From: Bacillus amyloliquefaciens DSM 7 = ATCC 23350
Lineage (GTDB): Bacteria > Bacillota > Bacilli > Bacillales > Bacillaceae
Length of the DNA stretch: 64,000 bases
Direction: 5' to 3'
NCBI RefSeq assembly: GCF_000196735.1
Contig: NC_014551.1
Coordinates: 177,501 to 241,500, forward strand
This document shows positions 1 through 64,000 of this stretch, one piece after another. Each line of letters begins with the position of its first letter. Position 1 is the stretch's first letter. The notes under the pieces were generated by a model. It worked only from the letters and a program-made list of their open reading frames with translations. It was not told the origin of the DNA and searched no databases. A program made the position numbers and the translations under genes.

Positions 1-81
1 ATGATCAGGTTGATAGGTCTGAGGTGGAAGTGTGGCGACACATGGAGCTGACAGATACTAATCGATCGAGGACTTAACCAA
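1..81 (+). rRNA. 23S ribosomal RNA, 3' end (partial)
   Basis: The first bases match the conserved 3' end of Bacillus 23S rRNA, including the stretch reading GACAGATACTAATCGATCG and ending GGACTTAACCA. The rest of the gene lies to the left of the window. The exact mature end is uncertain by a few bases. Confidence 0.93.
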
Positions 82-132
82 TTTTGAATGTATGCTTCCT
101 GTTATCTAGTTTTGAGAGAACACTCTCAATGG

Positions 133-248
<116 letters not shown>

Positions 249-255
249 CATCTTG

Positions 256-286
256 ACCCAGTTCATGATGAACTGGGTTTTTTATA
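256..286 (+). terminator. rrn operon terminator
   Basis: An inverted repeat, ACCCAGTTCA-tga-TGAACTGGGT, is followed by a run of T. It lies 8 bases after the 5S gene and is the expected intrinsic terminator of the rRNA operon. Confidence 0.9.
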
Positions 287-308
287 TGAAAGATCTCACA
301 GATATAAA

Positions 309-343
309 GAGCTAATGCCTTTCAAAGGCATTAGCTTTTTTGT
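309..343. terminator. Second terminator, shared by the convergent rrn operon and MFS gene
   Basis: The hairpin GCTAATGCCTTT-c-AAAGGCATTAGC is followed by a T run on the + strand and stands right at the stop of the convergent MFS gene. It probably backs up rrn termination and may also end the MFS transcript. Confidence 0.8.
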
Positions 344-1558
344 TTATATTGATTTTGCTTTGCTGCTGTGATTTTGAAGACTGTTTGATTTTATTGTCTC
401 GAGCATTCTTAAACTGAACACAATCAGCAGCATCAGGAGCATCAGTGCAGTGAACAGCCAGAACGCGGTTTGTGCGGGATACTCATCCAAGCTCCAGCCG
501 ACGGCGATCGGAAGGAGTGAACCCCCTAATCCGTTTGAGGCAAGCAGAATACTGGTAGTTGTTTCTGTCTTTCCTGGGTAAAAATGATTGGTGATGATTA
601 GGGCTATTGCAAACATGCCGGCCATGAACAGTCCTAAAAAGAAGCAAAGGGCAAAACCGAACCATACGCTTTTACTTAGTGCTAATACAGCAAGTGCAGC
701 CAGGCCGCCAACGCTTATAATACGGAGATAACGGTGATATGTCAGCTTTTCAGATACCGGACCTGTTAATAACCTGCCGATAATCATCCCAGTCCAATAC
801 ACGGTGACTGTTATCGTTGCTAAGGAGTTGGGGATATCCCATTTCTCAGCGAAGATGGAGGGGATAAAATGTACAATTGAAACTTCACTGCCTCCGTAAA
901 AGAAGAAGTAAGCAGCTGCCAGGGCAATAAACAGCAATCCATGTGACCGATAGCCGGTGCTTTCTTTTTTAGTGCCGTCGGAAGAGACATCTTTGCGTAT
1001 GAGAAGCTGATCAATGCTCCCAAAACTCATTTGCTTCCATGCGATTAAAAGTGCAAAACTGGATAACCCTAATACTAAAAAAGCAATTGTCCACATGTGG
1101 CTGTTGATAAGAAAGCCTGAAAGCAGAGGCATGAACAGCGCCCCTAATCCGTAAGCCACTTCCATCTTGCTCATAGCCACGGCTTGTCTTTCTTTAATAG
1201 CAGTGAGGATAATCGTGCCTACGCAGGATTCCACCAATCCAGCACCGAGTCCTGCTATACTGACGAGAAGAAAGAGCAGCGGCCAGGGCGGCAGGAAGGT
1301 GATGAAAACCTCACAGCTGATGAGTGCCAGGCCAAAGATAACGACGTTTTTGCGCCCGAACTTTTTCACCATGTAAGGCATTCCGATGACACCCACGAGG
1401 AAGCCCATGAACTGAGAAAATACTAGTACTCCGCCATTGCTGTAGGTTTGTGAATAATGTGTGAGTAACTCAGGGAGTACGGCTCCAAGAATAACAAGTG
1501 TAAAGGCAATCGATCCATAAGAAAAACAGCTTATCCACAGCAGACGAGTTTTCATCAT
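344..1558 (-). CDS. MFS transporter, divergent from the azasugar operon
   Basis: This is a 404-residue membrane protein with about twelve hydrophobic segments and the major facilitator fold. Sugar-type MFS features are visible, such as a KKFGRK loop between segments 2 and 3 and a central hydrophilic loop near residues 180-205. A good ribosome site (AAGGAG) sits 6 bases before the ATG. The gene is transcribed away from the aminotransferase-phosphatase-dehydrogenase operon and shares a 220-base promoter region with it. Its substrate cannot be read from the sequence. By position it is a candidate exporter of, or self-protection against, the azasugar made by that operon; this is inference. It could equally be an unrelated sugar permease. 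Confidence 0.85.
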   Translation of the reverse strand: MMKTRLLWISCFSYGSIAFTLVILGAVLPELLTHYSQTYSNGGVLVFSQFMGFLVGVIGMPYMVKKFGRKNVVIFGLALISCEVFITFLPPWPLLFLLVSIAGLGAGLVESCVGTIILTAIKERQAVAMSKMEVAYGLGALFMPLLSGFLINSHMWTIAFLVLGLSSFALLIAWKQMSFGSIDQLLIRKDVSSDGTKKESTGYRSHGLLFIALAAAYFFFYGGSEVSIVHFIPSIFAEKWDIPNSLATITVTVYWTGMIIGRLLTGPVSEKLTYHRYLRIISVGGLAALAVLALSKSVWFGFALCFFLGLFMAGMFAIALIITNHFYPGKTETTTSILLASNGLGGSLLPIAVGWSLDEYPAQTAFWLFTALMLLMLLIVFSLRMLETIKSNSLQNHSSKAKSI

Positions 1559-1678
1559 TTTATCTCCTTATTGGTAAAATAATATTTCTCTCTACTCGTA
1601 CGACATGATGTTTTTACAAAAAATCCAAGTATTGTTACTATATCACATAACCTTTTCACATACATCCCTTATGGTAAC

Positions 1679-1695
1679 GTTAACAAATTGTTAAC
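1679..1695. promoter_or_regulatory. Palindromic operator candidate between MFS gene and azasugar operon
   Basis: The perfect palindrome GTTAACAA-A-TTGTTAAC lies about 20 bases upstream of the -35 box of the operon and within the divergent intergenic region. Its size and symmetry suit a dimeric repressor or activator. No regulator gene is adjacent, so the protein that binds is unknown. Confidence 0.45.
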
Positions 1696-1714
1696 ATTTT
1701 TTACAAGAAGATCG

Positions 1715-1743
1715 TTGACATTATTTTCAATTATTAATACGAT
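1715..1743 (+). promoter_or_regulatory. Sigma-A promoter of the azasugar operon
   Basis: A perfect -35 box TTGACA (1715-1720) and a -10 box TACGAT (1738-1743) are separated by 17 bases. The first gene begins about 40 bases downstream. Confidence 0.7.
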
Positions 1744-1782
1744 AAAAAGCGAGTTTCTAATAATTTCATAGGGGTGGTATTT

Positions 1783-3051
1783 GTGGGAACGAAGGAAATC
1801 ACGAATCCAGACAGCTTGTATTACAGTGTTGACGATGTAGTAATGGAGCGCGGAGAAGGGATTTACCTGTACGATCAAGAAGGTAATGAGTATATTGATT
1901 GTGCTTCTGCCACGTTTAACTTGAATTTAGGATACGGTAACAAAGAAGTCATTGATACGGTTAAAGATCAAGCCGATAAGCTGATCCATGTGACATCGTC
2001 CTTTCAAACAGACGCCGTAAATAAACTAGCAGAAAAACTAGTCGAAATCGCCCCCGATAATCTCACAAAAGTACACCCTAAAGTCAGCAGCGGTTCCGGT
2101 GCGAATGAAGGAGCTATTAAAATGGCTCAGTATTACTCCGGGAAAACCGACGTCATCTCCTTATTTCGAAGCCACCTCGGACAAACCTATATGACATCCG
2201 CTTTGTCCGGCAACTCATTCAGAAAAGAACCTTTCCCGCCGCAAATCTCTTTTGGCCTACAAGTACCTGATCCCTATTGCAGCCGCTGTTTTTATAATCA
2301 GAAACCTGATTCGTGCGGTATGCTGTGCGTAGAAAGAATTAATGATTTTATTGAGTATGCGAGCAATGGAAAAATTGCCGCCATGATTATTGAACCGATA
2401 TCCGGAAACGGAGGAAACGTCGTTCCGCCTAAAGAGTATTTTAAACAGCTGAGAAAGCTATGTGATGAACATGATATCGCCCTGATCTTTGATGAAATTC
2501 AGACCGGGTTCGGACGGACGGGTAAAATGTTTGCCGCGGACCATTTCGATGTGAAACCCAATATGATGACCGTAGCAAAAGGGCTCGGGGGCACAGGCTT
2601 TCAAGTTGCCGCCACTCTGACGGAGGAGAAGTATACCGGACTTCCGGGATATACACATTCCTTTACGTACGGATCTAATGTGATGGCCGCTGCAGCCGCG
2701 TGTAAAACCATAGATATCATGCAGCGTCCAGGATTTTTGGAAAACGTAACGACGGTCGGAAATTATATTATGGACCGCTTAGAAACGATGAAAGAGGATT
2801 TTGCTTTTATTTCTGAAGTAAGAGGCGTCGGTCTGATGATCGGTGTTGAGATTGTCAAAGAGAACAATGAACCTGATGTGGAGCTGACCAATTATATTGC
2901 CAAACGGGCGATGGATTACGGACTGATTCTCCGGACATCCCGTTACGGATTCGGAAATGTATTTAAAATCCGTCCGCCTTTAACCATTACACTTAGTGAA
3001 GCTGAGGTGCTCTGCTACAGACTTCGCAAGCTATTGGAGGAAATCAAGTGA
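1783..3051 (+). CDS. gabT1: Class III PLP aminotransferase of azasugar biosynthesis
   Basis: This is a fold-type I class III aminotransferase. A DEIQTGFGRTG motif precedes the PLP lysine in VAKGLGGTG, and a gly-rich SSGSGANEGA segment would bind the cofactor phosphate. A cysteine cluster (CSRC, CGMLC) stands near residues 165-185. I favour GTG at 1783 (422 residues) because GGGGTGG lies about 6 bases upstream; GTG 1774 is also possible. It is the first gene of a three-gene operon and overlaps the next gene by 4 bases (GTGA). In B. amyloliquefaciens the GabT1/YktC1/GutB1 set is known to make 1-deoxynojirimycin-type azasugars, GabT1 transaminating a sugar-phosphate ketose. The assignment here rests on gene order and family. 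Confidence 0.85.
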   Translation: MGTKEITNPDSLYYSVDDVVMERGEGIYLYDQEGNEYIDCASATFNLNLGYGNKEVIDTVKDQADKLIHVTSSFQTDAVNKLAEKLVEIAPDNLTKVHPKVSSGSGANEGAIKMAQYYSGKTDVISLFRSHLGQTYMTSALSGNSFRKEPFPPQISFGLQVPDPYCSRCFYNQKPDSCGMLCVERINDFIEYASNGKIAAMIIEPISGNGGNVVPPKEYFKQLRKLCDEHDIALIFDEIQTGFGRTGKMFAADHFDVKPNMMTVAKGLGGTGFQVAATLTEEKYTGLPGYTHSFTYGSNVMAAAAACKTIDIMQRPGFLENVTTVGNYIMDRLETMKEDFAFISEVRGVGLMIGVEIVKENNEPDVELTNYIAKRAMDYGLILRTSRYGFGNVFKIRPPLTITLSEAEVLCYRLRKLLEEIK

Positions 3052-3998
3052 GAGACTATATCATTGAGCTTGGACAATATGTTTATCAAAAGGTGAAAAA
3101 TCAAAAAGGCACGCTGAAAAATCGGCTCGTAAACGGATATTCCCCCGGAGGCGATGCTCAATTTAATATAGACGCCGCTGCTGAGGAGGCGGTGCTGGAT
3201 TATATTCAAGAAAAGGGCCATCCGGTTGCTTTTTACACGGAGGATGGCGGCCTCAAGCTGATTGGAGAGAATCCGCAATATATTTTAATTGTAGATCCGA
3301 TAGACGGAACGCGCCCGGCCGCCGCGGGACTTGAAATGTCATGTATTTCGATTGCGCTTGCTTCCTATAAGCCAAACGCAAGAATTAAGGATATCGAATT
3401 TGCTTTTTTACTTGAATTGAAATCAGGCGCTTATATGTACGGTGATATTTACAGCGATACCATTCAATTTGAAGGGTATCAGGGAGAATTGCCGAATTTG
3501 AGCGGAGTGCAGGATATTAAAAATATGTTTTGGAGCCTTGAGTTTAACGGGCATCCGGCGCAGCTGATGACGGACGCATACGGCCATTTGATTGACCAGT
3601 CGGCCAATAACGGCGGAGTCTTTGTTTTCAACAGCGCTTCTTATTCGATTTCACGAATTATTACGGGGCAGATGGATGCTTATGTGGATATCGGCAATCG
3701 TCTGCTGAAAGATGATCCGAAGCTGCTTTCAGATTTTCAGCAGGTCGGGAACGGACAGGTGCTGCACTTATTTCCTTATGATATTGCCGCGAGCGTCTTT
3801 TTGGCGAAGAAAGCGGGAGTGGTCATTACGGATGCGTACGGCCGGTCTTTAGACGACACACTTCTGACAGATTTAAGTTACCAGAATCAGCAATCATGTA
3901 TCGCTGCATCAACGAAGGAGCTTCATCAGACATTATTAGACCAAATCCGCTGGGGCAGAAAGGAAGAGAGATATGAAGGCGTTGGTCTGGACTCCTAA
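3048..3998 (+). CDS. yktC1: Inositol-monophosphatase-family phosphatase of azasugar biosynthesis
   Basis: This 316-residue protein belongs to the IMPase/FBPase superfamily. The metal-binding signature DPIDGT is present at about residues 84-89 and is preceded by a TEDGG element carrying the upstream acidic ligand. The start GTG overlaps the aminotransferase stop, and the gene overlaps the dehydrogenase by 26 bases, so the three are translationally coupled. In the azasugar pathway the phosphatase removes the phosphate from the aminated sugar before oxidation. Its substrate specificity is inferred from context. Confidence 0.85.
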   Translation: MRDYIIELGQYVYQKVKNQKGTLKNRLVNGYSPGGDAQFNIDAAAEEAVLDYIQEKGHPVAFYTEDGGLKLIGENPQYILIVDPIDGTRPAAAGLEMSCISIALASYKPNARIKDIEFAFLLELKSGAYMYGDIYSDTIQFEGYQGELPNLSGVQDIKNMFWSLEFNGHPAQLMTDAYGHLIDQSANNGGVFVFNSASYSISRIITGQMDAYVDIGNRLLKDDPKLLSDFQQVGNGQVLHLFPYDIAASVFLAKKAGVVITDAYGRSLDDTLLTDLSYQNQQSCIAASTKELHQTLLDQIRWGRKEERYEGVGLDS

Positions 3999-5019
3999 TG
4001 ATAAGCTTGAATATCAAGAGGTGGACGAGCCTCAAATTCGAAAAGCCAATGATGTGAAGGTGAAAATTTTCGGCACCGGTATCTGCGGCACGGACTTAAA
4101 TGTGCTGAAAGGAAAAATGAATGCAACCCATCATATGATTATGGGGCATGAATCGGTGGGAGCGGTCGTGGAAGTCGGGCCGGACGTGACAAATGTAAAA
4201 GTCGGAGACCGCGTCGTGATAGATCCCACACAGTTTTGCGGGAAATGCCATTATTGCCGGAGAGGACTGACGTGTTATTGCGAAACCTTCGAGGAATGGC
4301 AGCTTGGAATCGGGGCGCATGGGACGTTTGCGGAATATTACGTGGGGGAAGATCGGTTCATGTACAAAATTCCGGATTCCATGGAATGGGAGCGAGCCAC
4401 GTTGGTTGAACCTCTCTCCTGTGTGCTGAACGTTGTGGATAAGGCTTCGATTCAGCCGGAGGATTCGGTTTTGGTTTTGGGTTCCGGACCGATCGGACTG
4501 CTTGTGCAAATGATGGTGAAAAAACTGGCGCGTTTGACGGTCGCGACTGAAATAGGCAGCTTCCGGAGTGAGGCGGCAAGCCGGATATCGGATTATGTCT
4601 ACCATCCTGAAGCGCTAACCGTGGATGAAGTGAAACGGATTAATCAAGGAAGAAAATTTGATGTGATTTTTGACGCGATCGGCAACCAGCTTGATTGGGC
4701 TTATCCTTTCATTGAAAAGGGAGGCAGAATTGTGCCGATGGGCTTTGATGATACGTATGAGATGACGGTAAGGCCGTACCAGCTGCTGTCAAACGGCGTG
4801 ACGATTGTGGGCACAGGTGAAGCCCGGCAGATCATGGAGGCTGCGTTGGCATGTGCGTCCGACCTTCCGCAGCTCTATGATTTCATTACTGAAAAGACGG
4901 AACTGAAGAATTATGAAGAAGCCATTGATCATCTCATGGGCATCGACCCGGTGACAAAAGAGAGAAAGGATATCAGCGCGATAAAAACCATTCTCGTGTC
5001 TGATCCGGAACTTTTATAA
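3973..5019 (+). CDS. gutB1: Zinc-dependent sugar-alcohol dehydrogenase of azasugar biosynthesis
   Basis: This is a 348-residue medium-chain dehydrogenase. The catalytic zinc site is visible (C in GTGICGTD and HE in MGHESVG), as are four structural-zinc cysteines in FCGKCHYCRRGLTCYC. The cofactor-binding fold has VLVLGSGPIGLL at about residue 165. It is last in the operon and is followed by a strong terminator. In the known pathway GutB1 oxidises the amino-sugar alcohol so that the ring closes to the imine. The resemblance to sorbitol dehydrogenase also allows a plain polyol role, but the neighbours argue for the azasugar pathway. Confidence 0.85.
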   Translation: MKALVWTPNDKLEYQEVDEPQIRKANDVKVKIFGTGICGTDLNVLKGKMNATHHMIMGHESVGAVVEVGPDVTNVKVGDRVVIDPTQFCGKCHYCRRGLTCYCETFEEWQLGIGAHGTFAEYYVGEDRFMYKIPDSMEWERATLVEPLSCVLNVVDKASIQPEDSVLVLGSGPIGLLVQMMVKKLARLTVATEIGSFRSEAASRISDYVYHPEALTVDEVKRINQGRKFDVIFDAIGNQLDWAYPFIEKGGRIVPMGFDDTYEMTVRPYQLLSNGVTIVGTGEARQIMEAALACASDLPQLYDFITEKTELKNYEEAIDHLMGIDPVTKERKDISAIKTILVSDPELL

Positions 5020-5027
5020 AAATGGCG

Positions 5028-5057
5028 AAAACGGCTCAAATGAGAGCCGTTTTTCTT
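5028..5057 (+). terminator. Terminator of azasugar operon
   Basis: The hairpin AAACGGCTC-aaat-GAGAGCCGTTTT is followed by a T-rich tail just after the gutB1 stop. Confidence 0.85.
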
Positions 5058-5252
5058 TCTTATTTATCCGGTCTTGCACATTTTTTAAAAATTTAATATG
5101 ATACTCTTTGTTAACAATTCCTTTCCTCAACGACATTATACTCTGAGCGTGTCCTCTTTTGCTCCGTAAGCCGTCCTCATATTCCCCAGATAAAGTCAAT
5201 GCTTCCAACTGATATGGTGCGGATTTTTATAGTAAAAAGGAGTCGTTATCAT

Positions 5253-6686
5253 TTGAAAGATTATACATTACAGCAGCAATGGTTCGGAAATGTCCGTAAA
5301 GACATTCTGGCCGGTATTCTGGTTGCTCTTGCTCTGATTCCTGAGGCAATCGGATTTTCAATTATTGCAGGTGTCGATCCTATGGTCGGCCTTTACGCAT
5401 CATTTTGCATCGCGATTATTATTTCGATCTTCGGCGGCAGACCGGGAATGATTTCAGCCGCTACAGGTTCGATGGCGGTAGTAATGGTGACTTTGGTGGC
5501 CGATTACGGACTGCAGTATTTGTTTGCGGCAACCATTTTGACAGGTATTATTCAATTTGTTCTCGGGGTCAGTAAGATAGCGAGATTAATGAAATTTATT
5601 CCGCGTTCGGTCATGATCGGATTTGTGAATGCTTTGGCGATCTTGATTTTTTCTGCGCAGCTGCCGCAGTTCAAAGGGGCATCCTGGGTGATGTACGCCA
5701 TGCTCGCCGGATCACTGGCTATTATATATCTTTTGCCGAAGGTTACGACGGCCGTGCCGTCTCCGCTGGTGGCGATTATTGTCATGACGATTATTGCGGT
5801 GGTTTTCCATGCGGATGTCCGCACAGTCGGTGATATGGGCGGAATTACAAGTTCACTTCCGCATTTCTTGATACCGGATGTTCCGTGGACGTTTGAGACA
5901 TTGCGGATTATTTTCCCGTATTCACTGGCGCTTGCATTCGTCGGATTGCTTGAGTCATTGCTGACGGCCCAGATCATTGACGAAATGACGGATACGGATA
6001 GTGATAAGAACAAAGAAAGCCGCGGACAAGGAATCGCTAATATTGTGAACGGATTTTTCGGAGGGATGGCCGGATGCGCCATGATCGGCCAGTCCGTCAT
6101 TAATACGAAAGCCGGCGGACGCGGCCGGTTATCAGCTTTTACGGCCGGAGCGTTTTTGATGTTTTTAATTGCCGTATTAAGCGGTATCGTTGTGAAAATT
6201 CCGATGGCTGCGCTGGTGGCCGTGATGGTTATGGTGTCCATCGGCACTTTTGATTGGTCATCGATTAAAGGCTTGCGGAAAGCGCCTCTTACGGATTCAA
6301 TCGTTATGGTTATTACCGTCTTGACGGTCGTCCTGACAAATGATTTATCGAAGGGTGTTTTCGTGGGTGTGTTATTAAGCGCAATCTTTTTCACGGCTAA
6401 AATTTCTAAGCTGAAGATTGTATCACATTCCGAACAGAAAGATGTCAGAACATATAAGGTAACGGGACAGATCTTTTTTGCTTCTGTATCTGAGCTGATG
6501 AATGCCATCGATTATGATGAAGGTGTGAAACGGATTGTCATTGATTTGACAGGTGCCCACGTATGGGATGATTCAGGAGCGGCGGCTCTTGAGAAAATTG
6601 TCGCCAAATGTAAAGAATACGGAATTGAGGCTGAATTAAAGGGATTAAATCAGAAAAGCCGAGATTTAATGAAGCAAATGGCATAG
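5253..6686 (+). CDS. ybaR: SulP-family anion permease with STAS domain
   Basis: This protein has ten or more hydrophobic segments (residues ~15-380) and a C-terminal STAS domain (about 390-477, with [17 protein letters not shown]). That is the layout of SulP sulfate/bicarbonate/dicarboxylate transporters. I choose TTG 5253 as start because AAAAGGAG ends 10 bases upstream and the resulting 477 residues match my recollection of the length of B. subtilis YbaR; the longer reading from 5199 has no ribosome site. The transported anion is not known. Confidence 0.85.
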
Positions 6687-6694
6687 AATTTGTG

Positions 6695-6726
6695 AAGTCC
6701 GGATGAATATATCCGGGCTTTTTTTC
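6695..6726 (+). terminator. Terminator after ybaR
   Basis: The hairpin AAGTCCGGAT-gaatat-ATCCGGGCTT is followed by a run of seven T. Confidence 0.85.
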
Positions 6727-6794
6727 GGTTAAATTTGCCGGAGTGCATTGTTATAATGAATGAGACTTGAAAACCGTATATAGGAGACTTGCAT

Positions 6795-7778
6795 ATGATG
6801 TGGCTTCAGAAGATGAACCAAGTGTTGGGGAGAATCATGCCGCTTTTGACTCCGTCAAGTGTGGCGGCGGGTGTGCTGTTATCTCAGCATATCAGCTGGA
6901 TGGCCGGCGCTGTGCCGTGGATTTTTGCTTTTATTACATTTACGGGCAGTCTGAGTGCCAATTTTCAATCGCTGAAGCGAAGTATTGAGCAGCCGCTCCC
7001 GATGATCATGGCATTGTTTGTTCTGCATATTTTCATGCCTGTTTTTGCATGGGGAAGCGGTCATCTGATATTCAGCGGTGACCCTTTAACTGTGACGGGG
7101 CTGATAATGGGTGTGGTGATTCCGACCGGAATTACGAGTTTGATTTGGGCCGCGATGTATAAGGGGAATGTCGGATTGACGCTGTCTATAATCCTGGTTG
7201 ATACCGTACTGTCTCCTTTTATCGTGCCGCTGAGCCTTTCTGTCCTGGCCGGGGCAAATGTCCAGATGGATGTGTGGGGAATGATGAAAGGGCTTTTGGA
7301 AATGGTGGTGCTTCCGTCTATCGCAGGGATGATGGTCAACCAGTTTTCCCCGCCGGTCAGGACTCAGGCGATAAGCCGGACGCTGTCTCCTTTTTCAAAA
7401 CTCTGTCTGATGATAGTCATTGCCATTAACAGTTCGGAAATCGCGCCGTATGTTACGCACTTGGATATCAAATTTGCGGGCATTGCGGCCGTGGTATTTT
7501 TTATTGCCATGACGGGTTATGCTGTGGCTTGGCTGATCGGAAGGCTGTTGAAGCGGAGCCAGGATGAAATTGTCTCTCTGATTTATACGGGAGGCATGCG
7601 CAATATCAGTGCTGGGGCCGTTCTCGCCGTTTCGTTTTTTCCGTCGCAAGTGGCGGTTCCGGTCGTCATCGGGATGCTTTTTCAGCAAATCCTTGCCGCT
7701 TTATTCGGCTATTTGCTGAGGCGCTTTGAACTTAAGCCGGTCGTTATGAAGTATGAAAAAAACCGCTCAGCCACGTGA
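6795..7778 (+). CDS. ybaS: Bile acid:sodium symporter (BASS) family transporter
   Basis: This is a hydrophobic protein of about 327 residues with nine to ten membrane segments and BASS-type features, such as GVVIPTGITSLIWA in the first half and MRNISAGAVLA in the second, where paired discontinuous helices bind Na+ and substrate. TAGGAG lies 8 bases before ATG 6795, so that start is preferred over the upstream TTG and the ATG at 6798. The position after ybaR matches ybaS of B. subtilis. The substrate is unknown; it is not necessarily bile acid. Confidence 0.8.
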   Translation: MMWLQKMNQVLGRIMPLLTPSSVAAGVLLSQHISWMAGAVPWIFAFITFTGSLSANFQSLKRSIEQPLPMIMALFVLHIFMPVFAWGSGHLIFSGDPLTVTGLIMGVVIPTGITSLIWAAMYKGNVGLTLSIILVDTVLSPFIVPLSLSVLAGANVQMDVWGMMKGLLEMVVLPSIAGMMVNQFSPPVRTQAISRTLSPFSKLCLMIVIAINSSEIAPYVTHLDIKFAGIAAVVFFIAMTGYAVAWLIGRLLKRSQDEIVSLIYTGGMRNISAGAVLAVSFFPSQVAVPVVIGMLFQQILAALFGYLLRRFELKPVVMKYEKNRSAT

Positions 7779-7790
7779 GCGGTTTTTTCC
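7756..7790. terminator. Bidirectional terminator between ybaS and ybbA
   Basis: The stem AAAAAACCGCTCA-gccacg-TGAGCGGTTTTTT has A and T flanks on both sides. It ends ybaS on the + strand and the feu operon on the - strand. It overlaps the last codons of both genes. Confidence 0.88.
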
Positions 7791-8519
7791 GTACAGCCAG
7801 CTTAGAGCTGAAATGAATTGTCTTTTGAACGCTTCTTGATGGTGCACGGCGCCCTCTTCAATCGTGAAACAGAGCTGAGAGTGAGAGAAGCCTTTTTGCC
7901 TCATGCTTTCATGCACGTCTCTATTTTGTCTGACCATAGTGTTTTGGATGTTGTTTTTATGCTCAGCTTCACGGCTGCCGACAGACATATAGATGCGCTG
8001 CCGTGTCTGCCGCAAAGGTGCGGAGCGGACATAGTCTGCCGATTTTTCATACCAGAAGGACCCGGAGATACAGCCGATTCTGCCGAATATCTCAGGCTTC
8101 TGTAACATCGCGTACATTGAAAACAATCCGCCTAATGACGCGCCGATCAGTCCTCTTGTTTCCGGGTCCGGAGACATGTGATGCATATCTTCAACCGTTG
8201 GGATGATGGTATTTGTCAGGTCTTCAAGAAAGAGGCTCCCTTTGCCGCCGAAATCATGAAACGCAGGGCTCAGGGAAGGCGCAGGCCATGGTGTGTACTC
8301 ATCGAGCCTGTTATCCGGTTTGATGCCGGCGAAAATCAATTCAGGAAGTGTTCCGTTCGCAAATTGGAATTCAAGCTTCTCCATCTGCTCTAAAAACAAA
8401 ACACCCCCATCAAGTACGTAAACCCAGGGTAAAGCCTTGGTTTGAACCGAATAGGAGGGAGGAAGATACACCGTGCATTCCTTTCCGTTTATCCGGTGTT
8501 CTGTGAGTGTGCCTCTCAT
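7767..8519 (-). CDS. ybbA: Ferri-siderophore esterase of the feu operon
   Basis: This 250-residue alpha/beta-hydrolase belongs to the enterochelin-esterase (Fes) family. The nucleophile elbow GASLGG is at about residue 133, and an acid-histidine region lies near the C-terminus (GAVHHQEAF). It is the last gene of feuA-feuB-feuC-ybbA and overlaps feuC by 4 bases. In B. subtilis YbbA hydrolyses the trilactone of imported ferric siderophores of the enterobactin type so that iron can be released in the cytoplasm. No signal peptide is seen, which agrees with a cytoplasmic role. Confidence 0.88.
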   Translation of the reverse strand: MRGTLTEHRINGKECTVYLPPSYSVQTKALPWVYVLDGGVLFLEQMEKLEFQFANGTLPELIFAGIKPDNRLDEYTPWPAPSLSPAFHDFGGKGSLFLEDLTNTIIPTVEDMHHMSPDPETRGLIGASLGGLFSMYAMLQKPEIFGRIGCISGSFWYEKSADYVRSAPLRQTRQRIYMSVGSREAEHKNNIQNTMVRQNRDVHESMRQKGFSHSQLCFTIEEGAVHHQEAFKRQFISALSWLYGKNRSRG

Positions 8520-9535
8520 GCGTCCAATCCCTTTTTTTGTTTAAACAGCAGAAAAAAGAAATAAGGAACGCCGAGAATCGCCAGAATAATGCCCGCCGGC
8601 ACTTCTGATGGCTGAAAGAACAATTTGCCCGCAAAGTCGGCGGATATGACGAGAAGCATACCCACCAGTCCGCTGACCGGTAACGAATATCTGTGTTCAA
8701 TTCCGGCAAGCCTGCGGGAAATATGAGGCGCGATCAGTCCGACAAACGCCATGCTGCCCGCTGCGGTCACACATGCGCTGATCAGAGCGATGCAGGCAAC
8801 GAGTAAAATGGTTTTTTCTTTATTGGATGAAACACCGAGGCTTTTCACCGTGTCCTCATCGAAACGTATGGTATCCAACAATGACATTTTCGCCATCAGC
8901 AGAGGGATGAACACGATCAGCCACGGGAGTATCGCCGTAATGGTCATCCAGTTTGCTGACCAGATGCTGCCGTTCTTCCAGACCATCGCCATCTCATAGT
9001 CCTGCGGGTCCATTTTTAATGAAAGAAATAGAGACAGCGCGCTGAATCCGGAATTCATGGCGATTCCGACGAGAATAATTCTGCCGGATTCCAAATGGCC
9101 CCGGTGCCAGGCGAAAATATAAATCAGCACGGCCGCCATCAATCCTCCGATGAGGCCGAAGACAGGCATACCCATGGCTGATGCAAGCGCCGTCGCTTCA
9201 GATTGCCCCTGAAACAGAAGCATAAACGCAACGATTCCCGCTCCGGCTCCGGCATTGATGCCTAAAATCCCGGGATCGGCCAGTCCGTTTTTGGTAATGG
9301 CCTGAATAACGGTTCCGGCTATCCCCAAACCGAGTCCGATGGCAGCCGCCATGACAATGCGCGGCAGCCTCAGCTGAAACAGCAAAATTTCATATTGAGG
9401 ATTCGGATGGATGTGGAAAAGCGTACTGAGCAGTTCACCCGGCTTTGCGGAAAAAGAACCGCTGGTCATGCTGAAATAGCTTACGAGCAATATGAGAACA
9501 ATCAGTATGATATAAATTCCGGCCATTTTACGCAC
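8516..9535 (-). CDS. feuC: Ferric siderophore ABC transporter permease
   Basis: This 339-residue FecCD-family permease has about nine membrane segments, a GILGINAGAGAG segment and the conserved cytoplasmic FVGLIAPHISR coupling motif near residue 275. It overlaps feuB by 8 bases and ybbA by 4, showing a tight operon. With FeuB it forms the membrane channel for iron-bacillibactin or iron-enterobactin delivered by FeuA. The ATPase is not in this operon; in B. subtilis YusV serves this role. Confidence 0.92.
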   Translation of the reverse strand: MRKMAGIYIILIVLILLVSYFSMTSGSFSAKPGELLSTLFHIHPNPQYEILLFQLRLPRIVMAAAIGLGLGIAGTVIQAITKNGLADPGILGINAGAGAGIVAFMLLFQGQSEATALASAMGMPVFGLIGGLMAAVLIYIFAWHRGHLESGRIILVGIAMNSGFSALSLFLSLKMDPQDYEMAMVWKNGSIWSANWMTITAILPWLIVFIPLLMAKMSLLDTIRFDEDTVKSLGVSSNKEKTILLVACIALISACVTAAGSMAFVGLIAPHISRRLAGIEHRYSLPVSGLVGMLLVISADFAGKLFFQPSEVPAGIILAILGVPYFFFLLFKQKKGLDA

Positions 9536-10535
9536 CGCGCTGATCCCCTCCTTTTCTTTTAATCAAATAAAGAAAGAAAGGAACACCGATGATAGAAGTA
9601 ACAACTTCAATAGGTGTCTCAAACGGATAATTGATCAATCGGCTGGCAAGATCGCAAAAGGTCAGGAAGACGCCGCCGATGATGCACGCGCAGGGAATCA
9701 GCCTGCTGTAGTCTGATCCGACGAGAAAGCGTGTGATGTGCGGAACGACCAAACCGACAAAGGCAATTTTTCCGGCGAGCGCCACCGAGCTTCCGGTCAA
9801 TATGACAACGGCCGCCATCGCCATGAGTTTGATAGTTCTTTTCTGCTGTCCCAGACTTTTTGAAATGTCGTCTCCTAATGATACGGCTGTAACCTTTTTG
9901 CTGAGAATCATGGCCGTGATGATTCCGATAGCGAAAAACGGGACGGCCAGTTTCAAAAAATCAGGGTTCATTTGATGCAGTCTCGCACTGTACCAAAAAC
10001 TGAGATCCTGCGAGATTTGAAAATAAATCGAAAGCGCAGCCGACAGACTGCTGAGAAGCATACTGGTCACCGTTCCGATAATGGCAAGCTGCACCGGGGT
10101 AAAACCGCCGGGAAGAATGGAGGCCAGCCCGAAAACAAGGGCGGCGCCGAAAGCGGAACCGATAAACGAGTATATGATCATTTCAATGGATGTCGATTGA
10201 GGGAGCAATACCATGCAAAGGGTAATGATAAAAGCGGAGCCGTCCGACACACCCATGATCGAAGGCGAGGCCAGATAGTTCCGTGTGATTCCCTGCATGA
10301 GCGCTCCGGAAACAGCAAGGGCGGCGCCGATAAACATCGCGCCGGCAGCCCTTGGGATTCTTGAATGCCATATGATCTGATGGTCGGTATTCTCCGGATT
10401 AAAGTGCAGCAATGCGGAGAACACGGTATGGACGTCAAGCTGCTTTGCGCCATATAAAACGGAAAGCAGCAGCGACAGAACAATGGCAATCGGTGAAGCG
10501 ATGATAATAATGTGTGTCCGCCGTTTTGCATACAT
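9528..10535 (-). CDS. feuB: Ferric siderophore ABC transporter permease
   Basis: This 335-residue FecCD-family permease is paralogous to FeuC. SIMGVSDGSAF and FVGLVVPHITRF match the family positions for substrate gating and ATPase coupling. It follows feuA by 19 bases and overlaps feuC. It forms the heterodimeric import channel with FeuC. Confidence 0.92.
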   Translation of the reverse strand: MYAKRRTHIIIIASPIAIVLSLLLSVLYGAKQLDVHTVFSALLHFNPENTDHQIIWHSRIPRAAGAMFIGAALAVSGALMQGITRNYLASPSIMGVSDGSAFIITLCMVLLPQSTSIEMIIYSFIGSAFGAALVFGLASILPGGFTPVQLAIIGTVTSMLLSSLSAALSIYFQISQDLSFWYSARLHQMNPDFLKLAVPFFAIGIITAMILSKKVTAVSLGDDISKSLGQQKRTIKLMAMAAVVILTGSSVALAGKIAFVGLVVPHITRFLVGSDYSRLIPCACIIGGVFLTFCDLASRLINYPFETPIEVVTSIIGVPFFLYLIKRKGGDQRGA

Positions 10536-10554
10536 GTGAAAAACCTACTCTTTA

Positions 10555-11511
10555 TTAGTCTTGAGTCAACTTATCAGCCGCAACCTGTAAGAAGCGGATT
10601 TTACTCCAAGAGGTTCCGCCTTGAGCTAATGGATCAATCGTATTGACGTATACATGGTCTTTTTTGACCGCCGTCAGGCTCTTCCAGATCGGATTTTTCT
10701 CTAAATCTTTCAACGCGTCCGGTTTATCCGCGTTTTCATCATCAGAGAATTGTACGAAGATATGGTCGGGATTCATTTCGCTTAATTTTTCAAGAGAAAT
10801 CAGTTCCTGCGCTTTCGCCGCTTTGACTTCGGCCGGCGCCTTCAGACCTAAATCACCGTATAGCGTGGAGTTGAAATAAACTTGTTCAGGGTAAATATAA
10901 ATATTGCCTTGTCTGATTCTGATAACCAGCGCGTTTGACTGTTTCGCTTTGCTGTTGATCTTTGTTTTTGTCTTTTTTAGATCCTGTTCGTAATCGGCAA
11001 TGATTTCTTTCGCTTTTTTCTCTTTACCGGTAAGCTGGGCGAGCAGCATCATGTTTTCTTTCCAGTTTGATGAGATATGAGAGACAGGGATGGTCTCAGC
11101 GGTGCCGCTCAATTTTTTTAATGTTTTTTCCGGGAATTTGGTTGATGCCAGAATGACATCCGGCTGCAGCTCAAGAATTTTTTCCATATTCGGCTGCATT
11201 TTTTCACCGGTTGATACGGATTTATCTGTAATATCTTTAAACAGTTCCGGGAATTTGCCGGAGAATGAAATCGCTCCTGCCGGATGGACGTCGAGTAATT
11301 TGGCGTCTTCCATTGACTCTACGCTGCCTGTAATGGCGATTTTGTCAGTCGGCGCTTTGACTTCATATGTTTTTCCGAGATATTCGATTTTCTTTTTATC
11401 TGAAGAAGCGTCCTTTCCTTTACTTGCTGTATCAGATGTTTCTGAGCTTCCGCAAGCCGCGGCCGTGAAAGCCAAAAGCAAAATCATGAAAGCGAATGCC
11501 AATTTCTTCAT
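10555..11511 (-). CDS. feuA: Siderophore-binding lipoprotein
   Basis: This 318-residue protein has a lipoprotein signal peptide; the lipobox reads FTAAAC with the modified Cys at about residue 20. The rest is a two-lobed class III solute-binding protein. In B. subtilis FeuA captures iron-bacillibactin and iron-enterobactin outside the membrane. The ribosome site AGGAGG precedes the ATG, and a Fur box stands 21 bases upstream of the start, so expression should be iron-repressed and, as in B. subtilis, activated by Btr encoded just upstream. Confidence 0.93.
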   Translation of the reverse strand: MKKLAFAFMILLLAFTAAACGSSETSDTASKGKDASSDKKKIEYLGKTYEVKAPTDKIAITGSVESMEDAKLLDVHPAGAISFSGKFPELFKDITDKSVSTGEKMQPNMEKILELQPDVILASTKFPEKTLKKLSGTAETIPVSHISSNWKENMMLLAQLTGKEKKAKEIIADYEQDLKKTKTKINSKAKQSNALVIRIRQGNIYIYPEQVYFNSTLYGDLGLKAPAEVKAAKAQELISLEKLSEMNPDHIFVQFSDDENADKPDALKDLEKNPIWKSLTAVKKDHVYVNTIDPLAQGGTSWSKIRFLQVAADKLTQD

Positions 11512-11532
11512 CTATTGTTCCTCCTGTTCAAT

Positions 11533-11547
11533 TGATAACTATTATCA
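11533..11547. promoter_or_regulatory. Fur box upstream of feuA
   Basis: TGATAACTATTATCA is a 7-1-7 inverted repeat very close to the Bacillus Fur consensus TGATAATNATTATCA. It lies in the 87-base space between btr and feuA, directly before feuA. Confidence 0.9.
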
Positions 11548-11598
11548 ATTGGAATTATAGAGAATGAACAGAGATAAGACCATGGACAATTTCCGGTA

Positions 11599-13218
11599 TT
11601 ACCATGGACGATCTTCGGAAAAAATGGAAATGCTTTGCTCAATGATCCGCTGATGGCCGCTTGGAGAATATTCAATCCACGGGTCGGATGAAATGGGAAA
11701 CACGCGTTTATTGCTGACTGCTCTAAGGTTCTGCCATATCTCAGTCTGCTGAATGCGCTGAAAATAGCGAAGTGTTTCCGGTTCTTTGCAAGTAAAAAGC
11801 ATGATGCAGTCAGCTTGGCAATCCGCCAGCATGTCCAATGAAATCTTTTCGTCGGGAGCAAAGGATTCCGGTTTTGCGGAGGCAAAGCCTAAATCGCCGA
11901 AGAAGACTTCCTCAATGCTGTTGTTATGGGCGATATACATATTTTCTTTATACACACGGACAAATAAGAAACGCTGATGACGCACGTTTTGAAGCGAATC
12001 CTTCGCTGATTGCGCAAGGCTTTGATAGGCTTCAAGCCAATGCTTTGCTTCCTGTTCTTCATTCAGGTAAGCGGCCGTGCGCAGAAACTGATCTCTCCAA
12101 TTGTCTTGAGTCGGCAGGTAGAAAACTTCGGTGATATCATTCAGGCGCTGTTTTTCTTCTTCACTGACAGAATCCAGACTGAAAATGATGTCAGGCGCAG
12201 CTTGAGACAGCGTATGTAAATTCTCTTCCCAATCTGCGTTGTAGCGGTAAGCGCTCAGGTGAACGGGAATGTCGGAAGAGAATTGTTTGTAATAATAGGC
12301 CGTCCATTTCGGGTGAAGCGCCGCAGCGTAAGGCACGTGATGCAGCGGGATCAGATGCCCCATCATTTCTTTCCCGTACGCAGCCATTTTTGTGCGTCTT
12401 TTTTTCATATAGCTTGTAGGTGAGCTGCCGGTATGTTTTTTAAAGATGCGGCTGAAATAAAATTCGTCCTGGTAGCCGATTTGATGAGCGATTTCCCGCA
12501 GTTTGCAGCTGGCTTTGGCCATCAGTTTTTTTGCATTGGTCATGCGGATGTCTGTGATATATTCTGTTACGCTCTGCCCATATAGCTTTTTAAAGGATTC
12601 ACTGTAATGCTTGGGGCTGATCCCCGCCATTTGCGCAAGCTGGGTGAGCGTGATTTTTGTGGCGAATTGTGCATGTATGAATTGTTTTGTCTGTTCGATC
12701 GCCGCTTTCGTATTGTTCTGATGACACACTTTTGCGGCATACAGGTCGTACATCAGCTGCTGAAAGTCGGCTGTTGATTTCATTTTCTGCAATGCGTCTG
12801 CTGATTGCACATTTTCGGAAAGTGACTGAAGCCGGCTTGTCAAATGTTCAACCGTCTGCAAATTCATTTGCTGGAGTCCGTGAAAGATGTCTCCCCCATT
12901 AACCGGAAGCATCGCTTCTTCGTCTGAGAAATAGGAAAAAACACGGAGTCTGACGATATACAAATGGATGCCGTCTGACGGCATAGGATCAATATTGAAT
13001 GTCTCATCACGAGGACAGATGTAGAGTGTTTCCTTCTGGAGCGGGACGCTGTCTGTTCCGATATCAATTTTTCCCTCGCCTTTCACATGAAAGATCAGTA
13101 CGGGGGAATCAGTGAGCTGATGCTCTGACAGAAGGTCGGCTGTTTTTTTTACGGAGATGATATCAATTGGGTGAAAGAATAATGTGTTTTTCATGAGAAA
13201 CCACCTTTTAGGAAACAT
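11599..13218 (-). CDS. btr: AraC-type iron-siderophore activator with substrate-binding domain
   Basis: This is a 539-residue fusion: an N-terminal cupin-like region, an AraC/XylS double helix-turn-helix (about residues 170-270, with GYQDEFYFSRIFKKHTG), then a FeuA-like periplasmic-binding-protein domain to the C-terminus. In B. subtilis Btr (YbbB) senses iron-bacillibactin through that last domain and activates feuABC-ybbA. It is transcribed in the same direction as feuA, 87 bases before it. A Fur box lies 9 bases upstream of its start, so iron also controls the activator. Confidence 0.92.
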   Translation of the reverse strand: MFPKRWFLMKNTLFFHPIDIISVKKTADLLSEHQLTDSPVLIFHVKGEGKIDIGTDSVPLQKETLYICPRDETFNIDPMPSDGIHLYIVRLRVFSYFSDEEAMLPVNGGDIFHGLQQMNLQTVEHLTSRLQSLSENVQSADALQKMKSTADFQQLMYDLYAAKVCHQNNTKAAIEQTKQFIHAQFATKITLTQLAQMAGISPKHYSESFKKLYGQSVTEYITDIRMTNAKKLMAKASCKLREIAHQIGYQDEFYFSRIFKKHTGSSPTSYMKKRRTKMAAYGKEMMGHLIPLHHVPYAAALHPKWTAYYYKQFSSDIPVHLSAYRYNADWEENLHTLSQAAPDIIFSLDSVSEEEKQRLNDITEVFYLPTQDNWRDQFLRTAAYLNEEQEAKHWLEAYQSLAQSAKDSLQNVRHQRFLFVRVYKENMYIAHNNSIEEVFFGDLGFASAKPESFAPDEKISLDMLADCQADCIMLFTCKEPETLRYFQRIQQTEIWQNLRAVSNKRVFPISSDPWIEYSPSGHQRIIEQSISIFSEDRPW

Positions 13219-13220
13219 TC

Positions 13221-13249
13221 ATTCAAATGATAACTGTTATCATTTGAAT
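13221..13249. promoter_or_regulatory. Fur box inside a 29-base perfect palindrome upstream of btr
   Basis: The core TGATAACTGTTATCA (13228-13242) is a Fur box. The symmetry continues outward perfectly for 7 more bases on each side (ATTCAAA...TTTGAAT). A further imperfect outer repeat (GAAACATTCATT before, AATGAATGTTTTC after) surrounds it. The extended symmetry may allow overlapping Fur dimers or a second regulator. Confidence 0.85.
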
Positions 13250-13307
13250 TGTACCAAATAAATGAATGTTTTCCTATAAAAAGGCGGAAATGCAAAACAC
13301 GTCAAAA

Positions 13308-13323
13308 TGTTACACGTGTAACA
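13308..13323. promoter_or_regulatory. 16-base perfect palindrome between namZ and btr
   Basis: TGTTACACGTGTAACA is perfectly self-complementary and lies 10 bases beyond the namZ stop, about 90 bases upstream of btr. No T run follows it on either strand, so it looks like an operator, not a terminator. The binding protein is unknown. Confidence 0.4.
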
Positions 13324-13332
13324 CGAATCTTG

Positions 13333-14577
13333 TCAGTATATGAGGTATTGCTTTCTTACGGGCTCGAATTGATCAAGCCGGCGCTGATATGTGCTGATGA
13401 TGTCTTGAATGGAAGCGCTTTGTTCTATTTTTTTGCGTACCCAGCCGTTGCCGATCAGCTTGTCAAAAGCTCCTGTCGGCAGGAATGAGAAGTCATTCGG
13501 ATATAAGTCATGCATGGTTTTCAGAATGGAGAGCCCTGTTTTTACCGCTTCAAATGTGTTTCTGTTTGTTACGTAGACTTGTACGCCGTGGCATAGCTTG
13601 CCTTGATGCTTGGAGAAGCTGGGGATGAATGAAGCGGCTCTGAAGGTGACGCCGGGAAGCTTGAGGCTGTTAAGGCGTTCTTCAAGCTCTGTGCTCTTCA
13701 TATAAGGCGCACCGATAAGTTCAAACGGCTTCGTCGTGCCTCTTCCTTCAGATACATTTGTGCCTTCAATTAAGCCTGTTGCCGAATATGCGAATATGCT
13801 GTCCGGGGTCGGGATGTTTGGCGAAGGGAGGACGAACGGCAGACCGGTATCTTCAATCGTCATCGTCCGCTTCCAGCGCTTCATCTTTACGACGGTGAGG
13901 TCGGCGCCAATATGAAACTCTTTATTGAATAAGAGAGCAAGCTCGCCGATGGTCATGCCGTGCTTCAGCGGGATTGGATAAAGTCCGACAAATGAAGCGT
14001 AATGAGGTTCAAGAACCGGGCCGTCCGGATTTCGTCCGCCTTGCGGATTCGGCCGGTCCAAGACATAGAAAGGAATGCCTTTTTCTTTGGCCGCTTCCAT
14101 GGCATAGGCCATTGTATAAATGTAGGTGTAGTATCGCGTTCCGACATCCTGAATATCGAAAATCAGCACATCCGTATCTTTCAGCATGTCAGGCGTCGGT
14201 TTTCTCGTTTCTCCGTAAAGGCTGTAGACGGGAAGCCCTGTTTTTTCGTCTATATAGGATGTGACTTTGTCTCCGGCCTGAGCGTCCCCGCGAACACCGT
14301 GCTCCGGTCCGAATAATGCCGTCAAATGAATGTCTTGTGCCTCGTAAAGCACGTCAACGCTGCTTTTCAATGTTGAGTTCACACCGGTCGGATTGGTGAT
14401 CAGCCCGATCCTTTTTCCCTTCAGTTCTTGTTTATAATCTTTCAGCAGGCGGTCGATGCCTGTTTCGATGCTTGGTTTCTTGGCAGTGTGTGAATTTCTG
14501 TCAGAAGCCGCCGAGACTGCCGTCATGGCACTGATGACGACTAATCCGGCGAGAAGCGCAGCCGTTTGTGTTTTCAT
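13333..14577 (-). CDS. namZ: Exo-beta-N-acetylmuramidase, secreted
   Basis: This 414-residue DUF1343-family protein (YbbC, renamed NamZ) has an N-terminal signal peptide (MKTQTAALLAGLVVISAMTA...). Family motifs include GLITNPTGVNS, FGPEHGVRGDAQAG and IFDIQDVGTRYYTYIYTM. In B. subtilis it removes MurNAc from the non-reducing ends of peptidoglycan fragments outside the cell. It is the last gene of the muropeptide-recycling operon murQ-murP-amiE-nagZ-namZ, 15 bases after nagZ. Confidence 0.92.
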   Translation of the reverse strand: MKTQTAALLAGLVVISAMTAVSAASDRNSHTAKKPSIETGIDRLLKDYKQELKGKRIGLITNPTGVNSTLKSSVDVLYEAQDIHLTALFGPEHGVRGDAQAGDKVTSYIDEKTGLPVYSLYGETRKPTPDMLKDTDVLIFDIQDVGTRYYTYIYTMAYAMEAAKEKGIPFYVLDRPNPQGGRNPDGPVLEPHYASFVGLYPIPLKHGMTIGELALLFNKEFHIGADLTVVKMKRWKRTMTIEDTGLPFVLPSPNIPTPDSIFAYSATGLIEGTNVSEGRGTTKPFELIGAPYMKSTELEERLNSLKLPGVTFRAASFIPSFSKHQGKLCHGVQVYVTNRNTFEAVKTGLSILKTMHDLYPNDFSFLPTGAFDKLIGNGWVRKKIEQSASIQDIISTYQRRLDQFEPVRKQYLIY

Positions 14578-14592
14578 GATCAGCCCTCCTGT

Positions 14593-16503
14593 TTAAAGCG
14601 GTTTTCCGTTTTTTAGATTAATTCCGAAGCCATAAGGGTACAGCGTCGTTCCCGGGTGAGTGACGGAAGGAATGTCAACGGGCAGCCTGCCTTTCGGTTT
14701 TGTCTGTCCGAATATCGCTTCAATGCCTGCCGGAATGTTTGGCTGAAGAAATTGTCCGTCTGCATATCCTTTAAAGCCGTAGACTGCAATAAGGGCTTCA
14801 GCTTCTTCAAAATTAGCGGCGTCGTAAGGATTACGAAGGCTCATCAGCACAAAGGGTTTATGGTTCGATTGTGCGGATTTCATGACGGCCCGCGGAAATG
14901 CGGTCGTCCACTTGCCGGGATCTGTGACAGAATCGTCAATGGTGCCGTCATTTACGACAGGGTCATTTTTCACGACATATGAGCCTGTAATGACGTAATC
15001 GGCGTCGGATACGAGCTTTTTATACTCATCATTAAATGTGCGCTCGGCGAAGTTCATTTTACTGATGGTTACCGGCCGGATCTCTTTCTTCTTGATGAGC
15101 TGCCGGATGGTTTGTTCCATGGATGCTGTTTGATCTTCATAAGGAGCGGCAATGAGAACGCGGCTGTTCTTTTTCGGTTTGAATGGAAGGGTACGGTTTT
15201 TGTTTTGTAAGACGGTGACGGATCTTTCCGCGATTTGTTTTTCAGCTTTCAGATGGTTTTTGCTTCCGACGGTTTGCTTTGCTTTTGCGACCTTCTTATT
15301 CAGACTTGTTTCTTTCGCGGGATATATACCTCTTTTTATTTTCAGGGAAATGATGCGTTCCGCCGATTTGTTAATTTGCTGAACCGGTATTTCCCCTTTC
15401 TGAACCGCCTTTTTTAAAGCGGCAAGAACTTGGGCAAAGCGGTTTTCCGTTTGCAGCGATGTCACTTGGGCCGGCATCAGAGCGATATCCACTCCTGCTT
15501 TTACGGCCATGACGACCGCCTCTTCCTGGCCGAAATGATCGGCAATGGCTTTCATATTTAATGCATCCGTGACAATGACGCCGTTAAATCCCATTTCCTC
15601 ACGGAGAAGATGAGTCATCACTTTTTTCGAGAGTGTGGCGGGTACGAGGATGTCTGAACCGTCCAGTTTGCTTTTATAAGTTGTATCGTCAAAAGCGGGA
15701 AATTGCACATGGGCTGTCATGATCATATCGGCCCCGGCCTGAATGGCTTTCCGGAACGGATAAAGTTCAATCTGACGCAGCCTTTCTTGACTGTGGGTGA
15801 CAAGCGGGAGGCCGTAGTGGCTGTCGACATCCGTATCGCCGTGTCCCGGGAAATGTTTGACGGCGGCAGCGACATCCTGTTTTTGCTGAGCCTTCATTGA
15901 GGCAAGGCCGAGTGATGCTGTCAGATCACGGTCTGAACTGAATGACCTGACGCCGATGACCGGATTTCCGGGATTATTATTGATATCGAGAACGGGAGCG
16001 AAATTCGTATTAATGCCAAGTGCCTTCAGTTCTTTCCCGATTATGGCGCCGGTCTGGGACGCGTAAGCTGTTTTTCTCGCGGCTCCGAGTGCCATATTGC
16101 CTGGGAAATGAGTGCCTTCACCAAGTCTTGTTACGATGCCGCCTTCTTGATCAATGCTTAATAAAAGTGGAATATCAGGGCTCGCCTTTTGAAAGGCATC
16201 TGTCAGGCGGACCGTTTGCTCAGTGCTTTTTACATTTTCTTCAAATAAGATAACGCCGCCGAACCGGTACTTTTGAATAAGCCCTGCGACTTCGTCATTC
16301 ATTTGGGTAAGAGCCTGAGGGGATGACTGCCCCTTCTTTTGCCAATTTCGAAAATCAGGCATGAGCATCTGCCCCAGTTTTTCATCTAATGTCATGCGGG
16401 ATACCGCTTGTTCCGCCTGTGACGGAATGTCCGGTTTTGTCGATGCATGATGTGTGCCGGAAACAATGAACAACAGTAATACAGCTGAGATGACAAGTTT
16501 CAT
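14593..16503 (-). CDS. nagZ: Beta-N-acetylglucosaminidase, secreted (GH3)
   Basis: This 636-residue protein has an N-terminal signal sequence. The glycoside hydrolase family 3 domain carries the NagZ-specific loop [18 protein letters not shown] with the catalytic His-Asp pair, and VTDALNMKA with the nucleophile Asp. A C-terminal domain follows, as in B. subtilis YbbD (642 residues). It releases GlcNAc from muropeptides after AmiE has removed the stem peptide, feeding NamZ and MurP. Confidence 0.93.
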
Positions 16504-16549
16504 AATGATGTCCTCCTGTCGTCATAGTGTAGACAAAAGACTTGGGGTG

Positions 16550-17833
16550 TCATTCAATGGCTTCGTAAATCGCCTTTACAACGCTGCCGTAGCTTCCGGT
16601 CGGGAAAAGATCCCCTTCGAAAACATTGGGGTTTTCACCGGGGCTGACGACGGGGGAATGCTTTTTGTTGGTCAAAAGTGCGATCCCCAGGTTATAAGCG
16701 GGGTCAATGATCGTGACGGTGCCGGTCCATCCGGTATGGCCGTAAGCCTGCCTGCTTGCATAAGGACCGAACATCCACTCCATATCAGGGCTGCCGTTTT
16801 TCCGCCAGCCGAGAGCGAAAGTCGGGTCAGATGAAGCCGTCGTTGTGAACAGATCAGCCGTTTGTTTATTGAAGAGAGAAACGTGTTTGTAAGTGCCGCC
16901 GTTCAGCATGACTTGAAGAAGGACGGCCATGTCATCAGCTCTGGAAAACAGTCCTGCATGGCCGGACACTCCTCCCATTGAGTAAAAAGCTTTTTCGTCG
17001 TGAACCTCCCCTTGCAGCGTATACGTCCTGATGTGAGGAAAATGGATGGCCCCGTCACGCGTGTTGCCTAAGCGTTCAGTGGCTGCGAATGCTTTTTCTT
17101 TGAAGCCTTTTTGCAGCGGATTGAACAGGGTATGCTTCAGTTTCAGCGGTTTATACAGTTCTTGCTCCGCATAAGCATTGAGGGTTTTTCCGGTTATGTT
17201 TTCAATGATGCATCCGAGAAGCATGTACCCGATATCACTGTATACGTGCTTTGTCCCCGGTTTGTATTCAAGCGGGATTTGGGTGAGAAAACGGATCGTT
17301 TTGTCCCGTTGTTGTGAATAAAAAGGGCCCGCCGTGTCAGGCTGATAGAAATAAAAACTTGCCGGAAGACCGGATTGATGCTGGAGCACATCAATGACGC
17401 GTATGCGGTCTTTCCCTTGAACCGGATCGCTTTTTCTGTCTTTGAAATCGGGAAGGTAAGCCGAGACTTTTTGATATACATCAAGCTTCCCCTGACTGAC
17501 GAGGCGCTGTAATGCAAAATTCGCCGCGTACATTTTTGTATTGGAAGCTAAATCAAACATAGTTGATGTTTTCATTTTTTTCGGATGGGATAAAAGAACG
17601 TTTCCATCATATTTTTTGCTGTAGCCGTATGCTTTCTTTTTTATCACTCGTCCGTCCTTTACGACGACGAGGACGGCGCCCGGGAATCCTGCTGCAATGT
17701 CTTTTTCAATCATTTGATCAACCTTTCTGAGCTTTGCTGTATCGTATAATTTGGATTGGGCGAAGGCTTTGTGCTGCGGCAGAAAAGAAAAGCTGATGAC
17801 CATTGTGAGTATGGCGGCTGCCAGTGTTTTCAT
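16550..17833 (-). CDS. amiE: N-acetylmuramyl-L-alanine amidase, secreted
   Basis: This 427-residue protein has a signal peptide and a serine beta-lactamase/penicillin-binding fold. The S-x-x-K catalytic motif is in LASNTKMY (about residue 97), the YxN-equivalent YSDIGY is at about residue 200, and a late HTGWTG motif is present. In B. subtilis AmiE (YbbE) cleaves the peptide from MurNAc so that NagZ can act. It sits between murP and nagZ in one operon. Confidence 0.9.
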   Translation of the reverse strand: MKTLAAAILTMVISFSFLPQHKAFAQSKLYDTAKLRKVDQMIEKDIAAGFPGAVLVVVKDGRVIKKKAYGYSKKYDGNVLLSHPKKMKTSTMFDLASNTKMYAANFALQRLVSQGKLDVYQKVSAYLPDFKDRKSDPVQGKDRIRVIDVLQHQSGLPASFYFYQPDTAGPFYSQQRDKTIRFLTQIPLEYKPGTKHVYSDIGYMLLGCIIENITGKTLNAYAEQELYKPLKLKHTLFNPLQKGFKEKAFAATERLGNTRDGAIHFPHIRTYTLQGEVHDEKAFYSMGGVSGHAGLFSRADDMAVLLQVMLNGGTYKHVSLFNKQTADLFTTTASSDPTFALGWRKNGSPDMEWMFGPYASRQAYGHTGWTGTVTIIDPAYNLGIALLTNKKHSPVVSPGENPNVFEGDLFPTGSYGSVVKAIYEAIE

Positions 17834-17850
17834 ATTCTGATTCCTCCCGG

Positions 17851-19218
17851 CTAATCAAATTCAGCAGCCATGTCATCCGTAAACCCGAAAGCATAAGTGA
17901 AGACAAAGCCCGCCGCGTAAGAGATGAAGAGACCGATGATATACAAAACGATCTGGGCCGGCTGTACGAGAAATGAGAGCGGAAGGCCGGAGACACCGAT
18001 TGAAAAAGTGGCCACTTGAAAATGGGCTTGAAAGGCGCCGCCGATTCCCGCGCCCAAACACGCTGTTAAAAACGGCCGGCCGAGCGGGAGTGTGACGCCG
18101 AAGATGAGCGGCTCCCCGATTCCGAGCAGACCTGATGGAAGTCCGCCTCCAATCGCTCTTTTCAATGAGGCTTTTTTTGTTTTCATAAAGATGGCGAAGG
18201 CTGCGCCTACTTGACCTGCGCCTCCCATCGCGAGAATCGGGAGAAGCGGGTCATCTCCGATTGATCGGATTAATTCCAGATGCACGGGAGTCAAGCCCTG
18301 ATGCAGCCCGGTGATGACAAGAGGCAGGAAGGCGGCCCCTAATACAAACCCCGACACTGCTCCCCCGACATTCAATAGCGACAATAAGCCTGATGTAATC
18401 AGATCAGAAATAAAACCGCCTACAGGGATAAAGACGACATATGTTACCAGCCCGGTGATAAGCAAAGACAATGTAGGCGTAACGATAATGTCGATGGATT
18501 GATGGACGTACTTTCTGATCAACCGCTCGGTATAAGCGATAAAAATCGCGGCGAAAAGCACGCCGATTAATCCTCCCCTGCCAGGGAGCAGATTCTCTCC
18601 GAACAAACTGATATTGGCGATCTCAGGGTTAAGGATCAATATCCCCGCAAGGCCGCCCATCGCGGGTGTCCCGCCGAATTCCTTCGCCGCATTGATGCCG
18701 ACAAGGACGCCGAGGTAAGCAAATAAGCCTGAACCGATAACCGTTAATATAAGCGCGATTTGGGATTCTTTCGGGAGCCAGCCGGCCTGAATGACGGCTT
18801 TCGTAATGCCGGTGATTAAACCTGATGCAATGAGTGCGGGAATAAGAGGAATGAAGATGCTTGATAGCTTTCTGAGAAACAGGGTGATGGGTGTTGTGTT
18901 TTTTCTGTTGAGATCAGCTTTTTTCCGTGAGGCGGCTTCTTTTAAATCAATGTTTTTTCCGGGTGACATAAGGTTTGCGAAAGCGTCGGCGACATGATTG
19001 ACGACACCCGCGCCGAGAATGATCTGCAGGGTTTCGGCCTCGACGACGCCTATTACTCCGTCAAGCCGTTTCAGCGCTTCAATATCCGTTTTGTCCTGAT
19101 CAAAAGGTGTAATTCTTAAGCGTGTCATACAATGGGTAAAGCCTGAAATATTGGATGAACCGCCGCAATTGTCCAGAATATCTTTGGCCAGCGCATGATA
19201 AAATGCCTCTTTGCTCAT
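17851..19218 (-). CDS. murP: MurNAc-specific PTS permease, EIIBC
   Basis: This 455-residue protein has an N-terminal EIIB domain with the phosphorylated Cys in SGFTHCMTRLR (about residue 28), then an EIIC domain with eight to ten membrane segments. No EIIA domain is fused, so a shared EIIA such as the glucose type would be needed. It imports MurNAc as MurNAc-6-phosphate for MurQ. It lies 143 bases after murQ; the murR gene found there in B. subtilis is absent. Confidence 0.92.
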   Translation of the reverse strand: MSKEAFYHALAKDILDNCGGSSNISGFTHCMTRLRITPFDQDKTDIEALKRLDGVIGVVEAETLQIILGAGVVNHVADAFANLMSPGKNIDLKEAASRKKADLNRKNTTPITLFLRKLSSIFIPLIPALIASGLITGITKAVIQAGWLPKESQIALILTVIGSGLFAYLGVLVGINAAKEFGGTPAMGGLAGILILNPEIANISLFGENLLPGRGGLIGVLFAAIFIAYTERLIRKYVHQSIDIIVTPTLSLLITGLVTYVVFIPVGGFISDLITSGLLSLLNVGGAVSGFVLGAAFLPLVITGLHQGLTPVHLELIRSIGDDPLLPILAMGGAGQVGAAFAIFMKTKKASLKRAIGGGLPSGLLGIGEPLIFGVTLPLGRPFLTACLGAGIGGAFQAHFQVATFSIGVSGLPLSFLVQPAQIVLYIIGLFISYAAGFVFTYAFGFTDDMAAEFD

Positions 19219-19282
19219 GGAAACCCTCCTCTTTCAGTACAATTTTCCCGCGGAGCTTTGCCTGAAACGCGTCTTAAAAGCG

Positions 19283-19310
19283 CCTGCGCCGATCATGAAA
19301 ACGGCGCGGG
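19283..19310 (-). other. Hairpin in the murQ-murP gap where murR would lie
   Basis: CCTGCGCCG and CGGCGCGGG form a 9-pair stem (one G-T pair) with a 10-base loop. There is no T run, so it may be an mRNA-stabilising or processing element left at the site of the missing regulator gene. The 143-base gap holds no recognisable murR sequence. Confidence 0.4.
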
Positions 19311-19361
19311 CTCGTAAAGCACTTTATGATCATTGACTGGGGCGTTCTGACCAAGGGATGA

Positions 19362-20291
19362 TCAGCGGTTTTTTTCTCTTGAAATATGCTGTTCAATGGC
19401 TTTGTCAATGAAGCCTTCTGCTTCTTTGAGAAGTGCTTTTGCGTGTGTTTCGTCCGAATTCGTCTTCAGCATGACGATCGCCGTTTTGACATGGCTGCCT
19501 GAGGCCTCAAGCGTTTCCCTTGCCTTGTCGTACGGCACGCCCGTGATGCTTTGGATGGTGCCGATTGCCCGTTCTTTCAATTTTTCATTGCTGACATGAA
19601 CGTCCACCATTAAATTTTCGTACACTTTGCCGCTTTTAATCATCACGGCGGTGGAAATCATGTTCAGAATCATTTTATGTGCCGTCGCCGCTTTCATTCG
19701 TGTTGACCCTGTAATCACTTCGGGGCCGACGACAACTTCGATGCTGTGATCGGCATACGTGCTGATCAATGAGTGCTTATTGCATGTGAGCGCGACGGTT
19801 TTGGCGCCGATTGTTTTTGCATATTTCAGCGCACCGGCCGCATACGGAGTGCGCCCGCTTGCCGCGATGGCGATCACGGTATCGTCTTCGGTAAGCCCGA
19901 TTGTCTTGAGATCAAGAGCGCCGGTTTCCTCGCTGTCTTCGATTCCTTCAGCCGCTTGCAAAAAGGCGTCTGCCCCTCCGGCCATCAGTCCGATGACGGT
20001 GTCGGGACTTACGCTGTATGTAGGCGGGCATTCAACCGCATCCAGTACACCAAGTCTGCCGCTTGTGCCCGCTCCCGCATAAATCAGCCTGCCGTTTCGC
20101 CGCAATGACTGATGGGCAAATTGAACGGCAATTTCAATATCAGGCAGCACCTGCTGAACGGCGTCCGCCACTTTGAAATCCTCTCGGTTAATGATGCGGA
20201 GGATTTCCATCGTGTCTGCTTGATGGATTGAAGCGGTCTCTGGATTTCTTGTTTCTGTGGTCAATCTGTGAATGTTAAGCCGGTCTGTCAT
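19362..20291 (-). CDS. murQ: MurNAc-6-phosphate etherase
   Basis: This 309-residue SIS-domain protein carries the etherase signature: [21 protein letters not shown] near residue 60, a segment with IGLMAGG, and [13 protein letters not shown] near residue 195. It cleaves the lactyl ether of MurNAc-6-P, giving GlcNAc-6-P and D-lactate. It is the first gene of the recycling operon. A cre-like palindrome lies about 90 bases upstream. Confidence 0.94.
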
Positions 20292-20380
20292 GAATGTACC
20301 CTCCCAAGTCGTTATTACTTGAAGTATATGGGCTTCTGAATATATGTTTCAAGAAAAATCGGCAGGGAAAAGATGAATAA

Positions 20381-20393
20381 TGAAACGCTTTCA
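20381..20393. promoter_or_regulatory. cre-like palindrome upstream of murQ
   Basis: TGAAACGCTTTCA is a 13-base near-palindrome resembling CcpA sites but one base short of the 14-base consensus. It overlaps the end of the disrupted ybbJ gene. Catabolite control of MurNAc use would make sense, but the match is imperfect. Confidence 0.35.
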
Positions 20394-20866
20394 CAAAAAA
20401 TGATGCAGAATGTGCTGTTCGCCGATCGGGCCGATCCTGCGCCGCCCTTTATCAATAAAACCGGAAGACCGGTACAAGTTCTGTGCACGATGATTGGATG
20501 ATTCACTGCAAGCACGATTTCATCACACCAAGGGAAATAATTTGCGATAAAAGCGGGAAGCTGCAGCATCGCCTGTTTGGCATAACCTTTTCCCTGCTGT
20601 GACGCATGTAATGACAGCGCGCTCAGTAAAATGGCAGACACGTTGTTCGAATATGGGGCGATGGTTTCTTTTGAGGTATGTAAAATAAAAAAACCGACTG
20701 GGCTGTCTTCTTTTAAAATGACTGTGGGATAACGATCCCGGATGACAAGCGCCTGCGGCAGGACATCTTTCGGGAGAGCGGAGAACATTTTATCTTCTTC
20801 ACTGAGTACAAACCCGTTCAGCCTGTCTGCATGCTCCGGTTTGTAAAAAGACAGGGTTACATCCAT
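20391..20866 (-). pseudogene. ybbJ: GNAT acetyltransferase gene, frameshifted
   Basis: The first ~123 residues read as a GNAT acetyltransferase, with the acetyl-CoA loop QQGKGYAKQAM. After VNH the frame is wrong. Adding one base near 20496-20498 restores the typical GNAT end NHRAQNLYRSSGF and continues to a stop at 20391-20393, giving about 158 residues. Read as it stands, the protein gets an unrelated tail ending at 20315. The gene is ybbJ by position between murQ and ybbK. It is either a recent pseudogene or a base-calling error. Confidence 0.8.
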
Positions 20867-20884
20867 GATATCTTCTCTCCTTTT

Positions 20885-21337
20885 TTATAATTGATCCAGT
20901 TCATCTTCTGATAACACACGGCAGCCTGCCCGTTTTAAAAGAGCGGAAGTGATGCCGTCCCCGGTGATCTTTTTCCCTGAGAAAGTTCCGTCATAGATGA
21001 AGCTGCTTCCGCAGGATGGGCTGTTTTCTTTAAGGATGACCGTGCCGTCGCCTATTTCTTTTGCGTATGCCAGTGTTTTTTCCGCGCCGGCCATATATAA
21101 AGCGGTAACGTCTTCACCAGATGCCGTTACGATTTTCGCCGTTCCGTTCAGCACATCTTCGCCCGTGCCGCCGATGATTTCCGCCGGTTCGCGGGGAGTG
21201 GTGAAGCCGCCCAAAAGTTCAGGGCAGACCATAACAGCTTTCTTTTCATCCACGAGTCTGAGGATTTTTTCCGAAGCGGCGTGGGAGCCGTTATACCTGC
21301 ATTCGATACCGCCGAGACAAGAGCTGACTAAGATCAT
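20885..21337 (-). CDS. ybbK: DUF523 family protein
   Basis: This 150-residue protein is of the DUF523 family. It opens with SSCLGGIECRYNG and contains KENSPSCGSSFIYDG, the conserved cysteine motifs of the family. The function is unknown; related enzymes are linked to 2-thiouracil desulfidase activity, but nothing here shows that. It stands 18 bases upstream of ybbJ on the same strand. Confidence 0.85.
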   Translation of the reverse strand: MILVSSCLGGIECRYNGSHAASEKILRLVDEKKAVMVCPELLGGFTTPREPAEIIGGTGEDVLNGTAKIVTASGEDVTALYMAGAEKTLAYAKEIGDGTVILKENSPSCGSSFIYDGTFSGKKITGDGITSALLKRAGCRVLSEDELDQL

Positions 21338-21459
21338 CTGTGTCCATTCCCTTCAATATTTATGATACCTCCATCTTAAATGAAATAAGAAAGAAGGGAT
21401 GAGTTTTTCAGTTAAAAAACGGGTAAAAAAGTTTGAAAATAAAAAAAATAATTTTTCTC

Positions 21460-21489
21460 TTTACAAATAGGGTACAACCTGTATATAAT
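21460..21489 (+). promoter_or_regulatory. Promoter of the tRNA cluster
   Basis: TTTACA (21460-21465) and TATAAT (21484-21489) are 18 bases apart. The first tRNA starts about 30 bases downstream of the -10 box. Confidence 0.75.
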
Positions 21490-21518
21490 AACTTTTGTCA
21501 GCTCGACGCGGACACAAC

Positions 21519-21590
21519 GGCCCGTTGGTCAAGCGGTTAAGACACCGCCCTTTCACGGCGGTAACACGGGTTCGAATCCCGTACGGGTCA
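21519..21590 (+). tRNA. trnE: tRNA-Glu (UUC)
   Basis: This 72-base cloverleaf has acceptor stem GGCCCGT/ACGGGTC, anticodon loop CTTTCAC with anticodon TTC, and TTCGAAT in the T arm. CCA is not encoded. Confidence 0.96.
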
Positions 21591-21593
21591 TAT

Positions 21594-21669
21594 GGAGGAT
21601 TAGCTCAGCTGGGAGAGCATCTGCCTTACAAGCAGAGGGTCGGCGGTTCGAGCCCGTCATCCTCCACCA
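21594..21669 (+). tRNA. trnV: tRNA-Val (UAC)
   Basis: This 76-base cloverleaf has acceptor stem GGAGGAT/ATCCTCC, anticodon loop CTTACAA with anticodon TAC, and an encoded CCA end. Confidence 0.96.
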
Positions 21670-21674
21670 TATTT

Positions 21675-21747
<73 letters not shown>

Positions 21748-21766
21748 CTGTTTTTCTGAAAAATAC

Positions 21767-21851
21767 GGAGGGGTAGCGAAGTGGCTAAACGCGGCGGACT
21801 GTAAATCCGCTCCCTCAGGGTTCGGCGGTTCGAATCCGTCCCCCTCCACCA
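21767..21851 (+). tRNA. trnY: tRNA-Tyr (GUA)
   Basis: This 85-base cloverleaf has the long variable arm of a class II tRNA, anticodon loop CTGTAAA with anticodon GTA, acceptor GGAGGGG/CCCCTCC and encoded CCA. Confidence 0.96.
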
Positions 21852-21855
21852 TTTT

Positions 21856-21927
21856 TGGGCTATAGCCAAGCGGTAAGGCAACGGACTTTGACTCCGTCAT
21901 GCGTTGGTTCGAATCCAGCTAGCCCAG
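21856..21927 (+). tRNA. trnQ: tRNA-Gln (UUG)
   Basis: This 72-base cloverleaf has acceptor TGGGCTA/TAGCCCA, anticodon TTG in loop CTTTGAC, and discriminator G. CCA is not encoded. Confidence 0.96.
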
Positions 21928-21931
21928 TCTC

Positions 21932-21962
21932 AGACACCTTTTGCATAAGGTGTCTTTTTTTA
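21932..21962 (+). terminator. Terminator of the tRNA cluster
   Basis: The hairpin AGACACCTT-ttgcat-AAGGTGTCT is followed by a T run, 5 bases after tRNA-Gln. Confidence 0.92.
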
Positions 21963-22095
21963 TGTATCGGTGCTTTACCTCGATTTCCAATTGTTCATCA
22001 GATATACTATTTTTAAGCTGCTGTTAAGGCAGTATATTCTGTATTTTCCATCTACACCCTGCCTGAAATTTGGTAAAATAAATGTAATAAAAAAA

Positions 22096-22121
22096 TGAAA
22101 CCTTTTAAAACAATCAACGTA
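22096..22121 (+). promoter_or_regulatory. SigW autoregulatory promoter
   Basis: TGAAAC (22096-22101) and CGTA (22118-22121) are 16 bases apart, an exact match to the SigW ECF promoter pattern. It lies 39 bases before sigW, as in B. subtilis where SigW drives its own operon. Confidence 0.92.
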
Positions 22122-22159
22122 TAGATACAGACCGGTGAAGGGCAGAGGTAAGATAAAAC

Positions 22160-22723
22160 ATGGAAAACCTGATTAAAAAAAGAATTAAGCAAGTCAAAAA
22201 AGGCGATCAAAATGCGTTTGCGGAAATCGTTGACCTTTATAAAGATAAGATTTACCAGCTTTGCTACCGCATGCTCGGCAATGTCCACGAAGCGGAAGAT
22301 ATTGCGCAGGAGGCTTTTATCAGAGCGTATGTCAATATCGACAGTTTCGATATCAACAGAAAGTTTTCAACGTGGCTTTACAGAATTGCGACCAACCTGA
22401 CCATTGACCGCATCCGCAAGAAAAAGCCTGATTACTATCTGGACGCAGAAGTGGCGGGAGCAGAAGGGCTGACGATGTATTCGCAGATCGCTGCGGATGG
22501 GGTTCTCCCTGAAGACGCCGTATTGTCATTGGAGCTGTCTGACACAATTCAGAAAAAGATTTTAAAGCTGCCTGACAAGTACAGAACGGTTATTGTATTA
22601 AAGTATATTGACGAACTCTCTTTAATTGAAATCGGGGAGATTCTGAATATCCCTGTCGGCACCGTCAAGACAAGGATTCACAGAGGCAGAGAGGCTCTTA
22701 GAAAACAATTGAGAGATCTTTAA
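22160..22723 (+). CDS. sigW: ECF sigma factor SigW
   Basis: This 187-residue sigma-70 family protein has region 2 (about residues 22-90, with HEAEDIAQEAFIRAY) and region 4 (130-180, with GEILNIPVGTVKTRIHRGRE). The length and the neighbour rsiW match SigW of B. subtilis, which controls the response to cell-envelope stress and membrane-active antimicrobials. The stop is followed at once by rsiW, whose product should hold it inactive at the membrane. Confidence 0.96.
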   Translation: MENLIKKRIKQVKKGDQNAFAEIVDLYKDKIYQLCYRMLGNVHEAEDIAQEAFIRAYVNIDSFDINRKFSTWLYRIATNLTIDRIRKKKPDYYLDAEVAGAEGLTMYSQIAADGVLPEDAVLSLELSDTIQKKILKLPDKYRTVIVLKYIDELSLIEIGEILNIPVGTVKTRIHRGREALRKQLRDL

Positions 22724-22736
22724 GTGGGGTGATGAA

Positions 22737-23363
22737 ATGAGCTGTCCTGAACAGATCGTGCAGCTTATGCATAAGCATCTTGATGGAGATATCCTTCCTG
22801 AAGATGAAAACGTATTAAAACAACATTTGCGGTCATGCGAGAATTGCAAGCGGCATTTCCATGAAATGGAGAAATCCGTAGCGCTCGTCCGAAGCACATC
22901 GCATGTCACAGCCCCTGCTGATTTTACTGCCAAAGTTATGGCGAATCTTCCAAAAGAGAAAAAGCGCGCTTCTGTTAAACGATGGATCAAAACTCATCCG
23001 ATCATTGCAGCCGCAGCGGTTTTTGTGATTTTAATGGGCGGCGGTTTTTTCAACAGCTGGCATAACGACCACAATTTCAGTGTGTCCAAGCATCCGAACC
23101 TTGTCGTACAGAATCACACGGTCACCGTCCCTGAAGGCGAGACCGTAAAGGGTGATGTCACAGTAAAAAACGGCAAGCTGGTCATTAAAGGTAAGGTCGA
23201 CGGCAATGTGACCGTCGTCAACGGAGAAAAATACATGGCCTCAGCCGGACAAGTCACCGGGCAGATTGAAGAAATTAACCAATTGTTTGACTGGGTCTGG
23301 TACGAACTGAAATCGGCGGGTCAGGGCGTTGTGAGCGCTTTAGACCCGAATGAAGATGAGTAA
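22737..23363 (+). CDS. rsiW: Anti-sigma-W factor, membrane bound
   Basis: This 208-residue protein has an N-terminal zinc anti-sigma domain (H-x3-C-x2-C in KQHLRSCENCKRH, residues 30-42), one membrane segment at about 88-105, and an extracellular C-terminal part. Regulated proteolysis by PrsW and RasP releases SigW in B. subtilis. It is co-transcribed with sigW, 13 bases apart. Its stop overlaps the operon terminator hairpin. Confidence 0.95.
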   Translation: MSCPEQIVQLMHKHLDGDILPEDENVLKQHLRSCENCKRHFHEMEKSVALVRSTSHVTAPADFTAKVMANLPKEKKRASVKRWIKTHPIIAAAAVFVILMGGGFFNSWHNDHNFSVSKHPNLVVQNHTVTVPEGETVKGDVTVKNGKLVIKGKVDGNVTVVNGEKYMASAGQVTGQIEEINQLFDWVWYELKSAGQGVVSALDPNEDE

Positions 23364-23390
23364 AGCGTATAATCGCTTTACTCTTTTTTT
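23358..23390 (+). terminator. Terminator of sigW-rsiW
   Basis: GAGTAAAGCG-tataat-CGCTTTACTC is followed by seven T. The stem begins within the last rsiW codon. Confidence 0.9.
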
Positions 23391-23433
23391 ACGGATTGCC
23401 ACGCTGGCTCATTTCACTTGAGAAATCAAAATG

Positions 23434-23442
23434 TGGTATAAT
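23434..23442 (+). promoter_or_regulatory. Extended -10 promoter of the cdaA operon
   Basis: TGGTATAAT is an extended -10 element about 87 bases before cdaA. No good -35 box is visible at 16-18 bases; TTGAGA lies too close at 13 bases. Confidence 0.5.
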
Positions 23443-23528
23443 GAGCACGCTATATGATGTACATATTGCTCATGCAGCACAATTCATAACGGAAAAACGA
23501 AATGACTGAATTCTTGGAGGACGAGGAA

Positions 23529-24350
23529 ATGGCTTTTGAGGACATCCCATTTTTGCAATACCTCGGCAATGCCGTTGATATTCTCCTTGTTTGGTATGTG
23601 ATATATAAATTAATCATGGTCATACGCGGAACGAAGGCGGTTCAGCTTTTAAAAGGAATCGTCGTCATCGTATTGGTCCGGATGGCCAGTTCATATTTGG
23701 GACTCAGCACGCTTCAATGGCTGATGGACCAAGCGATAACATGGGGATTTTTAGCGATTATCATTATATTCCAGCCGGAGCTGAGGCGGGCGCTTGAACA
23801 GCTCGGACGGGGCCGGTTCTTTTCAAGGAGCGGCACCCCCGTGGAGGAAGCACAGCATAAGACAATTGAAGCGATTACAAAATCGATCAGCTACATGGCG
23901 AAACGCCGCATCGGCGCTCTCATCGCCATCGAGCGCGACACGGGAATGGGCGATTATATTGAGACGGGCATCCCGCTTAATGCGCAGGTCAGCTCGGAGC
24001 TTTTGATAAATATCTTCATTCCGAATACGCCGCTGCACGATGGAGCGGTCATTATGAAAAATAACGAGATTGCGGCTGCTGCCTGTTATCTGCCGCTTTC
24101 TGAAAGCCCGTTTATTTCAAAGGAGCTGGGGACGCGGCACAGAGCGGCTGTCGGCATCAGTGAAGTGACGGACAGCTTAACCATTATCGTATCCGAAGAG
24201 ACGGGCGCCATCAGTGTGGCCAAAAACGGAGACCTTCGCAGAGAATTGACGGAAGAAGCACTGAAAGAAATGCTTGAAGCCGAGTTTAAGAAAAACGCCA
24301 GAGATACTTCTTCTAACCGCTGGTACTGGAGGGGCAAGAAAAATGGATAA
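23529..24350 (+). CDS. cdaA: Diadenylate cyclase CdaA
   Basis: This protein has three membrane segments in its first ~90 residues and then a DAC domain with the catalytic DGA (NTPLHDGAVI) and RHR (GTRHRAAVG) motifs. It makes cyclic di-AMP, which controls potassium and osmolyte balance and is essential in Bacillus. ATG 23529 gives 273 residues, the B. subtilis length, and has GGAGGACGAGGAA upstream; the 5' extension to 23502 is not needed. It heads the conserved cdaA-cdaR-glmM operon and overlaps cdaR by 8 bases. Confidence 0.96.
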   Translation: MAFEDIPFLQYLGNAVDILLVWYVIYKLIMVIRGTKAVQLLKGIVVIVLVRMASSYLGLSTLQWLMDQAITWGFLAIIIIFQPELRRALEQLGRGRFFSRSGTPVEEAQHKTIEAITKSISYMAKRRIGALIAIERDTGMGDYIETGIPLNAQVSSELLINIFIPNTPLHDGAVIMKNNEIAAAACYLPLSESPFISKELGTRHRAAVGISEVTDSLTIIVSEETGAISVAKNGDLRRELTEEALKEMLEAEFKKNARDTSSNRWYWRGKKNG

Positions 24351-25773
24351 ATTCTTAAACAACCGCTGGGCTGTAAAGATCATTGCATTGCTCTTTGCGC
24401 TCCTGCTTTATGTGGCGGTTAACAACAACCAGGCGCCGACTCCGAAAAAGCCGGGGGAATCCTTTTTTCCGACATCAACGACTGACGAGGCTACGCTTAC
24501 TGATATTCCTGTAAAAGCGTACTATGATGAAGCGAATTACGTAGTCACCGGCGTGCCCCAGACCGTAAATGTCACGATTAAAGGCTCGACAAGCGCGGTG
24601 AAAAAGGCGAGACAGACGAAGAATTTTGAGATATACGCTGATATGAATAAGCTGAAGACCGGGACTCATAAGGTCGAATTGAAGGCGAAAAATGTATCGG
24701 ACGGACTGACGATATCCATTAACCCGTCAGTCACGACGGTTACGATTCAGGAAAAAACGGCTGAAAGTTTTCCGGTTGAAGTTGAATACTACAATAAAAG
24801 CAAAATGAAAAAGGGATATACGCCCCAGCAGCCGATTATCAGCCCGAAAAACGTACAGATTACGGGTTCGAAAAATGTGATTGACAACATTTCGCTTGTC
24901 AAAGCATCCGTGAACCTTGAAAATGCAAATGAGACCATTGATAGGGAAGTGAAGGTGACCGTCTATGACAAAGACGGCAACGCACTTCCTGTTGATGTTG
25001 AACCGTCAGTCATTAAAGTGACGGTTCCCGTGGCCAGCCCGAGCAAAAAGCTCCCTTTCAAAATTGAAAGGAAGGGAAGTCTTCCTGACGGGGTGAGCAT
25101 TGCGAGCATTGACTCGAATCCGAGTGAGGTGACGGTTTACGGCCCGCAGGATGTGCTGGATTCACTTGAATTTATCGACGGTGTATCTCTTGATTTAGAC
25201 AAAATTGATAAAGATACGGATGTCGATGCCGACATCCCGCTTCCTAAGGGTGTCACAAAGGTGTCACCGGGGAAAATTACCCTTCATGTTAAGGTGGACA
25301 GTGAAGACAAAAAGGATTTTAGCAATGTCCCAATCAAGACGGTCGGACTGGGAGGCTCGCAGCGGATTGAGTTTCTCGACCCTGAATCGCGGGCGATCAA
25401 TATTACGGCCAAAGGCTCTCCGTCCAACATTAAGGCGCTGAAAAAGTCGGACATTGAGCTGTATGCCAATGTCTCGGGCTTAGATGACGGAGAGCATTCT
25501 GTAAAGCTTGAAGTAAACGGGCCGCAAAATGTCACATGGTCCTTGTCAAAAGACACGGTTAAGATCAGGCTGACTTCTAAGAAAAACACAAGTTCAAATA
25601 AAAATGACGGCGGCTCCGCTGATTCCGGCAATAAAGACGGCACAAGCGGAGGCGCAGACAAAGACAAGAACCAGGAAGACACTGACAGCGATCAGAATAA
25701 AAGTCAAAACCAGGATCAAAATCAAGACCAGGATGAAGACGGATCAAGTGCTGATTCATCTTCAACAGAATGA
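24343..25773 (+). CDS. cdaR: CdaA regulator, YbbR-domain protein
   Basis: This 476-residue protein has one N-terminal membrane segment (residues 11-28), repeated YbbR domains outside the membrane, and a low-complexity tail rich in D, N, Q, S and K from about residue 420. ATG 24343 has GGAGGGGC upstream; the longer open frame is an artefact of reading into cdaA. CdaR modulates CdaA in B. subtilis. The acidic/polar tail is probably disordered and may contact the wall. Confidence 0.94.
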
Positions 25774-25790
25774 AAAAGGAGCGATACAAA

Positions 25791-27137
25791 ATGGGCAAGT
25801 ATTTTGGAACAGATGGTGTAAGAGGTGTTGCCAACAGCGAGCTTACGCCAGAGCTGGCCTTTAAAGTGGGGCGTTTTGGCGGTTATGTCCTGACCAAAGA
25901 TAAACAGCGCCCGAAAGTGCTGATCGGCCGCGATACACGTATCTCCGGACATATGCTGGAGGGAGCCCTTGTCGCCGGACTTTTATCGATCGGAGCTGAA
26001 GTGATGCGCCTCGGCGTTATTTCTACGCCGGGGGTATCCTATTTAACAAAAGCGATGGATGCTGAGGCGGGCGTCATGATTTCCGCTTCTCACAATCCCG
26101 TACAGGATAACGGAATTAAATTTTTCGGAGGAGACGGCTTTAAGCTTTCTGACGAGCAGGAGGCCGAGATTGAACGTCTCATGGATGAACCGGAAGACAA
26201 ACTTCCGCGACCGACAGGCGCGGACCTCGGGCTTGTGAACGATTATTTTGAAGGCGTTCAAAAGTATCTGCAATTTTTAAAGCAGACGGCGGATGAGGAT
26301 TTCACGGGCATTCACGTAGCGCTTGACTGCGCCCATGGTGCGACATCTTCCATTGCGACACACCTTTTTGCCGATCTTGATGCTGACGTGTCTACAATGG
26401 GAACGTCTCCGAACGGCTTAAATATTAATGACGGCGTCGGTTCTACACACCCGGAAGCGCTGAGTGCTTTCGTCAAAGAAAAAAATGCCGATATCGGCCT
26501 TGCGTTTGACGGAGACGGCGACCGCCTCATTGCCGTTGATGAAAAAGGAAACATCGTGGACGGCGATCAGATCATGTACATATGCGCGAAGTATTTGAAA
26601 TCAGAAGGCCGTCTGAAGGATGATACAGTCGTATCAACCGTGATGAGCAACCTCGGTTTCTACAAAGCGCTTGAAAAAGAAGAAATCAAAAGCATCCAAA
26701 CGGCAGTCGGTGACCGCTATGTCGTAGAAGCGATGAAAAAAGACGGCTATAATGTCGGCGGCGAGCAGTCAGGGCACCTTATTTTCCTTGATTACAACAC
26801 TACCGGCGACGGGCTCTTATCGGCGATCATGCTTGTGAATACGCTGAAGGCATCGGGGAAAACCCTTTCAGAGCTTGCTGGTGAAATGAAAAAATTCCCG
26901 CAGCTTTTAGTAAACGTGAAAGTGACGGATAAATATAAGGTAGAAGAAAACGCTAAGGTGAAGGCCGTCATTTCTGAAGTGGAAAAAGAAATGAACGGAG
27001 ACGGCCGGATTTTAGTGCGCCCGTCAGGCACCGAGCCGCTTGTCCGTGTAATGGCGGAAGCAAGAACAAAAGAGCTTTGTGACGAATATGTCACAAAAAT
27101 CGTGGATGTCGTGCGGACAGAAATGGGAGCGGAATAG
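25791..27137 (+). CDS. glmM: Phosphoglucosamine mutase
   Basis: This 448-residue alpha-D-phosphohexomutase has the active serine in [12 protein letters not shown] (about residue 100), the metal loop DGDGDR, and a C-terminal phosphate-binding RPSGTEP. It converts GlcN-6-P to GlcN-1-P for UDP-GlcNAc synthesis and is known to bind and restrain CdaA. AAAAAGGAG precedes ATG 25791, which is the start typical of the family ([12 protein letters not shown]). Confidence 0.96.
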
Positions 27138-27221
27138 CGAAGTTTATAAACAGAGAGCGAACAAGACAAGTGCGATCAGCATAAAATGATAGTAACATGA
27201 TGCCGGGACGGAAAAAAATAA

Positions 27222-27250
27222 TTGACCGTCCTTGGCACATGTTGTAAAAT
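27222..27250 (+). promoter_or_regulatory. glmS promoter
   Basis: TTGACC (27222-27227) and TAAAAT (27245-27250) are 17 bases apart and lie about 70 bases before the ribozyme cleavage site. Confidence 0.7.
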
Positions 27251-27318
27251 CAAGCTTGTTCAGCCTTTGTTTTTCATTTATAGGAAAGGCGGCATTGTTT
27301 GCATCTTTCATAATTATA

Positions 27319-27480
27319 GCGCCCGAACTAAGCGCCCGAAAAACGGCTTAGTTGACGAGGATGGAGGTTATCGAATTTTCGGCGGATGCCTCCCGGCTGA
27401 TTCATTTAGATCACAGCCGTAAGGATTTCTTTAAACCGGAGGGGCGACTCTCCGAACAAAGGGAAATCACATGATCTTCC
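27319..27480 (+). ncRNA. glmS ribozyme-riboswitch
   Basis: The sequence starting AGCGCCCGAACTAAGCGCCC, with GACGAGGATGGAGGTTATCG and CGGCGGATGCCTCCCGGCTG downstream, is the conserved glmS ribozyme core. A long 3' domain ends at ATCACATGATCTTCC. It self-cleaves just before G27319 when GlcN-6-P binds, leading to mRNA decay and feedback control of glmS. It fills most of the 430-base gap between glmM and glmS. Confidence 0.97.
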
Positions 27481-27567
27481 AAAAAAACATGTGGGAGGGG
27501 ACGATTGAAAGTCCCCTTGTAATCTGACTTTCTTCGTCTCCTTTTACACCTTTAGGAGGAAGAAAAA

Positions 27568-29370
27568 ATGTGTGGAATTGTTGGTTATATCGGTCATCTT
27601 GATGCGAAAGAGATTTTGTTAAAAGGATTAGAGAAGCTTGAGTACCGCGGTTATGACTCTGCCGGTATCGCTGTGGCGAATGAGCAGGGCGTGCATGTGT
27701 ACAAAGAAAAAGGCCGCATCGCCGACCTTCGTGAAGTGGTGGATCAAACGGTTGAATCTCAAGCGGGAATCGGCCATACACGCTGGGCGACTCACGGCGA
27801 ACCAAGCTTCCTGAACGCTCACCCGCATCAAAGCGCACTTGGCCGCTTTACACTTGTTCATAACGGTGTGATCGAGAACTATGTTCAGCTGAAGCGTGAA
27901 TACCTTGAAAACGTTGAACTGAAAAGCGACACGGACACTGAAGTAGTCGTTCAAATGATTGAGCAATTTGTGGCAGGAGGACTCAGTACAGAAGAAGCGT
28001 TCCGCAAAACACTGACTCTGTTAAAAGGCTCTTACGCAATTGCATTATTTGACGGCGAAAACACAGACACCATTTACGTTGCAAAAAACAAAAGCCCTCT
28101 GTTAATCGGCCTTGGAGATACTTTTAACGTCGTGGCATCTGACGCGATGGCTATGCTTCAAGTAACGAATGAATACGTTGAGCTTTTGGACAAAGAAATG
28201 GTGATCGTGACAAAAGACGAAGCCGTGATTAAAAACCTTGACGGTGAAGTCATGACACGTGCGTCTTATATCGCTGAGCTTGACGCCAGTGATATTGAAA
28301 AAGGCACATACCCTCACTACATGTTAAAAGAAACGGATGAGCAGCCGCTTGTTATGCGCAAAATCATCCAAACGTATCAGGACGAAAACGGCAGACTGGC
28401 TGTGGCTGGCGATGTCGCTGACGCCGTGGCGGAAGCGGACCGCATTTATATCGTGGCTTGCGGAACGAGCTACCATGCCGGTCTTGTCGGGAAACAATAT
28501 ATTGAAATGTGGGCAAACGTCCCGGTTGAAGTGCATGTAGCGAGTGAATTCTCTTACAACATGCCGCTTCTGTCTAAGAAACCGCTCTTTATTTTCCTTT
28601 CTCAAAGCGGAGAAACAGCGGACAGCCGCGCCGTGCTTGTTCAAGTCAAAGCGCTGGGTCACAAAGCGCTGACAATTACAAACGTTCCGGGTTCCACGCT
28701 GTCCCGTGAAGCGGATTACACATTGCTTCTGCACGCAGGCCCTGAGATCGCCGTTGCATCAACAAAAGCGTATACGGCTCAGATTGCCGTGCTTGCGATT
28801 CTTGCGTCCGTTGCAGCCGAACGCAATGGCGTTGATATCGGTTTTGATTTAGTCAAAGAATTGGGTATCGCGGCAAACGCCATGGAAGCCCTTTGCGACC
28901 AGAAGGACGAAATGGAAATGATCGCGCGTGAGTATCTGACTGTTTCAAGAAATGCTTTCTTCATCGGCCGCGGCCTTGACTACTTCGTATGTGTCGAAGG
29001 CGCCCTGAAGCTGAAAGAGATTTCTTACATCCAGGCGGAAGGCTTCGCCGGCGGTGAGCTGAAGCACGGAACAATCGCTCTGATTGAAGAAGGAACACCA
29101 GTCTTTGCGCTGGCGACACAAGAACACGTCAACCTGAGCATCCGCGGAAACGTGAAGGAAGTCGCAGCCCGCGGCGCCAACACTTGCATCATCTCGCTAA
29201 AAGGTTTAGAAGACGCAGACGACAGATTCGTCCTGCCGGAAGTCAACCCTGCGCTTGCTCCGCTGGTATCTGTTGTACCGTTGCAGCTGATTGCTTACTA
29301 CGCTGCACTGCACCGCGGCTGTGACGTTGATAAACCGCGCAACCTTGCGAAGAGTGTGACTGTGGAGTAA
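27568..29370 (+). CDS. glmS: Glutamine-fructose-6-phosphate aminotransferase
   Basis: This 600-residue enzyme has an N-terminal class II glutamine amidotransferase domain (catalytic Cys2 in MCGIVGYIG) and two SIS domains with SQSGETADS and the C-terminal KSVTVE end. It makes GlcN-6-P from fructose-6-P and glutamine, the first step to peptidoglycan precursors. It is controlled by the ribozyme in its leader. Its last ~50 bases form the conserved Tn7 target sequence, and a decayed Tn7-like island follows directly. Confidence 0.97.
29316..29370 (+). other. attTn7-type target sequence at the glmS 3' end
   Basis: The glmS codons for [16 protein letters not shown] are the stretch recognised by TnsD of Tn7, which directs insertion about 25 bases beyond the stop. 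The downstream AT-rich island with a TnsA remnant shows that this site has probably been used. Recognition is established for Tn7; its use here is inference. Confidence 0.6.
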
Positions 29371-29446
29371 TATATTTAACCCCTTTGGTTATTATATTTG
29401 TAGTTTTATAAAAAAGATTGATCATTTATAATAAAGTTTGATTGAA

Positions 29447-29490
29447 AATAACCTCTTCGGTATGATATCCGTAAGAGGTTATTTTTTATT
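29447..29490 (+). terminator. Terminator after glmS
   Basis: AATAACCTCTT and AAGAGGTTATT form an 11-pair stem around a smaller inner stem (CGG/CCG), followed by a T run. It separates glmS from the island genes. Confidence 0.88.
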
Positions 29491-29514
29491 ATTCAGATAA
29501 AAGGCGGAGTGAAA

Positions 29515-30344
29515 ATGTTACCCAAATATAATCCCAATAATCCGAGTCTATTAGAATCGATAGTTTGTTTTACTGATATTTTAGGTTTTCAAGTTTAATT
29601 ATAAACACACCTAACCTACAGTCTGGAAATCACTTACTTAAAGATCTTCATAAAATTCTTACAAAACAATATGCGTTAATGAGAGAGATGAACCCATATG
29701 GTCATTTTAAAACATTTACTGACAATGTCATACTAGCATATCCAAGATTTGAAGATGGTGAAGGGCAATCAGGTAATTTGTTTATGTCATTTATTGATTA
29801 CCAATTAGAGATGACATTAAATGGGTATTTCTTACGTGGCGGTATTGATTTAGGAGATTACTATGGTGATGATGATTTTGCTTATGGACCAGCGTTAATT
29901 GAAGCACATGATTTAGAAAGTAGTAAGGCAATTTATCCTAGAATTATTTTAAGTGATGAAATGATTAAAATGGTATCGCAACACCTGGGCTATTATGGTT
30001 CTGCATCATATGCTCCACAGAATTCACATTTATTAATAGATGAAGATGATAAAGTTTTTGTTAATTATTTGTATGGACTACATGAAATATATAACACGAC
30101 TGAAGATATCATGGAATATATTCAAAAAATTCAAAGTCACAAAGATATTATTTTAACTAAATTGAACCACTTCAAAAGCGATAAAAAACTTTATTCTAAA
30201 TACGAGTGGGTAGCTCAATATCATAATTATTACTGTGATGAGTATTTTGAAAAGAATGCAATTCAACAATTCAATTTGAAAATACCTAGTATACAGACAC
30301 GTAATTTTTCTAGAATAGCTATAAGTGATTTAATACTTATTTAA
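29515..30344 (+). pseudogene. Class III nucleotide cyclase-like gene, one-base frameshift
   Basis: Reading starts at ATG 29515 with SD AGGCGGAG. It runs to FTDILGF, then hits a stop at 29596. One extra T in the run at 29586-29589 would join it to a frame reading SSLIINTPNL and then on to 30344 (about 276 residues in all). The joined protein has the layout of class III cyclase domains: first metal Asp in FTDILGF, second in KTFTDNVILAYP, then RGGIDLGDYYG and ALIEAHDLES. Bacterial defence cyclases of the Pycsar type belong to this superfamily, but no TIR or membrane effector is adjacent. If the missing T is real, translation could restart only at ATG 29679, without the first Asp. Confidence 0.65.
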
Positions 30345-30368
30345 ATTTAGGAAGAAGCTAAAGATAGA

Positions 30369-30748
30369 ATGTCCAAGCGAAAACGTTCGCCCTCTATTGG
30401 TAAGAAATATAAAGAAGGTTTCGGATAAGGTTAGGGGCTAATTATAAGCCGTGGGTGACAATTCAAGATGTACCTTCATTGGGTCACGTTACACGTACTT
30501 CTATTTGTTAGAATATTACGATTTGGTAATTGATATACGTGAACAATATCCACTGCTATCTGTTGAAGAAACAATCGTTATTGCAGATGAGAGTTTGAAG
30601 GAGTTTTCTGGTTTGTTTATTTGAGTGATGGTGTTACTGAAAGGAAGTATGTGATTGCTGAGTTCAAGCTATTTCCAAATAAGAAGTCAGCATGATTGAA
30701 GTAGAACGTGAAGACAGAGCATTTTTCAACTTTAATATGTTTCATTAA
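30369..30748 (+). pseudogene. tnsA: tnsA remnant (Tn7 transposition endonuclease)
   Basis: Pieces in three frames reproduce TnsA in order: MSKRKRSP...KKYKEGFG followed by stops at 30426 and 30432 (in place of Gln and Glu), then YKPWVTIQDVPSLG in another frame, then LEYYDLVIDIREQYPLL and EETIVIADES in a third, then ERKYVIAEFK and finally IEVERED. Several frameshifts, two nonsense changes and an internal deletion make it non-functional. TnsA is the PD-(D/E)XK nuclease that cuts the 5' ends of Tn7-like elements. The region 30345-30853 holds no intact gene. Confidence 0.8.
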
Positions 30749-30853
30749 TAACCAGCAGAATAAAAGCTATTGTTATCCTCAAATTTTAAGTGGATTAATT
30801 GATAGTCATAGAACTAAAGTAATAATCAGAAAAATTTACTAAGAGGTAATGTT

Positions 30854-33800
30854 ATGTATAAAGATATAGCAATTAATTGGGATGTGTTTCAATATAAATT
30901 TACTGAGAAGACTAGAGATGTATTTGAATATTTAGCTTATATACTTTTTTGTCATGAGTTTAAAATCGAAACAGGAATATTTAGATACTTTAATCAGCCA
31001 TATGTGGAAACTTTACCTGTAACAACTGAAGAAGGATGTATTGGATTTCAGGCGAAATATTACGATGCAGGCACTAGTATTGCTGATAAAAAAACAGAAT
31101 TAAAAAATGCTATTAAGGGCGCAAAAACTAAATACCCTGAAATTGATAGATTTATAATTTATACGAATAAAGAATTGAGTGCAAGTAGTAAGAAAGATAC
31201 TGTAAAGCCTGAATATCAAACAGAAATTGAAGAATATGGACTTGAGAGAGATATTCTTGTGGAATGGAGAGTCAAAAGTAATTTCGAGATAATGTTAATG
31301 AGACCCGAATTGGAACTTATTAGAGATTATTTTTTTAATCCAGATTCAGGAATTAAAGGGTACTTAGCTCAAGTTAAACTTCATAGTCAAAGTAAATTAG
31401 AGAATATAAAGTCAACTATAAGATATAGAGACCAAATCATTAAAATAAATAAAAATAATGATTTTGATATCCACTCTTTTTATGAGTCAGAAATTCCATG
31501 TTTAATTATTTATGGTGAGGGGGGATCAGGTAAGTCGGGCTTTGCAAAAGATTTATTAGAAAATGAAAATAGAGCTAATATCGCTTTTAAAGCGACAGAT
31601 TTTGATGTTACTACTTTTGCAGAGTTCTCAAGGAGATTTGGAGAGTATACTTTTGAAGATTATTTAAAGCTTTTCCAAGACGATGAAAATAAGGTTTGTT
31701 TGATTGATTCCACGGAAAAAGTATTAGTGATGAATAACCGAGATATATTTAATGAGTTTGTGAACTTATCGATTAAGTATGGATGGAAAATTATTTTTAC
31801 AGTAAGGACAGTACACAAGGATAATTTTATTAATACTTTTTTAAATGGGGTAAGATATCAAGAATTAAAGATAGAGACTTTGTCAAAACAAGAATTACAA
31901 TATTTATTAAAGGATTCAGATTTTCCTCTTCCGAAAGAAGAATCCTATATTAATCTAATTTGTAATTTGTTTTATCTGAATTTATATATTGAGATAGCTT
32001 GTGAAAGCGATAGCGATATTTTAACAATTGAACAATTTATAGAAAGTATATGGACGTATAAAATTAAAAATACTAATCATTATAGAGAGTTAGATATTCG
32101 TAGAGAAAAGACTATTTGTAATATTGTCCTATCTTGTGCGAATAAGGGTGTATATTACTATGAATATCAACTATATGATGATTCAGAAGCAATTGCGGCA
32201 CTCAGGGAAGATGAAATAATATTCTATGATGAAGTTATGAGAGGATATTCCTTGAGTCATGATATCTACGAAGAAATTGTATTAAAACATATATTTGAAA
32301 ATTTATATATTAAGAAAGAAGACTGTAAAAGCTTTTTTGAAGAGATTGGTGACAGTTTAGTTGTGAGAAAAAATCTTCGTTTATGGCTTAAAGATAAGTT
32401 GGTACAAAAAACTGAAGGTATTAAAGATTTTATTATAGAAGTATTTTATACAAGTAAAATTTCTTCAATTTGGCAAGATGAGATTTTGATAACTTTAATG
32501 AGCATTGAAGATAATCAAATTTCAATAAACTTTATAAAATCCATGTTAACTAGAGATGAATACAAATTATTATTCAGGGCAATATTCTTATTAAATACTA
32601 CGTGTAGAATTATAAATAATGACTTTTGGAATAAAATTTTAACTTCTGAAGAACAAAAATCTGCAAATCTTTATAGATCCACAAAGCCAACTGGAGCAGG
32701 ATGGGGTTATATTTTTAATTTCATCTATGAAAATCTAACAGCAATAGAATGGAAACCTCAAAATATAATGTTAGTTATTGAATGTTTATATAGTTGGACT
32801 TCACATAATGTAAAAGGCATTGAAACCAAACATGCATGTTTAATTGCATTATATTTATACAATAAAGTAAAAGCTGATAAATCATTAATCTATAAGTTAA
32901 ATGATAAAAAAATCGAGAAAATAAATAATGTAATATTATCAAGTGCCTGGGAAATTGACAGTGAGTTATCTATCATTGTAGAAGAGGTAACAACAGATAC
33001 AGATTTTAATCATCTGCATAAATATTATGATTTGTGTGTGCAGGGATTAACTAATGTATACAATTGTGGAAATTTAGTTGACTCGAATCCTAAATTAGTA
33101 TTTGATTTAGCAAATAAATATTGGTTTTTTAAAGACAGTATGTTTTATAGTCCACGTGAAATTGAAGATGCTTTTAAACTAAATGACTCAACTTCTCATG
33201 ATTATTATCCATCAAGTGCCTTTCAAACTCCTATATTTAGACTATTGCAGTCTAGCCCTTGGGAGACAATAGATTTTATTATAGAGTTATTCAATAAGAT
33301 AACCATAGATTACTCCAATTCGGAATTGGTCGAGAAGTATGATGAACTCTTAACAATTAAAATTAATCTATCTAATGGAAAAGAAATAGAGCAAGTAGCG
33401 AGCGAACGTTTATGGCTGATGCACAGAGGTACATATCCAGCTCCTAATTTACTTGAAAGTATCCTGATGGCGTTAGAAAGATGGTTATTACTTGTTTTGG
33501 AAGAAATACCAGGTGTTATAGAAAAGATTTGTATAAAACTATTAAGTTCTCAATCGGCAGCTCTAACATCAGTAGTAGTAAGTTTAGTGGAGGCATACCC
33601 TCAAAAGTTATTTAACATCGCATGCATATTAATTTCTTCCAAAGAGGTTTTTATATTAGATAACATCCGAGCTGTTAAAGAATTTGGTTCAAATTTTTTG
33701 AAGGGTGTAGTTCCGGCTAACAAATTGTATGAAGACGAGAGAATAAGGACCAATAATCAAGCTTTTAGAAAGAAAAGGCTAGAAGATGTAATTCTTGAGT

Positions 33801-35554
33801 ATCAATTAAATTTAGAAAAACTACCTATTGAAGTTTTAGAGAATAGAAATAAAATTTTATATAGTCAACTCGATAAAGTGTTTGAGAAAATAGAGCAATT
33901 TGAGGAAGAATATCAATTCGTATACTATAGAATGGATATCAGAAAATTAAAGCTTGATACTGATAATTTTTTCGAAAAGGATGGACACACATATGCCTCT
34001 TTGGTGACAGAACTACCTGCTTCTCTAGTTGAAATTCATAATAAAACGGAAGAGAAAAACAGAAAAATATTTAATAGAAATGATTTGTATATGTGGTCAA
34101 TTGCACGTTTTGAGCATAAAAGGGATAGTGAAAAGTATATAGACTATGAAAATAATCCTTTAAAAGCCTTAGGGGAAGCTAGAGAAATTTGGGAGAGTGA
34201 AAATAATGAATATTTTTATCTTCAGAAGTATGCTCCGATATATGTTTTCGCTATATTAATAAGGGACTATAAAGAATTAATTTCAGAAGATGACTGTCAC
34301 TACTGTAAAGATAGTATTTTAAATTTTATTGAATTGAACATTGAAAGTGGGAATGTTATTCAAACAGGAAGTGGTTTTGAAGCGGCAATTTATATTTTGC
34401 CACTAATAATTTCTAATGAAGATATGAGTGACATATCTCTAAAGAAATCTATTGAATTACTTTTAATATTAATACTAGATTCTAATAAACTAGTAATTCA
34501 AACTTTTTCAACCAAAATGTGGGAAACAAATTTTAAAATAGCATCAGGTATTTTCTGTGGTTATGTTGAATTAAAACCTCTATATGATTCAGAGGTTAGA
34601 ATATATAATGGAATTTCATCGATTGAATTTATCAATAAAAATCAACATGTAATAAATAATATTATAAAAAATGTCTATGCTATTCCTAATGATTTTTCAC
34701 ATTTAAGTTATAATTCGTTACTTAATTTAAATATGCTTTTGGCACCAACTAATGAGATTACTGTAATGAAATCAATAGAAATCGGAAAAAATATTTGGGA
34801 AATCTTATTTGAAAAACGACATAAAAGAAGAGAAGATGTTGTAGCAAATATAGAAACCGAAATGGAGTATATTAAATGGTTGGCAAAATATTTGATGTGT
34901 ATATCATTAGAGGAACAAAAGAAATTAATAAGAGCTTTTGAACCATTTATAAATAGTTGTGAAAGCTTTGAATGGCTTTTAAGAGATATTATTCTTAAAC
35001 AAGATGAAATGGATAAGTATGATGAGTTTTGGAATATATGGAATAATATTCAACCTATTATAATATCTTTATGTAAAAAAACAGAAGAAAGGGATAGAAC
35101 CGTTTCTTCAAGAGAATATCATGATGATATTCATCAAATAGTTATAACTTATTTATTTGCATTCCACTGGTGGAACGATAAGATAAAATCTTGGCATTCA
35201 TTAAAGAAGGATGACCATTTATTTTTTAGATATATAAGTTATGAATTAGGTTATAAGCCAGGTGTTTTGTATGCGATTGGAAGAGTTTTAAATACTGTTG
35301 GATATAATAATTATCTTTCACAAGGGATTGATTGGTTATATGAAATAATTAACAATAATCCGCATCTTGAACAAAAAAAGTTAGAAGTGAATACGGAATA
35401 TTATATAGAAGAGTATATGCAACGATATATTTTAGAAAATAGATTGAGTTTCAAGAAAAAACCCGCATTACGTAATAAAGTGATAGTTGTTTTGAATTTT
35501 TTGGTCAATAGAGGTTCTACAGTTAGTTATATGCTAAGGGAATCTATTGTGTAG
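30854..35554 (+). CDS. Giant nuclease-STAND NTPase protein, Avs-like defence candidate
   Basis: This is an intact 1566-residue protein starting at ATG 30854 with AGAGGTAATGTT upstream. Residues 20-160 look like a PD-(D/E)XK (Mrr/Cap4-like) nuclease, with E52 and the QxK motif Q66-A-K68 after a hydrophobic strand. Walker A is GEGGSGKS (221-228) and Walker B is VCLIDSTE (281-288). IIFTVR follows as a sensor-like strand, and LSHDIYEEIV (~467-476) resembles the winged-helix region of STAND NTPases. The remaining ~1000 residues are helical and contain no motif I recognise; they could be the sensor. This order matches Avs proteins, which bind phage proteins and then degrade DNA. The composition is strongly AT-rich. 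The family assignment is inference. Confidence 0.75.
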   Translation: MYKDIAINWDVFQYKFTEKTRDVFEYLAYILFCHEFKIETGIFRYFNQPYVETLPVTTEEGCIGFQAKYYDAGTSIADKKTELKNAIKGAKTKYPEIDRFIIYTNKELSASSKKDTVKPEYQTEIEEYGLERDILVEWRVKSNFEIMLMRPELELIRDYFFNPDSGIKGYLAQVKLHSQSKLENIKSTIRYRDQIIKINKNNDFDIHSFYESEIPCLIIYGEGGSGKSGFAKDLLENENRANIAFKATDFDVTTFAEFSRRFGEYTFEDYLKLFQDDENKVCLIDSTEKVLVMNNRDIFNEFVNLSIKYGWKIIFTVRTVHKDNFINTFLNGVRYQELKIETLSKQELQYLLKDSDFPLPKEESYINLICNLFYLNLYIEIACESDSDILTIEQFIESIWTYKIKNTNHYRELDIRREKTICNIVLSCANKGVYYYEYQLYDDSEAIAALREDEIIFYDEVMRGYSLSHDIYEEIVLKHIFENLYIKKEDCKSFFEEIGDSLVVRKNLRLWLKDKLVQKTEGIKDFIIEVFYTSKISSIWQDEILITLMSIEDNQISINFIKSMLTRDEYKLLFRAIFLLNTTCRIINNDFWNKILTSEEQKSANLYRSTKPTGAGWGYIFNFIYENLTAIEWKPQNIMLVIECLYSWTSHNVKGIETKHACLIALYLYNKVKADKSLIYKLNDKKIEKINNVILSSAWEIDSELSIIVEEVTTDTDFNHLHKYYDLCVQGLTNVYNCGNLVDSNPKLVFDLANKYWFFKDSMFYSPREIEDAFKLNDSTSHDYYPSSAFQTPIFRLLQSSPWETIDFIIELFNKITIDYSNSELVEKYDELLTIKINLSNGKEIEQVASERLWLMHRGTYPAPNLLESILMALERWLLLVLEEIPGVIEKICIKLLSSQSAALTSVVVSLVEAYPQKLFNIACILISSKEVFILDNIRAVKEFGSNFLKGVVPANKLYEDERIRTNNQAFRKKRLEDVILEYQLNLEKLPIEVLENRNKILYSQLDKVFEKIEQFEEEYQFVYYRMDIRKLKLDTDNFFEKDGHTYASLVTELPASLVEIHNKTEEKNRKIFNRNDLYMWSIARFEHKRDSEKYIDYENNPLKALGEAREIWESENNEYFYLQKYAPIYVFAILIRDYKELISEDDCHYCKDSILNFIELNIESGNVIQTGSGFEAAIYILPLIISNEDMSDISLKKSIELLLILILDSNKLVIQTFSTKMWETNFKIASGIFCGYVELKPLYDSEVRIYNGISSIEFINKNQHVINNIIKNVYAIPNDFSHLSYNSLLNLNMLLAPTNEITVMKSIEIGKNIWEILFEKRHKRREDVVANIETEMEYIKWLAKYLMCISLEEQKKLIRAFEPFINSCESFEWLLRDIILKQDEMDKYDEFWNIWNNIQPIIISLCKKTEERDRTVSSREYHDDIHQIVITYLFAFHWWNDKIKSWHSLKKDDHLFFRYISYELGYKPGVLYAIGRVLNTVGYNNYLSQGIDWLYEIINNNPHLEQKKLEVNTEYYIEEYMQRYILENRLSFKKKPALRNKVIVVLNFLVNRGSTVSYMLRESIV

Positions 35555-35625
35555 TAAAAATAGTTGAATGCTAACTTAAGATTATTATCTTTAAAAATAA
35601 ATATAAAATAGTAGGAGTGTATTTA

Positions 35626-35658
35626 ATGGTGAAATGTAAAGAATGTCAAGGCGCATGA
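35626..35658 (+). pseudogene. Truncated start of a zinc-ribbon-like gene at the island edge
   Basis: TAGGAGTGTATTTA precedes an ATG that opens MVKCKECQGA and then stops. The C-x2-C start is typical of small proteins with an N-terminal zinc ribbon. The reading breaks at the point where base composition returns to that of the core chromosome, so the gene seems to have been cut by the same junction that truncated the permease. Confidence 0.45.
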
Positions 35659-36121
35659 CAAATATGTCCTGACTTTACCGGTCAGCAGAACAAATATTGT
35701 TCAAAGTCACTATTTCTTTTATCTTTTGGTTGTTGTGATCGGGGCTGTAATATCTTATGGTATTTTCTTTGTATACAGCCTGAGTGCTGAGGAACCTGTT
35801 GACGGCATTTTGAATATTGTCTCTTTCGGAACGTTCATCGTTCTCTTTGCCGGTGCAATCGTTTATCCTCTTCTCTACATTATGGGCCCGGAAAAGTCTG
35901 ATGCGATTGTGATTGGAGGTGCAATGGGAGGGCTTTTTACTACCTTTGGATTGCAAAGTGTCGTTGGTTATGTAACAGAAAAATTACCACTGTCATTTTT
36001 GCACATAAATCCTTCTTTATATGTCCCTATTATATATATCATTATCGGCGTTATATTATATATCATTTCTTTTTTCATTGCCGCAGCTATCTATCGTAAA
36101 AAAGAATTTACAACAGGATAA
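35651..36121 (+). pseudogene. ABC-2 type permease, 5' end lost
   Basis: An open frame reads AHDKYVLTLPVSRTNIVQ and continues through about four membrane segments to 36121. LPVSR followed by a lysine/asparagine-rich turn and FFYLL is typical of ABC-2 permeases that begin some 40-60 residues earlier. The upstream part is replaced by island sequence and there is a stop at 35630. TTG 35726 could start a 131-residue fragment without ribosome site. No ATPase gene is adjacent. The base composition is that of the core genome. Confidence 0.65.
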
Positions 36122-36165
36122 GGCATGGCACGGGCTCATAAATTTACTTAAATTCCAAGCAGAAA

Positions 36166-36194
36166 GCCGCCCGCACAATGGGCGGCTGTTCTTC
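36166..36194. terminator. Terminator between the permease remnant and the secreted protein
   Basis: GCCGCCC-gcacaat-GGGCGGC is followed by TGTTCTTCT on the + strand; it lies between convergent genes. Confidence 0.7.
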
Positions 36195-36197
36195 TAA

Positions 36198-37079
36198 TTA
36201 AAACTGCGTTGTCACATCGTACTCATAATCAATCTTCAATTTTACATTTTTCATAGTTGATTTTGCTGTTGCAAGGGTGTTGTATTTAAAATTCCAGATG
36301 CTTGAGACTGAGAGGTTATCATCCAGTGTAATACCGTAATTTCCTTGTGTGGAGCTGTTTGCGAGTGCGCGGTGCCACACTTTATTTTCTTCCGACATCA
36401 TGTAGTGGCTTGTATTTCCTTGGCTTGGTGTTTGGGTTGCGGTGGTGTTGATTCTTTTCACTGTGGCGTCTCTTGGAATGCTTGTCTGTTTGGTTAAGTC
36501 GAGTCTAAGAACAGTTGAATCTGATCCATTCGGACTGAGGTTTGTATTTCCTTTATTTTCAGCTGTGCCGCTGAATGAGAAAGTCTCACTGCCGGATTTG
36601 ATTCGGTCGTAAATGGAGAGTGTAAAGTACATATCGTCAGTGTAGGAGCCGCGGGACACTTTCACGTAGAACGTCTCGTTATTTTCTTTCGCATCTGTAT
36701 TCGCATAGATAAAAGGCAGTGCCGTATCAGGATTTATCACTTCTGTGCCTTTACTGATCAGTACTTTATTTTTATTATAAATTTCAATGTCCATTCCCTT
36801 GTATTCACTTCTTGTTGAACTCCTGACATAAAGTCTTTCTCCCTTATTTGCCGTGAAAGTGAAATACGAATCTTTTTCCCCTTTTGGCAATATGGCAGTA
36901 TCAATATTTTTATATTTCCAGTAGCCTGCTGGATTGGCAGTTTCAAATGAATGATTTCCTGTAATGGCGCTTATTTGTAACGAGTTCTTTTGAGACGCAG
37001 AGGCTGAAGGTGAAGATGCAAACAATGCGCCTGATAAAACGATGACACTGACAAATAGAATCAATATACACTTCTTCAT
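36198..37079 (-). CDS. Secreted protein of unknown function
   Basis: About 293 residues from ATG 37079, which has AAAGGGGGA upstream. There is a clear Sec signal peptide (MKKCILILFVSVIVLSGALF, cleavage near SASA-SQ). The mature part is polar, beta-rich and contains a stretch resembling pre-peptidase or carbohydrate-binding beta-sandwich domains (SYFTFTANKGERLYVRS, FYVKVSRGSYTDDMYFTLSI). I do not recognise the family. The gene stands alone, with a terminator 4 bases beyond its stop, just outside the island and with core-like composition. Confidence 0.75.
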   Translation of the reverse strand: MKKCILILFVSVIVLSGALFASSPSASASQKNSLQISAITGNHSFETANPAGYWKYKNIDTAILPKGEKDSYFTFTANKGERLYVRSSTRSEYKGMDIEIYNKNKVLISKGTEVINPDTALPFIYANTDAKENNETFYVKVSRGSYTDDMYFTLSIYDRIKSGSETFSFSGTAENKGNTNLSPNGSDSTVLRLDLTKQTSIPRDATVKRINTTATQTPSQGNTSHYMMSEENKVWHRALANSSTQGNYGITLDDNLSVSSIWNFKYNTLATAKSTMKNVKLKIDYEYDVTTQF

Positions 37080-37213
37080 GGAAAAATCCCCCTTTTTGAC
37101 TACATCATACATAAAAACATTAGCTATGTAAACATTTGTTATTTAAGGTTAAAATATACTGGAAGACAGCCGATAAAAACACTAGAACATCATCTCAAGC
37201 GGAGGTTAAAAAC

Positions 37214-38380
37214 ATGCGCCTAAACGCTCGATATATAAAAAATCAAGTAATGGCTCAGCAAGTGCTTCAGCGGTATTCTTCCAAAACAAATGTGAAAGAT
37301 GCGGCAAAAGGAACGGACAGCTTATTGATTCAGGCAGGCGGGAGCCGCGATCTGAGCCAGGTGAATTATTCAACGAGCGGTGTCACTGAGAAAGGGAGCA
37401 GCCTGTCCCGTTTATATCAATCCGCAAATCAGAAAACGATGACGGATAATGGGAATGAGACGGTGATTCAAGCCAATAATCCGTATGAGTCTGAGAGTGA
37501 TATTGCGAGTAAGATTCTTAATGAGAAGTACAGCCGTATCAACGAAATCAATAAACGAAAGCCTGATCCTTTAGGTTATATTAAGGACAAATATCAGCGT
37601 GCCAATTCTCCTTATTTCAGGAGTGATTTATCGGAATCAGAGCGTCAGGCCGCTTATCATAATGAAACGGAATGGCTGTTTAAGGGGAAAGCCCAAAGCT
37701 ATGATTTTCGTGATGCGGCGTTTCGGGGTGAAACGCTCAGCGGAGAGATTGAGGGAGAAAATGAAAAGGTGTTTCAGCGCGGGCAGGTCAATCAGCAGAT
37801 TGAGATGCTTTTCCATCGGAATCATATTCAGATTCCGGAGGGCGCGAACCTTACATTTACGATATCACCGATTGATTATCTGTTAAAAGTGAGCGGAACG
37901 GACGATGAAGAGCTCACTAAGCAGATTGAAGCCGTCTTAAACTCTGGGGAAAACAGCAAAGAGCTGTTTGCGCACATCATTCGGAGCCGGAGTGATGATT
38001 CCTCGCAGTTTACGGCAGAAGCGTATGAGAAATATCAAGTTGTTCGGGAAATGTATGAGGTGACCGGCTATCATCTGAAAGACTTGCAGATCGTGAACGG
38101 AAAGTACGTCACAGAAGACGGCCGCGACCTTTTAGACGTCTATAAAGAAGCGCTGCAGCAAGATCCTTTGCTGAAACATACGGCCGCAGAAGCAGCCGCC
38201 CATTACGGACAGGGGCTCACGAAGCTGGCGAGAACGGGGTATGATGCCATTCCTGATTTGGTGCTGTCAATTGATTATAGAGACGGGTCTCTGCGTGACG
38301 TCGGCCAACGCAAGCAATACGGATCAGGGGGTACGGACTGGCTTTCTGAATGGAAACGGCAGCTGGGCGTGCGTATATAA
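37214..38380 (+). CDS. ybdO: YbdO-like cytoplasmic protein of unknown function
   Basis: About 388 residues from ATG 37214, chosen because GGAGG lies 10 bases upstream. No signal peptide or membrane segment is visible. The protein is rich in charged and Gln residues with coiled-coil-like stretches, for example around QSANQKTMTDNGNE and EINKRKPDPL. Length and position before ybxG/csgA suggest B. subtilis YbdO (DUF4885-type), but I identify it by synteny, not by a motif. The function is unknown. Confidence 0.6.
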   Translation: MRLNARYIKNQVMAQQVLQRYSSKTNVKDAAKGTDSLLIQAGGSRDLSQVNYSTSGVTEKGSSLSRLYQSANQKTMTDNGNETVIQANNPYESESDIASKILNEKYSRINEINKRKPDPLGYIKDKYQRANSPYFRSDLSESERQAAYHNETEWLFKGKAQSYDFRDAAFRGETLSGEIEGENEKVFQRGQVNQQIEMLFHRNHIQIPEGANLTFTISPIDYLLKVSGTDDEELTKQIEAVLNSGENSKELFAHIIRSRSDDSSQFTAEAYEKYQVVREMYEVTGYHLKDLQIVNGKYVTEDGRDLLDVYKEALQQDPLLKHTAAEAAAHYGQGLTKLARTGYDAIPDLVLSIDYRDGSLRDVGQRKQYGSGGTDWLSEWKRQLGVRI

Positions 38381-38385
38381 AATTA

Positions 38386-38420
38386 AAAAGCTGACGAATG
38401 GATTTCGTCAGCTTTTCTTT
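38386..38420. terminator. Bidirectional terminator after ybdO-like gene
   Basis: AAAAGCTGACGAA-tgga-TTTCGTCAGCTTTT has A and T flanks and serves both this gene and the convergent aldo/keto reductase. Confidence 0.88.
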
Positions 38421-38430
38421 ATTCGTCTTC

Positions 38431-39276
38431 TTAAAATTCCTCATACTCCGCCGGGTCTTGGCCATTTATGCGTCCGTCCGGGCGGGTAAGCGAATCGATG
38501 ATCTTCATGTCGTTTTCATCAAGGGAGAAATCAAAAACGGAGATGTTTTCAAGCTGGCGTTCGGGCGATGCTGATTTTGGAATCGGGATGGCGCCCAGCT
38601 GGATATGCCAGCGTAAAATGACTTGAGAAATGGTTTTGCCGTATTTGTCCGCAATCTGTCCGAGTTTTTGATCGTTCAATACTTCTCCGGCGCGGGATAA
38701 CGGGCTCCATGATTCTGTCACGATGCCCTGTTCCTCATGCCATTGACGCTGCTGCTGCTGATTAAAAGCGGGATGTAATTCAATTTGGTTAATGCCTGGC
38801 TTTACGCCGGTTTCACGTTCGAGCCGTTCAATGTGTTCAGGCAGGAAATTGCAGACGCCGATGGAACGGATCAGGCCCCATTTTTTCGCATCAATCAGTG
38901 CCTGCCATGCTTCCGTGTAGCGGTCTTGTTTCGGATTCGGCCAGTGGACAAGATACAGGTCATAGTAATCCAGACCGGCGCGATATAAAGATTCTTGGAT
39001 TGTCTGTACCGCTTTGTCATATTCATGGTAGCGCCCCGGAAGTTTGGACGTCACGTATAACTGTTCTCTCGGAACTGAGCTTCTGCGGATGGCTTCACCG
39101 ACCATCCCTTCATTTTCATAGTTATAAGCAGTGTCAATCAGGCGGTAGCCGATATCAATGGCGCTGTTGACGGCATGAACGCCGTTGTTCCCGTTAAGAG
39201 CGTATGTACCGAAGCCGATCGCGGGAATGCTTGTCCCATCCAGCAGTTTCTTTTGCGGAATTGCTGCAGTCATCAT
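38431..39276 (-). CDS. Aldo/keto reductase
   Basis: This 281-residue TIM-barrel oxidoreductase has the family tetrad: Asp and Tyr in LIDTAYNY, Lys in VTSKLPG, His in LYLVHWPNP. IPIPKSASPERQ is the NADPH-binding loop. It resembles the B. subtilis YtbE/YvgN group that reduces small aldehydes such as glyoxals. The gene is monocistronic with a good ribosome site. The natural substrate cannot be told from sequence. Confidence 0.9.
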   Translation of the reverse strand: MMTAAIPQKKLLDGTSIPAIGFGTYALNGNNGVHAVNSAIDIGYRLIDTAYNYENEGMVGEAIRRSSVPREQLYVTSKLPGRYHEYDKAVQTIQESLYRAGLDYYDLYLVHWPNPKQDRYTEAWQALIDAKKWGLIRSIGVCNFLPEHIERLERETGVKPGINQIELHPAFNQQQQRQWHEEQGIVTESWSPLSRAGEVLNDQKLGQIADKYGKTISQVILRWHIQLGAIPIPKSASPERQLENISVFDFSLDENDMKIIDSLTRPDGRINGQDPAEYEEF

Positions 39277-39360
39277 TAAATCCCTCCTTGGTTTCTACTT
39301 TACCATTAATCTTACAAATGAAACATAATAATGGAAGAAAGTGAGATGACCTGCACATGA

Positions 39361-39390
39361 AAAAAGCTGACGGAAAACCGCCAGCTTTAT
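39361..39390 (-). terminator. Terminator of the lrgAB-like operon
   Basis: AAAGCTGACGG-aaaa-CCGCCAGCTTT is a stem whose A run on the + strand gives a T tail on the - strand. It overlaps the LrgB stop codon. Confidence 0.75.
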
Positions 39391-40079
39391 ATTTGAAACA
39401 TCCATGCAACGACGGGGCCGAAGACCGACCCTAATACGGCGCAGAGCGTCATGGAAACAGAACTCATGGAGACTGTTAATTCTCCGTATTCCATCGCTTT
39501 TGAGGTGCCGAGCGCATGGGAAGCGCTCCCGAATGCGATTCCTTTTCCGAGTGAACTGCGGATGCGGATCCACTTGAGAAGCAGCGGGCCTAAGATGACG
39601 CCGGAAAACCCTGCGATCATGACGAACACGACTGTCATGGAAGGGACCCCGCCGATTCCTGATGCGATTTGAATGGCGACCGGAGTTGTGATTGATTTTG
39701 GAATGATTGACAAAATCAAACTCCGGCTGATGCCGAACAGTTCTGCAAATAACAGGCCGCTGACCATTCCGGAGAATAAACCGGCCAGCACGCCGCCGAT
39801 AATCGGAAACATATACTTGATTAACATACGGCGCTGCTTATAAAGCGGGTATGCCAAAGCCACCACGGCCGGGCCGAGCAGTGAATTGATCCATTGTCCG
39901 CCGATCATATACTCTTTATACGAAATATGAAAAACAAGCAGCACAGCGATTATGAAAATCGTAGTCGTCAGAACGGGTATGAGAAAGGGATAAGGAAAGC
40001 GCACATATAATTTCACCATGGCCAGATAGGCGGCGGCCGTAAACAAAATTATAAGGATTGCGATACATGTTTGCTGCAC
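39387..40079 (-). CDS. yxaC: LrgB family membrane protein
   Basis: This 230-residue protein with about seven membrane segments is of the LrgB/CidB family; SIIPKSITTPVAIQIA is the family signature and SHALGTSKAMEYGE follows. The GTG start at 40079 has AAAGGAG 8 bases upstream, inside the end of the LrgA-like gene, so the pair is coupled. B. subtilis YxaC has the same length. Members are proposed holin-like or pyruvate/organic-acid facilitators; which applies here is unknown. Confidence 0.85.
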   Translation of the reverse strand: MQQTCIAILIILFTAAAYLAMVKLYVRFPYPFLIPVLTTTIFIIAVLLVFHISYKEYMIGGQWINSLLGPAVVALAYPLYKQRRMLIKYMFPIIGGVLAGLFSGMVSGLLFAELFGISRSLILSIIPKSITTPVAIQIASGIGGVPSMTVVFVMIAGFSGVILGPLLLKWIRIRSSLGKGIAFGSASHALGTSKAMEYGELTVSMSSVSMTLCAVLGSVFGPVVAWMFQI

Positions 40080-40453
40080 TTCTTTTTCTCCTTTCTCTGA
40101 TTGGCTTTATGCTCTAACAGCTGGCTGGCGTACCCTGCGGCGATCATTGTGACGAGAGTGCTCAGCACAACGATCAAAAACAGGGCCACTCCGCTTGCGG
40201 AAAACAGTGACGGATAATTGATGACCCCCGTCATGGCCGGAATGAATAACAACGGAAGAAAAGACAGCAAAAATCCCGCTCCGTCTTCAATCATTTTGAC
40301 GGGAATGATCTTAACCGATAAACATATGATGAGCAGGATCAAACCGATAATGCTGCCGGGAATGGGCAGATGACAGAGCTGCTGAATGGCTCCCCCGATA
40401 AAGGAAAATGCGAATAAAATAATGATTTGCAATATGATGCGTATGACTTTCAC
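40049..40453 (-). CDS. LrgA family membrane protein
   Basis: A core of about 134 residues with four membrane segments is of the LrgA/CidA family (PGSIIGLILLIICLS, PLLFIPAMTGVI). The GTG at 40453 is the likely start by family length but lacks a ribosome site at normal distance: AAGGGGGAAG lies about 30 bases further up, and the frame is open back to TTG 40546. It pairs with the LrgB gene (31-base overlap) and is divergent from the MarR-type regulator. Confidence 0.75.
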   Translation of the reverse strand: MKVIRIILQIIILFAFSFIGGAIQQLCHLPIPGSIIGLILLIICLSVKIIPVKMIEDGAGFLLSFLPLLFIPAMTGVINYPSLFSASGVALFLIVVLSTLVTMIAAGYASQLLEHKANQRKEKKKCSKHVSQSL

Positions 40454-40526
40454 GACGATGCTGTTCTTTGGAGAAGAGCAGCTTCCCCCTTTCTTGTTGC
40501 TTCGGTAAGTTTCTTTACTTTTGGTG

Positions 40527-40553
40527 CATATATTTGTACTATACAAATATATG
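40527..40553. promoter_or_regulatory. Palindromic operator 1 in the lrgA-marR intergenic region
   Basis: CATATATTTGTA-cta-TACAAATATATG is a 27-base perfect inverted repeat. Its core TTGTACTATACAA recurs 64 bases further on. Size and position suit a dimeric MarR-type repressor. Confidence 0.75.
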
Positions 40554-40597
40554 TATGCAAAAAATTTCTATATGTTTTCTGAGTAATGTGCATATGT

Positions 40598-40610
40598 TTG
40601 TATTATACAA
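40598..40610. promoter_or_regulatory. Palindromic operator 2 upstream of the marR gene
   Basis: TTGTATTATACAA repeats the core of operator 1 with one centre base changed. It lies 39 bases before the regulator start, so autorepression is likely. Confidence 0.65.
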
Positions 40611-40648
40611 CTAATATTGCTGATGTCAATTGTAAGGAGTGAAGCCGT

Positions 40649-41080
40649 TTGTCAAAACAAGATCCGATTGAATTAATTGAATATGAGCTCACCACTTTTA
40701 TTAGGAGGGCTGTTTATCTTGATAACTCCGACCGCAAAATCGGAAATCTGGAAAGGGCCTCGTATTTGTTATTACGGCAGCTGGATGAATTCGGACCGGC
40801 GCGTGTGAAGGAATTGGCCGAATCCTTTAAGCTTGATATTTCTACATTGTCGCGCCAGGCCGCGGCCTTGGAGGCGAAGGAGCTGATCCAGCGTTTATCC
40901 GATCCTTCTGACGGGCGGGTCAGTCTTTTTACGATTACGAAGCTTGGCAGGCAGAGGTTAAAAGCTGATAAAAAGATGCGACTTGATCGATATGAACGCA
41001 TGCTTGATGATTGGTCCGGCGATGAAAAAGAAATGTTCGGCAGGCTTTTGCTGCGGCTGAATGAGGCATTTATCGATTAG
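40649..41080 (+). CDS. yxaD: MarR family regulator
   Basis: This 143-residue protein has the MarR winged helix: LAESFKLDISTLSRQAAALEAKELI as helix-turn-helix and DPSDGRVSLFTIT as the wing. TTG is the start, with AAGGAG 9 bases upstream. Length and divergent pairing with an LrgB gene match B. subtilis YxaD/YxaC. It most probably binds the two TTGTA-n3-TACAA palindromes and represses both itself and the membrane pair. The ligand is unknown. Confidence 0.88.
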   Translation: MSKQDPIELIEYELTTFIRRAVYLDNSDRKIGNLERASYLLLRQLDEFGPARVKELAESFKLDISTLSRQAAALEAKELIQRLSDPSDGRVSLFTITKLGRQRLKADKKMRLDRYERMLDDWSGDEKEMFGRLLLRLNEAFID

Positions 41081-41504
41081 TGAATGATTTTTCCCGGTTA
41101 AGCAGGATTATGGCGTATATGAAGGAGAATGGAAGAGGGAAGGCTTTACGCCATTCTGCTTTAGCAAAAATTTTATAGAATGGGGGGCGGAAAACATTTA
41201 TCCCGGGAAATAGTGTTTCTCGGAGATTGCAGCTTTTATTATCTTAATATTCATAATTTATTAAAATGAAAACGCTTTAATTTGAGTATTCTGGTTTAGG
41301 GTGTAAGGTGTTTACCTGAAAAAAACAATTGTATTTTCCACGAAAATTTATTATGATGAGATAAGGAAATTAGAGATTATATAACAATAGGAAGATAGAA
41401 TATTTCTAATATTGCGGGAAATGAAGATTGAGTTAGGTTCAAACAGGTGCACCTTCTGCTTCATTATTTCACATATATCTGAGCTGTTAAGAGGAGGAAG
41501 CGAA
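41081..41504 (+). other. 424-base leader region of ybxG
   Basis: No gene is seen here. It holds a possible terminator of yxaD (AGAATGG...CCATTCT at about 41127-41158), a cre-like site at 41267-41280 and an AT-rich stretch before the ybxG ribosome site. I looked for a T-box or other riboswitch signature and found none. Confidence 0.5.
41267..41280. promoter_or_regulatory. cre-like CcpA site upstream of ybxG
   Basis: TGAAAACGCTTTAA matches the cre consensus TGWAANCGNTNWCA at 13 of 14 positions. It suggests catabolite control of the amino-acid permease. Confidence 0.5.
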
Positions 41505-42890
41505 GTGGCAAACAAAGAATTAAAGAGAGGCTTAGGCGCGCGTCATATCCAGATGATTGCGCTGGGCGGCACGATCGGTGTCGGTTTATTCATGGGGTCA
41601 TCCAGCACGATTGAATGGACCGGGCCGTCCGTTCTGCTTGCTTATGCGATCTCCGGTATCTTTATCTTTTTTATCATGCGTGCGATGGGCGAAATGCTCT
41701 ATGTAGAGCCGAGTACAGGGTCGTTTGCGACATTCGGCCATAAGTATATACATCCGTTAGCCGGCTATATGACGGCGTGGAGCAACTGGTTTCAATGGGT
41801 GATCGTCGGGATGTCTGAAATTATCGCCGTCGGTTCGTATATGAAATATTGGTTTCCTGATCTGCCTGCATGGATTCCCGGCATTATCGCCATGGCCATT
41901 CTCGGTGCGGCGAATTTGATTTCGGTAAAATCTTTCGGTGAGTTTGAATTTTGGTTTGCCATGATCAAAATCGTAACCATTATTCTGATGATTGTTGCCG
42001 GAATCGGGATTATTTTCTTCGGTTTCGGTAACGGCGGCCATGCGATCGGATTATCTAATTTATGGTCGCACGGCGGTTTCTTTACAAATGGGTTTTCCGG
42101 ATTTTTCTTTGCGTTATCACTGGTCATTGCGGCTTATCAAGGGGTCGAACTGATCGGGATTACGGCGGGGGAAGCGAAGGACCCTCAAAAAACGCTGCGA
42201 AGCGCGATTCAGAGCATTATCTGGCGGATTTTGATTTTCTACATCGGTGCGATTTTCGTTATCGTCACCGTGTATCCGTGGGATGAGCTTCACTCACTCG
42301 GCAGTCCGTTTGTTTCGACATTTGCGAAAGTCGGAATTACGGCAGCGGCCGGCTTGATTAACTTTGTTGTGATTACCGCTGCGATGTCCGGCTGTAACAG
42401 CGGGATTTTCAGCGCGGGACGCATGCTTTATACATTGGGCGTGAACGGTCAGGCGCCGAAATTTTTTAAGAAAGTTTCTTCGAGCGGTGTTCCGATATTC
42501 GGTACGCTTGCAGTATTAATCGGACTTGTGATCGGTGTCGTCCTGAACTATATCGCGCCTCCGAAAATTTTTGTCTATGTCTACAGCGCGAGTGTGCTTC
42601 CGGGAATGATTCCGTGGTTCGTCATTTTAATCAGCCATCTCGGTTTCAGAAGAGCAAAGGGCGCTGAGCTTGATAAGCACCCGTTTAAAATGCCTTTTGC
42701 GCCAGTGACAAACTATTTGGCGATCGCTTTCTTATTGATGGTGCTGGTCGGCATGTGGTTTAACAAAGATACGCGGATATCTTTGGTCGTCGGGGTGATT
42801 TTTCTGGCGATTGTGACGGTCAGCTATTATGCGTTCGGCATCGGCAAGCGCATGCCTGATGAAGAATCGAAAATAGAAGACGCTGTATAA
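41505..42890 (+). CDS. ybxG: Amino acid permease YbxG
   Basis: This 461-residue APC-superfamily permease has twelve membrane segments and the family start ([20 protein letters not shown]), an [10 protein letters not shown]-like loop in [12 protein letters not shown], and [12 protein letters not shown] in segment 8. GTG 41505 has AGAGGAGGAAG directly upstream; the longer frame to 41412 is not needed. It belongs to the D-serine/D-alanine/glycine type group of AAT permeases. The position before csgA matches B. subtilis. Confidence 0.88.
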
Positions 42891-42893
42891 CTC

Positions 42894-42926
42894 AAAAAGA
42901 CACCTCTCTTAAAGGGGTGTCTTTTT
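42894..42926 (+). terminator. Terminator after ybxG
   Basis: AAAAAGACACCTC-tctta-AAGGGGTGTCTTTTT is followed by C/G and lies 4 bases after the stop. Confidence 0.9.
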
Positions 42927-42981
42927 CGGCTTGTCCGCGAGTGGTATACTGGATAAAAAAGCAGAACCGGGGGAAACATCG

Positions 42982-43695
42982 ATGAGTCACTACCGTACGT
43001 TATTATTTGATATAGACAATACGCTGCTGGATTTTACCGCTTCAGAAACCGATGCTCTTCAAAAATTGTTTCAAGGTTCAAAGCTGGACCTGACGGCAGA
43101 GGTGGAGGCCCGTTATAAAGCGTTAAATCAAGGGTTGTGGAAGGCGTTTGAAGAGGGTGAAATGACCCGCGATGAAGTGGTGAATACAAGGTTTGCCCTT
43201 TTGTTTAAAGAATACGGCCTCGAAGCGGACGGCGTGCTGATGAATCAGACGTACCGCCAATACTTAGAAGAAGGGCACCAGATGATAGACGGAGCTTATG
43301 AGCTGATTGAAAGGCTGAGTCCTTCATTTGATTTATACATTGTGACAAACGGGGTGTCGCGATCACAATATAAGCGGCTGGGCGACTCCGGTCTGTATCC
43401 GTTTTTTAAAGATGTGTTTGTTTCTGAGGATACGGGTTTTCAAAAGCCGATGAAGGAATACTTTGATTATGTGTTTGCGAGAATTCCCGGTTTTTCTGCC
43501 GAACACGGGCTTATTATCGGCGATTCATTGAGCGCGGACATAAAAGGCGGTCAGATGGCGGGAATTGATACATGCTGGTTTAATCCCGGGAAGAAAGAAA
43601 ATGAGTCCGGGATCATCCCGACGTATGAGATTCAATCGCTTGATGAGCTGTATGATGTATTGAAAGTAGAACGAAAAGCCGCCGCTCATCTGTAA
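42982..43695 (+). CDS. yfnB: HAD-superfamily phosphatase, YfnB-like
   Basis: This 237-residue protein has HAD motif I LLFDIDNTLLD, motif II IVTNGVS, motif III with K in FQKPMKEYF, and motif IV IIGDSLSADI. The length and first residues resemble B. subtilis YfnB and the pyrimidine-nucleotidase group (YjjG-like). ATG 42982 has GGGGGAAAC upstream. The next gene, a sensor kinase, begins 13 bases later, so they may share a transcript, though no functional link is evident. Confidence 0.8.
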   Translation: MSHYRTLLFDIDNTLLDFTASETDALQKLFQGSKLDLTAEVEARYKALNQGLWKAFEEGEMTRDEVVNTRFALLFKEYGLEADGVLMNQTYRQYLEEGHQMIDGAYELIERLSPSFDLYIVTNGVSRSQYKRLGDSGLYPFFKDVFVSEDTGFQKPMKEYFDYVFARIPGFSAEHGLIIGDSLSADIKGGQMAGIDTCWFNPGKKENESGIIPTYEIQSLDELYDVLKVERKAAAHL

Positions 43696-43708
43696 GGAGA
43701 GGATTAGG

Positions 43709-44821
43709 ATGAAGATTGCACATACGAAGTTACTGATCAGGGGTTTTGCGTTACTGTCCATCTTTCATACGATTCTTCAGCTTCCTTCCGGCCGGGGGGA
43801 TCTGAAGGTTTTTTTGTCTGCACTCGTGGTGCTGCTGACGGCTAATGACTGTCTGCGGCCGATATATATGAAGAGACGGCCCGCCATATATCACGGATCT
43901 TTTCTTCTGAGCAACGTGATGGCAGGATTTCTGCTATACAATGTCTATTGTGCGGGAACGCAGGCCATAATGGTGCTTTTATTGGTGGAGGTCCTTATCA
44001 CTGATCATCAGATTTCAGCTGTTTTGGTAACGGTGAACGCCGCCGCATTTGGCGGAGCTTTATATGCCGCCGGAGCGGGTGTCAGTGATATTGTGCTGCC
44101 ATACTTCATCATGTTTGCGGTGATTTATTTATATCGGAAAAATCTGCAGGAGAAGTCGAAGGTTGAATTGCTGAACCGAGAGCTGAAGACGGCTAACGCC
44201 ACATTGAAGGAATATTCGGACCGCATTGAGGAACTGGCCGTTACGAAAGAAAGAACAAGAATTGCGCAGGAGCTGCATGATTCGCTCGGTCATTATCTGG
44301 CTGCTCTGAAAATGAATTTGGAATTTGCCGGGAAGACAGCCGGGCATCAACTCATTCATAAGGCGCATGATCTTACGAAAGAGTCCATTTTGAAGCTACG
44401 CCAGGCGGTTACGCTGCTGCAGGGCTCTTTGTCGGGGCGGGAATTTGAACAAGCGCTCCGTGACATTTTCAGCCATTTTCAAGAGGCGGGAAGCATACGC
44501 TTCGAGCTTGAGATGGATGCAGCCATAGAGGCGGCACAGCCGGATGTGAAGCACTGTCTTTATCAATCCGTTCAGGAAACGATTACGAATGCGATGAAGC
44601 ACGGACATGCTTCATATGTTTCCGTCCGGATTCAAAAAGACCGGAACATGATAGCGGCACATATTCATAATAACGGCTCAGCCTGCGGAACGATCATAAA
44701 ATCAAACGGTCTGAAAGGAATTGAAAAAAGAGCGGCCGCACTTGGCGGAGAAGCCGTTTTCTCTTCCGGAAATGAAACGGGTTTTGACGTGAAAATAAGG
44801 ATTCCGTGCAAGGAGGAATGA
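43709..44821 (+). CDS. lnrJ: Sensor histidine kinase, LnrJ-like
   Basis: This 370-residue protein has five to six membrane segments (residues 10-145), a coiled-coil, the NarL-type phospho-acceptor motif ERTRIAQELHDSLGHYL (His ~194) and a C-terminal HATPase domain (NAMKHGHA, NGLKGIEKRAA). A response regulator and three ABC genes follow in one operon, which is the layout of lnrJKLMN (yfiJKLMN) of B. subtilis. There, LnrJ senses linearmycin-type polyenes in the membrane. The kinase is shorter than I recall for B. subtilis LnrJ, so it may be a relative with another ligand. Confidence 0.8.
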   Translation: MKIAHTKLLIRGFALLSIFHTILQLPSGRGDLKVFLSALVVLLTANDCLRPIYMKRRPAIYHGSFLLSNVMAGFLLYNVYCAGTQAIMVLLLVEVLITDHQISAVLVTVNAAAFGGALYAAGAGVSDIVLPYFIMFAVIYLYRKNLQEKSKVELLNRELKTANATLKEYSDRIEELAVTKERTRIAQELHDSLGHYLAALKMNLEFAGKTAGHQLIHKAHDLTKESILKLRQAVTLLQGSLSGREFEQALRDIFSHFQEAGSIRFELEMDAAIEAAQPDVKHCLYQSVQETITNAMKHGHASYVSVRIQKDRNMIAAHIHNNGSACGTIIKSNGLKGIEKRAAALGGEAVFSSGNETGFDVKIRIPCKEE

Positions 44822-44825
44822 TCAA

Positions 44826-45470
44826 GTGAATGTCATGATCGCAGACGATCAGTCTATTGTAAGAGAGGGGCTGAAAATGATCCTGAGCCTCCACGAAGGA
44901 ATTGAAGTATCAGGAGAAGCTTCCTGCGGCGAAGAAGTTCTCAATCTGCTTCCGCAAACCGAAACTGATGTGATTTTGATGGATATCAGAATGCCCGGCA
45001 TGGACGGAATCGAAGCGACAAAAGCGGTAAAAGACAGATATCCGTCTGTGAAAGTCATCATTCTGACAACGTTTGAAGATGGACACTATATTTTTGCCGG
45101 GCTGAAAAGCGGTGCTGACGGTTACATCTTGAAGGATGCTGATTCAGATGAAATTGTCGCCTCTCTTAAAGCCGTTTGTGAAGGGAATATGATGCTGAAC
45201 CCCAAAGTCACGGTTCAAGTCGTAAAAGCGCTCAATCATATGGACATCCCTGCCGTGCAGGAGGAACCGAAATCAAATCTGACGGAGATTCTCACGCCGA
45301 GAGAGCTTGATGTGGCAAAGCACATTATGGAAGGCAAAAGCAATAAACGCATTGCCGCAGACTTGTTTCTGACTGAGGGCACCGTGAAGAACTATGTATC
45401 CAGAATCCTCGACAAACTTGAAGTCACAAACAGAACCGAGCTTACATTATATTTGCAAAAAATGATATAA
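44826..45470 (+). CDS. lnrK: NarL/LuxR-type response regulator, LnrK-like
   Basis: This 214-residue protein has a receiver domain (phosphorylated Asp in DVILMDIRMPGMDG, about residue 52) and a LuxR-type helix-turn-helix (LTPRELDVAKHIMEGKSNKRI). The start is GTG at 44826, 4 bases after the kinase gene. It should activate the downstream ABC genes, as LnrK does for lnrLMN. Confidence 0.85.
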   Translation: MNVMIADDQSIVREGLKMILSLHEGIEVSGEASCGEEVLNLLPQTETDVILMDIRMPGMDGIEATKAVKDRYPSVKVIILTTFEDGHYIFAGLKSGADGYILKDADSDEIVASLKAVCEGNMMLNPKVTVQVVKALNHMDIPAVQEEPKSNLTEILTPRELDVAKHIMEGKSNKRIAADLFLTEGTVKNYVSRILDKLEVTNRTELTLYLQKMI

Positions 45471-45608
45471 CCCCCGCTTCACCCTCCTCTCTTTTTCTCT
45501 TCAAACATATGACGAAAGTAATATCCATATCGAGTACGAAAGTGAATAGAAAACAAGAATTTCAAAGAGTAGAATAAGTGCAGACATGATACAAGGAGTG
45601 CTGCACGA

Positions 45609-46544
45609 ATGCTCGAATTAACCGATTTGACAAAGAAGTACGGCGATTTCACCGCCGTCAATCATATATCGCTGCGCGTCGAAAAAGGGGAAATATTCGG
45701 CCTGCTGGGGCCGAACGGCGCCGGAAAATCAACAACGGTGTCAATGATCAGCACCGTGCTCTCACCGACGGGCGGAACAATCTGCATTGACGGAACACCA
45801 TTACAGGAACAGCCTGCGGCCATAAAAAAAGTGATGGGTGTCGTCCCGCAGGAAATAGCCTTATATCAAGCGTTAAGCGCAAAGGATAATTTGGCTTTTT
45901 TCGGGAGTCTGTACGGACTTTCCGGTAAGGAGCTCTATAAACGGGTTGATGAAGTGCTGGACATCATCGAATTAAAGGAACAGCGCAGCCAAAGAGTGTC
46001 TGAATTTTCAGGCGGTATGAAAAGACGGGTGAATATCGGCGCTGCTCTAATGAATGAACCGAAACTATTCATTTTAGATGAACCGACCGTCGGAATTGAT
46101 CCGCAATCCAGACACCATATTCTTGAAACCGTTAAGACGTTAAATCAAGAAAAAGGGATGACCGTCATCTACACGAGCCATTACATGGAAGAAGTCGAAT
46201 ATCTCTGTGAAAGAGCGGCGATCATGGATCACGGCTCAATCATTGCTTGCGGGACGAAAGACGAATTGAAACAGTCAGCAAAAGCCTCTGATACCCTGAT
46301 TGTGAATACAGAGGATCTGAATGATGAGGCCGTTCAAAAAATCCGCCGCATTCCCGGTGTGTCTGAGGCTGCCGTCAGCCATCAGAATATTTCTATGCTC
46401 GTTTCTGCGGCAGATCGGAATATCCTTGATATTGCGGATGATATCAGAAAAACCGGTATCACCATCAAGGGCATTCATTTTGAGGAAGCGAATCTGGAAA
46501 GCATCTTCCTCCGGCTTACCGGCAAAACGCTGCGGGATTCATAG
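45609..46544 (+). CDS. lnrL: ABC transporter ATPase, LnrL-like
   Basis: This 311-residue ATPase has Walker A GPNGAGKS, Q-loop VVPQE, signature FSGGMKRR, Walker B LFILDEPTVG and the H-switch in YTSHYMEE. The DrrA-type C-terminal extension is present. Length equals B. subtilis LnrL. It follows lnrK by 138 bases, which may hold its own promoter. It powers export by the LnrM/LnrN permease pair. Confidence 0.88.
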   Translation: MLELTDLTKKYGDFTAVNHISLRVEKGEIFGLLGPNGAGKSTTVSMISTVLSPTGGTICIDGTPLQEQPAAIKKVMGVVPQEIALYQALSAKDNLAFFGSLYGLSGKELYKRVDEVLDIIELKEQRSQRVSEFSGGMKRRVNIGAALMNEPKLFILDEPTVGIDPQSRHHILETVKTLNQEKGMTVIYTSHYMEEVEYLCERAAIMDHGSIIACGTKDELKQSAKASDTLIVNTEDLNDEAVQKIRRIPGVSEAAVSHQNISMLVSAADRNILDIADDIRKTGITIKGIHFEEANLESIFLRLTGKTLRDS

Positions 46545-46553
46545 GGGGGCGTC

Positions 46554-47741
46554 ATGAAAACATTATTCAGGCTGATTTTATTAGATTTTCGGTTATTGAC
46601 CAGGGAAAAGTCTTTCTATATAAAACTGATTCTGTTTCCGGCGCTGATGATTTTTATTTTAGGAACAGTTTTTCACGGCGATTCGAAAGTGAAGTCATTC
46701 AAGACCGCGTTTTATAATGCGGATCACGCGGAGAGTTCTTTAGGAGACGCATTAAAGAATGACGTTCTGAAACAAAATGATCTTATCCGTGTAATAGACA
46801 TAAGCAGTTATCAAGAAGGGAAACAGCTTGTCGAAAGCGGCAAAGTCTCCGTTTTTGTATACGTGCCGAAAGGGTTTGCAAAAGCGGCAGAAAACAATAA
46901 AAAAACAAGTATCAAAGTCATCTCAGACCAACAAGACTCTGTAAACGGAGACATTGTTGAAATGATGGCCGATTCGTTTGTTACCAGACTAAAAGCGGAA
47001 AACAGTGAGGAAAAAGCGGTGCTGAAGCAGTCGGGACATCTGTCAAAGAAGGATGTCAGCAGCATAATCAGCGGCCTTTCCAGTGAACATGAACAGGCTG
47101 TCACCATACCGAAACGGACGGCCGGCAATCAAGCGGCTCCGATTGATGCGATGCAGTATTATTCAATCGCGATGGTCGTCATGTTCTCCATCATGACCGC
47201 GTTTGCGCTCATTCACGGCATAGTGGAAGAAAGACAGCAGCACACGTTATTCAGAATCAAATCAATGCCTGTTTTACATATACAGTACGTGGCGGGCAAG
47301 CTTTTGGGAATCATGTTTGCCATCCTTGTGCAAATGGCTGCCGTCATCATCGTAAGCAGCATCTTGTATCAGGTAAAATGGGGCAACTTATTTGAGATAT
47401 TGCTGGTTACGATCGTTTATTCTTTTGCGATCGGCAGTATTGTGCTTCTGTGGGGGGTTACTGCAAAAAACCACGAGACCGTCTCAAGCATGGCGGCTCC
47501 CATTTTGTATGGATTCAGTTTTTTAGGCGGAAGCTTTATCACAAAGGAAAGCCTGCCTGACAGTTTGAAAATCGTGCAGGAGCTGATACCGAACGGGAAA
47601 GCCATAAACAGCTATGTAAGTGTCACCCAGCATGCAGGTCTGAGCGGTATTTCGGCGGATTTGGCAGAGCTTTTTGCCATCGGCGCTGTGTTTTTATGTT
47701 TGACCATATGGGTGTTTAAGCGGAAGGAGGCTGTTTCATGA
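46554..47741 (+). CDS. lnrM: ABC-2 transporter permease, LnrM-like
   Basis: This 395-residue permease has one N-terminal membrane segment (about 20-38), a large extracellular domain, and five more segments from residue ~200 with the ABC-2 pattern (RIKSMPVLHIQYVAGKLLGI). It overlaps lnrN by 4 bases. In B. subtilis this transporter gives resistance to linearmycins and related polyenes. Confidence 0.85.
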   Translation: MKTLFRLILLDFRLLTREKSFYIKLILFPALMIFILGTVFHGDSKVKSFKTAFYNADHAESSLGDALKNDVLKQNDLIRVIDISSYQEGKQLVESGKVSVFVYVPKGFAKAAENNKKTSIKVISDQQDSVNGDIVEMMADSFVTRLKAENSEEKAVLKQSGHLSKKDVSSIISGLSSEHEQAVTIPKRTAGNQAAPIDAMQYYSIAMVVMFSIMTAFALIHGIVEERQQHTLFRIKSMPVLHIQYVAGKLLGIMFAILVQMAAVIIVSSILYQVKWGNLFEILLVTIVYSFAIGSIVLLWGVTAKNHETVSSMAAPILYGFSFLGGSFITKESLPDSLKIVQELIPNGKAINSYVSVTQHAGLSGISADLAELFAIGAVFLCLTIWVFKRKEAVS

Positions 47742-48880
47742 CGCAGCTGTTATTCATGATCAGACATCAGCTGAAACTGATGCTGCAAAATCGGGCCGCC
47801 ATCTTTGCGACGATTTCCGTTCCGCTCCTCCTGACTTATTTCTTTTCCTTTTCTGCGGATGACAGTCAGCAGAGGGAAGTATATGTGGCTGATGCGGATC
47901 AGAGTGTCTTCTCGGGACAATTTATGAAAATGATTCAGACAGCCGGCCATGTAAAAGTCACGAAGGTAACGGAGGACGTTTTAAAGACAAAAGTCAATCA
48001 TCAGGATATTTCCTTCGGATTGCTGATTGGCTCTCATTTTGAAGAGACATTATTTTCCAGAGACGAATTGAATGTTTCATTTATTCAGAATGAAGAAAAG
48101 GGTGATGCTGTTTTGACAGAGCAGCTGATTGCCCAGCAGGCGGGAACCCTGAAAAAAATAGTCCGCGATGCAAAGGTGATGTCCCGGACGCTGCACTCTG
48201 ACGGGAAGCAGTCGGCGTCTGATCTGCTGAAGGATATTCAGGACCGTTCTGCCGTCACAGTTGACCGCCATCACGTTTATGCAGGCGGACAAGCGGCCGG
48301 CAGGCTCATCGGTTTTTTAGTGATGTTTATTTGGTTCGTTGCGGTCCAAAGCTTGCGGTCATTTATAGATGAACAAGAAAATCATACATATGCAAGATTG
48401 CTGAGTACGCCCGTTTCCTATACGGCATATGCCATCTCTAAGTTTGCGGCGGCGTATCTTTTCGGACTTCTGCATATTATAGTGATTCTCGCTGCGGGAA
48501 AATTCATGCTGCATATCCGTTTTGCCGATCACGTTCTTGCTGCGGGAGCGGTGCTTGCGGCCTGCTCATTTGCGCTCACTTCTGTAACGATGGCGGTAAT
48601 ACCGTTTATGAAAAGCCAAAAGCAATTCACATCGCTTGCTTCCGTATTTATAGCTGTCACGGGTTTATTGGGAGGGGCCTTCTTCACTTTAGATTCGGCT
48701 CCGGAGTACATGCGGACGTTGTCTTTGTTTACGCCTGAAAAATGGGCGATCGGCGCGTTTCAAAACAATGGGGGCAGCAGCACGCAGATTGCGCCGCTGA
48801 GCCTGTTTCTTGCTGCCGGCGCAGTGTTTCTGGCCTTGTCACTTTATTTGATAAGCCGGAATATGAAAAAACACGGTTAG
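47738..48880 (+). CDS. lnrN: ABC-2 transporter permease, LnrN-like
   Basis: This 380-residue permease has the same layout as its neighbour LnrM: N-terminal membrane segment, extracellular domain, and five to six segments near the C-terminus (RLLSTPVSYTAYAISKFAAA). It is translationally coupled to lnrM (ATGA overlap). The two form a heterodimer with LnrL. Confidence 0.85.
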   Translation: MTQLLFMIRHQLKLMLQNRAAIFATISVPLLLTYFFSFSADDSQQREVYVADADQSVFSGQFMKMIQTAGHVKVTKVTEDVLKTKVNHQDISFGLLIGSHFEETLFSRDELNVSFIQNEEKGDAVLTEQLIAQQAGTLKKIVRDAKVMSRTLHSDGKQSASDLLKDIQDRSAVTVDRHHVYAGGQAAGRLIGFLVMFIWFVAVQSLRSFIDEQENHTYARLLSTPVSYTAYAISKFAAAYLFGLLHIIVILAAGKFMLHIRFADHVLAAGAVLAACSFALTSVTMAVIPFMKSQKQFTSLASVFIAVTGLLGGAFFTLDSAPEYMRTLSLFTPEKWAIGAFQNNGGSSTQIAPLSLFLAAGAVFLALSLYLISRNMKKHG

Positions 48881-48893
48881 GAGGATGACTGCT

Positions 48894-49073
48894 TTGTATA
48901 TGGCAGAAGTAATCGGAATAATAGAAATGCTCGCGGGAGCCGCAATGAACGTATGGATCGGCAAACTGGGAAAAACCTTTTTCGGTAAAGATGACAGAAG
49001 TTCAAGGATCGTGTTAAGAATCTGCGGCATCTTTCTCATTATCAATGGTGCTTCCAGAGCGTTTCATATCTAG
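48894..49073 (+). CDS. Small membrane protein downstream of lnrN
   Basis: This is a 59-residue protein from TTG 48894 (AGGAGG 8 bases upstream; the ATG at 48885 overlaps that site, and ATG 48900 is also possible). Two hydrophobic stretches are visible (EVIGIIEMLAGAAMNVWIG and ICGIFLIINGASR). It starts 13 bases after lnrN and is probably in the same operon. No family is recognised. It could be an accessory subunit of the LnrLMN transporter. Confidence 0.6.
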   Translation: MYMAEVIGIIEMLAGAAMNVWIGKLGKTFFGKDDRSSRIVLRICGIFLIINGASRAFHI

Positions 49074-49194
49074 TTCACAAAGTTTTCCGGACTATTCACC
49101 TAAATGTAATCTTTTTCCTTGTAAATCATGTAAAATAGTAAGTGTTCTATGAAAATATGATAAAGGGAGGAAGAAACCGAAAAAGAGAATCGTT

Positions 49195-49653
49195 ATGTTA
49201 TTTGCCGCGGCTGCCGCTGTTTTAATGCTGGTAAGCGGATTGTGGGCCCCGTCAGCGTCTGCGGCGCCGGCTCCTGCTTTAACACAAATCCGTATTATCG
49301 GAGTGACCTCTGACGGACAGAATTATCAATGGGAAAATATCGGGCCGAACCAAATCAGCGCATCAAAACCGATGAAGGGCACTACGGGTTATTTAGCGGT
49401 ATACTTCCAAGGGTATCCGAACAATAACACGATTCAGGCGTTTAACAACGGGACGAATATTACAAATCTTACGTCAAAAGCGCTGGAAGATGAATATACG
49501 AAAAACGGCAATATCATTACAGGCTACATTAAATATTACAGCGTTCCTCTTTCTTATGTCAGTTCAGGAACGTTCTCTTTCTCCGCAACGGGGCTGAATG
49601 GGCCGTATACACCGTTAAGCAGCGGATTTTTCTCTATTCAGGTACAGAATTAA
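49195..49653 (+). CDS. Secreted protein with odd start, function unknown
   Basis: From ATG 49195 the product has 152 residues: a hydrophobic leader (FAAAAAVLMLVSGLWA), an AxA cleavage site near SASAAP and a small beta-rich mature domain (LTQIRIIGVTSDGQ, YLAVYFQGYPNNN). That ATG lies about 25 bases after the only ribosome site (GGGAGG, 49165-49170). In the same frame the upstream codons read CCG-AAA-AAG-AGA-ATC-GTT, a perfect signal-peptide n-region if CCG (49177) were a start. No standard start codon exists there. The mature part may be distantly like the secreted YolA (DUF4879) family; this is weak. Confidence 0.6.
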   Translation: MLFAAAAAVLMLVSGLWAPSASAAPAPALTQIRIIGVTSDGQNYQWENIGPNQISASKPMKGTTGYLAVYFQGYPNNNTIQAFNNGTNITNLTSKALEDEYTKNGNIITGYIKYYSVPLSYVSSGTFSFSATGLNGPYTPLSSGFFSIQVQN

Positions 49654-49660
49654 AACAAAC

Positions 49661-49690
49661 GCCCGGTGTGCAGATGCCGGGCTTTTATGT
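49661..49690 (+). terminator. Terminator after the secreted protein gene
   Basis: GCCCGG-tgtgcagat-GCCGGGC is followed by TTTTATG. Confidence 0.75.
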
Positions 49691-49746
49691 ATAGTTTTTC
49701 TCTCTTTCCGGGAAGCTATTCTTAAAGAAGAGGGAGGGCTTACATG

Positions 49747-49995
49747 ATGGACAAGACACTCGGGTATTTGCGCGAGTCGCTTTCAAACCATTTGGAGCAT
49801 GACGTTTGCCGCGGGATTTATAAAAAGCTGCAGGTGAAGCATTATGCAAATGAAGGTGAGTTTGTGAAAGATCTTAATGATCTGGAAATGGATGCGTTAA
49901 ATCAGGTGCTTGAGAAGGAAATCAAATATGCTGAGAACGAGCAGGATGAGAAGCGCACAATGGAATTGAATGAAGTATATGAGCTTCTGTTTTAA
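49747..49995 (+). CDS. csgA: Sporulation-specific protein CsgA
   Basis: This 82-residue protein begins MDKTLGYLRESLSNHLE and ends ELNEVYELLF, which matches the SigG-dependent CsgA of B. subtilis in length and at both ends. The acidic, helical sequence has no membrane segment. GGAGGG lies upstream of ATG 49744/49747. A forespore SigG promoter is expected; TGTATA at about 49687 with a loosely matching -10 region is a weak candidate. Confidence 0.88.
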   Translation: MDKTLGYLRESLSNHLEHDVCRGIYKKLQVKHYANEGEFVKDLNDLEMDALNQVLEKEIKYAENEQDEKRTMELNEVYELLF

Positions 49996-50029
49996 AAAGC
50001 CTCCCGGCTGACGGGGGCTTTTTTTTATT
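49996..50029 (+). terminator. Terminator after csgA
   Basis: AAGCCTCCCG-gctga-CGGGGGCTT is followed by eight T. Confidence 0.9.
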
Positions 50030-50105
50030 GTTTGGAAACAGTTTACAGTATCATCCAAATCTTTGTATAATGGATAGTTGTGACAAAAACAGACGGAGGA
50101 GAAAA

Positions 50106-50804
50106 ATGAACGAAATAAAAAAACAGACGGTACTTGAATTGTCATCAGTTGAGAAAGCTTTGGTTTTTCTGGTGCCGCCATTAGTGGGGCTGGTCATCGG
50201 ATGGTTTCTGCCGGTCATTGCGAAATGGGCCGTTTCATTGGATTGGCTGCCATTTCAGGGGCCGCTTGGAATCATCGCTTCTTTTCACGGATGGAAGGCT
50301 GCGGCTGTGACCGCCGTTATCGGTTTATTCGGAGGGATCTGGCTGACGAGGGCTGCTTTTAAAGAAAGTCTTGTGGCAGTCGTAACGGATAGAGAGGTGT
50401 CCTTAACCATACATAATGAAGAAAGCGTGTTTTCAAAAGACAGCATTTCCGGTGTGTTTACGGATCAAAAGCAGCTTGTTTTATTGGGGGCTGAAGGGCA
50501 GGAGCTTTTTCGGGAAAAGCTTGAGCCGGCCGTTGAAAAAGCAGCTGATGCATTTCGCGGGCATGGGTATGTCTGGCTGGGGACGGAAGATCCTTTTAAA
50601 GATGAATACAAACGGTGGGTGCCGGACATGCCGGATTTGGAGCCGGGGGCCAATGCTCTTTTAAAAGCGAGACAAAAAGCGCTGAAACAGGATGAGAAGG
50701 CTGATGCGAAAGAACTGAAAGCTGAAATCTCCAAACTGGGCATTACCGTGCGGGATCAAGGGTCACGCCAATATTGGCGGATCTATAAAACGCCGTCTGC
50801 ATAA
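50106..50804 (+). CDS. Membrane protein of unknown function, YqeB-like
   Basis: 232 residues from ATG 50106, with GGAGGAG 5 bases upstream. Two membrane segments (about 20-45 and 60-85) are followed by a cytoplasmic part containing VVTDREVSLTIHNEESVF and a lysine/alanine-rich helix near the C-terminus. I recall a similar protein, YqeB, in B. subtilis, but the assignment is uncertain. It is monocistronic and faces ybyB across a shared terminator. Confidence 0.7.
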   Translation: MNEIKKQTVLELSSVEKALVFLVPPLVGLVIGWFLPVIAKWAVSLDWLPFQGPLGIIASFHGWKAAAVTAVIGLFGGIWLTRAAFKESLVAVVTDREVSLTIHNEESVFSKDSISGVFTDQKQLVLLGAEGQELFREKLEPAVEKAADAFRGHGYVWLGTEDPFKDEYKRWVPDMPDLEPGANALLKARQKALKQDEKADAKELKAEISKLGITVRDQGSRQYWRIYKTPSA

Positions 50805-50842
50805 AAAAAGCTGCCGCCGTTTTATACGGCCGGGCAGCTTGG
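50803..50842. terminator. Bidirectional terminator between the YqeB-like gene and ybyB
   Basis: AAGCTGCC-gccgttttatacggccg-GGCAGCTT with an A run before it; an inner stem CCGT/ACGG strengthens it. Confidence 0.75.
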
Positions 50843-50849
50843 AAACAGA

Positions 50850-51110
50850 TTATTTCTTCTTGTCATCATAGTATTGAACCGGGTACATGGAGCCTTCGGA
50901 TACCATTTTGTTATCTTCAATATCTTCGGGATGCGGGTTGCCTGCTTTATTGACGGGAAATGATTCAATATCGTGCTTCCCGGAAAGCGATGTTTTCATA
51001 TTGCGGATAAAGCTCTTCACCTTTTGGCGGTTTGATTTATCTTTGAGCAGATAGGAAGTCACTCCGACAGTCGACACGGCAAGTCCTGAAATGAGCAGTT
51101 TTTGTTTCAT
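50850..51110 (-). CDS. ybyB: Small protein YbyB
   Basis: This is an 86-residue protein, equal to the B. subtilis YbyB length. It has a short hydrophobic N-terminus (LLISGLAVSTVGVTSYLL), then a basic helix and an acidic tail. AAAGGAG precedes the ATG. Position next to ybeC matches B. subtilis. The function is unknown. Confidence 0.85.
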   Translation of the reverse strand: MKQKLLISGLAVSTVGVTSYLLKDKSNRQKVKSFIRNMKTSLSGKHDIESFPVNKAGNPHPEDIEDNKMVSEGSMYPVQYYDDKKK

Positions 51111-51214
51111 AATAAAAACTCCTTTCTATTTCTGGCTTGCAGTATTTATTCCCGCTTGGCGGCTGTTTAAACATCGAAGGGGAATTTTGGCTTTCCGCTT
51201 TAATGCGATAAAGA

Positions 51215-51244
51215 TTGACAAATCTATTTTCAGAATAATATTAT
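51215..51244 (+). promoter_or_regulatory. Sigma-A promoter of ybeC
   Basis: TTGACA (51215-51220) and TATTAT (51239-51244) are 18 bases apart, 51 bases before the start codon. Confidence 0.7.
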
Positions 51245-51294
51245 AAATATATGATAGTGCTGAAGTCATATTTTATGTGAAAGGTGTTAACTTT

Positions 51295-52875
51295 ATGAAT
51301 CAATTACATCGCAGAATGGGAACGTTTGCACTCATGATGGTCGGGCTTGGGTCGATGATTGGCTCCGGCTGGTTATTCGGGGCATGGCGGGCTGCTCAGA
51401 TTGCGGGACCTGCCGCCATTATTTCCTGGATTATTGGTATGATCGTTATTCTGTTTATCGCACTTTCTTACAGTGAATTGGGTTCAATGTTCCCGGAAGC
51501 CGGGGGAATGGTTAAATACACTCAATATTCTCATGGGTCATTTATTGGATTTATTGCAGGGTGGGCAAACTGGATTGCGATTGTTTCCGTTATTCCGGTG
51601 GAAGCGGTGGCATCTGTTCAATATATGAGTTCATGGCCGTGGGACTGGGCCAAATGGACAAGCAATCTTGTTCACAACGGCACACTTACGGGAGAGGGGC
51701 TCGGCTTTGCATCTGTATTGCTGATTATTTACTTTTTACTGAATTATTGGACAGTTAACTTATTTTCGAAGGCGAATTCATTGATTACCATCTTTAAAAT
51801 CATTATTCCGGGGCTGACAATCGGGGCTTTGCTGTTTACCGGTTTTCACGGCGGAAACTTCACATCAGGGGCAAGCATTGCGCCGAACGGCTGGGCGAGC
51901 GTGCTGACGGCGGTGGCCACATCAGGTATCGTGTTTGCGTTTAACGGGTTTCAAAGCCCGATTAACATGGCCGGAGAAGCAAAAAATCCCAGCAAATCGA
52001 TTCCGATTGCGGTTGTCGGTTCGTTATTGGTCGCAACCGTCATTTACGTCCTGCTGCAAATCGCGTTTATCGGTGCGGTTGAACCTTCAATGATCGTTCA
52101 CGGCTGGAGTCACCTGAACTTTAACTCTCCATTTGCCGATTTGGCGATCGCGTTGAATATTAACTGGCTTGTCATTATCCTTTATGCGGATGCGTTCGTA
52201 TCTCCGTCAGGAACAGGTATCACCTATACCGCTACGACGTCCCGCATGATTTACGGCATGGAAAAAAATAAGTATATGCCGAGCATTTTCGGAAAGCTTC
52301 ATCCGCTGTACGGCGTGCCGCGCCAAGCGATGATTTTTAATCTGATCGTATCGTTTATCTTTCTGTTTTTATTCAGAGGATGGGGTGTGCTTGCTGAAAT
52401 CATTTCCGTTGCGACACTGATTTCTTATATCACGGGTCCTGTGACCGTTATGACGCTGCGGCGGACGGCTGCGGATTTGTACCGGCCTCTCCGTCTGAAA
52501 GGCCTCAGCGTGGTTGCTCCGCTCGGCTTCGTATTCGCGTCTCTCGTGCTGTATTGGGCGCGCTGGCCGTTAACGGGGCAGGTGCTGTTTATCATTTTGA
52601 TCGGCCTTCCGATTTACTTCTACTACCAAGCGAAAGCGAAGTGGAAAGGATTCCGCCGAAACTTTAAAGGCGGCGTTTGGATGGTTGTCTATCTGCTCAG
52701 CATGATGGTCATTTCATGGCTCGGAAGTGAAAAATTCGGCGGTCTGGACATCATTCCGTACGGATGGGATATGGGACTGATCGCAATCGTTGCCCTTGTT
52801 TTCTATACGTGGGCGCTTAAGAGCGGATACCAAACGGAGTATTTGAAAGACGCAAAGCAATCAACGATCAATTAA
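51295..52875 (+). CDS. ybeC: Amino acid permease YbeC
   Basis: This 526-residue APC permease has twelve or more membrane segments, a conserved first helix (MVGLGSMIGSGWLFGAW) and the substrate loop FNGFQSPINMAGEAKNPSK. ATG 51295 has AAAGGTG upstream. Position between ybyB and the glp genes matches B. subtilis ybeC. The substrate is unproven. Confidence 0.85.
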   Translation: MNQLHRRMGTFALMMVGLGSMIGSGWLFGAWRAAQIAGPAAIISWIIGMIVILFIALSYSELGSMFPEAGGMVKYTQYSHGSFIGFIAGWANWIAIVSVIPVEAVASVQYMSSWPWDWAKWTSNLVHNGTLTGEGLGFASVLLIIYFLLNYWTVNLFSKANSLITIFKIIIPGLTIGALLFTGFHGGNFTSGASIAPNGWASVLTAVATSGIVFAFNGFQSPINMAGEAKNPSKSIPIAVVGSLLVATVIYVLLQIAFIGAVEPSMIVHGWSHLNFNSPFADLAIALNINWLVIILYADAFVSPSGTGITYTATTSRMIYGMEKNKYMPSIFGKLHPLYGVPRQAMIFNLIVSFIFLFLFRGWGVLAEIISVATLISYITGPVTVMTLRRTAADLYRPLRLKGLSVVAPLGFVFASLVLYWARWPLTGQVLFIILIGLPIYFYYQAKAKWKGFRRNFKGGVWMVVYLLSMMVISWLGSEKFGGLDIIPYGWDMGLIAIVALVFYTWALKSGYQTEYLKDAKQSTIN

Positions 52876-52918
52876 AAGGCGGACAGGCGGAAGCCGCTGC
52901 CGGAAAAGAATAATGATT

Positions 52919-53003
52919 ATGCAAACCTTGCGGTAAACGTCCCGCAAGGTTTTTTATCGGGCAAAAAACATGGATGCGGCATCATCTCCGAACCCATGTG
53001 GCT
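52919..53003. repeat. Direct repeat copy A (glpQ 3' flank), with ybeC terminator
   Basis: This stretch is nearly identical to 53725-53810. It contains the hairpin AACCTTGCGG-taaacgt-CCCGCAAGGTT followed by TTTTTAT, which ends ybeC. It also has a damaged copy of the glpQ terminator (ATGGATGCGG opposite CCGAACCCAT, where copy B has a perfect match). Confidence 0.85.
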
Positions 53004-53074
53004 CGATACAGGCGTGTCGATGAATGAGCAAGCCTAACGACAGAACAATCAAGACCAGTATTCTTTTTTCTCAT
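53003..53074 (-). pseudogene. glpQ: glpQ remnant (signal-peptide part only)
   Basis: On the - strand, ATG at 53074 begins a segment whose bases resemble the start of the intact glpQ at 54698, including GATACAGGCGTG and GATGAATGA in the + reading and a frame coding for LVLIVLSLGLL. After about 70 bases it joins directly to the glpQ 3' flank (copy A), so almost the whole gene is deleted. Confidence 0.6.
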
Positions 53075-53080
53075 GATTTC

Positions 53081-53463
53081 TCTGCCTTATCAATAACTGT
53101 TGTGAAAAATGACACTCTATCATTTGGCAGCTAATTCAATACTTAATACTTTCGATCTGAAAAGTATGAAGCCGGGAAAAAATCCCGTTAAATAGATCGA
53201 CAAAATTTGAAAACCAAGCAAAATTCACTTATTTTGACGAGTCTGAAATTTTATTGTTAGAATTAAACAGGTATGGTAAAAATTAAAATATACTCCTATC
53301 AGAGATCTTGAAAAAATGATTAACAATGCCCATGTTTCTGAATATGACTTTTTTATGATTAAGAAAAACAAAGAAGTAGGGAGTGATTAGATACATTTTT
53401 TAAATGGCTAGACAGCAGAGTGTGTATACATAAGGGAAATTAAATTCACAAAGGAGAATAATA
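53081..53463. other. Gap with decayed sequence before the ybeF paralog
   Basis: This is a region of about 380 bases, more AT-rich than its surroundings, with no intact gene. A short frame ending at 53390 reads MINNAHVSEYDFFMIKKN and could be the C-terminal piece of a lost gene of unknown family. Confidence 0.4.
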
Positions 53464-53712
53464 ATGGATGAGCTAGATCTTGCTTTTGGTATTTTACCGC
53501 TTTCTATTATCGTCTTATCGATTATATTCACTTATATTTTCAAAAAGGTGTATATAATGCCGCTTGTCAGTATAGTTGTTTCAGTCATATTAATGTTCAC
53601 TGTTTTTAATCTATCCTTCTGGGGATGGGTTGTTGTCTATGGTTTAATATCAATAGTATTATCATATATGACAAATAGTATAAGAAAGAAAATAGATAAT
53701 AGAAATAAATAA
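53464..53712 (+). CDS. Small membrane protein, YbeF paralog
   Basis: This 82-residue protein has two to three membrane segments. Its first part (MDELDLAFGILPLSIIVLS) and its middle (FNLSFWGWVVVYGLISIVLS) align with the YbeF-like protein at 56466. AAAGGAG is 8 bases upstream of ATG 53464. With the glpQ remnant it appears to be the other half of an old tandem duplication. The function is unknown. Confidence 0.8.
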   Translation: MDELDLAFGILPLSIIVLSIIFTYIFKKVYIMPLVSIVVSVILMFTVFNLSFWGWVVVYGLISIVLSYMTNSIRKKIDNRNK

Positions 53713-53724
53713 TTATATCCTTTA

Positions 53725-53810
53725 ATGCAAACCTTGCGGTAAACGTCCCACAAGGTTTTTTATCGGGCAAAAAAACATGGGTTCGGCATCATCTCCGAAC
53801 CCATGCGGCT
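53725..53810. repeat. Direct repeat copy B with glpQ terminator
   Basis: This is the second copy of the 52919 repeat. It holds the glpQ terminator on the - strand (ATGGGTTCGG...CCGAACCCAT flanked by an A run, i.e. a T tail on the minus strand) and a second hairpin AACCTTGCGG/CCACAAGGTT. Confidence 0.85.
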
Positions 53811-53813
53811 TCA

Positions 53814-54698
53814 TTATTTATATTCTTTTTTGACCTTTTGGAATATATCCGCATAGTTGGTAAACACACCGGTTACGCCCCAATTCAGCAGACGGCGCAT
53901 GTCCGCTTCGCTGTTTACGGTGTAAGGGTGCAGCAGCAGTCCGTGGCTGCGTATGTTCCGGACGTTTTGAGCGTTCAGCGCTTTGTAATCCGGCCCGATT
54001 CCGACGGCATATGTTTTGATGTCCGTTAAATCTGCGTCAGTCATTGAAGTCAGCTGTTCCGCTTCAAGCAATTGGACGGCGGGAAGTTTCGGATCAAGCT
54101 TTTTGATTTTCAGAAGGCTGTCCTTACTGAAAGACTGAATGATGACTTGTCCGGGTTTCGCATGCTTTCCTGCCAACTTGTACTTTTTCAGTGAAGCGAT
54201 CAGCTTTTCTTCCATACCCGGATACGTTTCAGGCGCCTTTGTTTCAATATAATAGTTTGCATGTCTGCCGAATCGTTTTAACACGTCATCAAGTGTGGGT
54301 ACACGAAGTCCCGCGTATTGCGGTTTTGCTTTTTCCGGATAGGCCTTATTGAACCAAGAGCCGGCGTCGAGCTTTTGAATCTCGGCTAATGTATGATCTT
54401 TCACCCAGCCGTGTCCGTTTGTGGTGCGGTCCAGTTTTTCGTCATGCATGACGATCAGCTTGCCGTCTTTTGTCATTTGTAAATCCAATTCAATATAGTC
54501 AGCCTTCATTTTTTGCGCAGTTTCATAAGAAAGGATCGTGTGCTCCGGCACATATCCCGAAGCACCTCGATGGGCAATGGTCAATATTCTGTCAGGAGAC
54601 AAGAGATTTCCTTTCCCCGCTGCTGATACAGGCGTGACGATGAATGACAATAAACCGAATGAAAGCAAAACCAAAGCAAACAACTTATGTTTCCGCAT
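53814..54698 (-). CDS. glpQ: Glycerophosphodiester phosphodiesterase, secreted
   Basis: This 294-residue protein has a Sec signal peptide (MRKHKLFALVLLSFGLLSF, cleavage near VSAA) and a GDPD TIM barrel with IAHRGASGYVPEHT and ELDLQMTKDGKLIVMHDEKL carrying the catalytic histidines and calcium ligands. It hydrolyses glycerophosphodiesters, including teichoic-acid fragments, to glycerol-3-phosphate outside the cell. It follows glpT by 97 bases in the glpTQ operon, which GlpP and, in B. subtilis, phosphate supply control. Confidence 0.95.
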   Translation of the reverse strand: MRKHKLFALVLLSFGLLSFIVTPVSAAGKGNLLSPDRILTIAHRGASGYVPEHTILSYETAQKMKADYIELDLQMTKDGKLIVMHDEKLDRTTNGHGWVKDHTLAEIQKLDAGSWFNKAYPEKAKPQYAGLRVPTLDDVLKRFGRHANYYIETKAPETYPGMEEKLIASLKKYKLAGKHAKPGQVIIQSFSKDSLLKIKKLDPKLPAVQLLEAEQLTSMTDADLTDIKTYAVGIGPDYKALNAQNVRNIRSHGLLLHPYTVNSEADMRRLLNWGVTGVFTNYADIFQKVKKEYK

Positions 54699-54795
54699 GT
54701 TTTCTTCCCCCTTAAAAAAATCAATATCTGTCTCTAGCGTAGAAGATAGTTGTAAATCCTGTACTGCAAAAATATTAATCTTTTATGTTGTTTTC

Positions 54796-56133
54796 TTACG
54801 CATGCTCCGCCCGTTTGCCTGTATTCCACGTCATTGCCAAGAAGACGATGGACAGCAAGCATGAGGTGACAAGCATGATAAAGCCTCCGTTCCAGTCAAA
54901 GCGGTCTACGACATAACCCATGATGGCGTTGGCGAAAGCGGAGCCTCCGATGTAGCCGAAAAACCCGGTTAAGCCGGCTGCCGTTCCCGCCGCTTTTTTA
55001 GGAGCAAGGTCAATAGCCTGAAGCCCGATAAGCATGACAGGTCCATAGATTAAGAACCCGATGCTGATAAGCGCGATATTATCGACGAGCGGATGACCGG
55101 CAGGGTTAAGCCAATAAACCAATACAGCGATAAATACACCGGCCATGAACAGTACGCCTGCAGGTGCGCGGCGGCTTTTGAAAAACCGGTCGCTGATCCA
55201 GCCGCACAAAATCGTTCCCGGAATTCCCGCGTATTCATAAAGGAAATAAGACCATCTGGAATCTTCAGGAGAGAATCCTTTCGCTTCCGTCAAATAGGTC
55301 GGCGCCCAGTCAACAACACCGTACCGCACGAAGTAAACAAACACATTGGCAAATGCGATATACCACAGAAATTTATTATTCAGCACGTATTTAAACAGAA
55401 TTTCTTTGGTCGTCATCTCTTTTTCCTGGTCTTTAAACGCATGTTTCGGATAGTCATTCCGGTATTCCTCAATCGGCGGAAGCCCGCATGATTGCGGAGT
55501 GTCCCGAACGAGAAGAACAATCACAAATGAAATGACAATGGCTATGATGGCCGGAAAGAAAAACACGCTTTTCCAAGTAACAAACATAGCGATGCCGAGT
55601 GTCACGAGCGGGGCGAGAATACCTCCGCCTATGTTATGGGCGACATTCCAAATCGACATTTTCGTACCGCGTTCACTGATGGAAAACCAATGAGCCATCG
55701 TCCGTCCGCAAGGCGGCCAGCCCATTCCTTGAAACCACCCGTTAATAAACATAAAAATGAACATAATCGTCACACTTGAAGTGACCCATGGCATGGAAAC
55801 AAATAAAATGTTTACGACACCTGACAAAAACAGACCTGTCGCAAGGAAATATCTCGGGTTGCAGCGGTCAGACACCATCCCCATAATAAATTTGCTGAAG
55901 CCGTAAGCGATTGATACGGCCGCAAGCACCAAGCCAAGTTCTCCTTTTGAAAATCCTTGTTCCTGATGATAAGGAATGGCGAAGGCAAAGTTTTTGCGAA
56001 GCAAATAATACCCGGCATATCCGATGAAAATCCCTAAAAATACTTGCAGCCTGAGCCGTTTATAGGCCGCATCCGTCTTTGAATCATCCAATCTCTCAAT
56101 ATGCGGAGCCGGCTTGAACAATTGAAACATCAT
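54796..56133 (-). CDS. glpT: Glycerol-3-phosphate transporter
   Basis: This 445-residue organophosphate:phosphate antiporter (MFS) has twelve membrane segments. Two conserved arginines for phosphate binding are in YYLLRKNFAF and in the VRYGVVDWAP helix. It imports glycerol-3-phosphate made by GlpQ. It is also the usual fosfomycin entry route in Bacillus. The leader upstream carries a terminator that fits GlpP antitermination, and a cre-like site lies further up. Confidence 0.95.
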   Translation of the reverse strand: MMFQLFKPAPHIERLDDSKTDAAYKRLRLQVFLGIFIGYAGYYLLRKNFAFAIPYHQEQGFSKGELGLVLAAVSIAYGFSKFIMGMVSDRCNPRYFLATGLFLSGVVNILFVSMPWVTSSVTIMFIFMFINGWFQGMGWPPCGRTMAHWFSISERGTKMSIWNVAHNIGGGILAPLVTLGIAMFVTWKSVFFFPAIIAIVISFVIVLLVRDTPQSCGLPPIEEYRNDYPKHAFKDQEKEMTTKEILFKYVLNNKFLWYIAFANVFVYFVRYGVVDWAPTYLTEAKGFSPEDSRWSYFLYEYAGIPGTILCGWISDRFFKSRRAPAGVLFMAGVFIAVLVYWLNPAGHPLVDNIALISIGFLIYGPVMLIGLQAIDLAPKKAAGTAAGLTGFFGYIGGSAFANAIMGYVVDRFDWNGGFIMLVTSCLLSIVFLAMTWNTGKRAEHA

Positions 56134-56195
56134 ATCCTCCCCTTTGCTGAACGTCTATCATGATGTATGTATGACTCCTTTCCTTGAAAATGACA

Positions 56196-56244
56196 AAAAG
56201 AACCAGAAATCACCCTCGTAAAAGGGCGGGTTTTTCTGGCTCTC
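56196..56244 (-). terminator. Leader terminator of glpTQ, GlpP antitermination target
   Basis: On the - strand the leader reads AGAGCCAGAAAAACCCGCCC, then a loop, then GAGGGTGATTTCTGGTTCT and a T run. This forms a long stem about 60 bases upstream of glpT. In B. subtilis GlpP binds such leaders when glycerol-3-phosphate is present and lets transcription pass. Confidence 0.75.
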
Positions 56245-56315
56245 CTCATCTCCATCCAAAAATTATTAACTTGTATATGATAGCGCTTTCTTAAATTATC
56301 ACAGTCCGGCGTGAT

Positions 56316-56329
56316 TGTAAACGCTTTAT
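56316..56329. promoter_or_regulatory. cre-like CcpA site upstream of glpTQ
   Basis: TGTAAACGCTTTAT matches the cre consensus at 12 of 14 positions. A second weaker version, TGATAGCGCTTTCT, lies at 56278-56291. Catabolite repression of glpTQ is known in B. subtilis. Confidence 0.55.
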
Positions 56330-56465
56330 GAAAAGTTTTCATTTTTTTGAATAAATAACCGAAGGGAATATCAGCCGGAACGCGAAAGGATTTGAAGTAC
56401 TCGTTTTTGTACTCAGGCATAAGATGTGTTAGGCCGATTTAAGAAAAGCGAAGGGAGTGCATCTG

Positions 56466-56708
56466 TTGATTGATGAATTGGATTTTGCGTTCGGTGTTCT
56501 GCCGCTTTGTATCATCATCTTGTCAGTCGCCGGAACGTATCTGTTTAAAAACGCGTTCATTATGCCGGCTGCCGCTTTGGCCGTTTGCCTTATATGCACC
56601 TTTACCGTATTGAATTACTCGTTTATCGGGTGGGCCGTTGTGTACACGCTTGTCTCATTCGCGTTATCCCATATTACGATGGTGGTGATCAAACAAAATA
56701 AAAAATAG
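56466..56708 (+). CDS. ybeF: Small membrane protein YbeF
   Basis: About 80 residues, with two to three membrane segments (IDELDFAFGVLPLCIIILS, then NYSFIGWAVVYTLVSFALS). TTG 56466 has GAAGGGAG 9 bases upstream; the GTG at 56457 overlaps that site. Position next to glpT matches B. subtilis ybeF. A paralog lies at 53464. The function is unknown. Confidence 0.8.
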   Translation: MIDELDFAFGVLPLCIIILSVAGTYLFKNAFIMPAAALAVCLICTFTVLNYSFIGWAVVYTLVSFALSHITMVVIKQNKK

Positions 56709-56735
56709 GATCGGCGGCAGCCGATCCAGCTATCA

Positions 56736-56768
56736 TAAGCAGAGATGAGGCTCTGCTTTGTTTTATTT
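56736..56768. terminator. Terminator between ybeF and the HpaB-family gene
   Basis: AAGCAGAG-atgagg-CTCTGCTT is followed by TGTTTTATTT; it sits between convergent genes and overlaps the last codons of the minus-strand gene. Confidence 0.7.
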
Positions 56769-58211
56769 ATGAATGTGCAGGAATTCCTTAATGACAGCGG
56801 CCTGTTCTTCTTTCGGATACGTGCTGTACAGATGGCTGGTTAAGCGGACGGGGTCTCCGAAGAAGTATCGTTCATATTGTGTCTGTCTCGTGCCGAAGGG
56901 GCTCATGGTCAAATCCCATGCCAAACGGAATACTTTCACCCGATCCTCAGCGTTCAATTCGGCCGCCTGTAAATATTGGTCAAGGTCTCCCCTGATATCT
57001 GAATGGAACGCTTTTTCAGTCGGCAAAGTCACCATTCCGCTTGCCCCGATCAGCTGAATGATCTCCGTGAACCGCGGGTAGATATCAGGAAAAATCGCGC
57101 TGACAATACGAAGCGGAATGACACTCGGTCGCATATATCCCCATTCATCCGTTTCCGCATCATTCTCCGACTTTTCCAAAAGTGCTTTCATCGTTTCCAG
57201 ACCGGTGATGATCTCAGCCATCTTTGCATGAATATGCTGATACTCGCTGACATCTATCGTATCGACAATCGTCTGGGCAAGGCCCAGGAGAAACTCCGTC
57301 TTTACGATTTGTCTCGTGATGACTTGATGAAATGCGAAGGCGTTAAAAGAGCTTTTCATATTAAAATCAAAAGCCGCATCGTAATTATCATAATAAAATA
57401 CGCGTTCCCAAGGGACTAAAACGTTATCAAATACAACGATAGAATCCATTTCTTCATATCGGGAGCTGAGCGGATAATCAAATGATGATTTTCCCAGTAC
57501 GAAAGATTCCCTGCAGATGAATTTTACTCCCTTTGTATTGGATGGGATTGAAAAAGCGAACGCTTCATCCGATTCAAAATACATCTTAGGCAGAGAAACG
57601 ACGAGCACTTCATCTGTCAGGCCGCCTTGTGTGGCCAAAAGCCGGGCGCCGTGAATGACGAGGCCTTTTTCATTTTTTTCGATGACTTTTGCCGAGATAG
57701 GGGCAGGTGACACGTTTACACCCATTTGCGAACGATTTACCTGGGGGGTGATAAACGTGTGCGTAAAAGAAAGATCCTGTGCAACAGCGCGTTCGTACAG
57801 CGCCTGAACATGTTCAGGAAAACAATGATCCCGGTCTTTCAAAATCGCGGCAGAAGAGGCGAAACTCATCAGCACGGTATTCATGTAATCCGGGCTCCGT
57901 CCCATCATTCCATGCGTGTGCCTGGCCCAGTGCTCGAACATTTTTCTTCTTCTTTTTAAGTCTTCTTTTGTTTTCGGCTGCAGGTATGAAAGCCCGGCCC
58001 GTTCTTTTTTACCGGGAAGACTGTAAGTCATCTGGTCTTTTAAGCCCGGTTTCGTCTGCAAATCATAAAGAGAGCGCTTCGTTTCCAGAAGGCCCTTAAA
58101 TGCAGGATGTTCAGAAATGTGTCCCTCGATCTTTTCACCGTCAAGCCAAATTTCATTCTCAAGCCGGTTTAATCGGTCAATAAACATTTTGCCATTAATG
58201 ATACCCATCAT
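56763..58211 (-). CDS. yoaI: 4-hydroxyphenylacetate 3-hydroxylase family protein
   Basis: This 482-residue HpaB-type flavin monooxygenase has the family core with PDYMNTVLMS, QDLSFTHTFITPQVNRS and VPWERVFYYD. The large subunit of these enzymes uses reduced FAD supplied by a separate reductase (HpaC), which is not encoded nearby. Length and sequence fit B. subtilis YoaI. It adds a hydroxyl group to a phenolic substrate. It is monocistronic; AAAGAAGGGCGA precedes the start. Confidence 0.85.
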   Translation of the reverse strand: MMGIINGKMFIDRLNRLENEIWLDGEKIEGHISEHPAFKGLLETKRSLYDLQTKPGLKDQMTYSLPGKKERAGLSYLQPKTKEDLKRRRKMFEHWARHTHGMMGRSPDYMNTVLMSFASSAAILKDRDHCFPEHVQALYERAVAQDLSFTHTFITPQVNRSQMGVNVSPAPISAKVIEKNEKGLVIHGARLLATQGGLTDEVLVVSLPKMYFESDEAFAFSIPSNTKGVKFICRESFVLGKSSFDYPLSSRYEEMDSIVVFDNVLVPWERVFYYDNYDAAFDFNMKSSFNAFAFHQVITRQIVKTEFLLGLAQTIVDTIDVSEYQHIHAKMAEIITGLETMKALLEKSENDAETDEWGYMRPSVIPLRIVSAIFPDIYPRFTEIIQLIGASGMVTLPTEKAFHSDIRGDLDQYLQAAELNAEDRVKVFRLAWDLTMSPFGTRQTQYERYFFGDPVRLTSHLYSTYPKEEQAAVIKEFLHIHK

Positions 58212-58331
58212 GTCGCCCTTCTTTCTTTACAGATCCACTACCTCATTATATTGAAAACGAAATGGGGTGTTCCGGTTATTTCCAAAGGGGAAGAGCCTTT
58301 TTCGGCTAGGGAGGCTGAAATGATTGCATAA

Positions 58332-58361
58332 TAAAAACCCCTTACGCAGAGGGGGTTTTTA
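58332..58361 (-). terminator. Terminator of the small membrane protein gene
   Basis: AAAAACCCC-ttacgcaga-GGGGGTTTTT, symmetric with A and T flanks. Confidence 0.85.
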
Positions 58362-58631
58362 ACTGATCATGTCTTTGTATCTTTGTTCGAGGACGAAGTC
58401 TATCATTCCGGTGATACGGGTGTTTTCAGCGTTTTTTGTAAAGTGAGGAATTGAGTGCAAAGGTCCTTTTTTGTACAGTTTCAGCAGTTTTGTAAGATAC
58501 ATTAAGCCTCTGGCGAATAAAAAAAGCAGGAGATACGGAAAGAGGCGGGGAACATGAACATAGCTGACTTGACCTGAGAAAAGTGCTGTCAGAAACATGG
58601 CAATAATGCTTCCGATAAAAATCCATTTCAT
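58359..58631 (-). CDS. Small membrane protein of unknown function
   Basis: This 90-residue protein has two hydrophobic segments (WIFIGSIIAMFLTALFSG and PRLFPYLLLFLFARGLMYL), then a basic cytoplasmic tail. No family is recognised; by place and size it could correspond to B. subtilis YbfE, but this is a guess. A terminator follows at once. Confidence 0.6.
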   Translation of the reverse strand: MKWIFIGSIIAMFLTALFSGQVSYVHVPRLFPYLLLFLFARGLMYLTKLLKLYKKGPLHSIPHFTKNAENTRITGMIDFVLEQRYKDMIS

Positions 58632-58856
58632 AAAATCAAATAATGAGAAGTCAGGTTTGGAAAACTGTTTTTTTCAGCTTGAATAACTTCTCGGTATCCT
58701 GTTCTTCAAGACAATTCATCATGTTTACAAGACCTAGTCTGCTTCATGCTTATCATCACTTTTTTCCCGCTTCTTTTGATTCATTTAAAGATGTTCCGAT
58801 ATAAAAAAGGCGTGCCGCGGTGTAAAATGGCTATATTGATAAATATGGAGGTTGAG

Positions 58857-59327
58857 ATGGATCAAGATTATATGACTGAGCTTGTCTCGGTCCAGCTGAA
58901 GAAAATCCGGTCGGAGAGAGGCTATACACAAGAAAAAATGGCGGATGTGATCGGCCTTTCTAAAAAGGCGCTGGTGCAGATTGAGAAAGGGCGGGCGCTC
59001 GCGGAATGGCCGCATGTTGTAGCGGTTTGCGCGCTTTTCAGATCAAGTGAAACACTGCAATCCGTATTAGGAGATGATCCGCTGGAGGTCATTGAAGCGG
59101 TTGCTCACCGAACAATTGACAGGCCGAAGGGGAAGACGATGGGCGGCAGGGTGTGGTGGAAAGCCATCGAGAAAAAAGGCGAGTTCCGCTTGCAGCAGCA
59201 TTTGATTTCCCATCATTACCGCATCCTCGATTCTTATGATGATTTGTGGTTCAGCAGTTTTGAAAAGGCGGATGCTTTAGAGCGGCTTGATGAGCTGTTT
59301 TTGGAGGCGGAGGAAGCGAAGCGCTGA
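58857..59327 (+). CDS. XRE-type helix-turn-helix protein
   Basis: 156 residues from ATG 58857 (GGAGGTT 7 bases upstream). An XRE helix-turn-helix occupies residues 10-65 (YTQEKMADVIGLSKKALVQIEKG). The rest (RVWWKAIEKKGEFRLQQHLI... to the end) resembles no domain I know. It precedes an iron-type alcohol dehydrogenase gene by 72 bases and may regulate it. Confidence 0.75.
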   Translation: MDQDYMTELVSVQLKKIRSERGYTQEKMADVIGLSKKALVQIEKGRALAEWPHVVAVCALFRSSETLQSVLGDDPLEVIEAVAHRTIDRPKGKTMGGRVWWKAIEKKGEFRLQQHLISHHYRILDSYDDLWFSSFEKADALERLDELFLEAEEAKR

Positions 59328-59399
59328 CGCACCTCCGGTTGATGTATTTTCTGACAAGTGGGAAAATACATGTAAATCCCAACCAAAGGAGAGATTCGA

Positions 59400-60467
59400 A
59401 TGAAGCCTGAAGATATCGTGCGAAGCGGCCCGAATCAGTACATATGCAAGGAAGGGATCGCAAAAGAACTTCCCGGGCTGTCGGAGGTATTCAGAAAACC
59501 CGTTATTGTGACCGGAATCAAGTCCTATCAGGCGTTTGCCGATTACAGCGGGGGTTCTTCCTGGGATGTGATTCAGCATAAAGGATACTGTTCACCTGAG
59601 GCGGTGCGTAAGGTCTGTGAGCAGGCGAAAGGTGCGGATGTGATCATCGGTATCGGAGGCGGCACGATTTTGGATTTGGCAAAAGCGGCGGCAGACCGGC
59701 TTGATATTGAGGCTGTGATGGTTCCTTCCATTGCGGGTACGTGTGCGGCAAGTACACCGTTAAGTGTCATGTATGATGAGAGCGGCAATTTTATCAGAGT
59801 GGATTATCATAAGCGTTCCAGCTATTTGACGCTTGTTGATCCGCTGTTTTTGCTTTCCTCTCCCATTGAATATATGAAAAGCGGGATCGGTGATACGCTG
59901 GCGAAATGGTATGAGGCTGAGGCGGTCATCAGAAATACGGAGGCGCCGCCGCTGATGGCTCAGGCGGGGCTGAGACAGGCGGAATATATTCGCGATCTGT
60001 TATTGCGTTACAGTGAAGCAGCCGTCGAAAGCATGGAGAAAGGCAGGCTGTCATTGCCGTTCATCCATACGGCGGAAACGATCATTATGCTTGCGGGAAC
60101 GGTCGGCGGGTATGGAGGCCGTTTGTGCAGGATGGCAGGGGCGCATGCGGTGCACAACGGGCTCAGTTTTCTTCAGGAGACACATCAGGTGCTGCACGGC
60201 CAGAAGGTTGCTTACGGCATATTGGTGCAGCTCGCGCTTGAGAATCGGAGTCATGAGATTGAAGAGCTGCTTCCGTTTTACCGCCGGCTCGGATTTCCCG
60301 TCAGTCTCTTTGATCTCGGCATCCGTGACAGCCGTGAGGAAGCCAAGCGACGCATCGCTTCTCACGCCTGCCGGGCGGAAGAATCATTATGCTTAATGGG
60401 GCAATATGGCGAGAAGGACGTGTCAGCGGCGATTGAATCGCTCGAATCAGCGCAAAAGACAGGATAG
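59400..60467 (+). CDS. Iron-containing alcohol dehydrogenase family oxidoreductase
   Basis: This 355-residue group III dehydrogenase is of the glycerol-dehydrogenase type. IIGIGGGTILDLAKAAAD binds NAD, and the metal ligands are Asp in GIGDTLAKW and His in GAHAVHNGLS and ETHQVLHGQKVA. E. coli YbdH (hydroxycarboxylate dehydrogenase) and GldA are the nearest families I can name. AAAGGAGAG precedes the ATG. The substrate is unknown. Confidence 0.85.
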   Translation: MKPEDIVRSGPNQYICKEGIAKELPGLSEVFRKPVIVTGIKSYQAFADYSGGSSWDVIQHKGYCSPEAVRKVCEQAKGADVIIGIGGGTILDLAKAAADRLDIEAVMVPSIAGTCAASTPLSVMYDESGNFIRVDYHKRSSYLTLVDPLFLLSSPIEYMKSGIGDTLAKWYEAEAVIRNTEAPPLMAQAGLRQAEYIRDLLLRYSEAAVESMEKGRLSLPFIHTAETIIMLAGTVGGYGGRLCRMAGAHAVHNGLSFLQETHQVLHGQKVAYGILVQLALENRSHEIEELLPFYRRLGFPVSLFDLGIRDSREEAKRRIASHACRAEESLCLMGQYGEKDVSAAIESLESAQKTG

Positions 60468-60497
60468 AGCTTATGATCTATCTTGTCTTTATTTTTT
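60456..60497 (+). terminator. Terminator after the dehydrogenase gene
   Basis: AAGACAGGATAGA-gcttatga-TCTATCTTGTCTT followed by a T-rich tail. The stem starts in the last codons of the gene. Confidence 0.85.
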
Positions 60498-60549
60498 GAA
60501 TATTTCCGTTATAATGAGTGGGGTATAGAAAGGGAGGGGCCAAAAGGAC

Positions 60550-61704
60550 ATGTATCAGGCGAAGAAGATATTGTTATTAGGATCAGGCGAGCTGGGGAAA
60601 GAAGTCGTCATTGAAGCGCAGCGGCTCGGGGTTGTCACTGTAGCCGTTGACAGCTATGAGCATGCCCCTGCCATGCAGGCCGCGCACAAAAGCTATGTGA
60701 TTGATATGCTTGATAAAGCGCAGGTCAGAGAAGTGATTGAAAAAGAAAAACCAGACTTGATCGTGCCGGAAGTGGAGGCGATTGCGACGGATGAACTGCT
60801 GAAGCTTGAAGAAGAAGGCTTTCACGTCATTCCGAATGCGCGTGCGGCAAAGCTGACGATGGACCGTGAAGGCATCAGACGGCTTGCGGCAGAGACGCTG
60901 CATCTTCCGACTGCCGGCTATGAATTCGCGAATACATATGAAGAATGTAAAGAAGCGGCGGAAACAATCGGCTTTCCGTGTGTGGTAAAGCCGCTGATGA
61001 GCTCTTCCGGAAAAGGGCAAAGCGTGTGCCGCTCGGCTTCCGAACTAAAAAGCTGCTGGGACATGGCGATGGAAGGCGGACGGGTGAAAAACGGCCGGGT
61101 CATCGTCGAGGAATTCATTCCGTTTGAATCGGAAATCACTCTTTTGACAGTGCATGCGGCGAACGGTACGTCCTTTTGCGCGCCGATCGGCCATGAACAA
61201 AAAGACGGCGACTATATGGAATCGTGGCAGCCTCATCATATGACGGAACAGCAGGTTGAAGAGGCGAAACACATTGCGAAAAGCATAACGGATGAGCTCG
61301 GCGGATACGGTTTGTTCGGGGTGGAACTTTTCCTTACTCAAGATAAAGTGTATTTCAGCGAGGTGTCTCCTCGTCCGCATGATACGGGGCTCGTTACGCT
61401 TGTGACGCAGAATTTGTCAGAGTTTGCGCTGCATGTCCGCGCGATATTGGGATTTCCGATTCCGGAAATCACCCAGCTGTCGCCGGGGGCAAGCCGTCCG
61501 CTGAAGGCATCAAAAGAGCTTGCCGATTATGCGGTTGAAGGTTTGGAGAAGGCTTTGGCGGTTAAAAGCACTCAAGTCCGCGTATTCGGAAAACCCGTCA
61601 CAAAAAACGGTCGCCGTATGGCGGTTGCGCTTTCTGCAGCCGAGACGGTTGAAGAGGCGAGAGAAAGAGCGGCCGAAGCACTCAGTCATTTATCAGTCAC
61701 ATAA
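60550..61704 (+). CDS. purT: Formate-dependent phosphoribosylglycinamide formyltransferase
   Basis: This 384-residue ATP-grasp enzyme has the PurT N-terminal motif LLLGSGELGKEVVIEAQRLG, ATP-grasp elements (KPLMSSSGKGQS, VIVEEFIPFESEITLL) and SEVSPRPHDTGLVTL. It formylates GAR with formate and ATP in purine synthesis, a folate-free alternative to PurN. GGAGGGG lies upstream and TATAAT about 40 bases before the start. The mpr-ybfJ-ybfK genes that follow purT in B. subtilis 168 are not here. Confidence 0.95.
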   Translation: MYQAKKILLLGSGELGKEVVIEAQRLGVVTVAVDSYEHAPAMQAAHKSYVIDMLDKAQVREVIEKEKPDLIVPEVEAIATDELLKLEEEGFHVIPNARAAKLTMDREGIRRLAAETLHLPTAGYEFANTYEECKEAAETIGFPCVVKPLMSSSGKGQSVCRSASELKSCWDMAMEGGRVKNGRVIVEEFIPFESEITLLTVHAANGTSFCAPIGHEQKDGDYMESWQPHHMTEQQVEEAKHIAKSITDELGGYGLFGVELFLTQDKVYFSEVSPRPHDTGLVTLVTQNLSEFALHVRAILGFPIPEITQLSPGASRPLKASKELADYAVEGLEKALAVKSTQVRVFGKPVTKNGRRMAVALSAAETVEEARERAAEALSHLSVT

Positions 61705-61712
61705 CTATATCT

Positions 61713-61755
61713 TAAGAGGCGTTTTTACCGTAATGGTAAGGCGCCTTTTTTGTTT
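61713..61755 (+). terminator. Terminator after purT
   Basis: AGGCGTTTTTACC and GGTAAGGCGCCT form an imperfect stem followed by six T. Confidence 0.65.
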
Positions 61756-62182
61756 GGACAGACTATATACTGGAAAACGGGGTTGTGAGATAATGTATGA
61801 GGCCGTTTTGTGCCGGCTTTATAATTCATGAAACTTTTTATGTCCGCAATCGTTATATGTAATGTTCTCATTTAACAGAGGAGAAAATAACAATACACCA
61901 TATGGTCTTTCATCTGTGAAGAACGGACAATCCGCATCGCGGCATGGAATAAATTAAGCAGGGTAATCCGGAATAGAGATAACGCCGATTGCTTACCTTA
62001 ATATGAACGGCGAAAAAACAAAAATCACCAGATTAGATTGTTCAAATAACACCAAATGCTGTATAATAAAAGAATTTGAATGATAGCATTGAAGGAATTT
62101 CATTTTATGTTTCCTTAAAATGGAGTCTTTATGCATACGCAGTCCGATTTGATATGGTTTTAATTGGAGGTTTGTGTAAACT
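61756..62182 (+). other. Leader region of pssA
   Basis: No gene is seen in this ~430-base stretch. It contains the pssA promoter at 62038-62067. In B. subtilis a SigX-type promoter also drives this operon, but I found no convincing TGTAAC-n17-CGAC match. Confidence 0.5.
62038..62067 (+). promoter_or_regulatory. Sigma-A promoter of pssA-ybfM-psd
   Basis: TTGTTC (62038-62043) and TATAAT (62062-62067) are 18 bases apart, 115 bases before pssA. Confidence 0.6.
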
Positions 62183-62716
62183 GTGAATTATATACCTAGT
62201 ATGATTACAATTGGAAATTTTATTTGCGGGCTTCTATCGATTCATTCCCTTTTGTATCATAATATTCACTCTGCGGTGATTTTTATTTTCACCGGGATGT
62301 TTCTTGATTTCTTTGACGGTTTGGCCGCCCGTAAGCTGAACGCGGTATCGGAGATGGGAAGGGAGCTTGACTCTTTTGCTGATCTCGTGACGTTCGGCGT
62401 GGCGCCGTCTATGCTCGCTTACACTGTTTCACTATATACGCTTCCGTTCATCGGAATTTTAATCGCGCTTTCCTACAGCATTTGCGGGATGATCCGGCTT
62501 TCGAGATTTAATATCGAACAAAGCAAGCTGCCGACGTTTATCGGGATGCCGATTCCTTTTGCGGGCATGTGTCTTGTCATTTTGAGCTTCATCAATAACG
62601 CTTTTCTTCTGGGAGCGGGAACGATTGCGCTCGGATATTTAATGGTCAGCAACATTAAATTTCCCCACTTTAAAAAACAGGCGCCTGAAAACCTGGAGAG
62701 CAGAAGATGGAACTAG
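62183..62716 (+). CDS. pssA: Phosphatidylserine synthase
   Basis: This 177-residue CDP-alcohol phosphatidyltransferase has the DG-x2-AR-x8-G-x3-D-x3-D motif in DFFDGLAARKLNAV and ELDSFADLVTFG, and five to six membrane segments. It makes phosphatidylserine from CDP-diacylglycerol and serine. GTG start with TGGAGG 12 bases upstream. It overlaps ybfM by 10 bases. Confidence 0.94.
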   Translation: MNYIPSMITIGNFICGLLSIHSLLYHNIHSAVIFIFTGMFLDFFDGLAARKLNAVSEMGRELDSFADLVTFGVAPSMLAYTVSLYTLPFIGILIALSYSICGMIRLSRFNIEQSKLPTFIGMPIPFAGMCLVILSFINNAFLLGAGTIALGYLMVSNIKFPHFKKQAPENLESRRWN

Positions 62717-63195
62717 TTCAGCAATTAATTTCCGATTACGGATATATCGCGATTTTTCTCATGCTGACACTTGGTATTATCGGATTGCCTATTCCGGATG
62801 AAGTCATGATGACGCTAGTGGGCTACTTCACGCATTTAAAAGTGCTCAATTATGAGCTCTCCATTCTTATCAGCTTTATCGGAGCGCTTCTGGGGATGAT
62901 CATCAGCTACTTCATCGGCAGAAAAGCCGGCCGGCCCTTTATTAATAAGTTCGGGAAATGGGTCGGCCTGAAGGAAAAGAGGATGGAGAAAGTAGACAGG
63001 TGGATGAAAAAGTACGGGCCGTACACCATTATTTTAGGTTATTTCATCCCCGGCATCAGACACGTGACATGCTACTTTTCCGGAATCGGCAGAATGGATT
63101 TCAAAACCTACCTATGCTTCGCCGCCATCGGAGCGTTTTTATGGTGTTTTATTTTTATTACTATAGGAAAATTCATAGGAGTAATCAATGTTTAA
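62707..63195 (+). CDS. ybfM: DedA family membrane protein
   Basis: This 162-residue protein has four membrane segments and DedA motifs (GLPIPDEVMMTLVGY, ISYFIGRKAG and GYFIPGIRHVTCYFSG). DedA proteins help flip lipids or keep membrane homeostasis. It is coupled to both pssA and psd by overlaps, so a link to aminophospholipid synthesis is likely. Confidence 0.9.
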   Translation: MELVQQLISDYGYIAIFLMLTLGIIGLPIPDEVMMTLVGYFTHLKVLNYELSILISFIGALLGMIISYFIGRKAGRPFINKFGKWVGLKEKRMEKVDRWMKKYGPYTIILGYFIPGIRHVTCYFSGIGRMDFKTYLCFAAIGAFLWCFIFITIGKFIGVINV

Positions 63196-64000
63196 TACTG
63201 CCGCTAAAGTTCTTTATCGTTCATTGATTGAACTGACTAATAATCGATTGACGTCTTATCTCATTAAAAACTTCTGTGAATCGAAACTGAGCAAGCCGAT
63301 GATTCCGCTGTTTTCCAAACACTATCGCATCAACTGGAATGAAACGGAACGCACAGCTTCTGACTTTGATTCACTGGCGTCATTTTTCATTCGTGATATT
63401 AATTTGAATCTCCGCCCCGTGGCAAAAGAGAAGAACGCCATTGTCAGTCCGGTGGACGGCGTCGTTCAAACGGTGGGCATGATTAACCCGAATCAAACCT
63501 TCATGGTAAAAGGGAAAGATTATTCGTTCGCCGAACTGACGGGGTTTAAAAGCGCCGATCACAAATACAACGGCGGCTATTTTGCCGTGCTTTACCTGAG
63601 TCCGAGACATTATCACCGCTTCCATTCCCCCGTCAGCTGCACGTATCAGAAGCTGGCCGAGCTTGGGAAACGCTCCTATCCCGTTAATACGATGGGGCTG
63701 AAGTACGGAAAAGATGTCCTCTCAAAAAATTACCGCTATGTGTACGAGCTGACCCGAGCTGACCAGCAGATGCTCATGATTCCGGTAGGCGCGATGAATA
63801 TTAACTCCATCGTTCAGACCAGCACCGGAAACAAGCTTGAAACGGGTGAAGAGCTGGGCTATTTTTCATTTGGATCGACCGTTATTTTAGTATTCGAGAA
63901 AGATATGTTTACCCCTTCGGATAACCTGACAGAAGGCCGCGAATTACAGGTCGGCCAGATCATCGGTTATGCGGAGTCACAGGAGGAGGCGTCCGCTTTA
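63188..64000 (+). CDS. psd: Phosphatidylserine decarboxylase (partial at window edge)
   Basis: ATG 63188 overlaps the ybfM end by 8 bases and the frame stays open to the window edge (271 codons seen, no stop). It contains VSPVDGVVQTVG, HRFHSPVSC and the pyruvoyl-forming FGST motif (YFSFGSTVILVFEKD), where self-cleavage makes the alpha and beta chains. It converts phosphatidylserine to phosphatidylethanolamine. The 271 codons already exceed the ~263 residues usual in B. subtilis, so the stop must be close. Confidence 0.93.
   Translation, partial: MFNTAAKVLYRSLIELTNNRLTSYLIKNFCESKLSKPMIPLFSKHYRINWNETERTASDFDSLASFFIRDINLNLRPVAKEKNAIVSPVDGVVQTVGMINPNQTFMVKGKDYSFAELTGFKSADHKYNGGYFAVLYLSPRHYHRFHSPVSCTYQKLAELGKRSYPVNTMGLKYGKDVLSKNYRYVYELTRADQQMLMIPVGAMNINSIVQTSTGNKLETGEELGYFSFGSTVILVFEKDMFTPSDNLTEGRELQVGQIIGYAESQEEASAL

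Follow-up and report, generated by a model that had tools for sequence, protein, structure and literature searches.

The large protein encoded at positions 30854 to 35554 of the window (by which we mean the whole stretch of 64,000 nucleotides that was analysed) is, by its sequence, a divergent or outlying member of the Avs4 family, which is already known, and does not represent a new Avs-like class. We consider it highly probable that this protein is a divergent Avs4 that acts as a single-protein sensor, with phage portal as its most likely trigger, and that the gene was brought in as the cargo of a Tn7-like transposon and then left stranded and intact.

Identification of an Avs4 homologue

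The gene and the parts of its product are as follows.

30854..35554, + strand: avs4 homologue, 1566 amino acids, intact (PADLOC, NCBIfam and PDB matches)
30854..31333, + strand: putative PD-(D/E)XK-like nuclease effector part, residues 1-160, with E52, Q66 and K68 (PADLOC, 8dgf_A, invariant residues)
31454..32293, + strand: predicted STAND NTPase, residues 201-480, with Walker A at 221-228 and Walker B at 281-288 (PADLOC, invariant residues)
32354..35551, + strand: predicted C-terminal sensor part, helical and of the Avs4 type, residues 501-1566 (PADLOC, 8dgf_A, model)

As a preliminary description of this DNA had stated, the reading frame is intact: it begins with ATG and runs for 1566 codons with zero internal stops. 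PADLOC's Avs4 model matched the whole protein with E = 0 (residues 5-1566 on profile positions 2-1570 of 1570), and the Avs4 chain of PDB 8dgf_A matched it with an E value of 7.7e-184, covering residues 7-1565. At E ≤ 1, none of the other Avs models that PADLOC holds matched the protein. The next-best model after Avs4 was mad8 (0.0035, in the STAND part), and nothing else came close. The matches to Avs4 in PADLOC, NCBIfam and PDB rule out a housekeeping-family origin, which the preliminary description had named as one of the outcomes that would speak against its reading. Against the NCBIfam Avs4 model (NF041815), the protein scored 1355.9 bits, which is below the curated equivalog cut-off of 1500, and therefore we filed it as a divergent homologue and not as an NCBI equivalog. 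The copy from Metabacillus niabensis (G061) is likewise under this cut-off, at 1367.4 bits. Compared with Avs4 of E. coli (AVAST type 4; PDB 8dgf, PADLOC PDLC02169, NF041815), the homology is full-length and colinear, with the same three parts and with the putative catalytic and Walker residues in common; the differences are an identity of just 30-31% and the score below the equivalog cut-off.

Each part was also searched by itself, and each matched Avs4; the proposed domain order and likeness to Avs proteins hold up. Residues 1-160 matched the PADLOC model at 1.8e-52 and 8dgf_A at 1.7e-25 (over residues 7-120); the STAND part matched the PADLOC model at 1.5e-53 and, in Pfam, gave a weak hit to AAA_16 (0.0054, below its cut-off); and the C-terminal 1066 residues matched the PADLOC model end to end at 3.8e-220 and 8dgf_A at 7.1e-117. 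These last matches rule out a new sensor class. The preliminary description had suggested that the protein might be a novel Avs-like one and that its C-terminal part might define a sensor class of its own, and Pfam does find no domain above its cut-off in the whole protein; but all three parts match Avs4 with nothing else near, and we regard that reading as very improbable.

The residues that had been singled out are conserved. E52, Q66 and K68, the Walker A residues G221, G223, G224, G226 and K227, and the Walker B residues D285, S286 and E288 are invariant in all nine aligned Avs4 proteins (including the protein of the window), and the segment SLSHDIYEEIV lines up with the Avs4 motif (T/S)HDIYEE. 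The N-terminal part is a putative nuclease, and the name PD-(D/E)XK is one that we presume from the motif. When residues 468-1566 were modelled without a template (mean pLDDT 66), the top structural match was 8dgf (E 2.6e-35, TMq 0.65), in line with the sensor part being of Avs4 type. A model of residues 1-500, built from a four-row alignment, was too poor to define a fold (mean pLDDT 49; Foldseek match to 8dgf with TMq 0.31).

The gene was carried by a Tn7-like transposon

glmS ends at 29370, and the avs4 region comes just after it. As described earlier, this is an AT-rich island: the GC content is 0.285 over 29400-35655 versus 0.475 and 0.454 in the flanks. Around avs4, we found these remnants.

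29404..29451, no strand assigned: short repeats, possible TnsB sites, which resemble the far end of the Metabacillus element
30369..30591, + strand: tnsA remnant, three pieces of residues 4-97 (tblastn with Metabacillus TnsA, E 5e-16)
30591..30815, + strand: tnsE 3' remnant with in-frame stops (DNA 92% to Metabacillus L001 9647-9881)
35617..35673, + strand: start of the next Metabacillus cargo gene (an ORF of 560 amino acids assigned to no family), truncated after this (tblastn E 0.002 over residues 1-19)
35655..36121, + strand: truncated ABC permease gene (match to G040, G025 and G031 begins at 35655)

In Metabacillus niabensis (L001/L067), a copy of avs4 that is 97% identical in DNA and 96% identical in protein is part of a complete element at the same site, with the gene order glmS, tnsA, tnsB, tnsC, tnsD, tnsE, avs4 (TnsA was identified by Pfam). 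The window has remnants in the same order, tnsA and then tnsE, as the only traces of tns genes between glmS and the cargo, and it lacks a complete tnsABC. For tnsB, tnsC and tnsD, only short, chance-level DNA matches to the Metabacillus element were found in the window, and most of tnsA and tnsE is gone. The tnsE remnant covers TnsE residues 400-474 (tblastn E 1.8e-28), with stops within it.

The only end-like sequences of the element in the window are the repeats at 29404-29451. In reverse orientation, sequence close to the far end of the Metabacillus element agrees with them at 19 of 19 bases and at 85% over 27 bases; these matches are weak (E 0.003 and 0.034) and lie in AT-rich sequence. 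The right side has been lost. DNA similarity to Metabacillus stops at 35672, and this side now breaks off inside the ABC permease gene; roughly the first 68 codons of that gene are absent, as is the ATPase gene that partners it. We compared five glmS regions of 18-19 kb each (G040, G025, G031, G033 and G036). The boundary at 35655 is seen in three of the five (G040, G025 and G031), which have the full ATPase/permease pair (by Pfam for the pair in G040), and 35655-36121 had no match in the other two.

This comparison confirms that avs4 arrived as the cargo of a Tn7-like transposon behind glmS, as the preliminary description had supposed from the site. The transposon would later have been stripped of all sequence that lay between tnsA and the tail of tnsE, along with its far side, and so have left avs4 stranded yet intact. 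As far as was checked, avs4 is indeed the only intact gene of the island, as its neighbours are broken, in pieces or truncated. Among these is an ORF of 221 codons at 29679-30344, which looks like the remainder of a gene that starts at 29515 and is interrupted by a stop 27 codons later; searches of this ORF against Pfam, PADLOC and NCBIfam gave no match at E ≤ 1.

Selection and expression

The Metabacillus gene starts 11 bases after tnsE and may therefore be read together with the tns genes, and the window misses 81 bases of the Metabacillus stretch just upstream of avs4. Promoter-like sites upstream are not above chance (10 found, 10.5 expected), though one of them is at 30799-30826, immediately before avs4. 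The position behind tnsE, the missing bases and the lack of a promoter beyond chance would fit a relic that is dead or silent, its reading frame still open but unexpressed since the preceding tns operon was deleted. Against this, a frame of 4.7 kb has stayed free of stops beside scraps with stops and indels; the start region is retained, with a Shine-Dalgarno-like AAGAGG; and dN/dS is 0.26 (bootstrap 0.18-0.38). This estimate agrees with the retained selection suggested earlier, although it is pairwise against the Metabacillus copy only, and so selection may have acted solely on the Metabacillus side. Overall, we consider a relic improbable.

Divergence from canonical Avs4 proteins

The seven canonical Avs4s are 39-75% identical to each other, and the protein of the window is 30-31% identical to them. 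Of the 307 positions that are invariant in the canonical seven, 110 (36%) are altered in the protein of the window; in a leave-one-out control, each canonical Avs4 alters 2-18% of the positions that are invariant in the other six. The altered positions are spread unevenly (21% to 50% per region) and are densest at sensor residues 1001-1400 (30 of 62, versus 80 of 245 elsewhere; Fisher p = 0.026, for a region chosen post hoc). Relative to the canonical seven, there are also four indels of 5-13 residues between sensor positions 1019 and 1418.

We built two trees. The first had 13 rows; the second, with 12 rows, newly includes L084 and L085 but no longer Halisc, G681 or G583. A split frame (G039), a fragment (G068) and partial or broken plasmid matches are absent from both. 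In the 12-row tree, the proteins of the window, Metabacillus and L085 form a clade set apart with support of 100/100, at a point where long branches meet.

One explanation for this divergence is that the clade has kept the nuclease and STAND mechanism while its sensor now responds to another phage protein or to a narrow subset of portals. The low identity, the excess of altered invariant positions and the separate clade are consistent with such a shift. So is the host genome, which has six stop-free portal genes above the cut-off (four PF04860 and two PF05133); therefore, if the protein senses any portal, the prophages concerned must either be silent or escape recognition. However, the sensor can be aligned over its whole length with an Avs4 chain that was solved with a portal, the divergence extends to all parts of the protein (32 of 78 family-invariant positions are altered in the STAND part), and the long branches call for caution with the tree. 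We judge a changed trigger to be possible but unlikely. The more specific proposal that the three proteins of this clade (window, Metabacillus and L085) make up a second Avs4 subtype, with a sensor that has turned from the classical portal to another ligand, is a doubtful one.

Proposed mechanism

The most likely role of this divergent Avs4 is single-protein abortive immunity, and the trigger is probably phage portal proteins, going by the literature on Avs proteins. In an excerpt of PMC12724215, the portal is given as the ligand of Avs4 and the large terminase as that of Avs1-3; an excerpt of PMC12931631 describes the nucleases of Avs1-4 as cutting the genomes of both phage and host once terminase and portal proteins or Ksap1 have been recognised. 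The title of 8dgf is "Avs4 bound to phage PhiV-1 portal". Avs1-3 and Avs5 likewise have a STAND NTPase, an N-terminal effector and a C-terminal sensor (PMC12931631); PADLOC's other Avs models, in contrast, leave the protein of the window unmatched.

In a resting cell, the homologue is expected to be inactive. Once phage capsid proteins are made, the helical C-terminal part would bind a conserved fold, with the portal fold as the likeliest candidate; the STAND NTPase would bind ATP and the protein would assemble; the N-terminal nuclease domains would come together and cut DNA; and phage growth would be stopped, with the cell sacrificed. Portal recognition, assembly, DNA cutting and abortive infection are steps that we infer from work on other Avs proteins. 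With 30-31% identity and a score short of the equivalog cut-off, sameness of the ligand is not a given.

Distribution of Avs4

Within the genus, the protein is present in 3 of 44 genomes (all counts include its own genome). In the family, NF041815 matched 22 of 80 genomes: 17 of the matches were weak (E 1e-4 to 1e-3) and were discarded, and the five strong ones are in G000, G033, G039 (two pieces), G061 and G068 (a 3' fragment). In samples of the larger groups, 2 of 397 genomes of the order and 6 of 398 of the phylum have a match at E ≤ 1e-30; of the phylum matches, those in G681 and G583 begin no earlier than profile position 157 or 162 and lack the nuclease part. Among the nuclease-bearing Avs4s that we compared, the lineage of the window and L085 are the two most divergent.

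Plasmids gave 39 records, of which four were examined. A tblastn search of 50,697 phage records (E ≤ 1e-5) found no phage-borne copy. The single protein had no match in viral contigs, and a profile (A1) found two loci there, both with other Avs4s. Among 29 neighbour proteins, pooled over four Avs4 loci without a control set and including non-defence genes, PADLOC (E ≤ 1e-10) identified Cas3/Cas8c, Lamassu LmuA/LmuB, type IIG restriction, PDC-S28 and PDC-S13. The words "Avs" and "AVAST" are absent from the main text of PMC8649781.

Implications

A single pair of genomes shows how a transposon-borne immune gene can become a fixed chromosomal gene: Metabacillus has the whole element, and the window has the stranded gene. 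The protein also adds a distant lineage to Avs4, which helps to find the sensor surfaces that are truly required for portal recognition. If the second subtype were real, it would be a case of one nuclease-STAND chassis with a swapped trigger.

Identity and divergence of the protein

As the preliminary description had stated, the frame at 30854-35554 (+) is intact: it opens with ATG and has 1566 codons with no internal stops. The motif residues listed there are present in the protein, and the surrounding AT-rich island is real, with a GC content of 0.285 over 29400-35655 versus 0.475 (20000-29370) and 0.454 (36121-50000) in the flanks. Because a Pfam search of the protein gave no matches above the cut-off, it seems domain-less at first sight. 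The PADLOC model of Avs4 covers residues 5-1566 (positions 2-1570 of 1570; 1163 bits), and the NCBIfam Avs4 model covers residues 8-1566 with 1355.9 bits, which is below its equivalog cut-off of 1500. Among solved structures, the only good match is 8dgf, an Avs4 (residues 7-1565, E = 7.7e-184).

When we ran the nuclease (1-160), STAND (201-480), and sensor (501-1566) parts separately against PADLOC, Avs4 was the single strong match for each, and in the PDB the nuclease and sensor parts likewise led to Avs4. The suggestion that the C-terminal part may define a new sensor class therefore did not hold up. A template-free model of residues 468-1566, of modest quality (four-row alignment, mean pLDDT 66, pTM 0.45), had both 8dgf chains as its top PDB matches (E = 2.6e-35, TMq 0.65), and the next entry was an importin (5.4e-05). 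The predicted model of residues 1-500 was too poor for use. The putative active-site and NTPase residues E52, Q66, K68, G221, G223, G224, G226, K227, D285, S286, and E288 are invariant in all nine aligned nuclease-bearing Avs4s (the window and Metabacillus proteins, five from genomes of the window's phylum, and two E. coli plasmid copies).

Its identity to the Metabacillus copy is 96%, and its identity to seven canonical Avs4s is 30-31%; those seven share 39-75% identity among themselves (39-57% for the two from E. coli versus the other five). At 110 of the 307 positions that are invariant in those seven, the window protein is altered, and 105 of these 110 residues are those of the Metabacillus copy. 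Each canonical Avs4, compared with the other six, had 2-18% altered.

Altered share of invariant positions, by region of the window protein
1-160: 26%
161-480: 41%
481-800: 33%
801-1000: 21%
1001-1200: 47%
1201-1400: 50%
1401-1566: 32%

In a tree, the window and Metabacillus proteins form a clade (support 100/100) with an Avs4 from a viral-collection contig, L085, although the program warns of long branches meeting there. The L085 protein is 32% identical to the window protein and 27-29% identical to the canonical Avs4s.

Between the window and Metabacillus avs4 genes there are 55 synonymous and 62 non-synonymous changes in 1566 aligned codons (dN/dS 0.26, range 0.18-0.38 in 300 bootstraps; being pairwise, this does not tell which branch was under selection). 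Aligned with Metabacillus over 236 columns, the adjacent tnsE scrap shows 7 mismatches and has 3 gap openings.

A remnant of a Tn7-like element

The proposed Tn7 cargo site behind glmS was confirmed by tnsA and tnsE remnants and by a whole tns element at glmS in Metabacillus niabensis, another member of the Bacillaceae (regions L067 and L001).

Metabacillus element, in order, and what is left of it in the window
L067 6824-8671, reverse: glmS
L067 8815-9663: TnsA (PF08722 1.2e-21, PF08721 4e-18), next after glmS
L001: ORF in the tnsB place, Mu-transposase-C (1.3e-09)
L001: ORF in the tnsC place, TniB/AAA (TniB 5.4e-13)
L001: TnsD (PF15978, 1.3e-77)
L001: TnsE (TnsE_C, 2.1e-12)
L001 10001-14707: avs4, directly following the TnsE_C gene
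Window 30369-30591: TnsA pieces
Window 30591-30815: TnsE piece with stops, avs4 next
Window, after avs4: first codons only of the next Metabacillus cargo gene, broken off at about 35672

Since the TnsA pieces abut the stop-bearing TnsE piece, most of the tns operon was lost from the window, with a deletion joining tnsA to tnsE. Two large ORFs of the Metabacillus element (L001 4839-6608 and 14770-16452) had no Pfam or PADLOC matches at E <= 0.01.

At 35655, on its right side, the island gives way to an ABC permease gene. Three of five congeneric glmS regions that we compared (genomes G040, G025, and G031) have this boundary, and in them the ABC ATPase and permease are both whole; the other two (G033 and G036) had no matches to window 35655-36121. 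Between glmS and the ABC pair, G040, a close relative, has a 987-codon SIR2 protein and G025 has an Mrr-type nuclease gene (both PADLOC matches), and G031 has no ORFs of at least 80 codons. Thus, no two of these three have the same content at the site, and the cargo is defence-like in two. Only the first ~240 residues of the SIR2 protein (L059 1894-4857) match the models of ThsA and Dsr2, which leaves its C-terminal part unmatched.

Between glmS and the tnsA remnant lies a broken gene (window 29515-30344) with no family matches in Pfam, PADLOC, or NCBIfam; we take its 'FTDILGF' and 'RGGIDLG' to resemble a class III nucleotide-cyclase domain. Its relatives are in 12 plasmid records, labelled "hypothetical protein" or unannotated, and G020 has a short fragment ~200 bases past glmS. 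Second partial matches to the 3' part of glmS lie from a few to ~11 kb away from it (L066 11865-12247, and also in G033, G035, G006, and G038), as if islands carried or duplicated the glmS end.

Other relatives of Avs4

On another viral-collection contig (L084 138-10716), which we presume from gene order to resemble a P2-like prophage, an Avs4 lies shortly past two genes that Pfam assigns to the terminase large subunit and the portal. It thus adjoins a gene of the kind that the family reportedly senses. L082 and L083 (from G681 and G583) encode Avs4-like proteins (1727 and 1722 codons) whose matches to the Avs4 profile begin only at position 157 or 162; these proteins apparently combine the same STAND-sensor body with a different N-terminal effector. 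In two congeneric genomes, Avs4 copies (L062 7490-12190 and L063 7157-11855) lie by an rlmH-like gene (a SPOUT methyltransferase in L062) rather than glmS; the L063 copy is broken into two frames.

Proposed function

By homology, the protein would act as Avs4: recognition through the C-terminal part would lead to assembly driven by STAND, DNA would then be cut by the N-terminal nuclease, and cell death or arrest would follow. Passages in PMC12724215 and PMC12931631 describe portal sensing by Avs4, and the title of 8dgf likewise places Avs4 with a phage portal, so the portal is a putative trigger. Six portal genes in the host genome score above the cut-off, which implies that these portals are silent or unrecognised or that the avs4 gene is off. 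Overall, the window protein is an unusually divergent member of a known family, Avs4, in a mobile setting of a known kind.
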